A DNA stretch of 64,000 nucleotides from a virus: positions 1 through 64,000 of the IMG/VR virus record IMGVR_UViG_3300005265_000433, one strand, 5' to 3'. Shown piece by piece: positions 1-64,000 of the stretch. The notes under the pieces are model-generated. The model was not told where the DNA came from and ran no database searches. It saw only the letters and a list, made by a program, of their open reading frames with translations. A program made the position numbers and the translations under genes. Positions within the stretch are counted from its first letter, which is position 1, and each line of letters begins with the position of its first letter.

Positions 1-36
1 AACAAGGTACCACAACCAAAATCATGGTACCTTGTT
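1..36 (-). terminator. Perfect 12-bp inverted repeat, probable terminator
   Basis: The first 12 bases (AACAAGGTACCA) are the exact reverse complement of 25-36, with a 12-base loop. It lies just beyond the stop of the minus-strand gene ending at 71, where a terminator for that gene would be expected. Any T-run on the minus strand would lie outside the window, so the type of terminator cannot be judged. Confidence 0.6.
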
Positions 37-70
37 GTTTAAATTTAAGCAGCAGATTTCCCAACCAGTT

Positions 71-1003
71 TTACAGCCTGCAAATATCCAAAGATTTTAC
101 TTCTTTTTTCAAGAGCTTTTTTATAATTACACTTACTGTGCCTAATAAGCAATTTAATTTTCTTAATTCATCAATATTTCCAATTAAATAATCTTTTTTA
201 ACTATTAATTTTACACACCTGATATAGTTATATTTAACAGCTGTTTCCAATAATTCTGCCCCTTCCTTGTTTACATCTAAATTAAATCTATTAATTATGT
301 AAGCAGCGAGTTTACTATTTCCTTTTTTAATGCATTTTTTTACAACTTTATACCAATCTGTTTTGTTTTTAACTTCTGCTGACATCTTATTTATTATGTG
401 CTTATTATAATTATGTGGTTTTGTATATTCATTAATATATTGTAGTAATATTTGTTGATTTAATTCATTATCACCACTACACCAATCATAAGCGCCAATC
501 ATAAAATCAAAACATTTCATTTTGTTTGAATTTAATGCATATATTAATAAATGTGAACTTAATGGTTTGCTTGTTATTTCTAAAAAATGTTTCATTAACG
601 AAACATTATCTCTATCAATAGCTATTCGATACATTGTATATTCTTGTGTATCTGCATACCATATAGTATAGACAACACCAAAATCTTCAAATAAGATATT
701 CCATGTGTTAAGAACATCAATAGGTAATGCCATTATTAATCTAAAATCCGTTACTATTTTTTCATGGTGTTTAAAGTGTGCTCTGTGTACGCCATCTTTT
801 TCGATTAATGATAAATATTTATAGATTGTAGCTTCAAAAACATAAATATGTGTATTGTAGGTAGAATGATTTTGTGTATACATTAAATCTTTTGCTGTTA
901 AAAAATTTCTATAATCTGGTACGTAATCTCCATTTTTATAATTATCTATATTTTCTGATCTCCCACAGTAAAAATATATTTCTTTCGATTTTATTATTTT
1001 CAT
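71..1003 (-). CDS. Hypothetical protein, possibly ankyrin-like
   Basis: A 310-residue protein of unknown function. I start it at 1003 because GGAGGAAACC sits directly before this ATG; the in-frame ATG 12 bases upstream contains the ribosome binding site itself. The middle and C-terminal half (about residues 125-290) has repeated helix pairs of the form 'xxLMKHFLE' and 'xxKMKCFDFMI', which look like degenerate ankyrin-type repeats, but no canonical consensus is present. Lysine- and tyrosine-rich, no membrane segment. It stands alone at the left edge, separated from the next gene by a GC-rich hairpin. Function unassigned; the repeat reading is an inference. Confidence 0.75.
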   Translation of the reverse strand: MKIIKSKEIYFYCGRSENIDNYKNGDYVPDYRNFLTAKDLMYTQNHSTYNTHIYVFEATIYKYLSLIEKDGVHRAHFKHHEKIVTDFRLIMALPIDVLNTWNILFEDFGVVYTIWYADTQEYTMYRIAIDRDNVSLMKHFLEITSKPLSSHLLIYALNSNKMKCFDFMIGAYDWCSGDNELNQQILLQYINEYTKPHNYNKHIINKMSAEVKNKTDWYKVVKKCIKKGNSKLAAYIINRFNLDVNKEGAELLETAVKYNYIRCVKLIVKKDYLIGNIDELRKLNCLLGTVSVIIKKLLKKEVKSLDICRL

Positions 1004-1059
1004 GGTTTCCTCCATATATCTATATTGAATTTGAATCTATTTTATTATTTTATCCAGAC

Positions 1060-1095
1060 TGACGTACCCCCGCCTGGAAGGACGGGAGCATGTCA
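1060..1095. other. GC-rich imperfect hairpin, possible IS200/IS605-type end remnant
   Basis: In a very AT-rich neighbourhood this stretch is C/G-rich and folds as TGAC...CCCG-loop-CGGG...GTCA. The core resembles, from memory, the palindromes that bound IS200/IS605 (TnpA/TnpB) elements. No transposase or TnpB gene adjoins it. Just beyond it, three tandem copies of AAATTAG-like sequence lie at about 1103-1124. The origin as an element remnant is inference only. Confidence 0.3.
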
Positions 1096-1119
1096 ACCCT
1101 TCAAATTAGAAATTAGAAA

Positions 1120-3843
1120 TTAGAAGGTATAAATTTTCTTATACCCTAATTTCTTTTGACACTCATCCACCATAAATTTTATCCTTTCATCGATATTGTT
1201 AAATCTTTTTCCATATGCTGAATCAATAACCTTGTCCAAATTTAAATGTGCTTCTAGTAATTTTTTTGGCATAAATTTATAATTATATAAATCACCTAAA
1301 GTTATAGAGGGATCCATTATTATAAAACTTTCCCTAACCTTCAAAATTCTCTCTACACATTTATTGATTTTTTCCTCTATTTCTTTATTCATGTCAGGCC
1401 ATACAAATGTATTATATGTTTTAACAGAAAGAGTTTTCATCATTCCACTAACACCATCAACTGCTATTGACCATGAATTAAACATACTAGAAGATAATAA
1501 CCCCAAGATAACCAAGGATGATGTTTCAATAATTAATAAAGCATCCGAGGGTATATTATGTTGTTTAATAAAAGCAACAGGTACAAAGAAGTAATTCTTT
1601 GAGTAATTTCTAGGCATAGCTAGATAATCTTTTGTTGGCCTCCACTTTAATGCAAATGATGCTGGAAATTTTTCCATTTCAGTCCAACCCCCATCATGTC
1701 TATAAGTTCTTACTTTTTCTATTATATCTTGTAAAAACTTTAATTTCTTGATAATTGATGGGTTGGCATTTTCTAAATCAAAACATTTAAGTGATTTACC
1801 TTGAAGTAAAACTTTGCCATTAATATAATTTTTTATGTAGGGCTTTAGTTCTGGATATTTTTTCAAATATTCTTCGCTTTTTTCATCACTAATTATATAA
1901 TGACCATTATCTCCCAGCATGATTCCCAGCCTCATTCTAGGAGCATTAAACATCAACTTGTTCTTATATGAAATTTTAGGCACCACAAAAGACATCTTTT
2001 TATTACTAGTCAACATTGGGCTAATATATTCAACAGTTAATTTCTGTTGAATATTATTATCATAAATAAATAACTCTTTTTCTTTTTTGTCTTTATGTGA
2101 AAAAGAAATTATTTCAACGGGAGGTGGGGTTGAGTTGGCTATTTCTGATACCCAATTAAATGGTTGATGTGCCATATTTATTTTAATACCAAGAGGGGAT
2201 AATAAATTCCATAAATCAACTATTTGATCTCCTCTGGATATTGCTCCAGTAGTAATAAAGCTTGAGGTAATATCCGTATCCTCTGAAAATTTTGCAGCTA
2301 GATAAATCCAAGCTACAGCATAATCAAAATTTTTACTACCTTTACAATTTTTAAATACAATACTTTTTTCATATTTTTGTTGTTTTGATTGCCAAGAAGT
2401 TCCTACAAATGGTGGGTTTCCCATGATATAAGTAACATCTTTTTTATCTACTATAGAGGACCATGGAACTAATAATGAATTTATATTAAAAATTCTAGGT
2501 AAGTCATCAATTGGTAAAAAATCAAAATATATACCATAAAGTTTACTTAGTTCTAAATTCATTAAATGTTTAATGATTAACATTGAAATGGTAGCAATTT
2601 TACAAGCACTCTCATTAATTTCAAAACCTATAAAATTATGTAGTTTTATTTTACTTCTAAATCCTTTCAATACTTTAATTGAGTTTTTATCTTCTGGTGG
2701 ATATAAATATCTCAAAATTTTATGTTCTATTTTTCTGATATTTTTATAATTCACAAGTAAAAAATTACCACAACCAGATGCAGGGTCCAATATTCCAATA
2801 TTAATTATTTCGTCATATAGATTATTTAATTTATTTTTGTTATTTTTGAATTTTTCTACTTTTTCATTGAGATCATTTAAATACACCGAGTTAATAATTT
2901 TTAAAATATTATTTTCTGATGTATAATGTACCCCATCGTGTTTTTGTTTATTATATATCATTAGAGATTGAAACATCTCACCTATAATTATAGGTGAAAT
3001 TTTTGACCAATCTAATTCACAACAAGAAATCAAAATTTCATATATTTTTTCTGTTAGAATAGGAATGGAATTTAATTTTATATTAAATATTGAACCTAAA
3101 AATGGAAATTCATTGATATAATGCGGAGTGTTTTTTTGTCTATTTTTTTCTTCAGTTGATAAAACTTGAAACAATAATGCAAGTTTATTACCTAAATCTG
3201 ATGGGGTTGTATTTCTAATTAGATTAGAAAATATACGATTTTTAAAAATGCCAGAAGATTCAGCAAATAAACAAAAAATCAGCATTGTTGAAAATTTTTC
3301 TAGGTCTTCTCCAACATATCCATCAATTTTTAATAGCTCATGAATTTTACTAAATAATTTAGCAACTTTTAAATTGACGGGATCCAAAACAACATCTTCT
3401 GATGCTTCATATCCAGCAAAAAAACCAAACAAATGAATATATTTCAATAATTCTTCAGTTTTAAAATTAAATTCTTGAGATGTTTCTAAATTAATTAGTC
3501 GAAATGAGTGGAAATTTGAAACTATAATATATTTTGGATAATATTCTTTAGGTATATGTAACAAATAATCATTAGCTTCTAACTGTGCTCTATCCAATTT
3601 AATTGATGCAGATTTATGTTCTATTAATGCAAGATTTGGACAAAATAAATCTAACCATTTTGGTTTTTTTGTTACTTTATCTTTTAAATAATATTCGAAA
3701 CGACCAACCTGCTTAATATCAATATCAAATATATGTAAAAATTCTATCCAAAATGAGTCTTTCCAAGACTTTTCAGATGTTTCATTCTTCCACCTTTCTA
3801 TGAATGATATGGTTCTATTTCGTATTTCATTCCATGTAATCAT
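1120..3843 (-). CDS. MmeI-like fused restriction endonuclease / adenine methyltransferase
   Basis: A 907-residue single-chain restriction-modification enzyme of the MmeI (type IIL/IIG) kind. The N-terminal nuclease signature of that family, D-x9-E-x-K, is present exactly: D65, E75, K77. A helical spacer follows, then a gamma-class N6-adenine methyltransferase with HYTSE at 306-310, the SAM-binding motif DPASGCGNF at 353-361 and the catalytic NPPF at 476-479. The remaining about 400 residues fit a target recognition domain and C-terminal helices. In this family one polypeptide both methylates and cuts, so no separate specificity subunit is needed. It is intact and has AAAGGAA before the ATG. 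In a phage it could protect phage DNA, or attack competing phage or host DNA; which one is inference. A GC-rich hairpin adjoins its 3' end, possibly a sign of mobility. Confidence 0.9.
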   Translation of the reverse strand: MITWNEIRNRTISFIERWKNETSEKSWKDSFWIEFLHIFDIDIKQVGRFEYYLKDKVTKKPKWLDLFCPNLALIEHKSASIKLDRAQLEANDYLLHIPKEYYPKYIIVSNFHSFRLINLETSQEFNFKTEELLKYIHLFGFFAGYEASEDVVLDPVNLKVAKLFSKIHELLKIDGYVGEDLEKFSTMLIFCLFAESSGIFKNRIFSNLIRNTTPSDLGNKLALLFQVLSTEEKNRQKNTPHYINEFPFLGSIFNIKLNSIPILTEKIYEILISCCELDWSKISPIIIGEMFQSLMIYNKQKHDGVHYTSENNILKIINSVYLNDLNEKVEKFKNNKNKLNNLYDEIINIGILDPASGCGNFLLVNYKNIRKIEHKILRYLYPPEDKNSIKVLKGFRSKIKLHNFIGFEINESACKIATISMLIIKHLMNLELSKLYGIYFDFLPIDDLPRIFNINSLLVPWSSIVDKKDVTYIMGNPPFVGTSWQSKQQKYEKSIVFKNCKGSKNFDYAVAWIYLAAKFSEDTDITSSFITTGAISRGDQIVDLWNLLSPLGIKINMAHQPFNWVSEIANSTPPPVEIISFSHKDKKEKELFIYDNNIQQKLTVEYISPMLTSNKKMSFVVPKISYKNKLMFNAPRMRLGIMLGDNGHYIISDEKSEEYLKKYPELKPYIKNYINGKVLLQGKSLKCFDLENANPSIIKKLKFLQDIIEKVRTYRHDGGWTEMEKFPASFALKWRPTKDYLAMPRNYSKNYFFVPVAFIKQHNIPSDALLIIETSSLVILGLLSSSMFNSWSIAVDGVSGMMKTLSVKTYNTFVWPDMNKEIEEKINKCVERILKVRESFIIMDPSITLGDLYNYKFMPKKLLEAHLNLDKVIDSAYGKRFNNIDERIKFMVDECQKKLGYKKIYTF

Positions 3844-3869
3844 AATTAGAGTTCCTTTTATTTTAAAAT

Positions 3870-4493
3870 TTAAATCCTAAATACCATCGCTTCCCTATAT
3901 GTTGAGTTATAAGATCCATCACAAATACTTACATTCATAAAAGTAATATTTCCTAATTTTACTTTACCATAAGATTCATGAATGTGACCGAAAATATGAT
4001 ATTTTGGTTTAATTCTTTTAACAGCATCCAAAAGATGTGGGTCTCCTTTTGGCAAACCATTAACACTATCTAATATTCCAGACGGTGGGCCATGAGTTAT
4101 TAAAACATCAGTATCATCATCAATTTTATCCCAAACTTTCTTTATTTGATCTAAGTCCTTCATGTAGTTCCAATTATAAAAAGTGAGTGTCCATGGAGAA
4201 CCATAAAACTTTACACCATTAATAACAATAGAATTATCTTCTAGATATATAATGTTATTTTTGGTGTAAAATTCTTCAATCAAATCATTAGTTAAAAGTA
4301 CATCATGATTTCCACTTACAAATATTTTATACTCATGAGGAAATCTAGAAATAAATTCTGATACATATTTAATTTCCCAATCATATGTAGCATTTCCAAG
4401 ATCCCCAGCAAAGATAAGAACATCACCATCAGGTATTTTTTTAATTGAATTAAACTGATAATGAATATCAGACGCTGCTATAATCTTCATCAT
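3870..4493 (-). CDS. Calcineurin-like metallophosphoesterase
   Basis: A 207-residue stand-alone metallophosphoesterase with all five signature blocks: D9-x-H11, GDLGN at 30-34, GNHD at 61-64, H134 in THGP, and GHIH at 169-172. These residues bind two metal ions in the active site. The short spacing and the GSPW segment at 98-101 resemble the MPPED/239AB branch of the family, whose members hydrolyse cyclic nucleotides or other phosphodiesters. Substrate here is unknown. The start overlaps the stop of the gene upstream (TGATG), so the two are translationally coupled. Two ATGs lie in tandem; either could be used. Confidence 0.9.
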   Translation of the reverse strand: MMKIIAASDIHYQFNSIKKIPDGDVLIFAGDLGNATYDWEIKYVSEFISRFPHEYKIFVSGNHDVLLTNDLIEEFYTKNNIIYLEDNSIVINGVKFYGSPWTLTFYNWNYMKDLDQIKKVWDKIDDDTDVLITHGPPSGILDSVNGLPKGDPHLLDAVKRIKPKYHIFGHIHESYGKVKLGNITFMNVSICDGSYNSTYREAMVFRI

Positions 4494-4789
4494 TTTTCCT
4501 TTTCTTCTGAATATTTTAAAGATTCTGATTCTGTCATAAATGTCGAAATACCAGACGTTAAAATACTATTAACATCCATTCCCCATGTAAATTCAGAACC
4601 ATATTTTCTAGATTCAGATATTTTTTCTTTCATAGCAGTTTTACCAACTTCTTTAACTACCAGTTCTCCCATCATGTCATATAAGTCATACACATGCCCT
4701 GGTTTTATAATTTCATTTTTAGTTATCACCTTACCTATTATCAAGTTATCATCTGGCCTAGTCATGAATCGACCAATAAGTTGAAACAT
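4490..4789 (-). CDS. Hypothetical protein
   Basis: A 99-residue protein, start chosen at the ATG seven bases after GGAG. No recognised motif; it is acidic and ends in a lysine/glutamate tail. A segment around residues 10-50 (DDNLIIGKVITKNEIIKPGH) looks beta-rich. It overlaps the phosphoesterase start and directly follows the small gene upstream, forming a compact four-gene run (5308 to 3870). Function unknown. Confidence 0.75.
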   Translation of the reverse strand: MFQLIGRFMTRPDDNLIIGKVITKNEIIKPGHVYDLYDMMGELVVKEVGKTAMKEKISESRKYGSEFTWGMDVNSILTSGISTFMTESESLKYSEEKEK

Positions 4790-4791
4790 TA

Positions 4792-4971
4792 TCAATCTCC
4801 TTTTTCAATGGCTTCTATTTTTTTGAATTCTAAAACATCAATATCGTAAAAATAATCTAATACACCCTTTCCACCATGCCATTGTTCCATCAAATTTTTA
4901 AATTGTTTTCTATGTATTTGATCTACTTTAGTCATCATAAAAGTTAATACTCTCATTTGTTTTTCAGCCAT
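4792..4971 (-). CDS. Small hypothetical protein
   Basis: A 59-residue basic-then-acidic protein. I prefer the ATG at 4971 because GAGG lies four bases upstream of it, while the in-frame ATG at 4980 has no spaced ribosome binding site. The first eight bases overlap the end of the gene upstream. Two short helices are likely (VDQIHRKQFKNLMEQW). No known family recognised. Confidence 0.65.
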   Translation of the reverse strand: MAEKQMRVLTFMMTKVDQIHRKQFKNLMEQWHGGKGVLDYFYDIDVLEFKKIEAIEKGD

Positions 4972-5308
4972 TTTCCTCATCCCCTTTAATAATTTGTTGA
5001 AGCATTTCTAAATTATTTTCCTTACCTCTAGCCCCAACATTCCATTTTGTTATATCTTGTAGATCTTTGCCATGTTCTTTTAAATACAGCTTAGAAATCT
5101 TCCAATCATAAATTGATATAAGATTTCCATTTTCTAACTGAATTACCCATTGATTTGCACATTTATTGTCGGCTGATGGTCCTATACCTTCTCCAAACAA
5201 ACTTTTTAATTTTTCATATGTACAGGTGATTGAACCTATCATGTGACTATTAACATATCTATCCAAATTCTTTTTCAAATCTTCTTTTTCTAATACGATA
5301 AAATCCAT
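4964..5308 (-). CDS. Conserved small phage protein, function unknown
   Basis: A 114-residue protein. The stretch around residues 41-70, with GPSADNKCANQWVIQL then NGNLISIYDWK, resembles a small family found scattered in tailed phages whose members have 'W-x-I-x-F/L-x-x-G-x-x-x-x-I-Y-D-Y/W-K'; no function is known for it. It is the first gene of a minus-strand run and has AAAGGA 10 bases before its ATG. A structured leader region lies upstream. Confidence 0.75.
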   Translation of the reverse strand: MDFIVLEKEDLKKNLDRYVNSHMIGSITCTYEKLKSLFGEGIGPSADNKCANQWVIQLENGNLISIYDWKISKLYLKEHGKDLQDITKWNVGARGKENNLEMLQQIIKGDEENG

Positions 5309-5350
5309 TTTTAAAATATCCTTTCATTGTTAAATTAAAAAAATAAATAG

Positions 5351-5568
5351 CTCCGGTAAATTATACCGAAGACTTTTCCTGCCACCACAGGCTAATGATT
5401 TGTTCACGATGTTGGCGGCATCGTGGTTTTGTCATTATTTTTAATTTTATTTAAAAAATTTATTTAATAATTCTCCGATAGCAAGCCACCGAAGCACCCC
5501 ACACAATGGAGGTCTTTGTTTCCTGCTGTCACAGGAATGGGTTTTGTAGATAAAGTGACAGCTTTATC
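5351..5568 (-). ncRNA. Tandem hairpin elements in a 412-base intergenic region, candidate structured leader or ncRNA
   Basis: Two similar hairpin pairs occur in tandem. On the minus strand each has CCTG-loop-CAGG (5378-5391; 5520-5537) followed by CTTCGG(T)-loop-(A)CGGAG (5351-5371; 5473-5494). The stems close with U-G wobbles on the minus strand but would have C-A mismatches on the plus strand, which favours minus-strand transcription. Two further hairpins are CACGATG/CATCGTG (5405-5425) inside an AATGA/TCATT outer stem, and GATAAAG/CTTTATC (5549-5568). GCTGTCAC (5525-5532) can alternatively pair with GTGACAGC (5555-5562), which would disrupt two of the hairpins. The region is richer in G+C than its surroundings. 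I do not recognise a known RNA family. Confidence 0.4.
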
Positions 5569-5584
5569 TTTTTGTCCCTTACAA

Positions 5585-5616
5585 TTGATTAAACAAATAA
5601 GTAGTTGTTTAATCAA
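5585..5616. terminator. Perfect 12-bp inverted repeat
   Basis: TTGATTAAACAA at 5585-5596 is the exact reverse complement of 5605-5616, with an 8-base loop. It lies between the structured elements and the TATATATA motif. It could be a 5' stabilising hairpin on a minus-strand transcript or an operator; no T-run follows on either strand, so an intrinsic terminator is less likely. Confidence 0.4.
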
Positions 5617-5633
5617 TAATTAATATATATAGT
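5611..5633 (-). promoter_or_regulatory. CTATATATATTAAT motif, candidate promoter (copy 1)
   Basis: On the minus strand it reads ACTATATATATTAATTATTG. Three close relatives occur at 12970, 59035 and 61357. In the minus orientation it would drive the structured leader and the 5308-3870 gene run. The core is close to palindromic, so direction is inferred from the other copies. Confidence 0.4.
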
Positions 5634-5668
5634 CTTTTTCAAAAACGTATATTTTATCTTGCAAAATT

Positions 5669-5680
5669 AGAACAAAATAA
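5669..5680 (+). promoter_or_regulatory. AGAACAAAATAA motif (site 1)
   Basis: One of eight intergenic copies of AGAACAWAATAN. It lies 52 bases before the GTG at 5721, diverging from the TATATATA motif about 40 bases away. Confidence 0.45.
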
Positions 5681-5720
5681 AAAGGAATTAACAATTTTTA
5701 AAAAATGAAGGAGTGTTGAA

Positions 5721-5915
5721 GTGCCAATTTATATTTTTGAATGTAATAAATGTAAGAATAATTTTGAAGTTTATCAAAAAAATATAAAAGATTCTTTTAA
5801 TTATACTTGCCCCAAATGTAAAAATTCAGATGTCAAAAAGGTTATGACGCCTACATCTTTTATTTTAAAAGGTAGTGGATGGGCACGTGATAACTATACA
5901 TCAAAAAAATCTTGA
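5721..5915 (+). CDS. FmdB-type zinc ribbon protein
   Basis: A 64-residue protein beginning MPIYIFECNKC, with zinc-binding pairs C8-x2-C11 and C30-x2-C33, and the ending FILKGSGWARDNY. The N-terminal 'MPIYxxxC' and C-terminal 'FxLKGSGW' are the hallmarks of the FmdB family of small zinc ribbon proteins, common in bacteria and phages but without a settled role. Start is GTG, seven bases after GGAG. It is the first gene of the plus-strand structural block. Confidence 0.85.
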   Translation: MPIYIFECNKCKNNFEVYQKNIKDSFNYTCPKCKNSDVKKVMTPTSFILKGSGWARDNYTSKKS

Positions 5916-5927
5916 AGGAGAAGAAAA

Positions 5928-6239
5928 ATGGCTAACAAAGTAAAATTAGGAAAATTTAAATTAGCGTCAATTGCTTGGTCAACATATAAAAAACTGACTG
6001 CGTGGTGGAAGATATCATCAGTTGATGGAGAAATAGACGTTACAGAGTTCAGTTCTTTATGGGAAGTATTTGCTGAAATTTATGAAGAAATAACTGATAA
6101 AAAATTATCAGTTAAAATTCCAGAAGTTAAAGATTTAAAAACAGATGAAGGAAAAGTTAAGAGAAATATAAAAATCCGGGAGGAATCCGTTGAAGAAGAA
6201 AAAGAAGATAAACCCATGGAATCATCTGGCGATTTTTAA
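5928..6239 (+). CDS. Hypothetical protein
   Basis: A 103-residue protein with an N-terminal part containing AWWKISSVDGEID, which resembles an EF-hand-like or TerB-like turn only superficially, and a charged, Glu/Lys-rich tail. GGAG precedes the ATG. Its stop overlaps the start of the holin-like gene by one base. Unrecognised. Confidence 0.7.
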   Translation: MANKVKLGKFKLASIAWSTYKKLTAWWKISSVDGEIDVTEFSSLWEVFAEIYEEITDKKLSVKIPEVKDLKTDEGKVKRNIKIREESVEEEKEDKPMESSGDF

Positions 6240-6817
6240 TGGCTAAATCATCCATCAATATTTGGGATGAAATATCAAAAGAATTAAAGGAAACATATCC
6301 AACTCTATCGAAATATTTGAAAACTAATTATGCTCATCTCGTAAAAGATAGTTTTTATAAAGTTTTCAATAGTGACGATGTAAAACATATGTTGTGGGTC
6401 ATACATATGAATAATGATGTTACGAAAGAATCATTAGACATGGTCAATAGTTTATTCTTGGCTAAAGTAAAAACTTTAAAGCAAGAAAAGAAACAAGTAG
6501 AAAGAGTTGAAAAAATGCAAAAATCTAATTTAAATAAACAAAATATGCAAATTGATAAACCACAAAAGCCAAAAAATTTAATTGGTGTAAATAGGTATAT
6601 ACTAGCATGGGTTGTTGTTTTAGGTTTTTATATTTTAACTTATTTTTTAATGACTAAAGCAATACCAAAGGAATCAAATCAAGTTGTATTTATGTTATTT
6701 GGTTCTATATCAACTGGTTTTGGAACCGTTCTTGCTTACTTCTTTGGTAGTTCACAAGGTAGTGAAGCAAAAACAGAAATGTTAAAGGATGCGCCACCTC
6801 CAAATAAAACAAAATAA
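6239..6817 (+). CDS. Holin-like membrane protein
   Basis: A 192-residue protein with a soluble N-terminal half (residues 1-115, with a short coiled coil near 80-105) and two membrane segments at about 120-142 and 149-170, followed by FFGSSQGSEAKT. The 'YFFGSSxGSxxK' ending after a hydrophobic helix is typical of the three-TM phage/GTA holin group. Holins permeabilise the inner membrane at lysis. The N-terminal extension is unusual for such proteins. It lies far from the transglycosylase at 11.9 kb. An alternative is a tail-associated membrane protein. Confidence 0.6.
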   Translation: MAKSSINIWDEISKELKETYPTLSKYLKTNYAHLVKDSFYKVFNSDDVKHMLWVIHMNNDVTKESLDMVNSLFLAKVKTLKQEKKQVERVEKMQKSNLNKQNMQIDKPQKPKNLIGVNRYILAWVVVLGFYILTYFLMTKAIPKESNQVVFMLFGSISTGFGTVLAYFFGSSQGSEAKTEMLKDAPPPNKTK

Positions 6818-6831
6818 ACATAGGAAATTAT

Positions 6832-7293
6832 ATGAAATTTTTAAAAAAATTATTTAAAAGAAAATCAAACATATGTATAAAAAGTAATAACAATTCCTTG
6901 ACAATAGGTGGTCCAAAACAATCAATACGTTTATATTTAAATGACAACAATGATTTAAATATAAAAGTTTTTGGTAATATTGAACTGGATGTTAATGGAG
7001 AAATGAGTATTTTATCAAGTGGTGATTTTTCGATTGATACAATAAATTCAAAATTATATTTTAATTCTAAAATGTCATCTCAAATTAGAAATAATAAATC
7101 TTCAATTGAGTATAGAAAAAGACAAGAAAATAATGTTAAACAGTTATTGAGCAAAGCTGAAGAAGCAACAAAAGTATTAGAAAGTATTGATGCTGGTACT
7201 CCTATTACACAAGATCAAAAAGATATTATTGATATTGTAAGACAACAACAAACAGAGGTTTTACAAAATCTTAAAAAACAAATAAGGGAATAA
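6832..7293 (+). CDS. Hypothetical protein with beta-rich core and helical tail
   Basis: A 153-residue protein. Residues 15-85 alternate hydrophobic and polar residues (IELDVNGEMSILSSGDFSID), like the stacked strands found in baseplate spike or needle proteins. Residues 90-153 are helical and Gln/Lys-rich. It sits between the holin-like gene and structural genes. I cannot assign a function; a virion role is inferred from position. Confidence 0.6.
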   Translation: MKFLKKLFKRKSNICIKSNNNSLTIGGPKQSIRLYLNDNNDLNIKVFGNIELDVNGEMSILSSGDFSIDTINSKLYFNSKMSSQIRNNKSSIEYRKRQENNVKQLLSKAEEATKVLESIDAGTPITQDQKDIIDIVRQQQTEVLQNLKKQIRE

Positions 7294-7297
7294 TAAT

Positions 7298-8389
7298 ATG
7301 GGTTTACAGGAGATGCCAACTGGTTCTGGTGCAATTGCTTTTATATCTCTATTGCATTTAGCTGGATTAAAGAAAAAAAGAAAAGCTATAATTGATAATG
7401 TATTTTCTAAATTTTTTAAAAATTCAGATAGAAAAAGTGAATGGGGTAAGATATCAAGCGTAATATCTTCACATAGTATACAAAAAGTAATACCTACAGG
7501 TTCAACTCCTTCAAAAAGTTCTCGTTCTGGGGATACTCAAAATACTCCATTTAATATTGACCAATCTGTAAATAGCTTAATGGTGATGTGGGCAGATGCA
7601 AAAAATAATAATTTATTTTTAAATAGTATTGTTGAAGAAAATATGAAAATTGAAGCTGATAATACAGGTAGAGAGAAAGAAGTTATAGCTGCCACACGGA
7701 TGTGGAATGCCGTTTGTTATGCATATGAATCAATTCATGAAATTGAAGAAACAGTAAAAACTTTAGCTTCAATAATATCAGCCCATAAATATGGAAAAGA
7801 AAAAATTAAGAATACTACAAGTCCAGCACAATTACATTTTTTTGGTGAAGATTATATTCATGGAACTTTAATTGATGCACATAATCCAGTTATGGATTCT
7901 ACACCCACATTCCCAGTAGAAGGTTCCTCTTATCAAATTATGGCAGTAAATGAAGATGATGAACATGAGCCTTTTGGTAATAGATTAATGCCAAGTGGAA
8001 CATATGATGCTGAAGATGAATATTATGGACCAGATTCTCTTAGAGTTGTTCCATGGGATTCATTAAAGTTTTTTGATCATGAATTTTCTATTTTGGAAGG
8101 TAATCCTTTAGATTTTTTATATGACAACATAGATATAAATATTCAATTTTATCCCGGTGAATATTATGGACAAGGTAATGTAATAAGTACATCAGGTGAA
8201 TTTGAGACAATAGATATTCCCCAAGGTGGTTTTGGTGTTTTGGTATTATTATCAAATAATTCTATGCCTCTTATAACTGAATGGAAAAGACCCACAGTTT
8301 CATCATTTTTCTATAATGGTTTTAATCCAGGTATTGGTTGGACGGGTAGCGATATAATATTTATGTATCGAAAGTTTACGAGGATTTAA
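7298..8389 (+). CDS. Probable virion structural protein
   Basis: A 363-residue protein, unrecognised. The N-terminus is hydrophobic then basic (GLKKKRKAIIDNVFSKFF), the middle is helical (about residues 115-160) and the C-terminal 180 residues are acidic and beta-rich with many Tyr, Gly and Pro. It is separated by only two bases from the adhesin gene that follows. The position immediately before a fibre-like gene suggests a fibre connector or baseplate component; this is inference. Confidence 0.6.
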   Translation: MGLQEMPTGSGAIAFISLLHLAGLKKKRKAIIDNVFSKFFKNSDRKSEWGKISSVISSHSIQKVIPTGSTPSKSSRSGDTQNTPFNIDQSVNSLMVMWADAKNNNLFLNSIVEENMKIEADNTGREKEVIAATRMWNAVCYAYESIHEIEETVKTLASIISAHKYGKEKIKNTTSPAQLHFFGEDYIHGTLIDAHNPVMDSTPTFPVEGSSYQIMAVNEDDEHEPFGNRLMPSGTYDAEDEYYGPDSLRVVPWDSLKFFDHEFSILEGNPLDFLYDNIDINIQFYPGEYYGQGNVISTSGEFETIDIPQGGFGVLVLLSNNSMPLITEWKRPTVSSFFYNGFNPGIGWTGSDIIFMYRKFTRI

Positions 8390-8391
8390 TA

Positions 8392-11307
8392 ATGGCAACA
8401 CAAGAAATTAATTGTTCATCATCTGCTTTATATATCTTAGGTGTATATAAAATATATCAAAATAGTAAAGAAATTATAGATATGATTTCTAAAACTATTG
8501 CTCCTACAATAAAAGGTTTTGATGATAATAATCCAGAAAGTTGGAATTGGAATAACTGGGAAATTTTAAGACAATCTTTTGCAGCTTATGATACACAAAA
8601 AAATTTAAGTCAAGGGGGTACATCAAAATCAAAGGATTCAAATGATAGCTCTAAGCTTATGATTCAAATTTCAAAACAACCAGGAGTATTAGTACAAATA
8701 TATAATATATTAAAAGATAATCAATTATTAAAAAATCCAGAAGAGTATAAAATTGTATTTGAATTTGATGAGGAATTAGAAAAAAATATACCTTTTTGGA
8801 AATCATTTGTTACTTATTATGAGAACATAATTCAAAAATATCATCAACACATAATGTTTTTGTATACTATTATACCTTTGTTAAATTCACCCTTTCAAAG
8901 AAGTGTTTCAATGGGTCAGTTGAAGGTTTTTGATTCTATCACAATTAAAAATAATTTATCAATAACTGCTAAATATATTCCAGATATTGAAGTGCCAAAA
9001 CCCAGAGTACATGGAAAACCTATAACTCTAGTTAATCATGGTGAATATTCCTGGAATAGTTCAATCGAATATGATAATTGGTTAACTGAATTAAATGATC
9101 CAGAGTATAAACCACCTACCCAAGAAATGATTAAATTATCAGATTTGGCTAGATATCATAGAATTCCAATTGGAACATTGTATTATTTATTTAATAGTGT
9201 TACTTCAAAAATAGTATTTAAAAATTGGAGAAATATCCTTTTATTTGGTGATCCACCTAATTATCAATTTTCTTCTCAAATAATATCACATACATTAACA
9301 CAAGGTGATATTGATAATATGTATTTTATGTTTAGTGGTATTAATTCTGGTTATTATGTTTATTATTGTGAGTGTGCAACAAATGTACAAACTAATACAG
9401 GACTACCAAATTGTTTTGGAATGTACCTTTCAGATGTATGCACAAATTGTTCTCAAAGAAATGAGTGTCGATCATTTAATAATTATTTATACCCATCAAA
9501 TTTACATTCATATTATTCAACTATATTTAATATTTTACCTGAACAACAATCTAATTTAGTTGCTGGTGATACCATTAGATTACTTTTAATTCTTGTTAAA
9601 TTATGTACCTCATGTGGTTCAAATACTATGGTACTTGATAATTCTGAATGGAATTATAATTATAAGTCTGGTGGTTTTAGTGGGGCTAATTCTACAGGTG
9701 GTTCAGGTTCTAGTGGTAGTGGTAGTGGTTCAAGTTCTAGTGGTTCAAGTTCTAGTGGTAGTTCATCTGGAGGGTTAAGTGGTGGAGACGTGCCTGCCTA
9801 TCCTGGTGGTTTTGAAGGGGGTTATACTGGAGGCACTAATGATGATGGTGGAACAGGTAGTGGTGGTTATGGAGGTGGAGGAAGTTCAACAGGAAGTTCC
9901 TCTAGTGGTGGAAGCACAGGTGGAAGTTCAAGTAGACCAGGTGCTTTAATTTGGGATAATGTGGAAGGTGAAAGTTATACAGGTGGTGGTTATAGATATG
10001 ATTTTGGTGCTTCATATACTGGTCCAGTACCACAAGGAAATGTTGATATAATTAATATAAGCACTGGTGCTAAAGAAAGTTATAGATATATGACCAGTGG
10101 AGATAATTCTGTTGTAATTCATAAAACTGGCGGAGATTTAACATTAACTTTATCTGGAACTAATAAATTAACTGGTGGTGGTTTAGTTTTAAATAGAACT
10201 ACCTCTAGTTCTAGCACTGGCGGATCATATAGTGGGTCTAGTGGGGGAACATACAGTAGTGGTGGTGGAGCAGCAGTAACAAAATCACATCAACCAATTT
10301 GGGATAATGTTGTTGGTAAAGTTTATGCTGGTACAACTGCTGATGGTATAAGATACCTTAATTTTGAATTTAGTAATACAACTGTTGGACCTGTACCTAA
10401 AGGAACATTAACATTTCGTGATATTATACATAATGAAGTTCTTTCAACATATAATTATACATCCGGTGGTGATTATATTGTTTATATATTTTATGAGGGT
10501 TGGGACGGATTGGGTCAAATTTGGTATTTATCAACAGATGGAAATACTTTAACATATTATCCACCTATAAATTCAGATAATTATTTAGGAATTACTAAAA
10601 TAGTTATGACTAAAGGTGCAAATAGTACTGGAAGTTATACTGAAGTTTCAAATATATGTCAACCAATTTGGTATTATGTAGCAAATGAATCATATATTTC
10701 TGAATCAAGTGTTGATCCACCACTACGTCTTGATTTTGTTGATACAGTACATAACCCTAATACTTACTGTCCAGAAGGAAAAGTAAAAACATATAATGCT
10801 AGTACAAATGAATTAGTACTTACATCAACATATAGAAGTCTTGGTGAAACTAAAATTAGTATAAATGTTGATGGTACTGAATTACCATTTATATTAACTG
10901 GAAATAATACACTAACATGGACAGATGGAACTACCTCTATAAAGTTTATTAAAACAGGAGAAAGTAATAGTAGTTATGGTGGCCCAGGTTCTGGTAATGA
11001 ACCAGAAAGAAAATGTCCCAATATTTGGGATTATGTGCAAGGTAAAACCTATATGACAGTAGGTATTGATCCACCATTGAAGCTTGTTTTTAGTGGAGCT
11101 TATTCTGGCCCATGCCCACAAGGTGCTGCTGTAGCTTATGATAATGCTGGAACCAAAATAGCTACATATTCATATATGAGTTATGCAAATGATAATATTG
11201 AAATTACTGATAAAAATACTGGTGGGTCAATAATGTTTGTACTAACTGGAACTAATACATTAACGTGGACAGATGGTACTGATACATTAACTTTGACAAG
11301 GATATAA
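8392..11307 (+). CDS. Large adhesin / tail fibre-like protein with four C-terminal repeats
   Basis: A 971-residue protein in three parts. Residues 1-425 form a unique domain with a cysteine cluster at about 324-362 (CEC ... CTNC ... C). Residues about 426-516 are an almost pure Ser/Gly linker. The last 450 residues contain four tandem units starting near 519, 635, 757 and 876; each begins with I-W-[DY]-x-V-x-[GN]-x-x-Y, followed by a 'GPxPxG' loop, and ends in L-T-W-T-D-G or a similar strand pair. Repeated beta modules behind a flexible linker fit a receptor-binding or carbohydrate-binding fibre. The PAAR tip gene follows after one base. No chaperone or intramolecular protease domain was seen. 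Confidence 0.7.
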   Translation: MATQEINCSSSALYILGVYKIYQNSKEIIDMISKTIAPTIKGFDDNNPESWNWNNWEILRQSFAAYDTQKNLSQGGTSKSKDSNDSSKLMIQISKQPGVLVQIYNILKDNQLLKNPEEYKIVFEFDEELEKNIPFWKSFVTYYENIIQKYHQHIMFLYTIIPLLNSPFQRSVSMGQLKVFDSITIKNNLSITAKYIPDIEVPKPRVHGKPITLVNHGEYSWNSSIEYDNWLTELNDPEYKPPTQEMIKLSDLARYHRIPIGTLYYLFNSVTSKIVFKNWRNILLFGDPPNYQFSSQIISHTLTQGDIDNMYFMFSGINSGYYVYYCECATNVQTNTGLPNCFGMYLSDVCTNCSQRNECRSFNNYLYPSNLHSYYSTIFNILPEQQSNLVAGDTIRLLLILVKLCTSCGSNTMVLDNSEWNYNYKSGGFSGANSTGGSGSSGSGSGSSSSGSSSSGSSSGGLSGGDVPAYPGGFEGGYTGGTNDDGGTGSGGYGGGGSSTGSSSSGGSTGGSSSRPGALIWDNVEGESYTGGGYRYDFGASYTGPVPQGNVDIINISTGAKESYRYMTSGDNSVVIHKTGGDLTLTLSGTNKLTGGGLVLNRTTSSSSTGGSYSGSSGGTYSSGGGAAVTKSHQPIWDNVVGKVYAGTTADGIRYLNFEFSNTTVGPVPKGTLTFRDIIHNEVLSTYNYTSGGDYIVYIFYEGWDGLGQIWYLSTDGNTLTYYPPINSDNYLGITKIVMTKGANSTGSYTEVSNICQPIWYYVANESYISESSVDPPLRLDFVDTVHNPNTYCPEGKVKTYNASTNELVLTSTYRSLGETKISINVDGTELPFILTGNNTLTWTDGTTSIKFIKTGESNSSYGGPGSGNEPERKCPNIWDYVQGKTYMTVGIDPPLKLVFSGAYSGPCPQGAAVAYDNAGTKIATYSYMSYANDNIEITDKNTGGSIMFVLTGTNTLTWTDGTDTLTLTRI

Positions 11308-11308
11308 A

Positions 11309-11632
11309 ATGAGAGCATGTAGAATGACTGATATTCACGTGAATCCAGCAGATGTCTGTGGTTGTCCTCAATGTCCACATTATGTAACTGGGCCAATTGT
11401 AACAGGTAGTTATGATACTTATGATAATAGTTTACCAGTTGCTAGAGGGGATTTAGCAGAATTAGGCACCCATTGTTGTTGTTGTGGAACCAATATATTT
11501 TTTACCTTATTACATTCACCAGATACATTTGTTAATAACATTGGTTGGGTTAGATTGGGGGACACTACGTTATGTTGTGGTGGGTTGGGATTTATGGTAA
11601 CAGCTAGTGCTGATACATATGTTAATGGATAA
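11309..11632 (+). CDS. PAAR-like tail spike tip protein
   Basis: A 107-residue protein with GPIVTGS near residue 28, LPVARGDL near 43, and VRLGDTTLCCGGLGFMVTAS near 80; these are the repeating 'P-x-x-R-x-G-D ... G-x-I-x-x-G-S' elements of PAAR proteins, which cap the central spike of contractile tails and type VI secretion systems. Ten cysteines, including a CCCC run at about 56-59, are more than usual and may bind metal at the tip. It directly follows the adhesin gene. Confidence 0.8.
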   Translation: MRACRMTDIHVNPADVCGCPQCPHYVTGPIVTGSYDTYDNSLPVARGDLAELGTHCCCCGTNIFFTLLHSPDTFVNNIGWVRLGDTTLCCGGLGFMVTASADTYVNG

Positions 11633-11638
11633 ATTTGC

Positions 11639-11673
11639 AAAAAAAGATATCGAGTCTGAGGATATCTTTTTTT
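11639..11673. terminator. Bidirectional intrinsic terminator
   Basis: AAAAAAAGATATC, a 9-base loop, then GATATCTTTTTTT. It gives a T-run on both strands and lies between the converging PAAR gene and the minus-strand gene at 11680. Confidence 0.85.
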
Positions 11674-11679
11674 ACTTAA

Positions 11680-11895
11680 TTAATTTTTGTGAAAATTCTC
11701 ATGTAAATCTTCCGCTTTCACCCAGAATGATTCACGTTTAGTTTTCCCTTCTGGATGAACACGAACTGAAAGATTATTGAAATCAACTTCACATATTATA
11801 AGATTATTTATAGGCCCATCTCTTGGACCTAATAATATTTTCCTTCCCTTTTTTATTTTAAATCTTTTTTCCAATTCAAATCTCATACACATCAT
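11680..11895 (-). CDS. Small hypothetical protein
   Basis: A basic protein of about 71 residues, with KKGRKILLGPRDGP near residue 15 followed by beta-like strands (IICEVDFNNLSVRVHPEG). Three in-frame ATGs occur at 11895, 11892 and 11886 behind AAAGG; the second has the best spacing. It is the last gene of the minus-strand lysis island. Function unknown. Confidence 0.6.
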   Translation of the reverse strand: MMCMRFELEKRFKIKKGRKILLGPRDGPINNLIICEVDFNNLSVRVHPEGKTKRESFWVKAEDLHENFHKN

Positions 11896-11907
11896 TACCT
11901 TTCACTG

Positions 11908-12549
11908 CTACCCTTTCTTCTGAATAACAAGATCCTTTATAATGTTTTTAACGCTATTTATATATTTTGTATGATTTCCACCCACATAATATTTCAAAAC
12001 TTTATCAATATCATTATTAAACTTTTTTAATAATTTATTAATGATATGATCCATACACATCACATTTAATCTCCAATTATATAGATCTTTTGCTTCAGTT
12101 AAACCTAAATACTCTAACTCATCTAACCACATTTCAGGTCTAATTTGACCAAGACCAAGTGCGCCAATTGATGAACGGGCGCATGGTCTAAAATTAGATT
12201 CCTTGGATATTATAGCAACTATTAAGTATGGATGTGCTGTTTTACGATATATAAAATCAGCATATATAATAGCAGATAAATTATCTACTCTTGTGTTATT
12301 ATCATATATCCAAGAAGCAATAAGTATAATATCTTTTTTTTCTTGATTTAATTCAGTTTTAGAATTTTCTTCAGCTGTATTTGGTTCTTTAGTTTTTATT
12401 TTATTTTTTGGTTCTGTTTGATGGTGTTTAAACCATAATGGATTGGTTGATTTTATATATAACTCAGATATTCCACACATATTTAAGCCAAAAATAATAA
12501 CTATAACAAACAAAATAATTATAGGTATCCACTTTTTTAAAAATTTCAT
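11908..12549 (-). CDS. Membrane-anchored lytic transglycosylase
   Basis: A 213-residue protein with an N-terminal membrane anchor (residues 7-26), a charged linker and an SLT-type transglycosylase domain from about residue 75. The catalytic glutamate lies in SKESNF and is followed by GALGLGQI, the classic lysozyme-like 'E-S-x-F ... G-x-x-G-L-x-Q' pattern. Such enzymes cleave peptidoglycan between MurNAc and GlcNAc without water. The anchor suggests SAR- or signal-arrest-like release, or a periplasmic enzyme tethered to the membrane. AAGGAG precedes the start. It is paired with the small membrane protein upstream, a plausible lysis cassette. Confidence 0.85.
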   Translation of the reverse strand: MKFLKKWIPIIILFVIVIIFGLNMCGISELYIKSTNPLWFKHHQTEPKNKIKTKEPNTAEENSKTELNQEKKDIILIASWIYDNNTRVDNLSAIIYADFIYRKTAHPYLIVAIISKESNFRPCARSSIGALGLGQIRPEMWLDELEYLGLTEAKDLYNWRLNVMCMDHIINKLLKKFNNDIDKVLKYYVGGNHTKYINSVKNIIKDLVIQKKG

Positions 12550-12563
12550 AATATCTCCTTTTT

Positions 12564-12575
12564 ATATTTTGTTCT
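12564..12575 (-). promoter_or_regulatory. AGAACAAAATAT motif (site 2)
   Basis: Minus-strand copy of the recurrent motif, 26 bases before the transglycosylase ATG and directly followed by AAAAAGGAG. Confidence 0.45.
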
Positions 12576-12798
12576 AATTATTATTTTTTCTAATTGTATA
12601 ATGTTTAATTAAAGCAACAGTTGTTGCTACTTCAAATGCAATAGTATATTCTATAAAAATTGGAGCATACGCCCCATTTGGTATAAAGAAAAAGAAATTG
12701 TGAACTAATAACATTATCAATCCACCCACTATTCCTATCATTAAAATCATAAAAAATGCAAGTATATCGACGGGTTCTTTATCTATGGATTTTTTCAT
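12574..12798 (-). CDS. Small two-segment membrane protein, possible holin
   Basis: A 74-residue protein with two hydrophobic segments (about residues 12-35 and 46-64) and a short charged tail (KHYTIRKNNN). Size, topology and position just upstream of a transglycosylase are those of a small holin, but there is no sequence signature. GGAG lies eight bases before the ATG. A leader-peptide and terminator arrangement precedes it. Confidence 0.6.
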   Translation of the reverse strand: MKKSIDKEPVDILAFFMILMIGIVGGLIMLLVHNFFFFIPNGAYAPIFIEYTIAFEVATTVALIKHYTIRKNNN

Positions 12799-12854
12799 TA
12801 TTCTCTCTCCATTTAAATTATTCTTATATATTTATATTAATATTTAATTATTTT

Positions 12855-12897
12855 AAAAAATATAGCAGGCTAATATTAATTATAAAAGCCTGCTATA
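12855..12897 (-). terminator. Intrinsic terminator/attenuator in the lysis-gene leader
   Basis: On the minus strand TATAGCAGGCT, a 15-base loop and AGCCTGCTATA are followed by a run of T. It lies between the leader peptide (12912-12929) and the membrane protein gene at 12798, so it would stop transcription before the lysis genes unless it is bypassed. Confidence 0.65.
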
Positions 12898-12911
12898 TAA
12901 GCAGATACCTT

Positions 12912-12929
12912 TCAGTATCCATATTTCAT
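12912..12929 (-). CDS. Five-residue leader peptide MKYGY
   Basis: AAAGGAGG is followed after five bases by ATG AAA TAT GGA TAC TGA on the minus strand. Such an ideal ribosome binding site in front of a five-codon frame, directly upstream of a terminator hairpin, is the usual layout of a translation-controlled attenuator. The sequence from 12902 to 12917 (GATAC...GTATC) can form a small hairpin over the end of the frame. Two of five codons are Tyr. No homology can be judged at this length. Confidence 0.4.
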   Translation of the reverse strand: MKYGY

Positions 12930-12969
12930 TGTTTCCTCCTTTGTTAAATTTTATAATTAAATAAATACT

Positions 12970-12992
12970 CATCAACAATTAATATATATAGT
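12970..12992 (-). promoter_or_regulatory. CTATATATATTAAT motif, candidate promoter (copy 2)
   Basis: The minus strand reads ACTATATATATTAATTGTTG, about 50 bases upstream of the MKYGY leader frame. The divergent AGAACAAAATAT motif is 20 bases away, facing the plus-strand genes. Confidence 0.4.
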
Positions 12993-13008
12993 TTTTGTTA
13001 AAAAAAAC

Positions 13009-13020
13009 AGAACAAAATAT
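13009..13020 (+). promoter_or_regulatory. AGAACAAAATAT motif (site 3)
   Basis: Sixty bases before the ATG at 13069 and after a run of A. Same arrangement as site 1: a minus-facing TATATATA motif lies just upstream. Confidence 0.45.
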
Positions 13021-13068
13021 AAATGATGAATTATCATCAGAATTTAACTTAAACAAAGGAGAATTAAA

Positions 13069-13296
13069 ATGGCTAGAGATGAAAAAGCAAAAATGAGTGT
13101 AGATGAAGCTAAAGATGCTGCTATTGATTTTTTCAAAAAAGCTACAGACTTTATTGAAGAAGAAGCAGAAAATGGTATGGTTTCAGTTTCTGGGTTTTTT
13201 AAGAAACTGAAAGAATCTTTTAAAAATATTGATTGGAAGAAAGTTCCTGATTGGGATGACGATGATGATATTGATATTGATTCTATAGGAACTTGA
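13069..13296 (+). CDS. Small acidic hypothetical protein
   Basis: A 75-residue protein: a helical lysine-rich body (residues 1-55) ending in a run of Asp (DWDDDDDIDIDS). AAAGGAG precedes the start. First gene of the second structural run. The body has weak similarity in pattern to the 103-residue protein at 5928 (short helical, acidic tail). Function unknown. Confidence 0.7.
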   Translation: MARDEKAKMSVDEAKDAAIDFFKKATDFIEEEAENGMVSVSGFFKKLKESFKNIDWKKVPDWDDDDDIDIDSIGT

Positions 13297-13299
13297 TTT

Positions 13300-13662
13300 A
13301 TGTCAAAAAAACTTGGTTATTATCTAAAAGAGATTCAAGGGATCTCTGATATGCAAAAGTTCTTAGCTAAATATAAAAGACATATTGTTATCAGAGATCC
13401 TATTCAACAACAATTAGGAATGACAATATTCAATAAGATGTCTAATATTGATGATTTTGCATTTATATTTGAATTTGATACGTGAGCACCTGTTATTCTT
13501 CATACTGTAGGTATGAAATTTCCAATTGATATTTATTTTTTCAATACTCATGGCGGTTTAGTGTCTAAGAATTTAAATTGTCAACCTGGTCTTGATGAAA
13601 TAGAATCTACGTCAACCGCTATGTTTGCAGTGGAGGTCAGAACTAAAAATGCCAATAAATAG
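13300..13662 (+). pseudogene. DUF192-like protein interrupted by an in-frame TGA
   Basis: The frame starts at ATG 13300 and meets TGA at 13483-13485, but the same frame stays open to TAG at 13660-13662. The part after the TGA contains LHTVGMKFPIDIYFF, the DUF192 (UPF0127) signature 'H-T-x-x-M-x-F-P-I-D-x-x-F'. The full 120-codon frame overlaps the next gene by 14 bases, as neighbouring genes here do, so the whole unit looks like one gene. TGA is a normal stop elsewhere in this genome and Trp is encoded by TGG. Options are a nonsense mutation, a sequencing error (TGG to TGA), or readthrough. DUF192 proteins have no firm function. Confidence 0.6.
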
Positions 13663-14296
13663 TGCCAATCTAATTCCAGAACTTCAAAATTGGCCTAACT
13701 ATTTTGTTGTTGACAGTATTGTTAATAGATATGAAGTGCCATTTCCAACACAATTAAAAACTTCATCACAAACTCATCATGATAATTCTTTTATAAGATT
13801 ATTGTTTGATGATAATTGGGATAGAACCGAATATAAATATCACTATATTGAATTAACAGATTTTCGTGAATGGCCTGCAACTGCAAGAGATAGATTAATG
13901 ATATATCAAGGTTCAAAATATTATCGTCTTTCTGAGGATACTACTTCATCAATAAATATTTTCTTTTTAGATGAAGATTTAGATTTACCAATGTTGGATA
14001 CTTTAATGGCATGGAGAAATGATTCAACATCTGTACAAATAATAGATTCAACATCAATTATTAATCCAGAATTAGTTTATGATGTATCTGGTCTTACATC
14101 AATAATAAATTATAATACATTAACATCATTAGGTAAGCTAATTTATTGTTTACTTGATTTGGAAATATATAATAATACTGAACATTTAGAAGAAAGAAAT
14201 TTAATAGCAACAAATGTGTTAGAATACTTTTTTGAATTATACATTAATGATATATTATTTAAATTTCTAACTGCTGATGGGTGGGTCCATGACTAA
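13649..14296 (+). CDS. Probable virion protein, function unknown
   Basis: A 215-residue acidic protein with aromatic-rich segments (NWPNYFVVDSIVNRYEVPF). I start it at ATG 13649, preceded by GGAGG 13 bases upstream; the spacing is long. It overlaps the DUF192-like frame upstream and the next gene by eight bases. The position among baseplate and sheath genes suggests a structural role. No family recognised. Confidence 0.65.
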   Translation: MPINSANLIPELQNWPNYFVVDSIVNRYEVPFPTQLKTSSQTHHDNSFIRLLFDDNWDRTEYKYHYIELTDFREWPATARDRLMIYQGSKYYRLSEDTTSSINIFFLDEDLDLPMLDTLMAWRNDSTSVQIIDSTSIINPELVYDVSGLTSIINYNTLTSLGKLIYCLLDLEIYNNTEHLEERNLIATNVLEYFFELYINDILFKFLTADGWVHD

Positions 14297-14516
14297 TAAA
14301 AAATTGTGGTTAGTTGGTAAATTTAAAGAAATTACAAAAAGTAAAAATACATGTTGGAGTTTTGAAGGTATCTATTCTAAAGAAAAAGATGCTATAAAGA
14401 GAGCAATTACAGAAAAACATTTTGTTGCGCCGGTTTTCATCAACAAAGAAATACCAGACAAAGATGTTGATTGGCGTGGACTGTATTATCCTTCTTATAA
14501 TAAAGAAAAGGTTTAA
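14289..14516 (+). CDS. Small hypothetical protein
   Basis: A 75-residue protein starting MTNKKLWLVGKF; 'WxxxGxxx ... W-x-F-x-G-I-Y ... A-I-x-x-A' looks like a compact alpha/beta domain found in small phage proteins, but I cannot name it. The start overlaps the previous stop by eight bases. The six-base gap to the next gene indicates cotranscription. Confidence 0.65.
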   Translation: MTNKKLWLVGKFKEITKSKNTCWSFEGIYSKEKDAIKRAITEKHFVAPVFINKEIPDKDVDWRGLYYPSYNKEKV

Positions 14517-14522
14517 TAAAAT

Positions 14523-16502
14523 ATGTGGGTTTTGGATTATTATTTTAGTCTTTGGAATCATTTAAAAGGTGAGAATGTTGCGGATTTATATGAGCCTTTA
14601 AAAGTATTATCTGAATCAGAAAAAACTAAAGTAGTTCAATTATTTGAAAATACTATAGATCAAGTTTCTTTTAATACAGCTGATTATCAAAGATTAAGAA
14701 ATTTTTTAGTTGATTGGTATTCCTCTTTTCGTACAATAACTACAAATGAATCGAATGTTTCAGATCCATTTTCATTACCAAATGATGATTTAGATGAACT
14801 ATTTAAAAGTTTTGGCTATCCATATTCTAATCAATTATCCCTTTTAAATAATAAAATTAATGTCAATAAAGTTAATTTCTTTTTAGATCTGGTTAATTTA
14901 TACAAAATAAAAGGTACTCCTGAATCTATATTAAAAGTATTTTCATATTATGGAATAGAAAGATCTCAGATACTTGAATATTTTCTTGAAAGAGATCCTG
15001 ACAACCCACTTGATAATTTAATTTTTGCGGGAGATGTGGTTGCCTATTCTGGTCGAGAAATTATTTTACCTCAATCAATAAAACAATATGACCCAGTTAC
15101 TATTGGGGATCCACATTGGTTTTATAAAAAAGATAAAATTCTAGAAGCAATAGAAAATACTAGAATACAGTTACCCTCTAAATCCCCCTATTTCTCTTTA
15201 CGAATTTTTTATGATTTGAGTAAGACACAAGCAACAGCAGCTTTACTTTCAAGAAAAATAACAGATGATTATAATGATTGGCTAAGTAGTGGAATAAAAC
15301 CACCCGAGACAGCATTTATAACATATTTTGGTATTAGCTGTTCATTTCTTGAATTATATTTAGTTAATATTTACATTTTTAATACACGAAATAGACCTAG
15401 ACCAATAGTTCCAGAAAGATATAGTTATTATACACAAGATCCACCTGATGATTATGATAATATTATAAAAGATTATATGAAATTACATAATGATGGAGTG
15501 TATACTTATCATAATCCAATAACAGGTGAGGATGAAGAAAAACCATTAACAAGAGAAAAAAGAGAAGAAGAAATACAAAAATGGTATAATAATTTTAGTC
15601 GAGAATTTAATTTAAGTTTTTTAAAAGATCCAGTTGAAGTTGCGGATGTATTAAATGCTATTAATCCATCTTTAAAAGCTAAAATTGATGAAATAATAGA
15701 TGTTTATCCATTTGTTGATTTGTTTGGTCCTTTTATTGCAGATTTACAAAATTGGATTGATTCATATATAGGTGGTTCTCTTTCTAACTTATCATATTTA
15801 ATTTTAGGTGAAGCAGAAATAAAAAGAGGGCTTGGACATATAATTAATTTCTTTAAACCATATCATGCTAGAATGATTTCTGTAGATATGGTTATGATTT
15901 CAGAAGATAGATTAAACGATTCTTTATTACTAGGAGATCATTTAGCTGAAAAAATAGTTGAATATACTTGGGATTATGCAACTTGTGATGGAGCACCATG
16001 TTGTCCAGAAAGCAATGAAGATAATGATTGTGAGAATATTGAAGGTTCTGGGGATTATAATGATAATGTTCTTGTTGATTCTGAACTAAGAGGTAAGAGA
16101 CATTACGCTAGAGGTAGATATGACTGTGGTTCATTTTATGATGTGGGTGTTGCTTGTGATACAAAACCAGGTGCATACACATTAACCATTAATGATACAT
16201 ATATTGATAGATTAACATGCAGAAATACACTTTTTACTGAAGAACCCTATGAAGAAATATCTTTTGTTGAAGATCCGGTTACACATGAATGGGTTACTGT
16301 TAGAACAAGTATTCCAGCAATTCAAAACTATTTAACTACTGAGTTTGTTGAAACCTTACAGTATAATTTTGCTCCTCAAGAAAGACAAGATGTAAGTTTT
16401 TATACAGTATCTTCAGGAGGGTTTGTTAATTTTGATGATGGTGGTTGTTTTGATTCTCATTATGGGAACGATGTATGTGAAATACTTATTCTAGATCATT
16501 AA
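14523..16502 (+). CDS. Large baseplate-type structural protein
   Basis: A 659-residue protein. Residues about 65-160 contain FLVDWYSSFRTI and then VNLYKIKGTPESILKVFSYYGI, a 'LYxxKGTPxxI' segment typical of P2 gpI-type and related baseplate wedge proteins of contractile tails. Residues about 435-480 hold a second similar helix block (GHIINFFKPYHARMISVDM). The C-terminal third has a CDGAPCCPESNEDNDC cysteine cluster near residue 490 and beta-rich segments. It probably belongs to the baseplate periphery; the precise equivalent is uncertain. Confidence 0.65.
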   Translation: MWVLDYYFSLWNHLKGENVADLYEPLKVLSESEKTKVVQLFENTIDQVSFNTADYQRLRNFLVDWYSSFRTITTNESNVSDPFSLPNDDLDELFKSFGYPYSNQLSLLNNKINVNKVNFFLDLVNLYKIKGTPESILKVFSYYGIERSQILEYFLERDPDNPLDNLIFAGDVVAYSGREIILPQSIKQYDPVTIGDPHWFYKKDKILEAIENTRIQLPSKSPYFSLRIFYDLSKTQATAALLSRKITDDYNDWLSSGIKPPETAFITYFGISCSFLELYLVNIYIFNTRNRPRPIVPERYSYYTQDPPDDYDNIIKDYMKLHNDGVYTYHNPITGEDEEKPLTREKREEEIQKWYNNFSREFNLSFLKDPVEVADVLNAINPSLKAKIDEIIDVYPFVDLFGPFIADLQNWIDSYIGGSLSNLSYLILGEAEIKRGLGHIINFFKPYHARMISVDMVMISEDRLNDSLLLGDHLAEKIVEYTWDYATCDGAPCCPESNEDNDCENIEGSGDYNDNVLVDSELRGKRHYARGRYDCGSFYDVGVACDTKPGAYTLTINDTYIDRLTCRNTLFTEEPYEEISFVEDPVTHEWVTVRTSIPAIQNYLTTEFVETLQYNFAPQERQDVSFYTVSSGGFVNFDDGGCFDSHYGNDVCEILILDH

Positions 16503-16510
16503 AATTTTTA

Positions 16511-16522
16511 AGAACAAAATAT
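16511..16522 (+). promoter_or_regulatory. AGAACAAAATAT motif (site 4)
   Basis: In the short gap before the gene at 16553, 42 bases from its ATG. Confidence 0.45.
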
Positions 16523-16552
16523 AAACGTTAATCAAGTTAGGAGCCAAAAACT

Positions 16553-17209
16553 ATGAGTGAACAAGTTATTATTAAAGCTCGTGATGAATATGGAGCAAAA
16601 TGTTTAAGCGATTCTTTCGGTAAACGAAAAAATACTAACAATGGACCACGTGGATATGTTGAAATATATGAAAGAGATGAACATGGAAATGAAAACTTTT
16701 TAGGAAAACAAAATTTAGTTGTCTATGGAGCTAGAGAATTAATAGCTCAAAAAATTGTTAAACTTGTTAACCCTCAAGTTATTCCTGATATTGATGAGTA
16801 TATTTGTTGGTTTGGTGTTGGTTCTGGTGGTGCAAATCCAGGTGATCCATTTAACCCAAACCCACCTTTAAATACAGATACAGATTTATATAATTCTATT
16901 CCTATCAGCGCCACAGATTCAACATGTGCTGATTTTAATAGTGGTTTTTTTTATAAAGCTCCAATTGATTTAATTGAATTTGAACAAGATCCTCTCAATG
17001 ATAGTTCTTGGTTGATTATAAAAACAATCACTACTCTAGGCCTAGATAGAAGTGTTGGTGAAGAAGTTAATGAAGCTGGTCTTTTTACTGCTTTAGATAA
17101 TTCAGCAGGATATGGTGGACCGTTTCACTTATTTGCTAGAATAACTTTTCCAACACTGATTAAAACAATAACTAGAGAATTAATCTTTGTTTGGTTTATT
17201 TATACTTAA
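16553..17209 (+). CDS. Baseplate / fibre-attachment structural protein
   Basis: A 218-residue protein with LVVYGARELIAQKI near residue 55, FGVGSGGANPGDP near 87, and NEAGLF followed by FARITFPTLIKT and a closing REL-x-F-x-W-x-I-Y-T. This pattern is seen in a widespread group of phage tail proteins found next to fibre and sheath genes. Exact role not established. It has its own upstream motif and TAGGAG site. Confidence 0.6.
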   Translation: MSEQVIIKARDEYGAKCLSDSFGKRKNTNNGPRGYVEIYERDEHGNENFLGKQNLVVYGARELIAQKIVKLVNPQVIPDIDEYICWFGVGSGGANPGDPFNPNPPLNTDTDLYNSIPISATDSTCADFNSGFFYKAPIDLIEFEQDPLNDSSWLIIKTITTLGLDRSVGEEVNEAGLFTALDNSAGYGGPFHLFARITFPTLIKTITRELIFVWFIYT

Positions 17210-17295
17210 AATAAAATAGAAAAAGTAAGGTTATAAATAAAAATTTAAAATAAAATAATAAATTGTATAGAAAAATTTTCAGGAGGACTTAAATT

Positions 17296-19248
17296 ATGGC
17301 TAATATATCACCAGGTGTATACACTAAAATTATTGACCTTAGTACATATGTGCAGGCAGTTCCATCAACTGTTGCCTTTATTTGTGCATTGACTGAGAAA
17401 GGTAGAGACAACAAAGTATATTTTGTTGGCTCTAGATCAGAATTAATCAATGAATGGGGAGAACCTAATATTGGTTCTTATGGTAAACATTATAGTCAGG
17501 GTCTTTATGCTGCCTACAACTTTTTAGGTGAATCTGGCTCTTTATTTTTTATGAGATGTATGCCAGATGATGCATCTTATTCAAATATAAGATTAAATGC
17601 AAAGTTAACTCCATCTGATGCAACTTGTGCAATTAATGTTTCATATATTGCTGATGTTAATTCTGATGACGAAATTCATACTAATTTAGAACAGGATGGA
17701 GATTTATCTCCAATTGGTATACTTTATCCGATTGGGAGAGGAGAATATTATAATAATTTATCCGTTAGATTTATTGAGCAAGCAAATCCAATGCTACAAG
17801 ATGTTTATATAATGGATATATATGAAAGACAAGCTGATGGTGATGATGTTATTATTGAATCATTTGAAGTATCTTTTAATAATAAAGCAAAAGATGGTTC
17901 TGGCGATTCTTTATTTATTACTGATGTTTTAAATACTTATTCATCAATGTTAAGATGTGAAACAACTTTAGCTAATGGTGATGAATCTCCAGGTTATGAC
18001 CTAGTTGGTAAAGTTTATGATAATGAAGTTGGAGATACAACTGTTATTATTACACCAACCTTAGCATCTATTGGAGATATCAAACAGGATTTCAGTGATT
18101 GGTCTAGTGCTGAAACTGGAATGGCTGAATTTTGTATAATTGCTGTTGATGCCAAAGGAAATAAATTAAAGGGCTGGTTAGGAGAATCTGGTGGAATTGA
18201 TGATGAAATAGTTAATATCTTTGACGGTAGAGACCTTTCCATTGCTTCACAATCATGGATTGGCGATACCTCAATATTCAGTTGGGAAAATCCAGTTTCC
18301 TATTATATTAAACGATCTTTAGCTTCTATTGCTGATGGTTTTGATAGTATACCAGTTATTCCATTAAGAAAAGGTTCAGATGGTTCATTAAAAACATCAA
18401 CAGGTGCAGTTGACCAAAGTGTTGCTGAAGAAATGCTTGCTAATGGTTATGCTGGCACAATTGATGAAGATGTAACTGATCGTGAAAAAATTTATTTTAC
18501 AATGGTTTATGACTGTGGTTATCCAACAGCCGTCAAAGATCAGATTTCGACTCTAGTCCAAACTAGAAAAGATTGTGTTGCTATTATGGATAATGGTGAT
18601 AATAGCACATTTAATAATGCTATGAGTGTACGTGATAATTTACATGCATATAATAATTATTATTGTGCACTTTATGAATCTTATAATAAACTATATGATG
18701 TATTTACAGGTAAAGATGTTTGGTTTTCACCAATATATCATATGAGTTATTTACTCCCAAGAAATGACAGTGTAGCCGAAGTTTGGTATGCTGCTGCTGG
18801 TTTTAACCGTGGAGTTATTGATACAATTAAAGAACTTCGGTTTAATCCACGTCTTGGACAGAGGGATCAACTTTATTTAAAACAGTTAAATCCAATTGTT
18901 AAATTTAACGTAGGTTATACAGTTTGGGGTCAATTAACTACACAGGCGAAACCAAGTGCTATGCAGGATTTAAATATTGTTAGACTTGTTCTTTATTGTA
19001 AGAAAGCATTGGAAGATTATGCAAGATTTTTCATATTCGAAATGAATGATGCTATTACATGGGATTCTGTTAAAAAAGATGTTGTGCAATTTCTTGATGA
19101 TATTCAATCTCGGCGCGGACTCTACGGATTTAATGTGGATGTGGGAGCAACTGAGTATGAGAAAAAAACAAAAACTTTTCATATAAATGTAACACTACAA
19201 CCAACTAGGGTAGTAGAGAAGATAGAACTGAATTTCTTTATTAAATAA
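17296..19248 (+). CDS. Contractile tail sheath protein (gp18-like)
   Basis: A 650-residue sheath subunit. The N-terminus (SPGVYTKIIDLSTYVQAV, then 'AFICALTEKGRDN') is the canonical start of T4-type sheath proteins. The C-terminal domain has LTTQAKPSAMQDLNIVRL, DYARFFIFEMND and ATEYEKKTKTFHINVTLQP, the conserved core that forms the interlocking handshake strands. Length is close to T4 gp18 (659). AGGAGG precedes the ATG, and a perfect terminator hairpin follows the stop, as expected for a highly expressed gene. Confidence 0.95.
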   Translation: MANISPGVYTKIIDLSTYVQAVPSTVAFICALTEKGRDNKVYFVGSRSELINEWGEPNIGSYGKHYSQGLYAAYNFLGESGSLFFMRCMPDDASYSNIRLNAKLTPSDATCAINVSYIADVNSDDEIHTNLEQDGDLSPIGILYPIGRGEYYNNLSVRFIEQANPMLQDVYIMDIYERQADGDDVIIESFEVSFNNKAKDGSGDSLFITDVLNTYSSMLRCETTLANGDESPGYDLVGKVYDNEVGDTTVIITPTLASIGDIKQDFSDWSSAETGMAEFCIIAVDAKGNKLKGWLGESGGIDDEIVNIFDGRDLSIASQSWIGDTSIFSWENPVSYYIKRSLASIADGFDSIPVIPLRKGSDGSLKTSTGAVDQSVAEEMLANGYAGTIDEDVTDREKIYFTMVYDCGYPTAVKDQISTLVQTRKDCVAIMDNGDNSTFNNAMSVRDNLHAYNNYYCALYESYNKLYDVFTGKDVWFSPIYHMSYLLPRNDSVAEVWYAAAGFNRGVIDTIKELRFNPRLGQRDQLYLKQLNPIVKFNVGYTVWGQLTTQAKPSAMQDLNIVRLVLYCKKALEDYARFFIFEMNDAITWDSVKKDVVQFLDDIQSRRGLYGFNVDVGATEYEKKTKTFHINVTLQPTRVVEKIELNFFIK

Positions 19249-19253
19249 AATTA

Positions 19254-19300
19254 TTTACATAGGCCCTTTCTTATTTAATCTATGAAAGGGCCTATGTAAA
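19254..19300 (+). terminator. Perfect 17-bp hairpin after the sheath gene
   Basis: TTTACATAGGCCCTTTC and its exact complement are separated by 13 bases. The right arm is not followed by a T-run, so termination may rely on the stem alone or the hairpin may protect the sheath mRNA 3' end. Confidence 0.65.
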
Positions 19301-19319
19301 ATAGTTAAGGAATTATTAA

Positions 19320-21065
19320 ATGCATGAGCAGTTAAAGTGTCAAATATGTGGTAAAGTTATAAACAGTATGGCTGGGTTAGGCAGACATATTTTAGTTCAT
19401 AAAAATGAAATCAACCACCAAGAATATTATAATAAATATTTAAAAACTGATCCACAAGAAGGTATATGCCCTATTACTAATAAACCAACTAGATTTAAAA
19501 GTTTGAAGGATGGTTATTATAAATATTGTGGAAGGGGTTCAAATTCAGCATCAGATGAAGTTAAAATTAAAAAAAGAAAAACAATATTTAAAAATTATGG
19601 AGTTAAAAGTGCAATAGAAATAAATAAACAAGAGAAAATTGAAAAACATAAAAAAACAAGATTAAAAAAAAGACTTATTAAAAAATTACATGATGATTTA
19701 GAATTAATATTAAACATTAAAAATATAGATAAAAATAATAAAAAACAATGTCAAATTTGTGGTAGAATATTTCCAAATACACATAAACTTGGCTTGCATT
19801 TAAAAATTCATAAAGTAAAAACTAAAGACTATTATGATTATTTTTTTAAAACTCCAACTGAAGGGATATGCCCGTATTCAAAAAAAGAGACATCTTTTAT
19901 TAGTTTAGAAGATGGTTATAGAAAATTTAAAGAAAAATATCAAAAAGATAAGAATGTAGTGGCTAAATGTAAAAATACAAATGCACAACATAGTTTAGAA
20001 AAATTAAAAGAAAAGAGTGGTTTATATCAAGTAGAAATTATAAACAAAAACCAGTTTTTAAATATACATAGTTCACTAGATTTAAAATGTCTAAAATGTG
20101 GAAATATTTATAAAAATAGATTTTATAATTTACAACTAGGTTATGGTAAATGCCCAATTTGCTATCCAAGAAATACACATATATCAAAATGGGAGGTTGA
20201 AGTATATGAAGAAATTGAAAAATATTTTGATGAAAAAATAATTGCAAGTTGTTGTGGCATAATAAATTCAGAAAAAACAAATCGTCCATTAGAATTAGAT
20301 ATTTATATACCATCTAAAAAAATTGCTATAGAATGTAATGGTTTGTATTGGCATAGTGAATTAATATTGGATGATCCTATTAATTACCATCTGAATAAAT
20401 TAAATTTATGTAAAGAACAAAACATCCAATTAATTCATATATTTGAAGATGAATGGTTAAGTAAAAAAGAAATCTTAAAAAAAATGATTTTACATAAATT
20501 AGGTATCAATAATAATTATAAGATATATGCAAGAAAATGTAATATAAAAGAAATAGATCCTAAAACTAAAAATAAATTCTTGGATAATAATCATATTCAA
20601 GGAAGAGATGCATCTAAAGTAAAATTGGGTTTATTTTTTGATGATAAATTAATTGCAGTTATGACTTTTTCTGGTAAGAATTTAGCAAAAGGTACTTATA
20701 ATATAGATGATACTACATGGGAATTAAGCAGATTTGCTACAGATATTAATTATCAAGTTATTGGAGGTGCTGGAAAATTACTGAAATATTTTCAGCGTAA
20801 TTATGAATGGTCAAAAATATTTACATATGCAGATTTAAGATATTCAAATGGAAATATGTATAACCAATTGGGCTTTAAATTAATTTCACAGAGTAGACCT
20901 AATTATTGGTATGTTGATGGTCTAAGGAGAATATATAGATTCAATTTAAGAAAAAAACCAGATGAACCAAAAGATATATCTGAACATATTCTTAGAAAGA
21001 ACGAAGGTTATTATAGGATATGGGATTGTGGAAATTTAAAATTTGAAATAAATAGAACAAAATAA
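19320..21065 (+). CDS. Homing endonuclease-like: zinc fingers, Vsr-like nuclease and GNAT-like domain
   Basis: A 581-residue free-standing selfish nuclease candidate. Two C2H2-type fingers come first: C7, C10, H23, H27 and a second at about 145-165. Another zinc ribbon (CLKCG ... CPICY) lies at about 260-286. Residues about 315-385 carry a Vsr/EDxHD-type nuclease core (LELDIYIPSKKIAIECNGLY, then IHIFEDEW), as in the homing enzymes exemplified by I-Bth0305I. The last 180 residues resemble an acetyltransferase-like domain (VIGGAGKLLKYF, FTYADLRYSNGNMYNQLGF) found fused to such nucleases. It sits between the sheath terminator and the tube gene, a typical invasion site, and is unusually Lys/Asn-rich. 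Confidence 0.8.
   Translation: MHEQLKCQICGKVINSMAGLGRHILVHKNEINHQEYYNKYLKTDPQEGICPITNKPTRFKSLKDGYYKYCGRGSNSASDEVKIKKRKTIFKNYGVKSAIEINKQEKIEKHKKTRLKKRLIKKLHDDLELILNIKNIDKNNKKQCQICGRIFPNTHKLGLHLKIHKVKTKDYYDYFFKTPTEGICPYSKKETSFISLEDGYRKFKEKYQKDKNVVAKCKNTNAQHSLEKLKEKSGLYQVEIINKNQFLNIHSSLDLKCLKCGNIYKNRFYNLQLGYGKCPICYPRNTHISKWEVEVYEEIEKYFDEKIIASCCGIINSEKTNRPLELDIYIPSKKIAIECNGLYWHSELILDDPINYHLNKLNLCKEQNIQLIHIFEDEWLSKKEILKKMILHKLGINNNYKIYARKCNIKEIDPKTKNKFLDNNHIQGRDASKVKLGLFFDDKLIAVMTFSGKNLAKGTYNIDDTTWELSRFATDINYQVIGGAGKLLKYFQRNYEWSKIFTYADLRYSNGNMYNQLGFKLISQSRPNYWYVDGLRRIYRFNLRKKPDEPKDISEHILRKNEGYYRIWDCGNLKFEINRTK
21054..21065 (+). promoter_or_regulatory. AGAACAAAATAA motif (site 5)
   Basis: It coincides with the last codons and stop of the homing endonuclease gene (R-T-K-stop), 43 bases before the ATG at 21097. 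Could be chance, but it fits the spacing of the other sites. Confidence 0.3.
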
Positions 21066-21096
21066 AAAGCTTTAATTTACTATGGAGCAAAAGATA

Positions 21097-21399
21097 ATGA
21101 ATTCATTTATTAAAGAATATATTAATAATTTATATAATGAAATTGAAAGAATATTAATATTACAACTTGAAAAATTAAATGTTCCAAATGATGATGAAAT
21201 CATAAAAAGGCATTGTTTTAAAATAGAAGGTAATCAAATATCAATACAAAATTCAGAAAATTATACTATAGCTAAATATTTTTTTGAAGATATACTTTTG
21301 TTAACTTTTTCCAGGAATGATTCAAAACATATTTTCACGTTTCCAGAAATTTATTCTGATAATATAAAAAGTAAAGTTATAAAATACTTAAATAATTAA
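21097..21399 (+). CDS. Small hypothetical protein
   Basis: A 100-residue acidic helical protein. I choose ATG 21097, nine bases after GGAG; the earlier in-frame ATG at 21082 contains that site. No recognised motif. It follows the homing endonuclease and may have travelled with it or belong to the tail operon. Confidence 0.6.
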   Translation: MNSFIKEYINNLYNEIERILILQLEKLNVPNDDEIIKRHCFKIEGNQISIQNSENYTIAKYFFEDILLLTFSRNDSKHIFTFPEIYSDNIKSKVIKYLNN

Positions 21400-21407
21400 T
21401 TTTTTTT

Positions 21408-21420
21408 AGAACAAAATAAA
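21408..21420 (+). promoter_or_regulatory. AGAACAAAATAAA motif (site 6)
   Basis: Located 57 bases before the short frame at 21465 and 100 bases before the HAD gene, directly after the stop of the gene at 21097 and a T-run. Confidence 0.45.
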
Positions 21421-21464
21421 AAGAAGGATAACCTATTAGTTCCTATTGTAAGATTGGAGATTTC

Positions 21465-21518
21465 ATGATTGCTAAATTATTAAATTTATTTAAAAAAGTT
21501 GGTAATTATGGAAAGTAA
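21465..21518 (+). CDS. 17-residue upstream peptide overlapping the HAD gene
   Basis: A short frame (MIAKLLNLFKKVGNYGK) with GGAG five bases before its ATG. Its stop lies 10 bases inside the start of the HAD gene, which has no good ribosome binding site of its own. Translational coupling is therefore likely. The peptide is amphipathic and basic, but its own function, if any, is unknown. Confidence 0.4.
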   Translation: MIAKLLNLFKKVGNYGK

Positions 21519-22026
21519 AAAAAGAAAATTAGAATCATTCTTTGCAATAGATTCTTATGAAACAAGTGAAGAAAACAAACCAATTGATACAATAAATATA
21601 AAGGATAAAGAAACAGGTGAAGAAAAAAGTTTAATAAAAGATGATCCAATTTATGAAATAGATGATCCCTCTAAAAAAGATAAAAAATCAATATGTATAG
21701 ATTTTGATGGAGTTATTCATCAATATGATACATGGAATAATGGAAATTTAAATCCAAATGCAATTCCTGGTTCAAAAAAAGCTATTGATCTTTTAAAAAA
21801 TAAATATAAAATAATAATTTTTACAACAAGAGCATCTAAAACTTATAATCAAGAACCATCTAGTGATGAATTGATTGAAAAAATGACAAAATGGCTTAAA
21901 GATCATGATATATATTTCGATGAAATAACATCTGATAAAAAGGGTGCTGTAGCATATATTGATGATCGAGCTATTAGATTTGAAAACAATTGGAAACCAG
22001 TATTAGATATGGTTGACAAATTATAA
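21508..22026 (+). CDS. HAD-superfamily phosphatase
   Basis: A 172-residue protein with a polar N-terminal extension of 60 residues and then a small HAD hydrolase: the nucleophile motif DFDGV at 65-69, IIIFTTRAS (motif II) near 113, and YIDDRAIRF (motif IV acidic pair) near 153. No cap domain is evident, as in small nucleotidases and BT0820-like phosphatases. Substrate unknown. The start is at ATG 21508, coupled to the upstream 17-codon frame. It lies among tail genes, so it may act on nucleotides or a modified structural component; neither can be told from sequence. Confidence 0.8.
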   Translation: MESKKRKLESFFAIDSYETSEENKPIDTINIKDKETGEEKSLIKDDPIYEIDDPSKKDKKSICIDFDGVIHQYDTWNNGNLNPNAIPGSKKAIDLLKNKYKIIIFTTRASKTYNQEPSSDELIEKMTKWLKDHDIYFDEITSDKKGAVAYIDDRAIRFENNWKPVLDMVDKL

Positions 22027-22047
22027 TAAATTTCACGGAGGAGTGAT

Positions 22048-22761
22048 ATGAAAAATTCTTTTACAAAAGTTCAAAGTAATAAATTTAGTAGAAATTTTGG
22101 TGGTACTACTAAAGGTGTTGCAGATCCTTATGTTACTGGTTATCATCACATATTTTTTACAACTATTCCATCTGGTGTATCTAATTTTATGACAGGGTCT
22201 GCAGATGCAATGGATATATCATCAATTAAAAATCTTTTAGCTGGTAGTTGTCTATCTGTAACACCCCCAGGTGGAACTCTAAATCGAGTTGAGTTTACTG
22301 GATTAGGTGGAACAAAATGGGCAGTACCAGGTAATATTGATTATGGTAATACGGTATCAGTTAAATTCTTAGAATTCAATGGTACACCTATTGCAGATAT
22401 TTTTCACGCTTGGATTAAATTAATCAGAGATTATAGAACTGGTGTAACAGATTTAGCGGAACAATCAAATTTATCAGGTTATAGTAAAAGTACTTATGCC
22501 GGGTTAATGTATTATTGGACAACAGCACCAGACGGTAAAACTGTTGAATATTATGCTGCATATGACGGTGTTTTTCCAACTAAAGATCCACAGGATTTAT
22601 TTTCAAGTGATGTTGAAACTGTTGGCCGAATGGATATTGAAATTGAATTTAGTTTAGATTATATTTGGCATGAACCTTGGGTTAGAAATAAATGCCAAAC
22701 ATTATCTGATAGTTTAATGTCTCAAAAAACTGATATTCAAAATAGATCTGATATAACTTAA
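22048..22761 (+). CDS. Tail tube protein (gp19-like)
   Basis: A 237-residue inner tube subunit. The features are a glycine-rich N-terminal arm, DYGNTVSVKFLEFNG followed by IFHAWIKLIRDYRTGV, and a beta-rich second half; this is the arrangement of T4 gp19-type tube proteins (beta barrel with an inserted helix). It has GGAGG before the ATG. In most contractile-tail phages it follows the sheath gene directly; here the homing endonuclease, a small protein and the HAD gene are interposed. Confidence 0.85.
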   Translation: MKNSFTKVQSNKFSRNFGGTTKGVADPYVTGYHHIFFTTIPSGVSNFMTGSADAMDISSIKNLLAGSCLSVTPPGGTLNRVEFTGLGGTKWAVPGNIDYGNTVSVKFLEFNGTPIADIFHAWIKLIRDYRTGVTDLAEQSNLSGYSKSTYAGLMYYWTTAPDGKTVEYYAAYDGVFPTKDPQDLFSSDVETVGRMDIEIEFSLDYIWHEPWVRNKCQTLSDSLMSQKTDIQNRSDIT

Positions 22762-22774
22762 TAAAATATATAAA

Positions 22775-23749
22775 ATGGAACATACACTTAAAACAATCAA
22801 GTATTTACTATGTTTAAGAGAATCATTGGCAACAATTTTTCCAAAACAAAGTAATGAATTAATTAATGAATTTACTGATTATGAAATTTTATATTTAACT
22901 AAATATGGCAAACGCCCTAGATATAAGTTTAATTTCCTAGAGGAATCTTTATTAGTTGAAGATTTAAAAGTTTTTTTATTAAATAATATTGACTTTTTAG
23001 AAGAAACTGTTGGGTTGCATGAATCACATATATTAATTGATTCTTTACAACCACTTGGAAAATCAGGTTTAACAAGTTCTAAAGTTTTACTTGAAGGGAT
23101 GATAAAATCTGGTACATTTAGTATTTTAACAGAACAGTCAAAACAACATCAATATACCTGGAAAGAAGATCCAGAAACAGGTGATAAATTATTGGTTGAT
23201 ATGACTGAAAATAGAATTGTTAAACGTGTTCCAGCTAATACATCAACTAAAGAGCTTAAAAAAATAATGGATGGAGTTTCAAAAATTAGCTTAATTTCTA
23301 GCACTGCGGCTCAAGTTAGGGATCTTGGAAGGTCAGTTTCTTCGGGTGTAAAAGCAGCTGGTGAAATAGCAGGTAATGCAGGAAAAGCAATTTTACAAGG
23401 TGCTAAAAAAGTTGGAACTTCAGCAGCAGCAGTTGGAAAATTTGCAGTTAGTAAAATAGGAACTGCAAATTTAGGATATGCTGCTTTAGCTGCGGCTTTA
23501 ATGTATGGTGGATATAAGTTATATAAAAGCAAATTTTCTCAATCAGTTAGAGCATGTAGTAAATATACTGGTGAAGAAAAAATTAAATGTAAGAAAAAAA
23601 TTCAAGCTGATGCTATTAGATCACAAATATATGATTTAAAAGTTTCGATGATAGCGTGTAATAAAACAGCTTCACCAAATAATTGTAAATTAATTATTAC
23701 AAATAAAATAACAAAATTACAAAAAAAACTTACAGATTTATCTGTTTAG
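22775..23749 (+). CDS. Tail-region paralogue, copy 1 of 4
   Basis: A 324-residue member of a four-copy family. N-terminal domain (1-115): FTDYEILYLTKYGKRP-type core and the 'LQPLGKSGLTSS' block. Ala-rich middle. C-terminal module: a hydrophobic segment ending YGGYKLYKSKF, then cysteines in RACSKYTGEEKIKC and a second pair in the closing helices (MIACNKTASPNNCK). The four cysteines are conserved in copies 3 and 4. Unknown function; the position between tube and baseplate genes suggests a virion or assembly role, and the hydrophobic segment suggests membrane or tube-lumen contact. Confidence 0.7.
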   Translation: MEHTLKTIKYLLCLRESLATIFPKQSNELINEFTDYEILYLTKYGKRPRYKFNFLEESLLVEDLKVFLLNNIDFLEETVGLHESHILIDSLQPLGKSGLTSSKVLLEGMIKSGTFSILTEQSKQHQYTWKEDPETGDKLLVDMTENRIVKRVPANTSTKELKKIMDGVSKISLISSTAAQVRDLGRSVSSGVKAAGEIAGNAGKAILQGAKKVGTSAAAVGKFAVSKIGTANLGYAALAAALMYGGYKLYKSKFSQSVRACSKYTGEEKIKCKKKIQADAIRSQIYDLKVSMIACNKTASPNNCKLIITNKITKLQKKLTDLSV

Positions 23750-23813
23750 TTTGCATAGGGATAGATTAATATAAAATCAAAAAAAAATAAATTAAATAAC
23801 AGGAGAAATTAAA

Positions 23814-24704
23814 ATGAGTAAACAAATAGAATCAATCACATTTTTTTCATGTTTAAGAGAGGCTTTAGCTCTTTCATTAGATAATATGGAAGGTTTACAA
23901 GAGTCTGAAAAAAGTTCTTTACAATCTTTTATTTTGAGTGAAAGTACAGACTATGAGGTAATGCATTTTTCAATAACTGGAAAATTTCCATCAGAAAAAT
24001 ATAATTCTGTTAATGAAGCTATTTTAGTAGATACTATTAAAAATGAATTAACAGAAAACTATATAGAACTAATTGAAAGTGGAAATTATACAGAAGAAAC
24101 TCTGGATAATCTTATAGAATCATTAATACCTTTAACTGAGAATGGTTTATCTTCTTCAACATTAATCCTCGAACATCTTTCATCTACAGGTATACTTCCA
24201 TTAATTATATCTGAAAAATGGTATGATAAATTTTTACCAAAAAAAGATAAAACTACTGCTAAAAAAAGTGATATACCAAAAGGTATTTCTGACGCATCTG
24301 ATGCAATGACGGGTCAGTTTAAACAAGCAGGTAAAATGAAGAACCCAATTATGGGTAAAAAGGGTTCACCAGCAGGTTCTGATACACCAGCAATAATAAA
24401 AGCTGCTGGAAATGCAACCATGGATGGTGATGGCACTGTTAAAAAACCTGAAAGCGCTGCCAAGGGCGCAATTTCATTGAAGAAACTTGGTGGTGCTGCT
24501 GGTGTTACTGTTGCAATTGCTGCTTTATTATATGGTGGCTATAAAACTTATAAACGTTTCTTATCTAAAGCAGCAAGAGCTTGTTCAAATAAATCTGGAG
24601 CAGAAAAAACAGCTTGTATGGTTGCTTTTAAAAAGAATGCAGTTAAGGCACAGATTGCAGACTTACGTAGGGGTTTATCTGGTTGTTCAGGGGGAAGTAA
24701 TTGA
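23814..24704 (+). CDS. Tail-region paralogue, copy 2 of 4, 3' truncated
   Basis: A 296-residue copy beginning with the family start (ITFFSCLREALALSL) and DYEVMHFSITGKFPSEKYN. The C-terminal module is present up to GLSGC, but the final about 25 residues of other copies (the closing cysteine and KI-x-KLQ helix) are missing: the frame ends at TGA 24702-24704 after a five-G run. The next bases encode the N-terminal domain of copy 3 in the +1 frame, without that copy's usual beginning. The simplest reading is a deletion that joined the end of copy 2 to the start of copy 3. Confidence 0.75.
   Translation: MSKQIESITFFSCLREALALSLDNMEGLQESEKSSLQSFILSESTDYEVMHFSITGKFPSEKYNSVNEAILVDTIKNELTENYIELIESGNYTEETLDNLIESLIPLTENGLSSSTLILEHLSSTGILPLIISEKWYDKFLPKKDKTTAKKSDIPKGISDASDAMTGQFKQAGKMKNPIMGKKGSPAGSDTPAIIKAAGNATMDGDGTVKKPESAAKGAISLKKLGGAAGVTVAIAALLYGGYKTYKRFLSKAARACSNKSGAEKTACMVAFKKNAVKAQIADLRRGLSGCSGGSN
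24578..24670 (+). repeat. 93-base exact repeat, first copy
   Basis: Identical to 25782-25874. It encodes the cysteine-rich C-terminal module of paralogues 2 and 3. Identity at all 93 bases, including third codon positions, points to recent duplication or gene conversion. Confidence 0.9.
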
Positions 24705-24762
24705 TCTTTCTTCTGCTGATGGACTAACTGAGGATGAAAAATCATCTTTATCTTCATTTATC

Positions 24763-25968
24763 ATGAATGAAGCATCAGATTATGAAGTGATGCATTTTGC
24801 AATGACTGGCCAATTTCCTGATGAAAAATATAATTCTGTTAGTGAAGCTATTTTAATTGAAGAAATTAAAAATGATTTAATTGGAAATTCATTTGAATTA
24901 TGTGAATCATTAGGGGAGGATAAATTTGAAAACTTAGTTGAATCATTGGTTCCGTTGAGTGATTATGGTCTTTCTTCATCACAAAGTATTTTAGAGTATT
25001 TAATTAATACCAATCTTATTACAGATTTAATTAGTGAAGGTGCAAAAGAAAAATTAGCAGCTATTCATGCGGAAAAAAAACGTAAACGTGATGCATCTAA
25101 TGCTAATGCAAGAGTGAATAGAGATAGATTGCATACAGCGAAAGGTAATCCAGATGCAAACGAGTTTGTTTCAGCCAATGCTGATGTGGAAAAACGTGCT
25201 AAAAAGGATCAAGATGAATTAGCTGGATATAAAAAAGATCGTCAATTGAGGAGTGATACTAGTTCTTTGGAAGACAATAATATTAATGCTAAAACTTATG
25301 CTAAAACTCAAGCTGCTATGGGTGTACATAAAGCAAAAGAAGGTGCTAAAAATCTAGGTGCAAAACTCAAAAAAGCAGTAACTCCACTAAAACAGACAAA
25401 GTTGGGTGCTGGTGTAGAAGATGATAAAGTTGGTGTTGGAACTCAACTAAAAACTCAAGCTCAGTTAAAAGCAGCCAAAGCAAAAAAAGCAATTACAGAT
25501 AAGATCAATAAGTATAGAAATCATAAAGAAAGTCCCATGGGTGCTGGTGTAGAAGATGATAAAGTTGGTGTTGGAACTCAAATTAAAACCAAAGGACTAA
25601 TGGCTGCCCACACAGCAAAACAACAAGCCATCAAAGCAGCTAATTCTGCATCTGAGGCTGCTGGTAAAGCTGCGCAATTTGTTAAATCTAATGCAAAACC
25701 TATTGGTGGTGCTGTATTAGCTGCTGCTTTATTATATGGTGGCTATAAAACTTTTAAAAGATTTTTTAGTAAAGCAGCAAAAGCTTGTTCAAATAAATCT
25801 GGAGCAGAAAAAACAGCTTGTATGGTTGCTTTTAAAAAGAATGCAGTTAAGGCACAGATTGCAGACTTACGTAGAAGTTTGTCTGGTTGCAAGAATACTT
25901 CAAATCCCCAGAAATGTCAATCAACTATTCAAGCTAAAATATCTAAACTGCAAGCAAAAGCTGCTTAG
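24763..25968 (+). CDS. Tail-region paralogue, copy 3 of 4, 5' truncated
   Basis: Homology to the family starts at about 24694 (frame +1 to copy 2), with LSSADGLTEDEKSSL and DYEVMHFAMTGQFPDEKYN, but no canonical start lies there; the first in-frame ATG is 24763, giving 401 residues. An ATT at 24700 lies five bases after AGGGGG and could serve, or ribosomes may shift +1 on the G-run. The long middle region is Ala/Lys-rich, helical, and contains a duplicated GAGVEDDKVGVGTQ segment. The C-terminal module is complete (YGGYKTFKRFFSKAAKACS ... CKNTSNPQKCQ). Whether this copy is expressed is uncertain. Confidence 0.6.
   Translation: MNEASDYEVMHFAMTGQFPDEKYNSVSEAILIEEIKNDLIGNSFELCESLGEDKFENLVESLVPLSDYGLSSSQSILEYLINTNLITDLISEGAKEKLAAIHAEKKRKRDASNANARVNRDRLHTAKGNPDANEFVSANADVEKRAKKDQDELAGYKKDRQLRSDTSSLEDNNINAKTYAKTQAAMGVHKAKEGAKNLGAKLKKAVTPLKQTKLGAGVEDDKVGVGTQLKTQAQLKAAKAKKAITDKINKYRNHKESPMGAGVEDDKVGVGTQIKTKGLMAAHTAKQQAIKAANSASEAAGKAAQFVKSNAKPIGGAVLAAALLYGGYKTFKRFFSKAAKACSNKSGAEKTACMVAFKKNAVKAQIADLRRSLSGCKNTSNPQKCQSTIQAKISKLQAKAA
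25404..25446 (+). repeat. 43-base exact direct repeat inside copy 3, first unit
   Basis: Identical to 25539-25581; encodes GAGVEDDKVGVGTQ. The unit spacing is 135 bases, so the duplication keeps the reading frame. Confidence 0.85.
25539..25581 (+). repeat. 43-base exact direct repeat inside copy 3, second unit
   Basis: Second unit of the repeat at 25404-25446, in the same frame. Confidence 0.85.
25782..25874 (+). repeat. 93-base exact repeat, second copy
   Basis: Identical to 24578-24670; offset 1204 bases. Long enough to recombine, which would delete copy 3. Confidence 0.9.
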
Positions 25969-26023
25969 ATTTAAGAACTATGAAATCATATTTATGATGG
26001 ATAAATATTGAGGATATGATAAT

Positions 26024-27214
26024 ATGCAAAAATCAATTGTTAATAGTATAGCATTTTTTAGTTGTTTAAGAGAATTTGCTAGTTTATCAAATCCAAAACA
26101 TAAAAAATATATAACAGAGAATGCAACAGATTATGAAGTTATATATTTTGCCGCAACTGGAAACTTTCCAAAAGAAAAATATAATAGAATAAATGAAAAT
26201 TTTTTAGTTGAAGTTGTAAGAAGGCAACTTAAAACTGAAGAGTTGAAAGAAATGGATGAATTGGTTAAAACTCTCCAGCCATTGAGTGAAAGTGGTATGT
26301 CATCTAATCCTACCATTTTATCATATTTAATGGAAACTTCATTAAATGATAAAATAAGTAAAATAAATAAACTATATTATAGTGGCGGAAAAGATGTAGA
26401 TAACCGAGATTTAAAAAATTTAAAATATGATGCTAATGAGTATAAGAATAAAATGCTTGGTAATACAAGTGAAAAGTTAAGAAAACGAAAAATAAAATTA
26501 CAAGCAATGAAAACTAAAATTGAACAAGATGCAATTGATGGCAACTTAAAAAATTATGATAAAGATAAGGCTGAATTTATTAAACTTGGAACACAATATA
26601 ATAAAGATGCTAAAAAATATGATCGTAAAAAAGAAGATATAGTCGATCGAGTTGGAACCAGATTAAATATTAATAAAGATGATTATGGTTCATACGCTAA
26701 AGGTCAAGCAGACACTGAAGCAAAACCGAGTAAAAATTCATTATATAATAAAAAAGAATCTAAACACTCAAATATAATGAAGAGCACAGAGGGAACACCA
26801 AATGTAACACAGACTCAAAAAAAGACAATGCCAAAAGAAACACCAATTACAAAGAATAATAAACCAACTGTTCCACATGACGAGATAACTAAACCTAAAA
26901 GTGTTAATAATTTATTACAAACAATTAAAAGTAATCCTGCTAAAACATTTTATGGTGCTATGATAGGTGCAGGTATTCTTTATGGTGGATATAAAATATA
27001 TCAGCGTTTTCTAAGCAAAGCAGCAAGAGCTTGTTCTAATAAATCTGGAGAAGAAAAAACTGCTTGTATTGCACAATATAGAAATAATGCAATTAAAGCT
27101 CAAATAATGGAACTTAAAAAAGGTTTGAGTGTATGTGCAAAGACTAACAATCCAGCTAAATGTAAAGCTACAATTGAAGATAAAATTAAAAAACTACAAA
27201 ATAAGCTGGGATAA
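26024..27214 (+). CDS. Tail-region paralogue, copy 4 of 4
   Basis: A 396-residue complete copy. It starts with IAFFSCLREFASLS and DYEVIYFAATGNFPKEKYN, then LQPLSESGMSSNP; the middle (about 125-300) is a long Lys-rich, probably coiled-coil region unrelated to the other copies; the end has LYGGYKIYQRFLSKAARACS and two further cysteines in VCAKTNNPAKCK. The conserved ends with divergent middles suggest an adaptor whose two terminal domains make fixed contacts. GAGGA lies before the ATG. Confidence 0.7.
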   Translation: MQKSIVNSIAFFSCLREFASLSNPKHKKYITENATDYEVIYFAATGNFPKEKYNRINENFLVEVVRRQLKTEELKEMDELVKTLQPLSESGMSSNPTILSYLMETSLNDKISKINKLYYSGGKDVDNRDLKNLKYDANEYKNKMLGNTSEKLRKRKIKLQAMKTKIEQDAIDGNLKNYDKDKAEFIKLGTQYNKDAKKYDRKKEDIVDRVGTRLNINKDDYGSYAKGQADTEAKPSKNSLYNKKESKHSNIMKSTEGTPNVTQTQKKTMPKETPITKNNKPTVPHDEITKPKSVNNLLQTIKSNPAKTFYGAMIGAGILYGGYKIYQRFLSKAARACSNKSGEEKTACIAQYRNNAIKAQIMELKKGLSVCAKTNNPAKCKATIEDKIKKLQNKLG

Positions 27215-27315
27215 CTTTTCTATAGTAGAAAAGTGTTCAACGAAAGATATAACTACTGTTAAAGGATATCATTAATTTAAAATTGATTATAAGAAATTCG
27301 GTTTTTCCGAATTTC
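27215..27315 (+). terminator. Two hairpins in the gap before the gp26-like gene
   Basis: CTTTTCTA/TAGAAAAG at 27215-27233 follows the stop of copy 4 directly, and GAAATTCGG-TTTTT-CCGAATTTC is at 27293-27315. Neither has a clear T-run. They could separate the paralogue transcript from the baseplate genes. Confidence 0.4.
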
Positions 27316-27366
27316 ATGGAAATAAAAACAAATATAGTTAACTGAAATCATTAAAGGAGATCAATC

Positions 27367-28155
27367 ATGTTTACAGGTTTTACGCAAAAATTTCCAGAGT
27401 ATGAGGTTATTACACCACAAACAAATCTATCTTTTACTTTAAGAACTTTAACTGTTCAGGAAGAAGAAAGAAGATTAAAAGGTAGTTTTGTCACACCCCA
27501 AAAAATAATTGATCATTTGAATAGAGGTATATTTGATGCACTTATTCAAAAACCAGAATCAATTACAGATTATAAATCATTTCTAAATTCAGTCACAACC
27601 AAAGATAGAGACGCTTTATTATATGGATTATTTCATATAACATATGAAGAAATTAGAAATTATGATGTTACGTGTTCTAAATGTGGGCATGTACATGCAG
27701 TAACAGTTAAAGCAAGTGAAACATTCAGTATGAACCCATATCCAAAGGAAAATATTTTAAAACAAGAAAAACTTATAAAATTAAAACAAATGAAAGATGT
27801 ATCTGTTGTTTTAAAACAACCAACACTTGCTGATGAAAATGAAATATTATCTCAATTTGCAGGTAGTGCTGAATTTTCAACAGAATTGGTATCTGAAACA
27901 TTATTTATAAAACGTTTTGAACAAAACGTTGAAGAAATAGTTGAACCTGTTATTATAGATAATAGACATGATATTATTGAAGGTTATCAATCATTACCAG
28001 CAAGGGATAAACGTCTCATTATTAAAGAATATAAAAAATCATTTGGTAAATATTGTTCAACTTTAAAAATGAGGGCTCATTGCCCAGCATGTGGTGCGCA
28101 GGAGGTGATCGACATTGACCTTGTCGATAATTTCTTTCGCTCACTATATGAGTGA
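27367..28155 (+). CDS. Baseplate hub assembly protein-like (T4 gp26-type), zinc-binding
   Basis: A 262-residue protein with zinc-ribbon pairs CSKCG (about residue 102) and CPACG (about residue 239), together a four-cysteine site, and the ending LVDNFFRSLYE. The order 'hub assembly protein, tiny protein, gp25, wedge protein, gp6' is typical for T4-like and jumbo contractile phages, in which a zinc-containing gp26-like protein occupies this place. The role as an assembly factor is inferred from synteny and cysteine pattern. GGAGATCAATC precedes the ATG. Confidence 0.6.
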   Translation: MFTGFTQKFPEYEVITPQTNLSFTLRTLTVQEEERRLKGSFVTPQKIIDHLNRGIFDALIQKPESITDYKSFLNSVTTKDRDALLYGLFHITYEEIRNYDVTCSKCGHVHAVTVKASETFSMNPYPKENILKQEKLIKLKQMKDVSVVLKQPTLADENEILSQFAGSAEFSTELVSETLFIKRFEQNVEEIVEPVIIDNRHDIIEGYQSLPARDKRLIIKEYKKSFGKYCSTLKMRAHCPACGAQEVIDIDLVDNFFRSLYE

Positions 28156-28336
28156 TAAAGGTGTCGAGTCATATAGAAAAATTTTAAAAGAAAATGTATA
28201 TACATGTATGGAATGGAGTCACCAGTCATATGAAGAAGTAATGAATATGCCAGTTCAAAAACTAACAGATTATTTAACATGGAAAACAAATTTAGAAGAA
28301 AGTAAACGTAAAATGTTAGAGGAGCAAAAGATATAA
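28148..28336 (+). CDS. Small hypothetical protein between gp26-like and gp25-like genes
   Basis: A 62-residue helical protein (MSDKGVESYRKILKEN...). Its ATG lies inside the end of the previous gene (overlap of eight bases), so it is probably translated by coupling; a longer reading from a non-ATG start is less likely. The stop abuts the ATG of the gp25-like gene. Comparable tiny genes lie here in related phages, possibly chaperones; unproven. Confidence 0.65.
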   Translation: MSDKGVESYRKILKENVYTCMEWSHQSYEEVMNMPVQKLTDYLTWKTNLEESKRKMLEEQKI

Positions 28337-28759
28337 ATGGCAAGTAATTTAAAAAAATTCAATAGAAATGTTTTAGGAGCATCAAATAAAATATTTGATT
28401 ATATGCCCGATATATCTCCTTCTGGTGATGTTAAAAGATTAAGTGAAATAGATGTAATTATTAATTCTTGGAAAAATATTTTATTAACACCAGTTGGTTC
28501 ATATGATCACAACCCAGAATATGGAAGTATATTATATCAACTACTATTTGAACCAGCTGATAATATAACTATTGATAAAATAAAAACAGAGTTAGAAAGT
28601 AAATTGATGTTATATGATGATCGAGCTAAAATTATGTCAACTGATGTAAAATATATATCTTCAAATAAAAAAGGTTTTAATATTGACATTGATGTTTTAT
28701 ATAAAGGCAATCAAAAAAATATGAGTGTTTCTATAACAGAAGAAGGTATGGTAAAATGA
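28337..28759 (+). CDS. Baseplate wedge protein gp25-like
   Basis: A 140-residue protein of the gp25/lysozyme-like family that joins the baseplate wedge to the sheath. It has the family core: ILLTPVGSYDHNPEYGSILY, then LLFEPAD, and 'YDDRAKIM' with a following pair of strands. Length is near T4 gp25 (132). The name 'lysozyme-like' is historical and no enzymatic residues are claimed. Its end overlaps the next start (ATGA). Confidence 0.9.
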   Translation: MASNLKKFNRNVLGASNKIFDYMPDISPSGDVKRLSEIDVIINSWKNILLTPVGSYDHNPEYGSILYQLLFEPADNITIDKIKTELESKLMLYDDRAKIMSTDVKYISSNKKGFNIDIDVLYKGNQKNMSVSITEEGMVK

Positions 28760-29412
28760 TAAGATCTCAGTTATGGACACGATTATATGATTATATTGAA
28801 GAATATCAATATTTAGTTTATGAATATTATAGTAAAGATGCAATTGCTTTTCTTGTTACATATTATCATTTAAATAAAGATGAAACAGTTTGGGATGATA
28901 CTGATTTATTTGGAGGGTATTACGAAAAAATTGGTGATTTAACTGGAGTTAAATGGGATAAGATATTATTATTACCTATTTTCTTTATTGAAGATGTCAT
29001 GACAAATTTTGATGCAACTGTTGAAAGTGGTCAAATAAAATTGAATGAAACTTCTATTGTAATACCATCAGAATATGGTTTTACTCCTTATCCAAATGAT
29101 ATTATTAAGTTTGATCAACATTATCTTAGACCAGAATTAGATAATTATCCATTATTTTCTGTGACAGGTGTTGAAGTTGGGCCAAATACAGATAGGAGAT
29201 TTTGGAAATTAAAAATAGAAACTGAACAAAGCCGAACTACTGAAGAAGTAGATCAACAAGTGGTAGGTTTATATACATTTTTTGATTATGACAAAAAAAT
29301 ACATACTGTTGATGATGCTCTAATTATGACAACAATTTTAGAAAAAAATCAATTAATTGGCACTAAGTTGACAGAAAAGTTTGATCAACGTAGTGGTTTT
29401 TATTTTTTATAA
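28756..29412 (+). CDS. Baseplate wedge-region structural protein
   Basis: A 218-residue protein between the gp25-like and gp6-like genes, overlapping the former by four bases. It is acidic and aromatic-rich (YYHLNKDETVWDDTDLFGGYYEKIG) with beta-rich C-terminal half. The position matches that of small wedge proteins such as gp53 in other contractile phages, but I cannot see the gp53 LysM domain. Structural role likely, identity open. Confidence 0.6.
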   Translation: MIRSQLWTRLYDYIEEYQYLVYEYYSKDAIAFLVTYYHLNKDETVWDDTDLFGGYYEKIGDLTGVKWDKILLLPIFFIEDVMTNFDATVESGQIKLNETSIVIPSEYGFTPYPNDIIKFDQHYLRPELDNYPLFSVTGVEVGPNTDRRFWKLKIETEQSRTTEEVDQQVVGLYTFFDYDKKIHTVDDALIMTTILEKNQLIGTKLTEKFDQRSGFYFL

Positions 29413-29421
29413 GGTATTAAT

Positions 29422-31911
29422 ATGGCTGATTTAGATTCCCAAATTTATCTATCGAGAGATGAAATAAGAAATCAAATAATCTCATATATGCAAGAATACT
29501 TAGAGCTTGAAAATGTTGATTTAACTAATTCTTCATTTTTATCATTTATAGTTAATATTATTTCAACATTAACATCTAATTTAATGTTTTATCAATCATC
29601 TATCTATAAAGAATTTTTCCTAACTAGAGCACAATTACCAGAATCAATTTTAAATTTGGCTGCTTTTTTAGGTTATAATCCAGCATCTGCACAATATTCA
29701 GAAGTTGATGTTATGCTATCTATCCCTCTTACATTTGAAGATCCACTGGTTGAAATTATAATGCCAGAGCATTTTTCATTTCATACTAAAGATAATATTA
29801 ATTTTTTAACTACATATATAACAAAACTAACAATCACTAATAATAACAGTGTTCGAATTCAAATTACTGAAAATGAAGGTACAATTGATATACCAGTTCA
29901 TATAGATACTCCATCTAATACTTTTAATTTTTTATTACCTCTTAAACAATATGAATTAACAAAACAAGAATTCCAAATACCTGAAGATACCCCACTTTAT
30001 CAATTTATTTATATTGATGTTCCTTTTGAAAATCAAATTTCATCAATGATAGTAAAAGTTGTAGCACCAGGTAATGAAGATGATAATTTTGAAATATATA
30101 CAAAATATGATTCCGTTTATTTGATGGGTTCTGATGATAAAGGTTACGTTGCTAGAAGATCTGAATATGGATATAGATTATATTTTGGTAATGGTATAAT
30201 GGGTAAACAACCTGAGCCTGGTAGTAAAATATTAGTTGATGGTTTTATAACTAGGGGGAGTGAAGGTAATATTATAAGTGCTTCTATTAATAGAGGGGAA
30301 CAGATATATATTACTACCCAAAGTGGTCAAACTGAAATAGTTAATTATGATGTTACAAATCCATCTCCAGCTATAAATGGTCTTGATGAAGAAGAAATCG
30401 AAGATACTAGAGGGAATGCAATTGATAATTTAACAACTTTACATAGATTGGTTTCAGAAGAAGATTATAAAAAATTAAATATTGTTGCTACTGGATCTCC
30501 TTTGGCTGAAAACTCAATGCCTGTTTTAAAACGTTCTGATGTAAAAACTAATGAAATTCAAGTATTTACAACATTCAATTATATAAATGAAATAGTACCC
30601 GCTAGAAATGCTGCAATTATAATACCTGGTACACAATTATATATACCACGTGGTTCAATTATTCCCATTGATGGTGTAAATTTTATAACATTATTTGATA
30701 TGCATGTTGATAAATTAAATCAAGTAACCTATTATGAGTATATACTAAATAGTATCGAAATTTCACCTGTTTTTCAAGCTGGTTATAATTCAGGTTTTAG
30801 TTTATTTTCAAATAAAGTTAATGTATATCGAAATGGAGAAGAAGCAATATTTGAAATAACATATTCTTCTTTTGAAAATACACTTGATAAATTATCATGT
30901 ACTATGGAAATTAGTAATTTAGGTAGCCAAAGTTTAATGGTCCATGATGAAATTAATAAAACTTTCTCTTTAACTGTAGATGAATATACATCACTTCCAA
31001 ACGGTATTAATAGATATTATTTTACATTTAGACATGATGATTTAGGTTTAATTTCTCAGTATACAGTTGATTTGGCTTTTAGAAAAAGTTTAAAAGATAT
31101 GATGATGTCTAATACTTATACTGATTCAACAAGTACTATTATTTATGATATTCCAGTTATTGAAAAAGAATTTTATGATAATACAGATCAAAAAATATTT
31201 GAGTTGCAAATTTTACAAAAGATGTTAGATACTTTAGAATTTAAAACATATAAAATGTTAACAGATTTTGTTAATTTAAAATTTACCAATTCAACGGGTA
31301 TAATGAGAAATATGCTATTAAATAAGACCACTAGGCTATCCGTTATTGATTATGATATGTCAGCTATACCTATAGATATAACAGAGGGTGATAGGTATAT
31401 TATTAGTGGGGATGAATTATATGAATGGACTGGACGAAAAAATCAAATAGCTACTTGTACAGACGCAACAAATGTAACTTGGGTTTATTCCATTCCTGTA
31501 ATGGATGATATGGTATTTATAGAAAATGAAGGAAAAAATTTCATATTTACAGAAAGTGGATGGATTCCCGCTGAATTTACTATTCCTTTAGAAATAGAAC
31601 TAGATGTTCTAAAAAATTTAAATTATAATGGTTCAATGACTCAATTAATGGACAAAATTAAAGAAGCATTATATGATAAATTTAAAGATAGATTTGGAGC
31701 AAATATAGCAATTTATAGATCTGAAATAATAAGAGAAGTTCAAAATGTGGAAGGTGTGGACCATTGTAAATTAATAAAACCAGAAGCTAATATCTTTTTT
31801 AATTTTAATATTGATGATTTTACAGAACAAGAATTATTAGTATATACCCCAGAATATGTATTTTTCACAAAGGATAATATAAAAGTTCGAATATTAACTA
31901 GTGGTGTATGA
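29422..31911 (+). CDS. Baseplate wedge protein gp6-like (baseplate J family)
   Basis: An 829-residue protein. The N-terminal part (FLSFIVNIISTLTSNLMFYQ, 'EFFLTRAQLPESILNLAAFLGY') is the helical domain that begins gp6 of T4. The centre has GYRLYFGNGIMGKQPEPGSK and a 'GSEGN' turn, the conserved baseplate J core. gp6 dimers form the continuous ring of the baseplate inner wedge. At 829 residues it is longer than T4 gp6 (660), mainly through an insertion after residue 440. Confidence 0.85.
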   Translation: MADLDSQIYLSRDEIRNQIISYMQEYLELENVDLTNSSFLSFIVNIISTLTSNLMFYQSSIYKEFFLTRAQLPESILNLAAFLGYNPASAQYSEVDVMLSIPLTFEDPLVEIIMPEHFSFHTKDNINFLTTYITKLTITNNNSVRIQITENEGTIDIPVHIDTPSNTFNFLLPLKQYELTKQEFQIPEDTPLYQFIYIDVPFENQISSMIVKVVAPGNEDDNFEIYTKYDSVYLMGSDDKGYVARRSEYGYRLYFGNGIMGKQPEPGSKILVDGFITRGSEGNIISASINRGEQIYITTQSGQTEIVNYDVTNPSPAINGLDEEEIEDTRGNAIDNLTTLHRLVSEEDYKKLNIVATGSPLAENSMPVLKRSDVKTNEIQVFTTFNYINEIVPARNAAIIIPGTQLYIPRGSIIPIDGVNFITLFDMHVDKLNQVTYYEYILNSIEISPVFQAGYNSGFSLFSNKVNVYRNGEEAIFEITYSSFENTLDKLSCTMEISNLGSQSLMVHDEINKTFSLTVDEYTSLPNGINRYYFTFRHDDLGLISQYTVDLAFRKSLKDMMMSNTYTDSTSTIIYDIPVIEKEFYDNTDQKIFELQILQKMLDTLEFKTYKMLTDFVNLKFTNSTGIMRNMLLNKTTRLSVIDYDMSAIPIDITEGDRYIISGDELYEWTGRKNQIATCTDATNVTWVYSIPVMDDMVFIENEGKNFIFTESGWIPAEFTIPLEIELDVLKNLNYNGSMTQLMDKIKEALYDKFKDRFGANIAIYRSEIIREVQNVEGVDHCKLIKPEANIFFNFNIDDFTEQELLVYTPEYVFFTKDNIKVRILTSGV

Positions 31912-33014
31912 TGAAAGAATTAATAAACAATAGAATGAGTTTAACAAGTATAAAACGAGTATTGACTATAACATCTATTAATGAAATAAATAATATATCT
32001 CAGCCTTGTTACTCTCCACAATTAAAAAAACATTATTTTGAATTATTAAGATATGCAAATATAACGGATAAACAAGTAAGTATTGCTGTTAAAAATTATT
32101 GGAAAAATACTAAAGCTAAAACATGGAATTTAGAAAATGATAATTGCACCAATCTATTAATTTTATTCATGCATTTATTCCTTCAAAAGAGAGATATTCA
32201 AGCTTTCAAATCAGCTATGTTATATCATATGGTTAGACAATATTCTAATGTTTTTCATCATTATTTACCTCAATACTGTAATGAAAATGTATTTAGATAT
32301 ACATTAGATAATTTAACAAAAACTCACATATTTTATATTAAAGAAACTATTGGTTCCGCTGTGTTTTATTTATCTGAATCAGTTGTAAAAAGATATCAGA
32401 AAATATTAACAGAATATAAAGATCCTATGCAAGTATCACTATTTATAAGAGAAAGTAGGCATCGATTAGCTCAAAGTTTTAGAAGCTTTGCAAATTCATA
32501 TTATAAAAATGACGAAGCTGGAAAAGGAATAAAACAAACTGATGAATATGAGGATGTTGAAGATAAACTTAGGTCATCAAAATTAATTGATGATTTAGTA
32601 AATAAAATAACTGTTTATCGAATATTTGATAGAAAAGCTTTTGATGTGTCAAGAAAATTTAACAAAACTGATGTTACTATAAGTAAAAAATTAATTAGTG
32701 CTTTGATGGATCCAAAATATAAAGATGACTTAAAACTTTGCTATGAATTATTCATAAAAAATTTACCAGATGAAGTTAGCGCAATATGTAGCACAAAATT
32801 TTTTAAGATATTGAAAAAACTTCTATCATTAAAAACGTCCAAGACAGATATTTATTTTAAAAAACAATGTCAAATTTTGTTAAATAAATTATTTAATAAA
32901 ATTAAAATGGAAAAAGATTATAGTAAATATTCGGAGCAAACAAAATTTAATTATTTAAATTTTTTAACAATGTATTTTATGTTAATATTAAGATTTAATA
33001 TATGTCAAAATTAA
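31908..33014 (+). CDS. Conserved tail-region protein, function unknown
   Basis: A 368-residue basic, mostly helical protein that overlaps the gp6-like gene by four bases. The block with KSAMLYHMVRQYSNVFHHYL and then a 'YTLDNLTKTHIF' stretch, followed by RESRHRLAQSFRSFANSYY, resembles proteins encoded beside baseplate wedge genes of other large phages. No enzyme motif. The 3' end overlaps that of the converging gene at 33011 by four bases, with no terminator visible. Confidence 0.6.
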   Translation: MMKELINNRMSLTSIKRVLTITSINEINNISQPCYSPQLKKHYFELLRYANITDKQVSIAVKNYWKNTKAKTWNLENDNCTNLLILFMHLFLQKRDIQAFKSAMLYHMVRQYSNVFHHYLPQYCNENVFRYTLDNLTKTHIFYIKETIGSAVFYLSESVVKRYQKILTEYKDPMQVSLFIRESRHRLAQSFRSFANSYYKNDEAGKGIKQTDEYEDVEDKLRSSKLIDDLVNKITVYRIFDRKAFDVSRKFNKTDVTISKKLISALMDPKYKDDLKLCYELFIKNLPDEVSAICSTKFFKILKKLLSLKTSKTDIYFKKQCQILLNKLFNKIKMEKDYSKYSEQTKFNYLNFLTMYFMLILRFNICQN

Positions 33015-34519
33015 ATATTTAATATTTCAGGTTCAATATCTTGTGTAGCTTTCTTTAATTTTTCGCTCTCACCTAAAATAAATTTAGCTTTTTCAATTTG
33101 AGCAGGATAATCAACTTTTTGTTCAAATTGATAAATACTTTCCTCAACGTTATATATTGAAGATATAATATTTTCTTTATCAAATGATTTTACATTTCCC
33201 ACAATTCTTGTTGCATCATCAAAGATAGCTACATATTCTTTTACTTTATTAACTGCACTACTAATTGTAGATGCGGGACTTCTAACAGCATCTTTTGCAG
33301 CTTTAACAACACCGGATGCAAAACTTTTAAAAGAAGCCACTTGATTTACATTTTGATTCAACTGACCTGTTATTATATCACTATTCGGTGGTATTCTTGT
33401 TGATAAGGGTGGTTCTGTAGTAGTTGTGGTGGTAGATGTAGCTGATGGTGCTGTTTCTGTTTGTTGACTTGGCGGTATTACAGAATTATCAACATCTTCA
33501 GATTCTCTAGGTATTTTTTTAAGTTGTTTTTCTCCACCTAGTGCATCTAAATAATTTTTTAATGTTGGTCTTGGTTCAGAACCTTGAAAAGCTTCACCAT
33601 TTATCATTGTTCCAAATAAGCTAGAAAATTCCATTCTAACATCAACAATATTTAAACGTTGATTCCAAGAAATTGATTGTTGATCTCCGCCTTTAATAAC
33701 TGTAATATTAGTTACACAACATGGATTTAAATAATAAATACCTGGGCATGAAATTTTAGCAAAAAATGGCCAATTATATAAAAAATCATTAGTTGAGCCT
33801 TGTTCAAATACTCTAGGTATTCCTAATGTTAATAAAACTGCTAATGGCCCAATAATATATTTTTTAGTTGATTGATAACTAGCTGGATTTGGATTAAATA
33901 GTCTAACTGTCATTGTATAGGATGGAGTAAATGAACTACCTTTCCATACAGATGGGAAATCTAGTCTTCCACCAGCTAATGTTGCACTAGCACCTTTAGC
34001 AATGTTAGCTAAAAAACCTCCCTCTTGGGCCATATCATTTAAAGTATTATTAATATTTTTAGAGACATCTGCGCCCTGACCAAATACCCCTGACATAACA
34101 TCATGACCCTTTTTACTGGCAAAATTACTAAAATTAGAGAAAACTTTTTCTGCCATCTTAATTGAATTACCAGCTCCTGACATTTGAGCTAACTGACCTA
34201 ATCCTCCACTCCCAACCATATTTATATTTTCTAAAAATGAATCACCATACTCATTTGAAAAAGAATCACTTGGAAAATTATCAGCAAGAAATGCAACTTC
34301 AACACCATGTGGATTATTATAATTAAATCCAAGGGCATTAACTAATTTTTTAAATTTAGTTGTTGCATCGTTAACTGTAAAAACAGCTGATGATAAATTT
34401 AAGTGGGGTTCACAAGGTAAAATTACAGCTTGAGGTAAGCTATTATACATTGGATTATCTCTGGATGTATTACTACCTGGTGGCATCCCTATTATTCTTG
34501 GTACGTCAATTAAACCCAT
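33011..34519 (-). CDS. Tail/baseplate structural protein
   Basis: A 502-residue protein. The middle (residues about 190-310) has FPSVWKGSSFTPSYTMTVRL, 'FNPNPASY', a hydrophobic GPLAVLLTLGIPR, and PGIYYLNPCCVTNITVIKGG; this arrangement is found in virion proteins next to tape-measure genes in several large myoviruses. The C-terminal 180 residues have a Thr-rich linker and a helical tail. The start directly abuts the tape-measure stop, with GGAGATG upstream. Probably a hub or tail-tube-end component. Confidence 0.6.
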   Translation of the reverse strand: MGLIDVPRIIGMPPGSNTSRDNPMYNSLPQAVILPCEPHLNLSSAVFTVNDATTKFKKLVNALGFNYNNPHGVEVAFLADNFPSDSFSNEYGDSFLENINMVGSGGLGQLAQMSGAGNSIKMAEKVFSNFSNFASKKGHDVMSGVFGQGADVSKNINNTLNDMAQEGGFLANIAKGASATLAGGRLDFPSVWKGSSFTPSYTMTVRLFNPNPASYQSTKKYIIGPLAVLLTLGIPRVFEQGSTNDFLYNWPFFAKISCPGIYYLNPCCVTNITVIKGGDQQSISWNQRLNIVDVRMEFSSLFGTMINGEAFQGSEPRPTLKNYLDALGGEKQLKKIPRESEDVDNSVIPPSQQTETAPSATSTTTTTTEPPLSTRIPPNSDIITGQLNQNVNQVASFKSFASGVVKAAKDAVRSPASTISSAVNKVKEYVAIFDDATRIVGNVKSFDKENIISSIYNVEESIYQFEQKVDYPAQIEKAKFILGESEKLKKATQDIEPEILNI

Positions 34520-37500
34520 TTAGGTTACATCTCCTTGTATTAAGAGTTGGATTGATGAATCAATCGGTGTAACATTTGGAACTTGTTGATTACTATTAAC
34601 AACACTAGTGTTGTTTGTTATAACATTAGAAATATTAGTTGATATTATTTTTCCAACTTTATCCAAATTCTTTTTTGAGTCTTCAGCTAAATTGGTTATT
34701 GCTTTACCTGTTGAAGCTGAAAATTCCTTAGCTGTTAATTTTGTAGCTAAAATAATTTTATTAGCCTCAATTTTAACTATCTTTTCACTACCCGAACTTT
34801 CTTCAGTTTTTGGTGTAGCTTTAGCTTGAAATTTAATTAATTTTTCTTTAGCTGATTTTTGAATTGCAGTTATGTTTTTTCTAACATAATGTTCAGCTTT
34901 TATACTATAAATATCAGACTGGAGGTCGAGAAAATCAATCATATCTTGAAGTTCAGTAACTCGACTATCATACATAGCTTTAGCTTTTACAGTATACTCA
35001 TCTTTCTTTTGTTTAACTATTTTAACAATATTTTTATAATATGATTTTGCTTCTGCTGTCCATACTGATGTATTTATTTTAAATAATTCAAGTTGAATAG
35101 TCATATCATCTTTTAAATTTTCAGCTTTTGATTTCAAGTTATCATAATAGCTTTTTGCTAGTTTTTTATATTCTGGCATTTTAGCTTTTATATCTTCATA
35201 ATAATTTTTAGCTACCTTTTTAACATTCTCTTTAGCCATCCAAACATCTGTCTTAAAAAACTCATATCGAAGAGCTAAATCTTCTTGCATCATTGTTGCA
35301 TTGTTTTTAAAATTATCATAATAACTTTTTGCAACTTTTTTATAATCTACTAATTTTGCCTGAAATGCTTTTCTTGCATTTTCTTTAGCCATCCAGACAT
35401 CTGTCTTAAAAAATTCATAACGTTCTTTTAAATAATCTCCTGTTAACTCTAATTCTATTTTTTGATTATTCCACCATGAAACAGCTAAATCTCTATATTT
35501 TGTGGCTTTTTCTTTTAAATCTGTTTGTATTTTTACTAGAGCTTCTTTATGTTGACTCCACCAATATTCAACTTTTATTTGTAAAACTTCTATTTGGTTA
35601 GCATAATAATCTTTTTGAGCAATTAATGCAGCTTTAGCATCTTTACCTTTTTCTTTGGCTACATCAAAACCTTTTTTAGCTAAGTCTACACCTTGTTTAA
35701 TTCCTTTTGTAGTTAATTCTTTGCCTTTTGTGTAACTTTTTTTAGCTAAATCTATAGCTTTTTGTTTTAAGGTTTTATGCCCATGTTTTTCTAAATATTT
35801 AATAAAAGCTTTTTCATAACGTTCTCCATATTTATGTGGTTCTTCATTAACTCCTATTTCTGGATGCTTTCCTTTATTAAATCCAATATATGCATTTTGC
35901 ACCTCTTCTTGATTATATCTTTCATAGAAACCTGTATTTGAAAAGTAAACTTTTTGTCTACCATCTTTTATTTTTTCAGCGATCATAGGATCACGAAAAG
36001 TAGATCTAAAGTTACTAATACCAGCAATTTTTTTCATTTTCTCAAAACCAGTTTTTCCGATTAGACTATATTTTGCATGTTCTGATTTATTTAATTCTAC
36101 TGCTTGTTTTGCTCTAGATGCTTTTTCTGCATAATCAGCTTTACTTTCTTTTTTAAATTTCTTATCAATAAAATAAGTTATAGCTTTTTTTGCCATATAT
36201 GCTAAGACTGCTGTGACAATTAAAGGAATAATAATAGGCAATGCGGCAGTAAGCCCTGTACCTAAAGTTGCCATAATTCCACCACCTGCTGCCATACCAC
36301 CTGCTATACCACCTATAGCACCAACGGCAGCACCCCCAAGAGCTTTTAAAATGCCACCCAAAAAGCTAGTTACTTTTTTAAAACCATTCCAAAGAAATAA
36401 ACCTATTGATTTAATTAATGACCATAATTTATTTTTACCTTTTGCCTCTTTTTTAGCTAAAATCCAGTGTTTTTGTAATGTATTTCTTATATTTTTAAAT
36501 ATTGTAATTGGGTCATTTCGTTTTGCTAATTTTCCTATCGTTGTGCCAAACATTCCAATTTTCTGACCAGATTTTGATTTGGCAAATTTACTATTTTTAA
36601 TTTTATCAGAAATATCTATTCCCATTTCAGCAAGTTTGCCTTTTTTAGCTTCATTTAATGAATGTTTATATTTTTCAGTTTGAATTTTGTACCATTTTCT
36701 ATTCTGGACTAATTGATCTATTGATATCCTACTTTTAACAAATTCTCTACTTTTCTTATGTTTATCAAATTCTTTTTGGTATTTCAATCTATCTTCTTTT
36801 TCTTTTAAATCTTTATTTCTTTCATCTATTTTTCTTTTATCTTTTTCTTTTTGAACCATAAGCATTCTCATTCTTACGGATGCTGGAAGCTTACTTATAG
36901 CATCAAATTTTCCTTCTTGACCTTCTATTTTTGTTTTAAAACTTCCCTTCATCCTAGAAGGTAAACCTGCAACAATCGCATCACGAATTTTTCGTAAAAC
37001 CATCAATTGTTCAGTTGCAACACCTAATAAATCTAATTTACTAGATTTAGGGCCGTGTGTAACATAGTCAATCTCACCTTTTAGGGTTTTAGTTTTAGTT
37101 TTTCGATGGCTTAAATAACCCTTCAATAATCCTTTATCTAATACATCCCCAAGCAATCCTTCTTTTCCAGCACCAAATAAACCTAATAATTTTTGAATAT
37201 ATGACTTTGCAATTTTTCTTTTTGGTAGTTCGCCAGCTTCATTGCCGCCACTTAATATTTTAATCATTGTTGACTGATTAGCAATCATTGAATCATATTT
37301 TACCATTGAATCGACATATAAACTACCAAGTATTGAAGCTGTCATTTCTTGAGCAGGTAAATTCTTAGGAATTACACTAGCATATCCACCTTTTTTCTTA
37401 AAAAATCTACCTATAACCTTAAAGGGTGTTGAAGCAATTTTATAAGTAAGTTTAGATAATATAAAAACTTGTCTGTATAATTTATTTTGAGCCATCATTG

Positions 37501-38593
37501 ATTCGTGAATTAAAGCTCGCTGTTTTGTTCCATTTGTTAAAGCATTTCTAATTTCAAGTGTTGCTCTTAGCATTCTTTCTTGAGCAGGTGCATCAACATC
37601 ATTCCAAGCTTGTCTGTAAGCTGTCATGAAAGCTTTTGCCATCCCTTTTTCTTCTTTTTCTCTATCAGATTTTACATAAGCTCTTGTTTTAGTTGTAAGT
37701 TTAAAAGTAATTGCTTCAACAAAATTATGAAATGTATCAACGCTACTTTTAAATATTTTAGATCTAGTTAGTTTAGATTTACCCATACCAGGTACTAAGG
37801 AACCTATATCTTCAGGATTAGCTGAGAAAGTTCCACTTGATGATTGCACAAGATATTTTCTAAAGTCTGTAATTAATTTTTCTATATTATCAGCTATTTT
37901 TTGTAGAGGATCTAATAATTTATCAATAGGCGCAACTATTTCACCTTTATGAGCTTTAATTACTGAATCTCTTTTTAAATAACCACCCACTGCTAATTTT
38001 GGAACTATACCTTCAACTTTTTTAACTAATTCTTTTTCTCTATGCCTATTTTGAGCCTTTTCTTTCATATTTGATAATTTTTCTTTTGCTTTTTCTTTTG
38101 CCATTCCAAGTTTTTCTTTAATAAATTCTCCAGAAGAAGAAGCAACATTTTTAACACCACTAGCACCTGCTTCCGCAAATCTTTTTATAGTATCATTATT
38201 TAATGCTCTTGTTAAAGCATAACCAAATATAGGCATTGACCTGGACATAGCCATTGCCAATACATTTTTTGTTTCAACACCAAAATCTTTGCTTAATTCT
38301 CTTGTCATTTCTTTTAAACCATCTTTTGTCATTGTCATGGCTTTTTGAGATGTTGTTGTTGAAATTTGTAAAGTTTTCTTTGCAGTTATTGCAGCTAATC
38401 TCATTGATTGATGAGCCATTTTATCTATATTTAAAGTAGCTCTCTTGTAAAATTTCGTAGCTTGTTCACTAACTATTGAGGAAGTATTTCCACTAGTTGA
38501 ATTTTTAATTCCAGCATTATATTTTTTGGAATATTTTTCCGCAGCGGATGAGACTCTGGTAACATCCTTTAATAACTTGTTTATATCTTCCAT
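34520..38593 (-). CDS. Tape measure protein
   Basis: A 1357-residue Lys/Ala-rich protein, mostly helical. A strongly hydrophobic, Gly/Ala-rich region lies at about 740-805 (GGAAVGAIGGIAGGMAAGGG, then PIIIPLIVTAVLAYM), the membrane-inserting type of segment seen in tape measures. The last 500 residues are a long coiled-coil-like array in which units with SYYDN...K and YEFFKTDVWMAKEN recur; two copies of the latter are near-identical (around 35230 and 35390 in the DNA). Tape measures set tail length and may be ejected with DNA. It follows no chaperone gene that I can recognise. Confidence 0.8.
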   Translation of the reverse strand: MEDINKLLKDVTRVSSAAEKYSKKYNAGIKNSTSGNTSSIVSEQATKFYKRATLNIDKMAHQSMRLAAITAKKTLQISTTTSQKAMTMTKDGLKEMTRELSKDFGVETKNVLAMAMSRSMPIFGYALTRALNNDTIKRFAEAGASGVKNVASSSGEFIKEKLGMAKEKAKEKLSNMKEKAQNRHREKELVKKVEGIVPKLAVGGYLKRDSVIKAHKGEIVAPIDKLLDPLQKIADNIEKLITDFRKYLVQSSSGTFSANPEDIGSLVPGMGKSKLTRSKIFKSSVDTFHNFVEAITFKLTTKTRAYVKSDREKEEKGMAKAFMTAYRQAWNDVDAPAQERMLRATLEIRNALTNGTKQRALIHESMMAQNKLYRQVFILSKLTYKIASTPFKVIGRFFKKKGGYASVIPKNLPAQEMTASILGSLYVDSMVKYDSMIANQSTMIKILSGGNEAGELPKRKIAKSYIQKLLGLFGAGKEGLLGDVLDKGLLKGYLSHRKTKTKTLKGEIDYVTHGPKSSKLDLLGVATEQLMVLRKIRDAIVAGLPSRMKGSFKTKIEGQEGKFDAISKLPASVRMRMLMVQKEKDKRKIDERNKDLKEKEDRLKYQKEFDKHKKSREFVKSRISIDQLVQNRKWYKIQTEKYKHSLNEAKKGKLAEMGIDISDKIKNSKFAKSKSGQKIGMFGTTIGKLAKRNDPITIFKNIRNTLQKHWILAKKEAKGKNKLWSLIKSIGLFLWNGFKKVTSFLGGILKALGGAAVGAIGGIAGGMAAGGGIMATLGTGLTAALPIIIPLIVTAVLAYMAKKAITYFIDKKFKKESKADYAEKASRAKQAVELNKSEHAKYSLIGKTGFEKMKKIAGISNFRSTFRDPMIAEKIKDGRQKVYFSNTGFYERYNQEEVQNAYIGFNKGKHPEIGVNEEPHKYGERYEKAFIKYLEKHGHKTLKQKAIDLAKKSYTKGKELTTKGIKQGVDLAKKGFDVAKEKGKDAKAALIAQKDYYANQIEVLQIKVEYWWSQHKEALVKIQTDLKEKATKYRDLAVSWWNNQKIELELTGDYLKERYEFFKTDVWMAKENARKAFQAKLVDYKKVAKSYYDNFKNNATMMQEDLALRYEFFKTDVWMAKENVKKVAKNYYEDIKAKMPEYKKLAKSYYDNLKSKAENLKDDMTIQLELFKINTSVWTAEAKSYYKNIVKIVKQKKDEYTVKAKAMYDSRVTELQDMIDFLDLQSDIYSIKAEHYVRKNITAIQKSAKEKLIKFQAKATPKTEESSGSEKIVKIEANKIILATKLTAKEFSASTGKAITNLAEDSKKNLDKVGKIISTNISNVITNNTSVVNSNQQVPNVTPIDSSIQLLIQGDVT

Positions 38594-38598
38594 TTAAT

Positions 38599-39492
38599 TT
38601 AACCTTTTATTTTCTCAAAAGTTTTTGAATATTTTGGAGATTTGCTTAATTCGGACCCAATCGCAATAACCTCTGAACAAAAAAATAATTCTTGAATTGG
38701 TAGAGTATTTGTATCAGTTGATTTAAATGTTTTCTTATAAGCCTTATAGAAAGCTCTAAAAAAATACAAAAATTTATTCAAATTATTAAAAAATCTATCT
38801 GAGTTTGTAAAATATAAAAGCATCATTAATTTATGTTTATCTATTATTTCCTGAACTTCTTCAGATTTATCACTAACTTTAAATATCATATCTCTAATTT
38901 CATTCACATATTTTAAAAACATTTTTTGATCAATAGTTTTTGCTGTTTCAAATTTATATGTCATATCAGATATTTTTTTACCAAGTATTTGTATATTCTT
39001 TTTATTTGGAATAAATTCCCCTACTATTCCATCAATATAATTTATATAAAAATCTTCTAATTCACTTTTAAATAATGAATGACATTCTGAAGGGTTTTGG
39101 TCAAAATATTTATGCATACCTTCATGTAAAAGCAATTTTGCTAATTTTTTATTATTACTATATATTGCAACAATTGTATTGTTTGAAATGAGTATATATA
39201 TTCTTTTTGTATCTGGTGAAAAAAAACCACATATAGATTGTTTACCCTTAGACGCAAAAATTTTATAAAATGTAAAACCAACCACACCTTTAGTTAAGTA
39301 ACATGGGAGTATTAAATTATTATCAATTAAACTTTCAATTTTACTAGAACCCTTAAATCTTTTTGTTGCAAGCATTGCTTTTTTAAATTTAGCTTTTAGT
39401 TTTCCAGAAGAAAAAAGTTTTAATCCGCCAATTTTAGCAACAAGTTTTAATCCAATTGGCAGACTAAACATTTCATTTAAGTTATTAGGCAT
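38599..39492 (-). CDS. Zincin-like putative metalloprotease
   Basis: A 297-residue protein with LLLHEGMHKY at residues 120-129: an HExxH zinc metalloprotease signature (H123, E124, H127) inside a predicted helix. A candidate third ligand is one of the acidic residues in SELEDFY about 17 residues later. The C-terminal half is helical. Gene order (terminase, this gene, tape measure) suggests a virion or maturation role, but known phage prohead proteases are of other classes, so this would be unusual. The start overlaps a run of stop codons of the terminase gene; SD is AAGGAG. Confidence 0.6.
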   Translation of the reverse strand: MPNNLNEMFSLPIGLKLVAKIGGLKLFSSGKLKAKFKKAMLATKRFKGSSKIESLIDNNLILPCYLTKGVVGFTFYKIFASKGKQSICGFFSPDTKRIYILISNNTIVAIYSNNKKLAKLLLHEGMHKYFDQNPSECHSLFKSELEDFYINYIDGIVGEFIPNKKNIQILGKKISDMTYKFETAKTIDQKMFLKYVNEIRDMIFKVSDKSEEVQEIIDKHKLMMLLYFTNSDRFFNNLNKFLYFFRAFYKAYKKTFKSTDTNTLPIQELFFCSEVIAIGSELSKSPKYSKTFEKIKG

Positions 39493-39495
39493 TTA

Positions 39496-41151
39496 TTACT
39501 CCTTAGTATACATATTTAAAATATTAAAATAAGACTCTTGATTTATATTTTTATCCATAGTTTCTTTTACTATATCTATAATTGTATCATTATTTACTTC
39601 ATTAACATTTATATCATTCATAGCCATAATAGTTTTAAATGATGATTTATTTAATGAACTAGTATTTAACATTAATGGCATATCATATTTTCTAACATAA
39701 AAAGCCATTGCGGCGGACATTGCCAAATCATCATAACACCCAGAGTCAGCTTCAACTCTACCTGATGTTTTTGTAGTTAAACCAACTAGTTCCATGGCGA
39801 GTCTTCTAGATTTAACTATCTCAGGAAATTCATTTACATAACTATATAAAGCATCAATCATTAATGGCCTAGTTTTTGCAGTTGTTGTTAATCCAGGTAT
39901 ATTTTTATTTGCTTCTTTATATAAATAGGTTTCCATTGAATCATTTTTAACAGCTTCAACAACTTGATTACCGTAAGAATTTAACTCGATAATTAAAGCA
40001 CCTATATAAATTGACGCTGCAAGACGAACTACTTTTATATAATCTTGAACTTCACATTTACCTTGATATTCCCACACTTCTTCTAATGTTTCAATATCCC
40101 ACACTGTTAATGCTGATTTATCATCACCATGTGAAGGTGCAGTATCAACACCAATCAAATAAGATTTTCCCTCTTCTGGATTTGCAAATTTCCACACTTC
40201 ACCATTATATAATTTAATTTTATCAATTGGTTCAAGATCTTTTGTTTGATCTTGTAATTTTTCAATAATGTTTTCATCAAAAAATGATCCTTTTGATGAT
40301 ACAAATTTAAGCTCTAATTCTTGTTGAATTTTCTTTTTATCATTATCAAATAATGCACATTGAGTTGCATACCAGTCAGGATCTTCGGCAAGTTCTTTAA
40401 TATCTTTCCAATGAATTATAAAAGATTTAAATATATCATCACCAGCAAGTGCGTTTGTATACCTTTTATAAAACCATGCACCAACACCTTGTGTTTTATT
40501 AGGGGTAGATAAAACAACAGTTCCATATGGTACACCAGCTTCTCTTGCATGTTTTTGATTTGTTGATAATGCTGGAACCATACCTGTCCACGCATCTTCG
40601 ATTTTTTCAACGAAAGCTGCTTCATCAATTACTAAGAACGTCACAGCGCGACCACGTAATGTTTTAGATGGTGCTTTGGGGTTGACGGTTGCGGCATAGC
40701 ATTTAGAGCCATTAGTAAGAATAAATGACTGTTCTGATCTCTTTGCAAAACCTTGACCGCTTTGTCCGCCTTTCGGTCTCATCCAAGCTGGTAATTTCTC
40801 AATCATACCAGCTATTGTTCTAGCAAATGTGGTCGCTTCAGCACCATCTTTTGAAACAATACCAATAACTGTATTATCATAAAAAACTGCTAACCAAGCA
40901 CAATAAGCCTGTGTAACGGTTGAAATACCAACTTGTCTAGATTTTAATACTAAAACAAAATGTTCTGAATGAATTAAATCAATTAATTCAGCTTGTTTAT
41001 CATATGGTATTAATTCTCTATCACCACCGGGTAATTCTAATAAAATATAGTTTGAACAGAAATAATAAAAATCATTTTTACACTTTAAAAATTCCTCAAC
41101 ATTTTTTTCTATTGCTAACTGTTTTTTGGATTTTCTTTTTTCTTGTGCCAT
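39496..41151 (-). CDS. terL: Large terminase subunit
   Basis: A 551-residue packaging motor of the gp17 type. ATPase: variant Walker A KSRQVGIST at 70-78 (lacking the usual GKT form, as in T4-like terminases), Walker B FLVIDEAAF at 172-180. The nuclease domain begins near residue 330 with YLIGVDTAPSHGDD, the first catalytic Asp being in GVD, and the second acidic cluster is in GCYDDLAMS near 489. It cuts and pumps concatemeric DNA into the capsid. No small terminase gene was recognised. Confidence 0.92.
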   Translation of the reverse strand: MAQEKRKSKKQLAIEKNVEEFLKCKNDFYYFCSNYILLELPGGDRELIPYDKQAELIDLIHSEHFVLVLKSRQVGISTVTQAYCAWLAVFYDNTVIGIVSKDGAEATTFARTIAGMIEKLPAWMRPKGGQSGQGFAKRSEQSFILTNGSKCYAATVNPKAPSKTLRGRAVTFLVIDEAAFVEKIEDAWTGMVPALSTNQKHAREAGVPYGTVVLSTPNKTQGVGAWFYKRYTNALAGDDIFKSFIIHWKDIKELAEDPDWYATQCALFDNDKKKIQQELELKFVSSKGSFFDENIIEKLQDQTKDLEPIDKIKLYNGEVWKFANPEEGKSYLIGVDTAPSHGDDKSALTVWDIETLEEVWEYQGKCEVQDYIKVVRLAASIYIGALIIELNSYGNQVVEAVKNDSMETYLYKEANKNIPGLTTTAKTRPLMIDALYSYVNEFPEIVKSRRLAMELVGLTTKTSGRVEADSGCYDDLAMSAAMAFYVRKYDMPLMLNTSSLNKSSFKTIMAMNDINVNEVNNDTIIDIVKETMDKNINQESYFNILNMYTKE

Positions 41152-41156
41152 AATAT

Positions 41157-42422
41157 TTAATTCAATATACTTTTATTTGTTCTAGCTAGTGTTACAAAAC
41201 ATCCAGCAGACCAATCATAATTTTCTTTTGTAAATGTTAATACACTAGAAGTTAAAATATATTTTCCAGTAAATCTTCTATAATCAACTATTTCAGTATC
41301 AAATTTCACTGGTTCTCCTATCCTTAATAAATTAGTTAAAAACATAGATCTGGCTAATCCTATTTTTAAAGTAAATAGATTTGATAATGGTTTAGAATGA
41401 TTTGCATTAATAAAAACAGGAGAATAATCATTTCCTGTTTGGTCTGTATAGTAATGCATTCTTTTATCTGTTATTATTTCATCAAGAAAAAACTCAGGAT
41501 CAGATGTAGGATGTGTAAAATCAATTAATCCATAATCTTTTGCTATTCCCTTTAGATCATTTACAATAGTATATGATAAAGTATCTTTTGGTTTTACAAC
41601 ATATTTTAAAGTTCTTGCATATACAGAAAATTTAGAATTGGCTTTATAATCTGTCTTAACTTCAGCCATTGTATAAAAAACTTTAGGGTTTAAACCCTTT
41701 GAAGTTAATTTTTCATTGTCTCCATCTGAAGCCAATTGATGAATTGTAAATACTACATCTTTTTTCATTCTGTTTGTTAAATTAAAAACTTGTAATGTAT
41801 TAGTATGATTACAAAAAATAGAGGATACACCATTATAAATACCAAATGTTGAATCTAAATATTTGAACATATTACCAACAGTTGATGGAGGTATACATAC
41901 TTGATCCAATGGAAATGCATTTATACCTTCTTCATCCATTTCTAATATTGCTGTTGTATTTTCGCTAATTATTCCTTTTATTAAAACATCTATTGGAATA
42001 TTTGTTTGAACATCATTAACTAATGTCGAAATAGTTTTAAACGGTTTTCGGCAAATAGTTGTTATTTCTACAGTTCTTGGTGTTGGAACTCTTTCATTAT
42101 CATTATCTTTCATTATCATTGTTTTAATTGGAAGATCTAAATTATCATTTAAGTGCATCAATTCAAACATTAGTGTTTGATATTCTGGTATTAAACCTTC
42201 ACCATCCCAACCTTGCAAAACAATAATTAAGGTTATATATTCTTGCCCATATAATTTGTTGTTTAAAATTACATTATCAGGATCAGTATTAAATTTTAAT
42301 GTAATAACAGGATAATAACTAGCTAAGGATGAAATAATAGTCACATCTACAAGGTCAGCAGAATAATCTTGTTCTCCAATAATTAATCCAACTAGATATG
42401 ATTGACCAGAAGTTATAGACAT
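41157..42422 (-). CDS. Probable baseplate hub protein (gp27-like)
   Basis: A 421-residue beta-rich protein. The C-terminal section IGEPVKFDTEIVDYRRFTGK followed by ILTSSVLTFTKENYDW and 'VTLARTNKS' matches the fold and ending of hub proteins that attach the central spike in contractile tails. The middle has ISTLVNDVQTNIPIDVLIKG and FPLDQVCIPPSTVGNMFKYL, as in gpD/gp27-type hubs, whose third domain uses such a 'xPPSTVxxxFxYL' element. No lysozyme domain is present. Confidence 0.65.
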   Translation of the reverse strand: MSITSGQSYLVGLIIGEQDYSADLVDVTIISSLASYYPVITLKFNTDPDNVILNNKLYGQEYITLIIVLQGWDGEGLIPEYQTLMFELMHLNDNLDLPIKTMIMKDNDNERVPTPRTVEITTICRKPFKTISTLVNDVQTNIPIDVLIKGIISENTTAILEMDEEGINAFPLDQVCIPPSTVGNMFKYLDSTFGIYNGVSSIFCNHTNTLQVFNLTNRMKKDVVFTIHQLASDGDNEKLTSKGLNPKVFYTMAEVKTDYKANSKFSVYARTLKYVVKPKDTLSYTIVNDLKGIAKDYGLIDFTHPTSDPEFFLDEIITDKRMHYYTDQTGNDYSPVFINANHSKPLSNLFTLKIGLARSMFLTNLLRIGEPVKFDTEIVDYRRFTGKYILTSSVLTFTKENYDWSAGCFVTLARTNKSILN

Positions 42423-42444
42423 ATGATTATAATCCTCACCTTTT

Positions 42445-42456
42445 CTATTTTGTTCT
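42445..42456 (-). promoter_or_regulatory. AGAACAAAATAG motif (site 7)
   Basis: Minus-strand copy, 34 bases before the hub gene ATG and followed by AAAAGGTGAGG. It lies downstream of a terminator for the upstream gene, where a new transcript would be expected to start. Confidence 0.45.
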
Positions 42457-42478
42457 GCTTTTAAAACAAAAACCCAAA

Positions 42479-42511
42479 AAAAAAAGAAACTAAGAGATAG
42501 TTTCTTTTTTA
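42479..42511 (-). terminator. Intrinsic terminator
   Basis: AAAAAAGAAACTA, a short loop and TAGTTTCTTTTTT. On the minus strand it directly overlaps the stop of the gene at 42509 and ends in a long T-run, separating it from the hub gene. Confidence 0.8.
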
Positions 42512-43126
42512 AAAGAAATGAAATACAATGGAGCGAAGGAATGGCACTAGGTAGGATTCAAAATATTTATCAATATCAATCATAATATTAGAGGAATAAA
42601 ATTCCTCTTTTATTTTCTTTAATAATGTAGCAATTGAATTTACATTTAAAAAATTAATATGTAATATTTTATTTAAGTATTTTTCCATTTTTGGATATAA
42701 ATGGGGTATACCTTTAATAACTACATCACCTCCAGACATAGCAATATACATATCCCTATCAAATGAAATTATAAATTTAGTGTAATAATGTTTTAATTTC
42801 AAACTTAATTGCATTTCATCCGTTAAAGCAAACCTTTTTCGTACTAATATACCATCATATTGTCTCAAAAGAATATCAGATTCCTTTAGTTCATTTACTT
42901 TTATATACCCATCAATAATTGAGGTTGTGGTTTCCCTTAAAAACTTTGTAAGCCTTGGATTGGATCTCATCATCAACCCAATTTTTTTATTTCTCTCAAA
43001 TTTATCTTCAAATGGTATATCAGAAATATCATAGCCATTTATTTTTAAAATATTATAATGACATTGGGGTATATCATATTCATATACTTCATCTAAAAAT
43101 AATGGACTGTTTAAAGGAAATTTCAT
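42509..43126 (-). CDS. Hypothetical protein
   Basis: A 205-residue protein, helical and basic. No recognised family. It overlaps nothing but lies five bases after the gene at 43132, so the two are probably made together. A terminator follows at once. Possibly a head-tail or assembly protein by position; this is a guess. Confidence 0.65.
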   Translation of the reverse strand: MKFPLNSPLFLDEVYEYDIPQCHYNILKINGYDISDIPFEDKFERNKKIGLMMRSNPRLTKFLRETTTSIIDGYIKVNELKESDILLRQYDGILVRKRFALTDEMQLSLKLKHYYTKFIISFDRDMYIAMSGGDVVIKGIPHLYPKMEKYLNKILHINFLNVNSIATLLKKIKEEFYSSNIMIDIDKYFESYLVPFLRSIVFHFF

Positions 43127-43131
43127 CGAAA

Positions 43132-44004
43132 TTACTCATAACAATTTAAGGACAAAAAAGATTTAATATTCAAAATATCAATTATCAATTCATCAATAGA
43201 TATCCAATGATTTAAATCTACCATTTGAAGTTTTTTACTGTCAAACCATTTAATTACATCTAATTTTGTTGATAATGGTTCTTCAATATCTGATAATTTT
43301 TTATAACGATAATAAAAAGATTCAATATTTGGGTTTTCTTTTAATATATCATCTGTTAAAATTTTATCAGAAAATCTATATACTACATAATCTTGAGCTT
43401 TTCTTTTCATTTTAGGCATTTTAAATAAAGGAACATATATACCTTCAACTTTTCTAGCATAGTAATTTATCAAACCAGATTTACTTCCATAAGAAATAAT
43501 ATATTCATTATCACCTAGTAAATACACAATTTGAAATAATCCATTTGTGAAAAACAAAAATCTCTTTGGTGTTAAATTGAATATATTATAACCATCCACA
43601 TTTTTAATAAACTCAATACGTCGTTCAGGATGACCATCAACTAAAGTACCACTATTAGTTAAAATAGCAACACATAGAATTTCAGATGATTTAATACCAT
43701 CAACTTTCAATTCAAGTTCTGTAATATCATCAAAACTAGATACATAAGTCTGAAACCAATCATATAAATTGATAGATGAAAGTCTTGATGTTGAATCAGG
43801 TGCAATTATTTCATGAGTTTGTTTCATATTCTCTTCTGTTTGATCTTCAACAAATACGTGTGCAAAATCTGATATAATATTAGTGCAACCTTTGTTTGAT
43901 TTTATAAACTCGTCTACATCCTTTATGATTTCTTGATCACTGACATCTGGTTTTACATCACTAACTAGCTTATCATCTATTAAACTAGCCAAGTTATCTG
44001 TCAT
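43132..44004 (-). CDS. Hypothetical protein
   Basis: A 290-residue acidic protein. I take ATG 44004, nine bases after AAGGAG; upstream in-frame ATGs run into the acyl carrier protein gene and lack a good site. Beta-rich middle (ELELKVDGIKSSEILCVAIL ... RRIEFIKNVDGYNIFNL). No motif recognised. Cotranscribed with the gene at 42509. Confidence 0.65.
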   Translation of the reverse strand: MTDNLASLIDDKLVSDVKPDVSDQEIIKDVDEFIKSNKGCTNIISDFAHVFVEDQTEENMKQTHEIIAPDSTSRLSSINLYDWFQTYVSSFDDITELELKVDGIKSSEILCVAILTNSGTLVDGHPERRIEFIKNVDGYNIFNLTPKRFLFFTNGLFQIVYLLGDNEYIISYGSKSGLINYYARKVEGIYVPLFKMPKMKRKAQDYVVYRFSDKILTDDILKENPNIESFYYRYKKLSDIEEPLSTKLDVIKWFDSKKLQMVDLNHWISIDELIIDILNIKSFLSLNCYE

Positions 44005-44023
44005 TGTATCATTCTCCTTTTTA

Positions 44024-44293
44024 TTATCCATTTTGATCACCGTAAACATATTTATCAACAAGTTGAATAAAGTCTTTTATGGTTATAGCTTTTTCAGTTT
44101 CAGAATCCATTATACATATATTATATTTTTCTTCAATAAGAATTATTAAATCTAATATATCTAATGAATCAATATTTAATTCTGTTCTAAAATTAAGATC
44201 ATCTTTAAGATCTTCTTTTTTAAATTCAGGATTTAAATTATCTATAATATAATCATAAAGTATTGTAAAAATTTCTTTCTCTGTACTTTTCAT
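44024..44293 (-). CDS. Acyl carrier protein
   Basis: An 89-residue acidic protein with the carrier-protein core: ELNIDSLDILDLIILIEEKY, where S43 in D-S-L-D is the expected 4'-phosphopantetheine attachment site. Helix I (FTILYDYIIDNL) and the end of helix III (AITIKDFIQLVDKY) are also in place, so the whole four-helix fold is present. Carrier proteins hold acyl or aminoacyl chains as thioesters. No synthase, holo-ACP synthase or acyltransferase is visible nearby, so it would use host enzymes or outside phage genes. GGAGG precedes the start. Confidence 0.9.
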   Translation of the reverse strand: MKSTEKEIFTILYDYIIDNLNPEFKKEDLKDDLNFRTELNIDSLDILDLIILIEEKYNICIMDSETEKAITIKDFIQLVDKYVYGDQNG

Positions 44294-44348
44294 AGTATTC
44301 CTCCATGATTTAAATTACATACCATTTCAAAATACCAGGTATATAATA

Positions 44349-44693
44349 TTACTTCCACTTGTCTTTTATTCCTTCACTTCTCCAAAGAATAGGTTCAATT
44401 TCAGTATACGCTTCTAAAGCAGCCCCAGCTAATGTCATTATTTTTATTAAATGTTCATACATTTCAACAGGCGCTGAATTTTGATGATCAAATTCTTTAC
44501 ATGAAATCATCCAATTTGGTTTTTCGTCTACCCAGCCTTCGCTATATTTATTTTTAGCTTTTTTTAAATACACATCTAAAAAATTTAAAAATGAGCTAAC
44601 ATTTAAAACTTCAGAATCTTTAACATTACCAAAAATTTGTTTTTGATAATTTCTCTCTTTCAAATAAACTTCCATTAAAGTATTAGAATCCAT
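44349..44693 (-). CDS. Conserved small phage protein
   Basis: A 114-residue helical protein with SFLNFLDVYLKKAKNKYSEGW, a central CKEF, and MTLAGAALEAYTEIEPILWR. The even spacing of acidic residues in helices recalls MazG-like all-alpha pyrophosphatases, but the metal-binding E-x-x-E-x12-E-x-x-D pattern is not clear. I therefore leave it unassigned. GGAG is seven bases before the ATG. Confidence 0.65.
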   Translation of the reverse strand: MDSNTLMEVYLKERNYQKQIFGNVKDSEVLNVSSFLNFLDVYLKKAKNKYSEGWVDEKPNWMISCKEFDHQNSAPVEMYEHLIKIMTLAGAALEAYTEIEPILWRSEGIKDKWK

Positions 44694-44712
44694 ATAAATT
44701 CTCCAATTAAAA

Positions 44713-44749
44713 GATGCCGAATAACTAAATTATATAGTTATTCGGCATC
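44713..44749 (-). terminator. Perfect 15-bp hairpin
   Basis: GATGCCGAATAACTA and its exact complement around a 7-base loop, between the genes at 44770 and 44693. Probably ends the transcript of the former; the U-tract is weak. Confidence 0.7.
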
Positions 44750-44769
44750 TAATTATAAATTAATAATTT

Positions 44770-45114
44770 TTATACAGTTTTCAAATCAGGTGGCCCACTT
44801 GGATTTGTTGGCATTGTTTTAGCAATTTTAATTCCTGAACCAAAAGTCTCATTATAAAAAGACATAATATTCTCAGAAGGTGTTGATTCAGCCATAACCT
44901 GATTATAATTAATAAATATTTTGTTTTGATCAGCAGTTGGCATCCAGGGAACTGGCACTAATCCTCCCTGTTGAGATGCATCTGCTTGTGGGCTAGGAAT
45001 AAAAGTAATTGGATTTTTAACAGCTAAACTATTTATACCATTAACTGTTTCCCTTTTTAATAACTCACATACAATTTCATGCCCTGTTGCCATTTTTAAA
45101 CATAATGCTTCCAT
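44770..45114 (-). CDS. Conserved small phage protein, possibly Sm-like
   Basis: A 114-residue protein, started at ATG 45114 behind AAAGGAG. It begins with two beta-like strands (KMATGHEIVCELLKRE, NGINSLAVKNPITFIP), a proline-rich GGLVPVPWMP, then FINYNQVMAESTPSENIMSF. Proteins of this outline occur in T4-like cyanophages; an Sm-like beta barrel has been my reading of that pattern, without proof. Function unknown. Confidence 0.6.
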   Translation of the reverse strand: MEALCLKMATGHEIVCELLKRETVNGINSLAVKNPITFIPSPQADASQQGGLVPVPWMPTADQNKIFINYNQVMAESTPSENIMSFYNETFGSGIKIAKTMPTNPSGPPDLKTV

Positions 45115-45142
45115 AAATAAACTCCTTTGTAAAATTATTAGA

Positions 45143-45367
45143 TTAATTAAAACCTTCAATGAATTTTCTCATTGATTGAGGTGTGTTGAGTTCTCCAATC
45201 ATCATCAATTGCATTCCAGTTAATATTGCTGGATGATCTTTAGTTTCTTCATTTTTTTTAAGATCAGATGCTATTGATGTATAAGCTTCACTAAAATTTC
45301 CATTATCTATATATTCTAAAGCTCTTTTTTTACACCATTCAATATGATCATTTCTATCTTTAGTCAT
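45143..45367 (-). CDS. Conserved small phage protein
   Basis: A 74-residue protein beginning DRNDHIEWCKKRALEYIDNG and ending TPQSMRKFIEGFN. Short proteins with 'H-x-x-W-C-K-x-R-A-L-E-Y' and a closing 'M-R-K-F-I-x-G-F' are common in T4-like phages; their function is not known. It lies between a 48-codon zinc ribbon gene and the Sm-like candidate. Confidence 0.7.
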   Translation of the reverse strand: MTKDRNDHIEWCKKRALEYIDNGNFSEAYTSIASDLKKNEETKDHPAILTGMQLMMIGELNTPQSMRKFIEGFN

Positions 45368-45388
45368 GGTATTAATCCTTTATTATAA

Positions 45389-45535
45389 TTAATAATTAAT
45401 ATATGAAAAACCACAATTTGTACATTTAAATAAAGAATCTTTTTTAACTAAAGTTTTCTTATTACATTTCCAACAAATTCCTTGCGAAGAAAGTTTAATT
45501 TTTTCAGCCCTTGTTATTTTCTTCTTTTTTTTCAT
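45389..45535 (-). CDS. 48-residue zinc ribbon protein
   Basis: A very small frame: a lysine-rich start (MKKKKKITRAEKIK) then C21-x2-C24 and C38-x2-C41, a complete four-cysteine zinc ribbon. GGAG lies 12 bases before the ATG, which is rather far. The cysteine pairs in a frame this short, in a gap otherwise empty, support it as a real gene. Possibly a nucleic-acid-binding protein. Confidence 0.6.
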   Translation of the reverse strand: MKKKKKITRAEKIKLSSQGICWKCNKKTLVKKDSLFKCTNCGFSYINY

Positions 45536-45551
45536 AGATGTTCTATTCTCC

Positions 45552-45743
45552 TCACCAAAAGATTAAATAAATAGTAACAAGTATAACAGCACTTGCTACT
45601 GATGCGCCCTCAACTAAAATTTGGTTATCATAATATTTTTCTAACCATTGAGCTTTTATAATAATACTTCCTTTTCTCATTAGTTTTGATGTAACATAAA
45701 TAAAAATCATACTACATATTAAAAATTTAACTAAAATTGCCAT
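45552..45743 (-). CDS. Small membrane protein
   Basis: A 63-residue protein with two hydrophobic stretches (about 2-20 and 45-62) separated by a basic loop. Start at ATG 45743, five bases after GGAGG; the upstream ATG contains the site. Function unknown. Confidence 0.65.
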   Translation of the reverse strand: MAILVKFLICSMIFIYVTSKLMRKGSIIIKAQWLEKYYDNQILVEGASVASAVILVTIYLIFW

Positions 45744-45764
45744 TATTTCCTCCATACTAATATT

Positions 45765-46622
45765 TTATAATTTATAATCACCTGTAAAACCACCTTCTAT
45801 ACCCTTCCAGCTAATTGCAATGGCTTCATGTGTATGTATTGATTCCTCATGTGAACATTTTACCAACCAATCAATTATATTTACTTGATTATTTAATTTA
45901 TTTGATATTTCCCTAATTGCATCTTCAACAAATAATGGATTTTGGGATGCGATCCTGGCAATCTCTTGTTCATCAATTCTTTTAATAATTGGGTATGGTT
46001 GAGTCTTAATTACATCATATACCAAATCAATTATATCTTCTAACCACGGTGAATTTTGGGGTGACAAATCACCACGAATTAAAATATCAGCATATGATCT
46101 TTGAGCATGAGGAAATCCGGGATAATCACATTTCCCACTTTCAACAAGGTTTCTAGATAACTCAGCTGAACATGGGCAATATGAAGCATATTGTAATCTT
46201 ATTCCTTGAAAAAACTTCAACTCATCACCACTTTGAGCTTCAAAAAAGCATTTATGATATAGTGGAAATGAATTATCTGATAGAATTGATTTCTTCATAA
46301 TTGGCAACTCAAAATCAAATTTTAAATATGATTTTGTCGAACCAACATTTTCGTTTATCTTAGCTAAAATTAAAAACATTAATTCATGGTTTAATTGTTG
46401 GCCAAGAAAAGGTTCTAATGTCAATAATAATCTTGACATAGAAATACCTTTTTTTTCTGATGAAAGATTTGTACGTATTGATGCATTAGCTGGTAATTGC
46501 ACTATACCCTCATCTCTCAAAGCCAACGTAAAATTTAATTTAATATTTTCAACACCTACTTGTTGAATAGGTATTCTAATATTTGGTTCCATCAATTCTT
46601 GTACATCTGGTAAATTATTCAT
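45765..46622 (-). CDS. folE2: GTP cyclohydrolase FolE2 (type IB)
   Basis: A 285-residue enzyme of the FolE2 (GCYH-IB) family, which converts GTP to dihydroneopterin triphosphate, the entry to folate and 7-deazaguanine synthesis. Diagnostic segments are YCPCSAELSRN (with the metal-binding Cys) near residue 150, HAQRSYADI near 174, and EESIHTHEAIA near 262. Length is typical (about 260-290). In phages, GTP cyclohydrolases usually serve 7-deazaguanine DNA modification; QueD, QueE, QueC or a tRNA/DNA transglycosylase are not in this window, so that link is inference. Confidence 0.9.
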   Translation of the reverse strand: MNNLPDVQELMEPNIRIPIQQVGVENIKLNFTLALRDEGIVQLPANASIRTNLSSEKKGISMSRLLLTLEPFLGQQLNHELMFLILAKINENVGSTKSYLKFDFELPIMKKSILSDNSFPLYHKCFFEAQSGDELKFFQGIRLQYASYCPCSAELSRNLVESGKCDYPGFPHAQRSYADILIRGDLSPQNSPWLEDIIDLVYDVIKTQPYPIIKRIDEQEIARIASQNPLFVEDAIREISNKLNNQVNIIDWLVKCSHEESIHTHEAIAISWKGIEGGFTGDYKL

Positions 46623-46636
46623 AGATTAAACACTCC

Positions 46637-49600
46637 TCAATTATCCATATCAACACCAATAACTTTACAATATTTATGTAATAATTTAACTGATTCAGGT
46701 GCACCAATATCTAAATTATCTTGTGAGATGTCATTAGATTTTAACACTTGCTGAATGTATTTATTTTTTGAGTCAATACTATCAGATTTAACAGTTAAAC
46801 TTTCATATAAAATATTTGGTGCATCGTGGGCTATAAGTGCAGCTTGTTCCATTTCTCCAAGTTTCTGACCACCTTTATTTTTCTTTCCTGATAAGGGTTG
46901 AAGTAATTTTCTGGAATATGGTCCAATTGATCTTGCTGTTAATTTATCTTCTGATATATGAGCCATCTTAAACATGTACATATAACCTACAGCTATTTCT
47001 TTATTAATATATATTTTAGAATAGGGCTCAAATATTCGACTAACATCAGAAACTCCTGTATATCTTTTTATCTCAAAAGCATCATCAATTGAAATTGATT
47101 CAAACGGAGGTTGAATTAATGTGAGATTGTTAATAAATTCTTTTGTAATAATATCTGGCATTTGTTCTTCAAATTTAGTGAAATACCAATTATTTTTAGT
47201 TTTATCCACCAATCTAATAAAATGAAGAATATTATTTTTTATTATTTTATTATCAACACCTGAATCAAAATCTTCTATTAATTTCTCTTTAAACTGATGT
47301 AGAGCCTTTGTTAAATAAATTTCATACAGCTGACCAATATTCATTCTTGAAGGAACACCAAGTGGACCTAAACATACATCCATATGACGTCCATCTTCCA
47401 ATTGAGGCATTTCTTTTTCTGGTAATATAGCAGTAATTACACCTTTATTACCATGTCTATTCCCAATCTTATCTCCAACTTTTATTGTCTTTTCAAAAGT
47501 ACCTTCCATTTTAACTATTATTCCATCAAATAAATCAGTTTTCATTTTAAAGCTGCCATGATTAGCATCAAATACATCAAGATTATTATTTTTAATATAT
47601 TCTTTTGCTTCTCTGATTCCAAAAATATTTTCTAATGTAGATTTTAAAATATTTGCTTTTCTTTTCTGTTTTATTTCTTTTCTAGTTATCCAATCTACAA
47701 ACTCTGGAATAGATTCATTAATATCATTGACATAGATATTAATTTTAGTAATAGTTAAATCTTTTGGGTATGTTAAAACTTTAGTATCCTCGAAAATCGA
47801 ATATTTATCAGTTTGAGATATTGATAATTCCTTCAATTTTGCATATGGTGTACCAGCTGGAACTACGTCACCTATATTAGGAAGGGGTTTATATTTTCCC
47901 TGCTCTAATGTAAGTAAAATTTTATCAATTGGTATAGTAAAAGTCAAATCAGCAATATGTTTAGATGTAAATATTTCATCTTTAACAAGTCTATCAGATA
48001 TAACAATACCATCCTCATAATTTAATCCATAATAACTCATAAAGCCAACTAATAAATTATTACCAATTTGGATACTGCCATCTTCCATAAACTTACTTTC
48101 AAATAAAATATCATCTTTCTTAAATTTGTCATTTTGTTTAAAATAAACTTTATATTCATCCAAATTATCAACATATATATGCCTTATTCCAATTTCAAAT
48201 ATATCACCTTTATCATTTTCATCATCATATTCAACTATCATATAATTATCATTTAATAATAATACAGTACCATCATGTTTTGCCACTTGACAAAATTGAG
48301 TATATTTACTATACAAATACTCACAACCAGATTGAATCATAGGTTTTTGAAAGTTTTTTAGCATGATAGCTTGTCTCATTTGAGATGATGCCATTTGTAA
48401 TCTAGTTTGATCATCATGTTCTAAAAATGGAACCATAGAAACAGGAATTGAATTAATATATTTATCTTCATAATCTTTATTAAATTTAAATCTAGAATCT
48501 AATCTTGATTTGGGTAATAAATTTTGAAGAACTCCACAATTTTCTCTATCTGGAGTATCAACCGGGCATAATCGTCCAAACATACTATCCCTAATATCTC
48601 TCAAATGTTTAGGCACTTCTTTCTTTTTAAAACCATCAGGGCCAATCAAACTTGTTCTAGAAATTTTAGTTAATTCTTCAATTGGATTAATAGAAAAATC
48701 AAATTGAACAATATCAGATTCATTTACTTCAGACATTATGGCACTAGAATTAGTACTATATTTTTTCTTTTTGTAATATTTACTTAAAACACATAGAGAA
48801 TATATATCTTTTATGATTTTACCAAATAGAATATATTCCCAACACCTTATCCTTTTATTCTCAAAATTTTCATCATCATAACCAGGACTTCTTAGTGCTT
48901 TTACTATTTCTAATATCATACAATTAGTTTCAAAAAATTGTGCGCTTAGAACATCAACTTTTAACATAATATCTAAAGCATATAAAACTTCTTTTACTCT
49001 CTTAGTTGGATCATATTTTGAATATGAATCACCTAAAATAGCTAATATATCTTCACGGGTTGCTTCTTTATCTTCTAAAATTATATTTATATCATCCACT
49101 AAAGGTTCAAACCAATCTTTTGAAAATGGTGTTTCTTCATATTCCTCATTAATTATTTTTTTTGTTTCTTCAAAACCAAAATAACCTAAAACTACGTAAG
49201 AAAACGGAACGCTTCTAGCTTGAAAATTCATTATAATGCTTGGCGTACTTTGTGGTTTTCTTATGATAGATAATGATGAAGTATTGGTAAAAAACTTTAT
49301 TAAATTCTTCCTATTAACAATTGGAATATCAAATAATTGATATAAGGGTATTTTTTGTTTTCCATTGATCATTAAATACTGATTTTTAATAAGTTTTGGA
49401 ATCTTATAAATCAAATCAATATTATAACCATCTTTTTCAAATTTAATGGCCAATCTTTCATAGATACTTCTATCAATATTTCCCTTATTTGACATTGATG
49501 GTTTTTTCTCAAAACATGTTAGAACAAATCCATCATCCAATGCAGGTTGGATGATTTCAGAGATTATTTCCATCATATTATCATATTCATATTGTCTAAT

Positions 49601-49654
49601 AGAAAAAAGATTTATGGGTTCAAGTTTAGCTAATTCTGGATTAATTATTTTCAT
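46637..49654 (-). CDS. rpoB: RNA polymerase beta subunit, unsplit
   Basis: A 1005-residue single-chain beta subunit, shorter than bacterial beta (about 1342). The rifampicin-pocket region is clear: SRTSLIGPDGF near 333, and RDSMFGRLCPVDTPDRENCG at 355-374. The catalytic half has GDKIGNRHGNKGVI near 725, LGPLGVPSRMNIGQLYE near 762, and GGQKLGEMEQAAL near 930, with YMFKMAHISEDKLTARS before it. It overlaps the beta' gene by one base (TAATG), so both are made together. Phages of the phiKZ group have beta split into pieces; here it is whole. Confidence 0.95.
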   Translation of the reverse strand: MKIINPELAKLEPINLFSIRQYEYDNMMEIISEIIQPALDDGFVLTCFEKKPSMSNKGNIDRSIYERLAIKFEKDGYNIDLIYKIPKLIKNQYLMINGKQKIPLYQLFDIPIVNRKNLIKFFTNTSSLSIIRKPQSTPSIIMNFQARSVPFSYVVLGYFGFEETKKIINEEYEETPFSKDWFEPLVDDINIILEDKEATREDILAILGDSYSKYDPTKRVKEVLYALDIMLKVDVLSAQFFETNCMILEIVKALRSPGYDDENFENKRIRCWEYILFGKIIKDIYSLCVLSKYYKKKKYSTNSSAIMSEVNESDIVQFDFSINPIEELTKISRTSLIGPDGFKKKEVPKHLRDIRDSMFGRLCPVDTPDRENCGVLQNLLPKSRLDSRFKFNKDYEDKYINSIPVSMVPFLEHDDQTRLQMASSQMRQAIMLKNFQKPMIQSGCEYLYSKYTQFCQVAKHDGTVLLLNDNYMIVEYDDENDKGDIFEIGIRHIYVDNLDEYKVYFKQNDKFKKDDILFESKFMEDGSIQIGNNLLVGFMSYYGLNYEDGIVISDRLVKDEIFTSKHIADLTFTIPIDKILLTLEQGKYKPLPNIGDVVPAGTPYAKLKELSISQTDKYSIFEDTKVLTYPKDLTITKINIYVNDINESIPEFVDWITRKEIKQKRKANILKSTLENIFGIREAKEYIKNNNLDVFDANHGSFKMKTDLFDGIIVKMEGTFEKTIKVGDKIGNRHGNKGVITAILPEKEMPQLEDGRHMDVCLGPLGVPSRMNIGQLYEIYLTKALHQFKEKLIEDFDSGVDNKIIKNNILHFIRLVDKTKNNWYFTKFEEQMPDIITKEFINNLTLIQPPFESISIDDAFEIKRYTGVSDVSRIFEPYSKIYINKEIAVGYMYMFKMAHISEDKLTARSIGPYSRKLLQPLSGKKNKGGQKLGEMEQAALIAHDAPNILYESLTVKSDSIDSKNKYIQQVLKSNDISQDNLDIGAPESVKLLHKYCKVIGVDMDN

Positions 49655-52422
49655 TATTCCCCCTGTTTTAAATTAATATTGAACTTTTCACCCATCATAA
49701 CCCTATTCATAATTCCACTATATGAACTATTAGTATTAATAATTCCATCTAGTAAATGTTTTTTTGGATTACTAAAAGCAAATCCTAAAAGCCAACTTTC
49801 TAATGACGGAACTTTCTGTACTGAATAAAATTCTGGGGTTACCATTTCCCTATCTTTTATTAATCTCCATTTATTATTTTTATACCACATTAATTGGGAA
49901 ACAACACACTCGAAATGAACATGATTTATTTTTTTACTCGAATTATAAATTTCAAATAAATCATCAACTAAAACTTCAGCTGTTGTATTTCTTGGAAATT
50001 TATGTAACTTATTTGAAGCGGATGTTAAATCTGCAACAATATCTTGCTGAATAAAATCATTATTTTCAGTTTCATTATCTTCAGATTTTTTAATTTGGGC
50101 TACCCCTGATGTATGAAAAGTTCTTAAAACCAATTGAGTGTTTGCTTCCCCCAAACTTTGTGCGGCAATTACACCTATATACTCAGAATTTAAATTTTTG
50201 TAAAAATCTCCATAACATTTTTTACAAATTGTTGGATTTTTACAATATATTGGGCTTCTAACATATATGGTTTTATCTAAGTATTTTTCGATACTTTTAT
50301 GTGAAAACTTTTTTAATCTTTTATCTTCCAGGTTTTCTTTAAAGTATTTTCCAATTAACATTTCAGCTTTTTTAATACTTGTTACTTCAACTCTTAATAA
50401 ATCTGTTGTACCACAATCATCTTGAGTTCCCAACGTTAAATTAACACAACAATAAATAAGTTTTCGTGATAAATATCCAGATACACCAGCATGGAGTGCA
50501 ATATCTAATAAACCTTTTCGGCATCCATATGTCGAATTAAAAAATTCTTTAGGTGTCAAACCATGAATTAAACTATTTTTTATTGGGTTTGATAAAATTT
50601 GGCCATCAAAATTTGAAATGAAACCCCTTGAGAAAACCATTTGTCTAACTTGGTCCCAACTTCCACGGGCACCGGAATCAATAATACCAGCATATTTAAA
50701 ATTTTCTCTTAAATATTCTTTTATTTCATCACTATTAATTTTAACTAGTTGATTATGAATATTTTCATCTTTATAGATTTCATCTTTTATTTTTTCAACA
50801 TTTGGAATAGCACAATTAAATAAAGACATTGTTACACCATATAATGTTGAATATTTAAAACCAACAAATTTAACTTTATTAAAAACTTCAGCCACAATTT
50901 CTTCTGGATATTTTTTTCTAATATCAGTTAAAATATCAACTAATACTTTTTTTGTGATAACCTTATTAATAAAAGGATAATCATCAGGAAAACAATAATT
51001 AACAACTATTCTTCCTTTAATTATTTCTTTTCCTTCCCATTCCATAGTATTATTTAAATCATCAGCTTCAACCAATCCCTTTGATAAAAGATAAATTCCA
51101 TAAACAATATCCTGAGAAGGTATTGTTGATAGAGAACCATTACTTGGATTTACTAAATTTTTAGTTGATAACAACTTATCTTTTATTTCTTGTTTTGCTT
51201 CTTTAGAAATTGGTATGTAAATTGCCATTGCATCACCATCAAAATCAGCATTAAAACCTTCACATACTAAAGGATGAATTTGAATTACATCTTCCATTGA
51301 AACTAAAATTTGAAATCCAATCATTCCTAATCTATGTAGTGTTGGTTGTCTGTTTAGGATACAATATTCATCTTTGGTTAATTTACAACATAATTTAAAT
51401 AAGGCGGGATCTCTTGTTTCTATACAATATTCAACTTGCTTGATAGCTTTAGGAAAAAGTTTAAACGTTCCCAATTCAATTAGTCTTTTAGCTATTTGAA
51501 TTTTAAACAATTCTAAAACCATCTTATAAGGTAATACACACTGATGAAGTTTAATTCTAATATTTGGTGTGATCACACATCTTCCAGAGAAATCAATTCT
51601 TTTTGCTAAAATATGACCTCTTATCAAACCCTCTTTTTTCTTTAATTTCTTTAAAATGTAATCATAAAGTTCATTTACATCTTTCTGAGTTTGAGAAAAA
51701 TAATCATAAAAAATTACTTTATTTTGGATTAATTCAAATTTTGTTCCAGATAAACTGAGATTTCTATTTATCAAAGTAAGATAATATTTATTTATTTCAT
51801 CTGCTACTCTATTATCTTTATTTATTCCTCTCGATGCTGGTCTCAATTCTGGTGGCAAAACAATTATATTTTGAATAAAAATTTTATCCAAATTATCATA
51901 AACAATTTTCCATGATTCGGGGTCGTCTTCCATTGATTGTTTTGTATATGTCTCAAATAAAAACTGCATTGCATTTAATGCTTCATAATATTCCACATCT
52001 GGAGGCATATCGCATTTATTAACAACAACAAATTCATCAGTATTAGAATCAACATATAATACTGATTGGTTATTCGTTGTTAATTCATCAATCATATTTT
52101 TAATTTTAGTTTTATTTTTACTTATTCTAATAAATAAATCATAAAATATTGGATTTATTACAGGAACAGGTAAAACTATTTTAGCAAATCTTTTTCTTCT
52201 TTCATCACTATTAGTAATCTTCATTCCGCATTTATCACATTCTCCACCATCTCGTGAAACACCGTGATAAATTCCGCAATCACATGTATAATTTTTTATA
52301 GGTCCAAAAATAAATTCAGAAAATAAACCATTTTCTCTGAATTTTCTTTTTCTCATTAGTTTTTGGGTTGTTATTTCTGGTAGGTCTTTACAAAATTCAT
52401 CAATATCAATCAGTTTTGGCAT
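49654..52422 (-). CDS. rpoC: RNA polymerase beta' subunit, unsplit
   Basis: About 922 residues from ATG 52422 (10 bases after GAGGAG; earlier ATGs at 52431 and 52440 are possible). N-terminal zinc ribbon C47, C49, C62, C65. The catalytic Mg-binding NADFDGD is at 391-397, with LNRQPTLHRLGM just before. The bridge helix/trigger loop is at about 625-660 (RKGLLDIALHAGVSGYLSRK), a second zinc site uses C670, C727, C733, C736, and the F-bridge end reads VIAAQSLGEANTQLVLRTFH. All residues needed for polymerisation are present. No alpha, omega or sigma gene is in the window. Confidence 0.95.
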   Translation of the reverse strand: MPKLIDIDEFCKDLPEITTQKLMRKRKFRENGLFSEFIFGPIKNYTCDCGIYHGVSRDGGECDKCGMKITNSDERRKRFAKIVLPVPVINPIFYDLFIRISKNKTKIKNMIDELTTNNQSVLYVDSNTDEFVVVNKCDMPPDVEYYEALNAMQFLFETYTKQSMEDDPESWKIVYDNLDKIFIQNIIVLPPELRPASRGINKDNRVADEINKYYLTLINRNLSLSGTKFELIQNKVIFYDYFSQTQKDVNELYDYILKKLKKKEGLIRGHILAKRIDFSGRCVITPNIRIKLHQCVLPYKMVLELFKIQIAKRLIELGTFKLFPKAIKQVEYCIETRDPALFKLCCKLTKDEYCILNRQPTLHRLGMIGFQILVSMEDVIQIHPLVCEGFNADFDGDAMAIYIPISKEAKQEIKDKLLSTKNLVNPSNGSLSTIPSQDIVYGIYLLSKGLVEADDLNNTMEWEGKEIIKGRIVVNYCFPDDYPFINKVITKKVLVDILTDIRKKYPEEIVAEVFNKVKFVGFKYSTLYGVTMSLFNCAIPNVEKIKDEIYKDENIHNQLVKINSDEIKEYLRENFKYAGIIDSGARGSWDQVRQMVFSRGFISNFDGQILSNPIKNSLIHGLTPKEFFNSTYGCRKGLLDIALHAGVSGYLSRKLIYCCVNLTLGTQDDCGTTDLLRVEVTSIKKAEMLIGKYFKENLEDKRLKKFSHKSIEKYLDKTIYVRSPIYCKNPTICKKCYGDFYKNLNSEYIGVIAAQSLGEANTQLVLRTFHTSGVAQIKKSEDNETENNDFIQQDIVADLTSASNKLHKFPRNTTAEVLVDDLFEIYNSSKKINHVHFECVVSQLMWYKNNKWRLIKDREMVTPEFYSVQKVPSLESWLLGFAFSNPKKHLLDGIINTNSSYSGIMNRVMMGEKFNINLKQGE

Positions 52423-52654
52423 TCTTGTCATTCTCCTCATTTTCTTCCAGGTAAGCAGAAATTGAATTTAAATGCTGTTGTATTACATAAGCTATTTTTT
52501 TTTCTATAATTTCATCATATACCTCCATAATTTTTTTAATTTGATTTCTAGATAACTCTTCAAATTTTTCCTCAAATATTTTTTCTATTGATATACTAAT
52601 TCTTTTATCAATAAAATCAAATATATTTGTTTTAAACTTTTCTATTTCAGACAT
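52406..52654 (-). CDS. Small helical protein upstream of beta'
   Basis: An 82-residue protein, start at ATG 52654 nine bases after GGAG (an in-frame ATG at 52669 contains the site). It is a Glu/Lys/Ile-rich helix pair, probably coiled coil, ending in an acidic tail. It overlaps the beta' start by 17 bases. A polymerase accessory factor is conceivable from position but nothing in the sequence shows it. Confidence 0.65.
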   Translation of the reverse strand: MSEIEKFKTNIFDFIDKRISISIEKIFEEKFEELSRNQIKKIMEVYDEIIEKKIAYVIQQHLNSISAYLEENEENDKNAKTD

Positions 52655-52668
52655 ATGTATGCACTCCA

Positions 52669-52680
52669 TTATTATGTTCT
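52669..52680 (-). promoter_or_regulatory. AGAACATAATAA motif (site 8)
   Basis: Minus-strand variant of the recurrent motif (one change), 26 bases before the ATG at 52654, at the head of the small protein and the RNA polymerase genes. If it is a promoter, the polymerase genes have a start separate from the ubiquitin-like locus. Confidence 0.4.
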
Positions 52681-52703
52681 AATTAAATAAAATCAGATCT
52701 TGA

Positions 52704-53348
52704 TTAATAGTGTAATACTTCATTAAATGATTGATTGCGTGATTCTAATACATTTTTAATCCATGCCAATCTTTGATCCCTATATAATTTTCCATTTAAA
52801 TATTTTGATGTTCTTATTTTTTTGATGTTTCCTTTTTCTAAATCATATTGTCTATCAATATGGTTCCATGATTTCAATCTATAAAACAAACCTATGAATA
52901 TATCCATATAATATTTTTCTATAAAGGGTTGATTTACAAAATCACCTATACATAATTCATGTGGATTATTCATGTGTCCTAATTGTAATATAGATAATGG
53001 AGCACCTTTGATTGATTTAGAATTTAAGTGGATACAATCAACATAAAAACCTAAAATTTTATTGGTTTCACTATCAATAAGAATATCACATTCGGATGGG
53101 ATTAGATTCGGCGTGGCTAATAAAATTGTATACATATCATCATGTTTATGAACACTATGATAGATATAAGGAAAAACCGATGTCTTTATTCTTACAATTA
53201 TTTTTCCTGATAATATATTCAGTTTTGATTGATAAGGAATATTAAAATTATCCAGAAAATCAATTTTTATGTCTTTCCTATATGGATCTATCACTGCTTT
53301 AACATAGTTAAACGTATAAATCAAGTTTTTTTTCATACATTTTATCAT
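52704..53348 (-). CDS. Putative E2-like protein (small)
   Basis: A 214-residue protein. From residue about 45 to 140 it has alternating strands and then APLSILQLGHMNNPHELCIG, with C133 followed by Ile-Gly. This 'P-x-x-x-x-x...H/N...x-C-x-G' ending resembles the motif of PRTRC protein B-type E2-like domains and is shared in outline with the two large proteins of the locus. After it comes a helix with YYMDIFIGLFYRLKSW. The start follows the stop of the E1-like gene by eight bases. The E2-like reading rests on a short motif and context and needs a profile search. Confidence 0.5.
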   Translation of the reverse strand: MIKCMKKNLIYTFNYVKAVIDPYRKDIKIDFLDNFNIPYQSKLNILSGKIIVRIKTSVFPYIYHSVHKHDDMYTILLATPNLIPSECDILIDSETNKILGFYVDCIHLNSKSIKGAPLSILQLGHMNNPHELCIGDFVNQPFIEKYYMDIFIGLFYRLKSWNHIDRQYDLEKGNIKKIRTSKYLNGKLYRDQRLAWIKNVLESRNQSFNEVLHY

Positions 53349-53356
53349 AACATTAC

Positions 53357-54220
53357 TTACGCCCCTCCTATAGCTGGAATTAAAATATAAACACCATCTA
53401 TTTTATTTGAAATTATGAATGTATCCCCGCACATTTTTAAATATTTTTTAAAATAAACATCTAACTTACCAGCTACTTGACTGAACTGACGTTGATCTCT
53501 TTCTGAAATTATAACTGATTGGCTTTTAAAACCATTTTCAAAAATAAATTTTTGAGGTAATTTTCTTTTAGAATTTACCATATCTAAAATTACATCTGAT
53601 AAACCATCAACATAATCAAATATTTCATAATAATTATGTATATAATTTTTGGTTATAACTCCAGAAGTAGCTAAATCATATATATCCTCATATTTTACAT
53701 TATCTAAATCATCTAAGCATATTGTTATATAACAATTTTCTGTTATAAATTTATAAATATATTCAGACAATATAAAACCAGATATATATTTACTATATTT
53801 AACAATATCTTCCATTTTAATATTAGATGAATAATATCCAAATTTAAAATTGTTTTTATTTGTTTTCTTTCTTGCATCTAAAATTAAAAATTCTTGTGAA
53901 ATACAACATTTTAAATTAACTAATTCATCATCTACTAATGTTCTATCTGTACAATTTAAAATTAATTTATCTTTTGGTAATAAATTCCTACAACCTTCAA
54001 ATGACGAATCATAACATTCGATATTTGAGTTTTTAAATTTATTTTTGAAGGCTATAATCTTTTTTTGGCCGATATCTTCATAATTAAATAAACTTAATGA
54101 AATATTTTTATCTTCAACTATATCATAATCAACTAATTTTAAACTAATATTTTTTTCACATAGTTCTTTTGCTATAAATCCTCCTAAGCTTCCACAACCT
54201 AATATTGTAACATCATTCAT
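53357..54220 (-). CDS. ThiF/E1-like protein with C-terminal Gly-Gly tail
   Basis: A 287-residue protein from ATG 54220, with GGAG exactly eight bases upstream. The N-terminal Rossmann fold has GCGSLGG at 8-14, LVDYDIVEDKNIS at 29-41, and GQKK at 51-54, as in E1-like adenylating enzymes; the canonical Arg after the Asn is missing. The last about 65 residues (strand, strand, long helix, two strands) end in YILIPAIGGA, like the ending of ThiS/MoaD-type ubiquitin-like proteins plus one extra residue. It may thus be an E1 fused to its own ubiquitin-like domain, with the final Ala removable by the JAB protease. The frame is open upstream into the Gly-Gly protein; see that entry. Confidence 0.7.
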   Translation of the reverse strand: MNDVTILGCGSLGGFIAKELCEKNISLKLVDYDIVEDKNISLSLFNYEDIGQKKIIAFKNKFKNSNIECYDSSFEGCRNLLPKDKLILNCTDRTLVDDELVNLKCCISQEFLILDARKKTNKNNFKFGYYSSNIKMEDIVKYSKYISGFILSEYIYKFITENCYITICLDDLDNVKYEDIYDLATSGVITKNYIHNYYEIFDYVDGLSDVILDMVNSKRKLPQKFIFENGFKSQSVIISERDQRQFSQVAGKLDVYFKKYLKMCGDTFIISNKIDGVYILIPAIGGA

Positions 54221-54251
54221 ATTATATACTCCAATATAAAAAAATAAAAAT

Positions 54252-54283
54252 GGGGGATGTGAAAAATTAATTTCACACCCCCC
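54252..54283 (-). terminator. Strong hairpin plus U-tract between the Gly-Gly protein and the second E1
   Basis: On the minus strand GGGGGGTGTGAAA, a 6-base loop and TTTCACATCCCCC form a 13-bp stem with one G-U pair, followed by ATTTTTATTTTTTT. This is a textbook intrinsic terminator. It starts at the six-G run that encodes Gly-Gly and lies entirely within an uninterrupted reading frame. Confidence 0.8.
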
Positions 54284-54574
54284 AGCAGTAACATTGGCAG
54301 GCATATTAAAAATATCAGGGCCATAAGTTGCAACTACTTCAGCAATTGTCATACCACCAACAGGAAGGGATACCTGTGTGCAACCATACTTAACTAATGC
54401 AAACTGAGCATCAGAAACCTGGTCATTACTGGACTGCTGGTTAACTTGAGTGTCAAGAATAAGTTGAACTAACTGGTCTTTAACAGTTTTAGAAACACCA
54501 GTGATTCCTTTTTCAGCACAAATATCTCTCAGTTCTCGGTTAGTCTTAGCATACAACATTTCACTACTGTACAT
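54273..54574 (-). CDS. Putative ubiquitin-like protein ending in Gly-Gly, with SAP-like N-terminus
   Basis: Start at ATG 54574, five bases after GGAGG. Residues 10-42 resemble a SAP/HeH helix-turn-helix (NRELRDICAEKGITGVSK). Residues 55-97 have a beta-grasp-like order: strand QFALVKYG, strand TQVSLPVGG, helix MTIAEVVATYG, strand ANVTAGG. Gly98-Gly99 falls on a six-G run. In the zero frame there is no stop and translation would run through a terminator hairpin into the next E1 gene; a -1 shift on the G-run gives GTG TGA, ending the protein as ...AGGV (the coordinates given). A lost G in the assembly would have the same effect. The ubiquitin-like reading is from pattern only; the fold would be short. 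Confidence 0.5.
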
Positions 54575-54625
54575 ACTTTCCTCCATTTAATAATTAGAAT
54601 TATTTAAGGTTAAAACTAATCTTAC

Positions 54626-55312
54626 TTATGATGTTGAAACCTTTCTAACAGATGGTGTAACCATCAATTGACTCATATCGAAGTAGATTTCATTTCTATC
54701 TTCTAATTTACCTTCCAGGTAAGCTTCAAAGATCCAACACATAAGTAAAGCAGCTGCCGCATTGACAAAATAAAGTTGAGGTTCTACAGAATGTAGTTCT
54801 TCACAACTCATTTCATCAGGGCTTTTGTCATCTGGGGTCTGAATCTCAGGATGAAAATCTGTTAAACTTGGACTTAATTTTTTTCCTCCTTTCTTAATAA
54901 AAATTTGAGCGTTTCCATCCACATGATCATTACCACCAGAAATCAAAACACAATCATCAACATGTTTTTCAATATAACTAGACACACATTTTCTTGTTTT
55001 ATGATTATCAACCGATAGAAAAACAACTGTATCTTCACCAATTATTTCATGAATATTATTATCAGTTACATAATCAACCACAGACCTATAAAAAATATTT
55101 TGAAATTTGTTCTGTAATTCCTTAGCCTTAACTTCAGCTTTATCTCCTAGATTTTCGAACTCTTGTCTTTCAAAATTCTTTGGCTCATAATGATCTCCAT
55201 CAACCAAAAGAATTTGATAACTTTCTTCATCAGTTTTAAAATTCAAATATCTGGAAATTTTTTCAACCAATATAGTACCAATCCCACCAAGACCAATAAA
55301 AATTAATCTCAT
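54626..55312 (-). CDS. ThiF-family E1-like activating enzyme
   Basis: A 228-residue single-domain E1-like protein. GLGGIG at 7-12 begins the nucleotide-binding fold; VDGDHYEPKNFERQ at 37-50 is the conserved 'D-x-D-x-x-E-x-x-N-x-x-R-Q' that contacts ATP. C170 in MSCEELHSVEPQLYFVN matches the Cys and following 'E-x-Q-x-x-x-x-N' of PRTRC-type ThiF proteins, and is the candidate thioester cysteine. It overlaps the JAB gene by four bases (ATGA), so enzyme and protease are coupled. It would adenylate the C-terminus of a ubiquitin-like partner. Confidence 0.85.
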   Translation of the reverse strand: MRLIFIGLGGIGTILVEKISRYLNFKTDEESYQILLVDGDHYEPKNFERQEFENLGDKAEVKAKELQNKFQNIFYRSVVDYVTDNNIHEIIGEDTVVFLSVDNHKTRKCVSSYIEKHVDDCVLISGGNDHVDGNAQIFIKKGGKKLSPSLTDFHPEIQTPDDKSPDEMSCEELHSVEPQLYFVNAAAALLMCWIFEAYLEGKLEDRNEIYFDMSQLMVTPSVRKVSTS

Positions 55313-56607
55313 GCACGCCTCCCTTTTTTAGTTTTACTTGCTGCTTTTAATATTTCAGGATTATTACCTAATGGATTTTCCTCCCAATCTATATCAGCAG
55401 TAGTTGCATCAAATTCTTTGTCATCACTTTCATAATCAATGTATTCTGTATTTATTTCGTCAACAATACTACGTAGATTTGGATTAGTATTAATATCAAG
55501 ATTTAACAATTCAGAAACAAAATATTCTAATTCATATGCATAAACACAATTTGCACATGGCATAGTTGGATTACCCAATTCACAGATAAGTAATTCCAAC
55601 CAATCTGTGTCATCTTCATGAATTGTTGGATCAGGAAAATAATGATTCTGAAGTTTATTTTCTTTCTTGGATGTTTTATCCTTTTGATCTAATTTAATAT
55701 TATCTTTATTTTTTGTATCAGCTGATCCATACCCAGCATACCAATTATAATAATCATCATTGTAAAAATTGTGGTGTGGAGTATATTTTCTGGCAACCAT
55801 TGCATAAGTTTTCTTAGTTACATTTGAAAGCCATTCTTCGTTTGTCCAACCTTCTTCTAATAGAGGTTTTTCAAATTTCATAAATTTTTCATTTCTAATA
55901 GTTGCATGAAAATTTTGATTTAACTTTTGAAAATGAGATGACCCAAATATTTGGTAGTTATTTAAAGTACAATTATAAGTATTATTAGATTTAATTTTAT
56001 TAACTGGGATATTGATTGGTATTTTTTCAGTTATAGAAATTAAACCTTCAACATAATCTTCAGCAACACTCCTTACACCACCAACAGAATATTCAGCTGA
56101 TAATGAAAAACTATCTGGTCTTGTTACATTACCAACTGTAATATGAAGACCATCAAAGTCATTTTCATCATTAACATCTACTCCAGAATGAAAAGCACTC
56201 ATACTACCATGTGAATGAATTGAACCAACAAGCATAAAATTATCATCAACCACAATTGATTTATAATCAATTGAAGCTCCTGTAACTTCTTGTTTTGGGG
56301 CTTTAAAAGAAATACTATTTGTATCAGTATTCAAATATATTAATACCATTGCTTCTGAAGAATGTTTATTATATGCCTGTCTAAAAAATTCAACAACTTC
56401 TTCAAAATCCCGTTGTTTAATTTTAGGCAAATTCATATCTACATATGGTGTAACATCTTCAAGTACTGAAATTTGAGACACTGGTGTTAAACTATCAACA
56501 ACACCAATTTTCTTTTTGATGAACATTCCATTTTTACCAATAACATATGAAATACCTGGATTATCAGGTATTTCATTTTTTCCATCATTAATCAAAACTT
56601 CAAACAT
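55309..56607 (-). CDS. JAB/JAMM metalloprotease
   Basis: A 432-residue protein. Residues 70-190 are a JAB (MPN+) domain with the complete metal signature H131-x-H133-x7-S141-x2-D144, and a plausible catalytic glutamate at E85. The context HSHGSMSAFHSGVDVNDEND resembles PRTRC protein A. Such enzymes trim ubiquitin-like precursors after Gly-Gly or remove them from targets. The C-terminal 240 residues are a second region of unknown fold with CANC near 350 and a strongly acidic, then basic tail. AAAGGAG precedes the start; overlaps the E1 gene. Confidence 0.88.
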   Translation of the reverse strand: MFEVLINDGKNEIPDNPGISYVIGKNGMFIKKKIGVVDSLTPVSQISVLEDVTPYVDMNLPKIKQRDFEEVVEFFRQAYNKHSSEAMVLIYLNTDTNSISFKAPKQEVTGASIDYKSIVVDDNFMLVGSIHSHGSMSAFHSGVDVNDENDFDGLHITVGNVTRPDSFSLSAEYSVGGVRSVAEDYVEGLISITEKIPINIPVNKIKSNNTYNCTLNNYQIFGSSHFQKLNQNFHATIRNEKFMKFEKPLLEEGWTNEEWLSNVTKKTYAMVARKYTPHHNFYNDDYYNWYAGYGSADTKNKDNIKLDQKDKTSKKENKLQNHYFPDPTIHEDDTDWLELLICELGNPTMPCANCVYAYELEYFVSELLNLDINTNPNLRSIVDEINTEYIDYESDDKEFDATTADIDWEENPLGNNPEILKAASKTKKGRRA

Positions 56608-56617
56608 ATTGTCTCCT

Positions 56618-59005
56618 TTAATTATAAAATTTTATAAAATTTTCTTCTACTGTCTGATTATTAAATATTCTTGGTGATGGTATTCCATATTCATTATTTT
56701 GGAACTTTTTTATTGTTTTAAAAGTTTGGGGACGTCCATCATTAAATGCATCATCTAAACTAGTTTTAATATTACATTCACTTTTAGATGGTTCACTTCC
56801 AACATTTTTAAAATGTTCTTTAACAGTTTTTAACCATAAAGTTTGATTATTTGAGAGAACTATTAATTTATCATCTCTATAACAATCAGTTATTATTCCT
56901 TCTATTTTATAAGATTTACTCATGGTTAAACCAATAAATCTAGTTGATGAGGTCTTTTCTATATAATCCCCAACATTAAAACCGTCACATTCTAAAGTGG
57001 CTGTTCTAATTAAACAACCATTAAATAATTTTTTGGATAAACCTACATCATCTGTAATCGGCAAACTAAATTTAGTTTTATCTTTACATGTTGTAAGAAT
57101 TATTGAAATTTCATTTTCAGATATTTCAAATCCATCAATAACACAGTATAATAAAGATAAGTTATAAAATGATGTCCATTTTGGTACTACAATTAATTCT
57201 CCTTTATTTAATGATCTAAGTTTTGTTTCTCTTGACATATAATAAACTAAATTATCAAGTTTATTAGATACCTCATTAAAATTATCATATGTAATTTGGT
57301 TGTTATCTAAATTGATTATTATAGTTTTTCTTCCAGCTGGAGCTAAAGTAGTAAATTCACCAGCGATAAGAAATGAATCTTGCACTATGAAATTAATATT
57401 AATTTTATGTGACAATGAGACATAATCAACTAGTGCAAAACTATTATCTAAAGATAAAAACATATAATTATTTTCTATCTTATCGAAATTACATATTACT
57501 GAATTATTAATTTGTATACGTCCACGTTCAAAAATTATAGTAGAATCATCCACAACAAATGAATTTCTTTCTTCAAAACACAAATTATTTCTTTTTTCAT
57601 ATATTGTTAATTTTTTATTTTTTCTAAGTGTTATTCCATCAACAACATATCCTTTAATATCTTTTTCAAGATAAAAATCATACATTGAATTAGAATATCT
57701 TTTATCCAACGAAGATTTTAATACATAATTACCAGCTATATTATTGACTTTTTCTTTAAAAGTAAAAAATATAGCATTGTGGTTAAATTTATTTATACCA
57801 ATGAGTTTATCACCTTCAGATATAATTTTATTATTATACTTAAACTTAGTAACTATTAAATTTTTCTCCTTTAATTTATTTGTAATAATATCATCAACCA
57901 TATCCTTATTTATTTTATTTAATTCTATCCTGTAAATAATGCTATGGTTTCCTTTAGGAACTAATTCTAGAATTGATTTTTTATAATTATCACTACCTCC
58001 TCCTATACTTATAATATTTACTAAAATATACCTAATTTTATTCATAACAAATTCATCTTGCAAATTGATGGTAATGTGATCATCATCATTAGAAAATGTT
58101 ATACATTTTTCAATTCCATTATAGGTAACATCATGTTTCCTATTTATTTCTCTGAGTCTATCAATAGAACCAACTGTAGTTTCACCAGTAAAACTATTAA
58201 AAATATTATCTGATAATTTATTTGCGGTAAGATCTATTGATGAGTCTGCATAAAGAAAAGATTTAGTATATTTAAGAAGACTAAACTTTGGAGAAAATTC
58301 ATGGCCTAATACTTTAGCTGGATTATTAATACTTTCATATTCCCAAATATAATAATTTGTATGAATTGAATTAGCTCTTCTTGATCGGTTACTAGTATTT
58401 TCAAGATTATATGTTAAATCATTATTATATACTGATACCCAAAAATTATTAACTAACTTATTACATGCCTCCACTTGATTTTCACAATAATACAGTGAAT
58501 GGTCTTCAGGCATACACACACTTTGATTATTATATATATTTGGAAAAGGCATCAGTTGTATAGGTGATTCAAAAGAACTGATTGGACTATTACTCAAAAA
58601 AACATGTACCAGATTTCTAGAATGAGAAGGCCCAAAAACAATTTGAAAAATCACATATGGGAATAATAACTTAAAACTGTTTTTCCGTTTAGTTTTAACT
58701 TGCGGATAATTGTCTCTAAATTTTTCTAACATTTGATCCCTTATATATGATAATGTAGAATCAAGTGTTATTTTGTGAAATTCTGGTGGGAATTCCATAA
58801 TGTAAATTGTTCGTTCTCTTCCCATAAGAATTCCCTTGCAGTTATTTGGAAGAAAACAACTCATGGTTGGTCTACCGAGCTGATTCATTCCGGCCTGTAT
58901 TATATTAGAAAGAAACAGTTGGGTAGGTATCACTGTTTTTTCATTATAATTATTTCCCTCCATTATAGAGGTAAAATTTTTTTCAACCAATAATTTTGCT
59001 GGCAT
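56618..59005 (-). CDS. Large protein with putative E2-like domain, paralogue A
   Basis: A 795-residue protein. The N-terminal 240 residues hold strands, then PFPNIYNNQSVCMP at 153-166 with C164, and a helix with VNNFWVSVYN, which is the 'P-N-x-Y-x-x-x-x-x-C' outline of E2-like domains in PRTRC protein B. It then has YYIWEYESINNPAKVLGHEF at 218-237. The paralogue at 59124 has matching elements at nearly the same positions. The remaining 550 residues are beta-rich repeats of unknown kind (perhaps SH3- or Hint-like barrels). AAGGAGG precedes the ATG. Confidence 0.6.
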   Translation of the reverse strand: MPAKLLVEKNFTSIMEGNNYNEKTVIPTQLFLSNIIQAGMNQLGRPTMSCFLPNNCKGILMGRERTIYIMEFPPEFHKITLDSTLSYIRDQMLEKFRDNYPQVKTKRKNSFKLLFPYVIFQIVFGPSHSRNLVHVFLSNSPISSFESPIQLMPFPNIYNNQSVCMPEDHSLYYCENQVEACNKLVNNFWVSVYNNDLTYNLENTSNRSRRANSIHTNYYIWEYESINNPAKVLGHEFSPKFSLLKYTKSFLYADSSIDLTANKLSDNIFNSFTGETTVGSIDRLREINRKHDVTYNGIEKCITFSNDDDHITINLQDEFVMNKIRYILVNIISIGGGSDNYKKSILELVPKGNHSIIYRIELNKINKDMVDDIITNKLKEKNLIVTKFKYNNKIISEGDKLIGINKFNHNAIFFTFKEKVNNIAGNYVLKSSLDKRYSNSMYDFYLEKDIKGYVVDGITLRKNKKLTIYEKRNNLCFEERNSFVVDDSTIIFERGRIQINNSVICNFDKIENNYMFLSLDNSFALVDYVSLSHKININFIVQDSFLIAGEFTTLAPAGRKTIIINLDNNQITYDNFNEVSNKLDNLVYYMSRETKLRSLNKGELIVVPKWTSFYNLSLLYCVIDGFEISENEISIILTTCKDKTKFSLPITDDVGLSKKLFNGCLIRTATLECDGFNVGDYIEKTSSTRFIGLTMSKSYKIEGIITDCYRDDKLIVLSNNQTLWLKTVKEHFKNVGSEPSKSECNIKTSLDDAFNDGRPQTFKTIKKFQNNEYGIPSPRIFNNQTVEENFIKFYN

Positions 59006-59034
59006 TAAAACCTCCTTATTTAAATATTTAACTA

Positions 59035-59056
59035 TTCAATTATTTATATATATAGT
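59035..59056 (-). promoter_or_regulatory. CTATATATATAAAT motif, candidate promoter (copy 3)
   Basis: The minus strand reads AACTATATATATAAATAATTG, about 40 bases before the start of the 795-residue protein and just after the terminator of the upstream gene. This placement is the best evidence that the motif is a minus-facing promoter. Confidence 0.5.
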
Positions 59057-59070
59057 TATTATTAAAAATA

Positions 59071-59112
59071 ATGGTTTCCCACATTAAGATAAATCAAAAT
59101 GTGGGAAACCAT
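59071..59112 (-). terminator. Perfect 15-bp hairpin
   Basis: ATGGTTTCCCACATT, 12 bases, AATGTGGGAAACCAT. Lies 12 bases after the stop of the gene at 59124; probably its terminator, with only a weak U-tract. Confidence 0.7.
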
Positions 59113-59123
59113 AAAACACAATA

Positions 59124-61301
59124 CTACAATGAAAAATGTTCTCTAACAAAATCTTCATGCATTCTACATACAACTCCAGTTGGTTTTCTTAAATGAATAA
59201 AAGAACTAATACTGGCATTTCCTTCAAATATCTTTACATTACACGTAGTTGACCTAGCAACAACATCATATTTATCAGTTTTTCTAAATCCATCAATTCT
59301 AGTTGATGTTATTTTTTTGATAGTTGTCCCAAATTTAAATTTTGGATCAGATATAGAAAAATCATCTGATACCCCATATCTTGAACATAATGTTATTGAT
59401 TCTATTTGATTAGACACGCCTCCTAAAAATTTAACACTAGCTCTAATCTCATTTAAATCTTCATCAAAATAAATAGAAGTTATTCTTAAACGGTTAAAAC
59501 AACTATACATACAAATTATATCACCAACTTTATATTTGACTATTCGATTTTTACAAGATATACTTAATACTTTAGTCTTTTTATCATACCAATCATCAAA
59601 AGCATCATTCAATACATCTCGTCTGCTATATGGAGTAATTGTTGTGGATTCTGAAACCCACTTATAACCATTTTCAGTTTGTGATAATAAAAAACTTCCT
59701 ATGAGTATACTTGATAAACCTTGAATAAAATTAGTTTTGATACCTTTAATGAATTTTGGTTTAGTTGTCAATTGATTAAACTGATTTAATGAAATACTTT
59801 TATCTGAATTAACAATTAGATTTATTTTTAATCCATTACTAAATAAAAGACAAAACGACCCATTTGAAATAATAACTTTTTCATAAGATCCAGTTGATTT
59901 TAACAAAATATCATCCTTATCAATATAAAATATAATTTCCTTTCCTTTCTCAAAACCAAAGATATCTTCAATTGATAGTTTTTCAATATTGTTAATATCA
60001 AATGCTAGTTTAAATACACCATTATTTGTAATTAACGTAATATCTCCATTAATATTTTTTAACACCCTTTCTAAAACATAAGTATTATAAAGATTATTAT
60101 TCCAGGTATATATAAAAATATCTCCTTTTTTAAGTTTTGAGCCATCTAAAAGTTCAATCTCAGATAAAATCTCATTTTCTTGTTCAAATTTCTTTTGACA
60201 TATATCTTCATACATACAATATAAATTATTAAAAGAAAAAGAACATTCAGCATCAGTTTTAATATTCCTACATAGTAAAAACTTATCATTTTTATGTCTA
60301 TCAAATATTATATCATCAATAATATAATCAACATCATGAATGGTTATTCTCTCACCACATTCCCAAATATACGTTGTACCATCTTTATCTTGTAGATTAA
60401 AAAATAATTCATTATTCGTTATAAATGTATTATTTAAAATGTTACCATTTTTAGGTAATTCAGAAATGCTACCACTTAACCAATCAATAATATCATAAAA
60501 TACCTCTTTTTTAGATTTGTTAAAATATACTTCATTCGACCGAGTTTTTAATATTATAGCATTAGGTAAATCTATTTTTTTAAACTCTTTTAATATTTTA
60601 GATGGATCTTCTGTGGAAACTTTTTCCCACTCATAATAATTACCAAATAATGAATTACCATAACTGCTAACACATTCAACATAATCATCGTTAAATGCTG
60701 TATTCCATAAGTTATTATTTACAATATTTACAATATTTTTAATATTTTCTTCTCTCTTAATATACTCATAATCATCGCCTGTCAATCCCTGACATAGATA
60801 ATTAGTCATATCATCGTGGATTCTTACGTTAAATAGAGGTGCATGATAAACTCTATCATACACACTTCTAATTGGTTTTGGGTTTATATACAACGATACA
60901 AATATATTTTTATTAAATAAATTTACGTTTGTTTTAATATACATATAAGGCATATATAAATAAAATGAAATATTTCCATTTAAATCAACTTTCTTACATA
61001 CCTCTTTATTTTTAACTTCAAAAACATTTTTCATATTTAATACTGATTCATTAAATGTTACATAAATTTTTCTATATTGTGGTTGAAATTCTTGAATTAT
61101 ATCAACTAAACCGCGTTCAATCGACATATGAATCGAGTTGGACGGTAAATCCATATTTAAATTTAATGAATCAATTGAACATTTTTGTAAAAAATCTATC
61201 AGATGATTTGGATTTTTTTCTATTCCAATCGCGTTTATACCAATATCCGAATCGTAATTTAATGCTTTTATTGTATTACTTTCAATAAAAAAACCATTCA
61301 T
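59124..61301 (-). CDS. Large protein with putative E2-like domain, paralogue B
   Basis: A 725-residue protein, started at ATG 61301, seven bases after AAAGGAG (an in-frame ATG 51 bases upstream has no such site). It is a distant paralogue of the 795-residue protein: APLFNVRIHDDMTNYLCQG with C170, a helix with VNNNLWNTAFND, then NYYEWEKVSTEDPSKILKEF at 221-240. The C-terminal 480 residues are beta-rich with several short barrel-like units. The conserved cysteine with following Gly is the candidate E2 site. It begins the transcript of the ubiquitin-like locus. Confidence 0.6.
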   Translation of the reverse strand: MNGFFIESNTIKALNYDSDIGINAIGIEKNPNHLIDFLQKCSIDSLNLNMDLPSNSIHMSIERGLVDIIQEFQPQYRKIYVTFNESVLNMKNVFEVKNKEVCKKVDLNGNISFYLYMPYMYIKTNVNLFNKNIFVSLYINPKPIRSVYDRVYHAPLFNVRIHDDMTNYLCQGLTGDDYEYIKREENIKNIVNIVNNNLWNTAFNDDYVECVSSYGNSLFGNYYEWEKVSTEDPSKILKEFKKIDLPNAIILKTRSNEVYFNKSKKEVFYDIIDWLSGSISELPKNGNILNNTFITNNELFFNLQDKDGTTYIWECGERITIHDVDYIIDDIIFDRHKNDKFLLCRNIKTDAECSFSFNNLYCMYEDICQKKFEQENEILSEIELLDGSKLKKGDIFIYTWNNNLYNTYVLERVLKNINGDITLITNNGVFKLAFDINNIEKLSIEDIFGFEKGKEIIFYIDKDDILLKSTGSYEKVIISNGSFCLLFSNGLKINLIVNSDKSISLNQFNQLTTKPKFIKGIKTNFIQGLSSILIGSFLLSQTENGYKWVSESTTITPYSRRDVLNDAFDDWYDKKTKVLSISCKNRIVKYKVGDIICMYSCFNRLRITSIYFDEDLNEIRASVKFLGGVSNQIESITLCSRYGVSDDFSISDPKFKFGTTIKKITSTRIDGFRKTDKYDVVARSTTCNVKIFEGNASISSFIHLRKPTGVVCRMHEDFVREHFSL

Positions 61302-61356
61302 ACTATTCTCCTTTTTTATGATTAAAAATTTAAAACGTAAAACATATAACATATTA

Positions 61357-61380
61357 TTTTCAATTATTAATATATATAGC
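61357..61380 (-). promoter_or_regulatory. CTATATATATTAAT motif, candidate promoter (copy 4)
   Basis: The minus strand reads GCTATATATATTAATAATTG, about 70 bases before the ATG at 61301, in the gap after the upstream terminator. Confidence 0.5.
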
Positions 61381-61403
61381 TTTTTTATTTTTTGAATAAA
61401 TTA

Positions 61404-61434
61404 AGCCCCCTCTATATTAAAATATAAAGGGGCT
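61404..61434 (-). terminator. Intrinsic terminator-like hairpin
   Basis: On the minus strand AGCCCCTTTATAT pairs with ATATAGAGGGGGCT through G-U pairs. Located 28 bases after the stop of the gene at 61462. Confidence 0.65.
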
Positions 61435-61461
61435 CCAATGGAAGGAAATAAGGAAGGTATG

Positions 61462-61767
61462 CTACTTTTTAATACTAAATTTTATATCCTCTTCATCTTT
61501 AAGCCATTCAACTTTATCAAACTTGACTGCTCTCCAACCCTTTTTTTCTAAATCATACACATGTACTAAATTATTTTTATTAATTTGATTTAAAATTTTA
61601 GGGAGGTTTACTTCTTTTGGCCTATCTGATTTTGGTATTTTATCAAAATTTAAAGTACATAACATAATTCTTTCAGTGCCATCAGCTTTTTTAAATTTAA
61701 TTGTAACTGACTCTTCAGCTTTTATCTTTTCTAAAAATTCAATTGCTGAATCAATTGTGTTTGCCAT
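61462..61767 (-). CDS. WYL_2/DUF2693-like small protein
   Basis: A 101-residue protein. FKKADGTERIMLCTL near residue 25 and VYDLEKKGWRAVKFDKVEWL near 69 match the layout of the DUF2693 family ('F-x-K-x-D-G-T-x-R ... D-x-x-x-x-x-W-R-x-x-x-x-x-x-V'), common in phages of many hosts. These are SH3-like WYL relatives of unknown ligand. GGAGTT precedes the start. It directly follows the radical SAM gene (three bases) and so is cotranscribed with it. Confidence 0.75.
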   Translation of the reverse strand: MANTIDSAIEFLEKIKAEESVTIKFKKADGTERIMLCTLNFDKIPKSDRPKEVNLPKILNQINKNNLVHVYDLEKKGWRAVKFDKVEWLKDEEDIKFSIKK

Positions 61768-61770
61768 GTT

Positions 61771-62799
61771 TTAACTCCTTTTATTTAAATGTAATAATGT
61801 ATCCTTGCTATCAGAATCTAGAATCATTTTTGACATTATTTGACATGTCCAATTGCAACCTTTACACGCAAATATTTTATCAATTCTTAACATATTCTTT
61901 AATTCTTCCCAATTCACTTCACCATTCTTATCAATAAAATTAATGACTTTAGCATTTGGATATATTGATGAATAACCTTTTACTCTTAAACATAATCTAA
62001 TTTTTCCATCAGCATCAATTGTTAGATTATGAAATGAATCCAATAACTTACAATCTAAATTAGAAGGTAAAATATCATAAATATTTTTTAAAAGTTCCTG
62101 TGACATATGAACATCATAATTTTTATCAATTAATGATTTTAAAATATTCCATACTTTATCACTAGGATATACCATCATTTTTTCATTCGTCACATTTGAA
62201 AAATCATAATGATCATTTTTAGAAATATCTACAAACGTAATACTGCTAGTAATACCATTTTCATCCAAAACTTTAACTAACGGTTCAATAGATTCAATAT
62301 TTTTATTATCAATAGTTATTTCAGCAACTAAATCCTTAACTTTATCTTTCAAAGCTATTAATCTATTTAACCCATTTAAACTTTTTTTATACCTATCAGT
62401 TTCCTTTTCACCAGAAAAAATAACTGGATCAACCGATGATGTTAATCCATCAACATATTCAGTTTTTTCAAATAATCTTTCCAAAGCTGGCTGAACTTCA
62501 TCTGAATTATTAGTAATAATTGTATAATATATTTTTTTATCATTACAAAAATTTATAATCTCTGGTAAGTCTTCTCTTAAAAGGGGCTCCCCACCATAAA
62601 AAATATGAAAACAGAATGGATTATGTTTATGAATTCTTTCTAAAATTTCTAAAACATATTTTGTTGACATTTCATTTATTGTATAATAATCCATTGATGG
62701 GTAATTTTTATTATGAGGTTCCCTCACAATTCCACAATAAGAACAAGACAAATTACAACGCCTTGTTAATAACCAGTTTACAATAATTAATTTATCCAT
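61771..62799 (-). CDS. Radical SAM enzyme with extra C-terminal cysteines
   Basis: A 342-residue radical SAM protein. The cluster motif is C15-x3-C19-x2-C22 (RRCNLSCSYCG), then FYGGEPLL near 68, a conserved SAM-binding GGE element. Further cysteines are in SNLDCKL, GKIRLCLRV and ACKGCNWTCQ near the C-terminus; this resembles SPASM/twitch domains that bind auxiliary iron-sulfur clusters. Enzymes of this sort modify peptides, sugars or RNA. It is not the QueE type, whose motif spacing differs (C-x14-C-x2-C). Substrate unknown. Confidence 0.88.
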   Translation of the reverse strand: MDKLIIVNWLLTRRCNLSCSYCGIVREPHNKNYPSMDYYTINEMSTKYVLEILERIHKHNPFCFHIFYGGEPLLREDLPEIINFCNDKKIYYTIITNNSDEVQPALERLFEKTEYVDGLTSSVDPVIFSGEKETDRYKKSLNGLNRLIALKDKVKDLVAEITIDNKNIESIEPLVKVLDENGITSSITFVDISKNDHYDFSNVTNEKMMVYPSDKVWNILKSLIDKNYDVHMSQELLKNIYDILPSNLDCKLLDSFHNLTIDADGKIRLCLRVKGYSSIYPNAKVINFIDKNGEVNWEELKNMLRIDKIFACKGCNWTCQIMSKMILDSDSKDTLLHLNKRS

Positions 62800-62802
62800 A
62801 AA

Positions 62803-63150
62803 TTATTCTCCAAATTCCCAATTAATTCTATCTTCAGTTATTATTAATATACCTTTAATTGTAGGTGGAAATCCATCATTTTCAAGCTTACTCTTAAATG
62901 CATTTACAAAATTCTCATAATTTAATATATCTTGAAGTTGGTTATATTGTTCCCTACTTAATACACTATTAGTCGAAAACAACTCTGGTTGAATTTGTTC
63001 ACCATTTGCAGTAGCAAAAAATTCCTGATCTTTTTTGCGGGAAGCAAACATTAAAATTATGCGTCCCTTATAAGTAATTTTAATTCGCGTAACTTCTTTA
63101 ATTTCATATGATAGATTAAACATAAAGGATACTTGTTTTAATAATTTCAT
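62803..63150 (-). CDS. Hypothetical protein
   Basis: A 115-residue basic protein, started at ATG 63150, five bases after AGAGGA. The middle has beta-like KITYKGRIILMFASRKK, then a helical part and a beta-like end ITEDRINWEF. It lies three bases before the radical SAM gene and after the gp46-like gene, with which it is likely cotranscribed. Not recognised. Confidence 0.65.
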   Translation of the reverse strand: MKLLKQVSFMFNLSYEIKEVTRIKITYKGRIILMFASRKKDQEFFATANGEQIQPELFSTNSVLSREQYNQLQDILNYENFVNAFKSKLENDGFPPTIKGILIITEDRINWEFGE

Positions 63151-63168
63151 GACATTCCTCTTTTCCAA

Positions 63169-64000
63169 CTACAATTTTAAAATCTCATCCGCCTCAATTT
63201 GATCAATATGTCGATGACTAATAATATTTAAACACTTATTTCTAACAATTTTTCGTAAGACATTAGAAATATTTTGAATATTGTCATCATCTAATGCATC
63301 AAAAATTTCATCAAATAACATAATATTAATTGAAACACCTTGTATGTGTTCTTGTAAATCAGATAATGTTAAAATTGTGGCAATATCAACAATTTTTGTT
63401 TGACCTCCAGATAATAACTGCCTACCATCTGCATGTGTTACATTATCATAAAACCTAATATTAAATTTATCTTTATAATCTCCAGCCTTTGTTTGTTGTA
63501 AAGTATCAAAAGCAACAATATAACGCCCACCTGAAATCATATCTAAATACTCATTAACTCTCTTATTCATAAAAGGTATTGCTTCATCAATTAACATACT
63601 AGGTATTCCAGCGGATGAAAAACCAACTTTCCAAAATTCATAAATATGTTTAACTTTTTCAACTTTTTCAATTGTTTCTTTTAACTTATTAGTTTTATCC
63701 TCAATTTCCAAAATTTGTTCGTTATTCTTTTCAATAACACTTAAATCATATTCTGAATCTTGTATTTGTTGAATTAAAGCTTTTTGAGATTCAATCTTAC
63801 CAATAACTTCAACTTTCTGAATTTTTAATGATTCTAATTGAACCAAACTATCACTAAATTTATCTCTATCTTTTTCAGCTCTTTCGATTTTATCTATTAA
63901 AGCATCAGATTGTTCTCTATGTTTATTTTCAGCTTCCTCCATTTTTACTTTAACTAATTCATTAATTTCATTAATTTTTTCTTCTTTTTCATCTTTTAAT
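63169..64000 (-). CDS. gp46/SbcC-like recombination ATPase, 5' part outside the window
   Basis: The frame is open to the end of the window, so only the 3' part is seen (about 276 residues). It shows the end of a long coiled coil (Glu/Lys-rich), then LLSGGQTKIVDIATIL (ABC signature) and INIMLFDEIFDALDDDN (Walker B and following D-loop), and a closing ISHRHIDQIEADEI (H-loop). This is the C-terminal ATPase lobe of Rad50/SbcC/T4 gp46, the partner of gp47/SbcD nuclease in double-strand-break resection. The nuclease subunit is probably beyond or before this gene. Confidence 0.9.
   Translation of the reverse strand, partial: LKDEKEEKINEINELVKVKMEEAENKHREQSDALIDKIERAEKDRDKFSDSLVQLESLKIQKVEVIGKIESQKALIQQIQDSEYDLSVIEKNNEQILEIEDKTNKLKETIEKVEKVKHIYEFWKVGFSSAGIPSMLIDEAIPFMNKRVNEYLDMISGGRYIVAFDTLQQTKAGDYKDKFNIRFYDNVTHADGRQLLSGGQTKIVDIATILTLSDLQEHIQGVSINIMLFDEIFDALDDDNIQNISNVLRKIVRNKCLNIISHRHIDQIEADEILKL

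Follow-up and report, generated by a model that had tools for sequence, protein, structure and literature searches.

A putative ubiquitin-like conjugation cassette beside the RNA polymerase genes of a lineage of large phages

Large contractile-tailed phages of a little-known family appear to carry a conserved kit for the attachment and removal of a ubiquitin-like protein (Ubl) beside their RNA polymerase (RNAP) genes, and a protein-tagging pathway of eukaryote-like type thus appears to be routine equipment of this lineage. In the window, i.e., the 64,000-nt stretch of viral DNA analyzed here, the locus is a run of six open reading frames (ORFs) at 52704-61301 (61352 with an upstream start) encoding a JAMM protein, a pair of proteins with the ThiF fold and three further ones in which a cysteine is conserved; this run and all window features given below lie on the minus strand. 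The initial annotation had counted seven consecutive genes, but one single ORF of 409 codons holds both the second ThiF gene and the segment resembling a Ubl. As it had stated, RNAP genes follow at once. Indeed, those encoding the beta' (49654-52440) and beta (46637-49654) subunits of a phage multisubunit RNAP, together spanning 46637..52440, directly adjoin the run and are conserved downstream neighbors. On the upstream side, the conserved neighbors encode a WYL_2 (Sm/SH3-like barrel) protein (61462..61767) and a radical SAM protein (61771..62799).

A search for the JAB-ThiF gene neighborhood in other phages, proposed in the initial annotation, proved fruitful. Using the ThiFa alignment as the query, which was the productive one, we found 70 viral loci, while a scan with the JAMM protein alone gave no matches. 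Among the 55 loci having ThiFa, ThiFb and RNAP, 54 displayed the same order and strand, namely, big E2, JAMM, ThiFa, Ubl, ThiFb, small E2 and RNAP. Since order and strand are kept to this extent, the arrangement is far beyond what chance would give. The cassette was near-universal in the RNAP-linked lineage, where it adjoins the transcription genes, and the JAMM residues, the ThiFa adenylation residues and cysteine, the cysteine of both E2 families and the Lys-Gly tail of the Ubl were all invariant or nearly so. Matches to genome contigs were set aside as evidence for the host, the four matches being three metagenome-assembled genome (MAG) contigs and one partial match.

The JAB/JAMM metalloprotease (432 amino acids [aa]; 55309..56607) was confirmed as complete. 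Its zinc site, E...HxH...S..D, is present in the window protein (E85, H131, S132, H133, S141 and D144), and E85, H131, H133, S141 and D144 were invariant in 26 diverse relatives. It resembled PRTRC_A (E=5e-13, 49 bits), although the NCBIfam cutoff of 101.8 was not reached. All matches of its profile in the PDB were named deubiquitinases (RPN11, AMSH and BilC) with the sole exception of 2kcq, an unannotated JAB-type entry of the Mov34/MPN/PAD-1 family.

The initial annotation had taken both ThiF-fold proteins for E1s. ThiFa (228 aa; 54626..55312) is predicted to be an active-type E1-like adenylating enzyme. Its adenylation residues G7/G9/G10/G12 (GxGGxG), D38, R49, Q50, K58 and D102, as well as C170, were each found in 34 of 34 sequences, and its PDB matches were E1s such as UBA5, SAE2, MoeB and BubCD. 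It was similar to PRTRC_ThiF (E=6e-10, 38.8 bits), below the curated cutoff of 144.75. ThiFb (287 aa from its own ATG, which is preceded by a GGAG site; 53357..54220) also has the E1 fold, its structure model (pLDDT 88.6) matching Cap2 and UBA5 best in Foldseek. However, ThiFb lacks the Arg-Gln pair that belongs to the adenylation site (NxxRQ): in its family, position N+3 was Asn in 35/48 sequences, with no Arg among the listed residues, and position N+4 was Ser, Thr, Gly or Ala, with no Gln. Judged from these residues, ThiFb is probably a non-adenylating partner, or pseudo-E1, so that two ThiF-fold proteins stand but two active E1s probably do not. Its inactivity is not certain, because K54 is kept in 48/48 sequences and D92 in 42/48 and because a Lys or Arg occurs at N+2 in 31/48. 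The C terminus of ThiFb forms a beta-beta-alpha-beta-beta domain, whose last residues are always Gly-(Ala/Gly)-Ala in the family (the window copy ends in IPAIGGA). This domain and the Ubl family have only the order of these elements in common; hhalign was weak (E=0.05), we do not claim homology, and a PDB profile search with the domain gave nothing relevant.

The Ubl is a separate gene in the relatives. TGS was matched by 25/38 members and ThiS by 19/38, and the tail was conserved: 42 of the 62 relatives end in KG, 19 in KG plus a short extension, and the remaining one, L043, in GDKG followed by about 70 further residues, while none ends in GG. Furthermore, the GC3 of the Ubl gene was above that of its neighbors in 55/56 loci (p about 1e-10), which was not the case for RpoC; this codon bias suggests strong expression. 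In the window, the Ubl (54277..54586) consists of a Rho_N/SAP-like N-terminal domain and the first half of the beta-grasp domain. About 27 residues at its C terminus and the stop codon are missing, and the frame continues into ThiFb without any internal stop (53357-54586). A terminator-like hairpin (GGGGGGTGTGAAA/TTTCACATCCCCC) with a T-tract (54237..54283) lies inside this open frame between the two parts, whereas in the related locus L006 the equivalent hairpin comes after the Ubl stop codon. A universal terminator after the Ubl was rejected, as a strict hairpin-plus-T scan was positive in 21/62 loci. The small protein ending in Gly-Gly of the initial annotation is therefore not a gene. Its TAGG lies within the truncated Ubl, which is read in frame through the hairpin into ThiFb, and aligns with a central part of the relatives' Ubl domain (in L006, between ILASG and the following KKVSG...VEFIKPAGTKG).

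Because it is truncated, the window copy of the Ubl may be non-functional or mis-assembled. That the fused frame is instead real biology, with Ubl and E1 naturally fused or the system in decay, and not an assembly deletion, is quite possible, although we lean slightly against it. The frame is open over all 409 codons, and the 67.8-kb record yielded no further copy of the Ubl. On the other hand, such a fusion was seen in 0/55 relatives, the frame crosses a strong terminator hairpin as well as the good ribosome binding site and ATG of ThiFb, and it is precisely the essential tail that is absent. We searched for a second contig with this junction and found none.

The initial annotation had also described three proteins with similar E2-like cysteine motifs. 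The cysteine is indeed conserved in all three, but the motifs are of two kinds. The two large proteins, E2L-1 (725 aa, or 742 aa if the ATG lying upstream at 61352 is used; 59124..61301) and E2L-2 (795 aa; 56618..59005), harbor the Prok-E2_D-like motif N-x(n)-C-x-G, and the cysteine (C164 in E2L-2) was present in 51/51 family members. The N-terminal domain matched Pfam Prok-E2_D in 28/42 members (best 1.2e-7), and no other family was matched more than once; for single sequences this homology was weak, with E=0.04 for the full-length window protein and 0.005 for its N-terminal domain. A match to TIGR03737 (PRTRC_B) was found for L051 only (0.0033) and not for the window protein. The C-terminal part is barrel-rich in E2L-1 and was modeled as Tudor/KOW-like barrels, arranged in tandem as SH3 barrels in E2L-2. 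The full-length model was of low confidence (pLDDT 66.6), barrels dominated its Foldseek matches, and a PDB profile search with the N-terminal domain gave no matches. Since Foldseek recovered no UBC fold, the assignment of these proteins to the E2s rests on the Pfam homology. Both copies have orthologs in L006, at 4318-6300 for E2L-1 (tree support 99/95) and 6303-8759 for E2L-2 (100/98). The duplication noted earlier is thus present, but it is common only to the window genome and its nearest relative and not a general feature of the relatives.

The third protein, E2S (214 aa; 52704..53348), belongs to a family with the motif HPN-x(8)-C, which reads HLN...C133 in the window. The histidine and the cysteine were found in 47/47 sequences each, and the proline and the asparagine in 45/47 each. 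Its PDB profile matches were only three, all of them E2 enzymes aligned at the HPN...C region, while UQ_con was matched by 2/46 members (best 0.006). This motif and the weak profile matches point to a small conjugating-type enzyme. Neither PHROGs nor NCBIfam gave a useful name for E2L, E2S or Ubl.

This gene content is in good agreement with the likeness to the PRTRC system put forward in the initial annotation. Iyer et al. described in 2006 an operon type, 6d, made of JAB, E1, E2 family D, a small Ubl and an alpha-helical protein (PMC1779556). Similarly, the relatives have neighboring JAB, E1-like and E2-like genes and a small Ubl with a conserved C-terminal Gly, the four core activities being separate genes, although in the window the Ubl is truncated and fused. 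The phage JAMM is similar to PRTRC_A, ThiFa to PRTRC_ThiF and the E2 N-terminal domain to Prok-E2_D/PRTRC_B; the curated NCBIfam cutoffs for PRTRC (TIGR03735/03736/03737) were not reached by JAMM or ThiFa, and none of the ten proteins around the locus matched the ParB-related PRTRC protein. Unlike PRTRC/6d, the phage locus adjoins RNAP genes, adds ThiFb and the small HPN-type E2, has an enlarged E2 (660-1230 aa) containing barrel repeats, and carries a Rho_N/SAP domain on the Ubl. In some loci a further protein, p153, is encoded between Ubl and ThiFb; it is at most a candidate for the helical protein of 6d.

We found compact versions in cultured phages, namely, Salmonella phage Arash, Vibrio phages D69/D148/D181 and Bacillus phage vB_BauM_KLEB27-3. 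Their E2-like, JAMM and ThiF genes succeed each other as they do here, but the E2 is small (230-270 aa), no ThiFb or E2S was seen and, in Arash, the cassette does not adjoin the RNAP genes. Arash gp247c reached 76.6 bits against PRTRC_A (cutoff 101.8). Ubl genes ending in GTKG are present in Arash, where another frame is called in their place, and in D69, where three tandem Ubl units are annotated as hypothetical; no Ubl was noticed near the KLEB27-3 genes. We found no paper describing these systems of cultured phages.

We are reasonably confident that the locus encodes a pathway of Iyer 6d/PRTRC type that the phage dedicates to Ubl conjugation, and it is best read as a phage variant of that system to which a pseudo-E1, a second E2 and giant E2s rich in barrels have been added. 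The analysis shows which genes are present and how they are conserved, along with their motifs, the fold of ThiFb, the homology to E2-D, the Ubl tails and codon bias; catalysis, partner pairing and targets are inferred. JAMM would trim Ubl precursors bearing residues past the C-terminal Lys-Gly and would also take Ubl off its targets. The glycine of the Ubl, a protein presumably made in excess, would be adenylated by ThiFa and perhaps carried on the invariant C170. ThiFb would act as the non-adenylating partner, and ThiFa and ThiFb would together resemble a split eukaryotic E1; in design, the presumed pair is analogous to SAE1/SAE2 and APPBP1/UBA3, which also combine one active and one inactive adenylation-fold protein. 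The Ubl would then be handed to the cysteine of one or both E2s, the small HPN-type and the large one, the latter choosing substrates through its tandem Tudor/KOW-like barrels in an E2/E3-hybrid plan like that of UBE2O. This is again an analogy of design, an E2 domain with SH3/Tudor-type barrels; no sequence relationship was shown and the Foldseek match was negligible (E=0.097, prob 0.04). Active and inactive E1, HPN-type E2 and giant E2 with reader-like barrels all recall eukaryotic solutions. With the cassette beside the phage RNAP, candidate direct targets are host proteins, phage RNAP or virion proteins. A more specific version, in which the split E1, including the C-terminal ubiquitin-fold-like domain of ThiFb, feeds two E2 classes, one of these, an E2/E3 hybrid, docks its KOW/Tudor-like barrels on the transcription machinery, and Ubl tagging controls phage or host RNAP during infection, is unlikely as a whole; if true, a bacterial virus would possess a regulatory pathway of ubiquitin-like type of its own.

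The initial annotation had named a lack of any E2-like domain, together with a cofactor enzyme devoid of a Ubl partner, as speaking against it, and we found neither. The matches of the Ubl to ThiS/TGS models, the conserved radical SAM neighbor and, in L003, an ORF resembling FolE2/QueF on the downstream side of the RNAP genes (family judged by eye) would fit a sulfur-carrier or cofactor/nucleotide-modification pathway. In such a pathway, the Ubl would be activated by ThiFa and serve, like ThiS/MoaD/Urm1, as a thiocarboxylate donor; one example would be the modification of DNA or tRNA with participation of the radical SAM enzyme. Yet no rhodanese or sulfurtransferase was found among the scanned proteins of the cassette, which also holds a JAMM protease and E2-type families with an invariant cysteine, and the tail is KG/KGC and not GG as in ThiS/MoaD, which makes this reading improbable. 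It is rather unlikely, too, that Ubl and JAMM/E1/E2 mature or decorate virion components or are carried within the capsid so as to act immediately on the host. E2-like gp248c and E1-like gp246c of Arash are labeled structural proteins, a label given to proteins of which two or more unique peptides were detected in purified particles (PMC10585845). However, 116 proteins were found in these particles, RNAP beta and beta' among the most abundant, and carry-over of abundant infected-cell proteins is plausible, as the paper itself suggests (PMC10585845). Furthermore, the gene numbers of its table do not map cleanly onto the GenBank labels, and in the RNAP-linked family the cassette belongs to the RNAP operon, not to the tail operon.

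Complete Ubl/E1/E2/JAMM sets are also known from the bacterial antiviral systems BilABCD/BubABCD, and in the PDB the ThiFa and JAMM profiles matched BubCD and BilC, respectively; unlike these, the present locus is phage-encoded and differs in Ubl tail, E2 family and gene set. The closest solved fold to ThiFb is the E1 domain of Cap2 from CBASS, where a JAB partner, Cap3, exists. Cap2, however, combines E1 and E2 in one fusion protein and acts on a CD-NTase, whereas in the phage locus E1 and E2 are separate, the Ubl is encoded and no CD-NTase was seen. PADLOC did not detect a whole Bil or CBASS system but ThiF-fold matches only (E1-E2 and a marginal BilD, 0.0035), with no matches for the scanned Ubl, E2 or JAB proteins. 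Counter-defence or host takeover, a rival as to the target that is compatible with the conjugation chemistry, would have the Ubl inactivate host proteins (e.g., defence proteins or RNAP) by conjugation or JAMM remove host-attached Ubl of the Bil/CBASS type. The proximity of the cassette to transcription genes and its near-universal presence in the lineage, together with PADLOC E1-E2 matches for ThiFb down to 9e-11, would suit this role, as would the use of related E1/E2/JAB parts by bacterial defences (Cap2: PMC10097602). The conservation is nevertheless as strong as for a core function, and we regard this role as possible but on the unlikely side. Anti-defence genes usually come and go. Complete Ubl pathways of bacteria have mostly been considered in the context of antiviral defence, whereas in this phage lineage one would be near-universal core equipment. 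With compact relatives present in cultured phages of Salmonella and Vibrio, what phages tag, and why, is directly testable.

The window comes from an IMG/VR virus record of 67.8 kb, which encodes contractile-tail proteins (sheath, baseplate wedge) as well as a phage RNA polymerase (RNAP) of the multisubunit kind. On the minus strand of the window, from 61301 to 52704, we found in this order two large E2-like (E2L) proteins of 725/742 and 795 aa, a JAMM (JAB) metalloprotease of 432 aa, an active-type E1-like ThiF protein (ThiFa, 228 aa), a 409-codon open reading frame (ORF) joining part of a ubiquitin-like protein (Ubl) to a second E1-fold protein (ThiFb), and a small E2-like protein (E2S) of 214 aa. 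The genes for RNAP beta' and then beta lie directly downstream.

Residues E85, H131, H133, S141 and D144 of the JAMM protein were invariant in 26/26 sequences, and its PDB profile matches were the named deubiquitinases RPN11, AMSH and BilC and an unannotated Mov34/MPN/PAD-1 JAB-type entry (2kcq). C170 and every adenylation residue of ThiFa were likewise invariant (34/34). The two proteins matched PRTRC_A (E=5e-13) and PRTRC_ThiF (E=6e-10), respectively, and the locus appears to work like the Iyer 6d/PRTRC system (PMC1779556). However, its scores stay under the NCBIfam thresholds and the ParB component is missing, and for these reasons we do not class the locus as a PRTRC system. A search of open-access journal papers found no description of such a locus in phages.

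Using an alignment of three ThiFa proteins as the query, we retrieved 70 viral loci. Among the 55 having both ThiFb and RpoC, 54 shared the order E2L, JAB, ThiFa, Ubl, ThiFb, E2S, RpoC, RpoB on the same strand, as far as each contig extends, and most kept upstream SMC/SbcC-type, radical SAM and WYL_2 genes. Within this group, two E2L copies were common only to the window and its closest relative, L006, as ortholog pairs (tree support 100/98 and 99/95). In four more distant phages (L058, L059, L063, L070), JAB-ThiFa-Ubl is accompanied by several E2-like genes of smaller size, with ThiFb not detected; at L059:4414-8861, in a 340-kb viral contig, three E2-like paralogs precede JAB-ThiFa-Ubl.

The small protein ending in Gly-Gly proposed by the initial annotation proved not to be a gene, its TAGG aligning to the middle of the L006 Ubl domain. 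In L006, a separate gene encodes a 124-aa Ubl that terminates in VEFIKPAGTKG-stop; a strong hairpin with a T-run lies between this gene and ThiFb. Compared to this Ubl, the window lacks about 27 residues and the stop: the 409-codon ORF starts with a Rho_N/SAP-type domain and half of the Ubl domain, runs without a stop across a strong terminator-like hairpin and T-tract, and continues in frame into ThiFb, for which a start of its own (ATG with a GGAG site) is present at 54220. This loss may reflect deletion or mis-assembly; no second Ubl copy was found in the 67.8-kb record.

Ubl family members matched Rho_N (30/38), TGS (25/38) and ThiS (19/38). Their tails ended in KG in 42/62 and in KG plus further residues in 19/62, with one longer extension; residues past KG point to a precursor-trimming role for the JAMM enzyme in some phages. 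The Ubl at L043:10649-11278, with about 70 residues beyond its GDKG tail, is a candidate natural JAMM substrate. Third-position G/C of Ubl codons exceeded that of neighboring genes in 55/56 loci and was not raised in RpoC, a sign of strong expression, as would suit a consumable tag.

The AlphaFold model of ThiFb (pLDDT 88.6, pTM 0.87) gave Cap2, UBA5 and MccB as best Foldseek matches. The Arg-Gln of its NxxRQ motif is replaced, mostly by Asn-Ser, with Lys/Arg one position before the replaced Arg in 31/48; Lys54 is kept and Asp92 mostly kept. ThiFb ends in GAA or GGA in 40/48, and its final ~65 residues are modeled as beta-beta-alpha-beta-beta, the ubiquitin-like fold order. E2L N-domains matched Prok-E2_D in 28/42 cases and every other family at most once, and their cysteine was present in 51/51. 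The best-modeled C-terminal region of E2L (residues ~600-740) and adjacent barrels resembled the folds of Spt5 KOW and tandem Tudor domains, the match probabilities being modest. In E2S, the H and C of HPN...C were conserved (47/47 each), and the only PDB profile matches were three E2 enzymes, located at this motif.

Cultured phages carry related genes. Salmonella phage Arash has, in order, Ubl, a further protein gp250c, E2-like gp248c (assigned by position and a PFPN...MCVG motif), JAMM gp247c (PRTRC_A, E=1.8e-21) and ThiF gp246c. Its Ubl (L079:107-307; OQ632216.1 180513-180713; 66 aa, ending RRTGTKG) is unannotated, another frame, gp251c, being called there. In Vibrio phage D69, VPHD69_0307 (L080:1379-2170) comprises three tandem Ubl units, each ending NKTGTKG or ARTGTKG, with E2-like, JAMM and ThiF genes downstream; phages D148 and D181 match D69 in Ubl and JAMM. 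GenBank labels the Arash E2 and E1 genes "structural protein." In the Arash paper this label denotes proteins for which two or more unique peptides were detected in particles, and its authors point out that enzymes of this kind could have been packaged or could be simple carry-over (PMC10585845). Because the numbering of that paper's table maps uncleanly to GenBank, we treat this as a lead only.

Overall, the parts are most consistent with Ubl trimming and removal, activation and transfer. JAMM would trim and remove Ubl, ThiFa would activate it, ThiFb probably serving as its inactive partner, and E2S and/or E2L would transfer it, E2L choosing substrates through its barrels. Virion action, counter-defense or transcription control are possible targets and benefits to the phage.

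Among neighboring genes, the conserved radical SAM gene (window:61771-62799) matched the PADLOC prokaryotic viperin model pVip (8e-15), scored 48 bits against the NCBIfam viperin cut-off of 180 and matched many other radical SAM families. In the related locus L003, an ORF (19227-20114) downstream of the RNAP genes resembles, by eye only, GTP cyclohydrolase FolE2/QueF-type enzymes, a hint of deazaguanine metabolism. Immediately after the tail sheath gene, window:19320-21065 matched PHROGs HNH/homing endonuclease families (5e-94).
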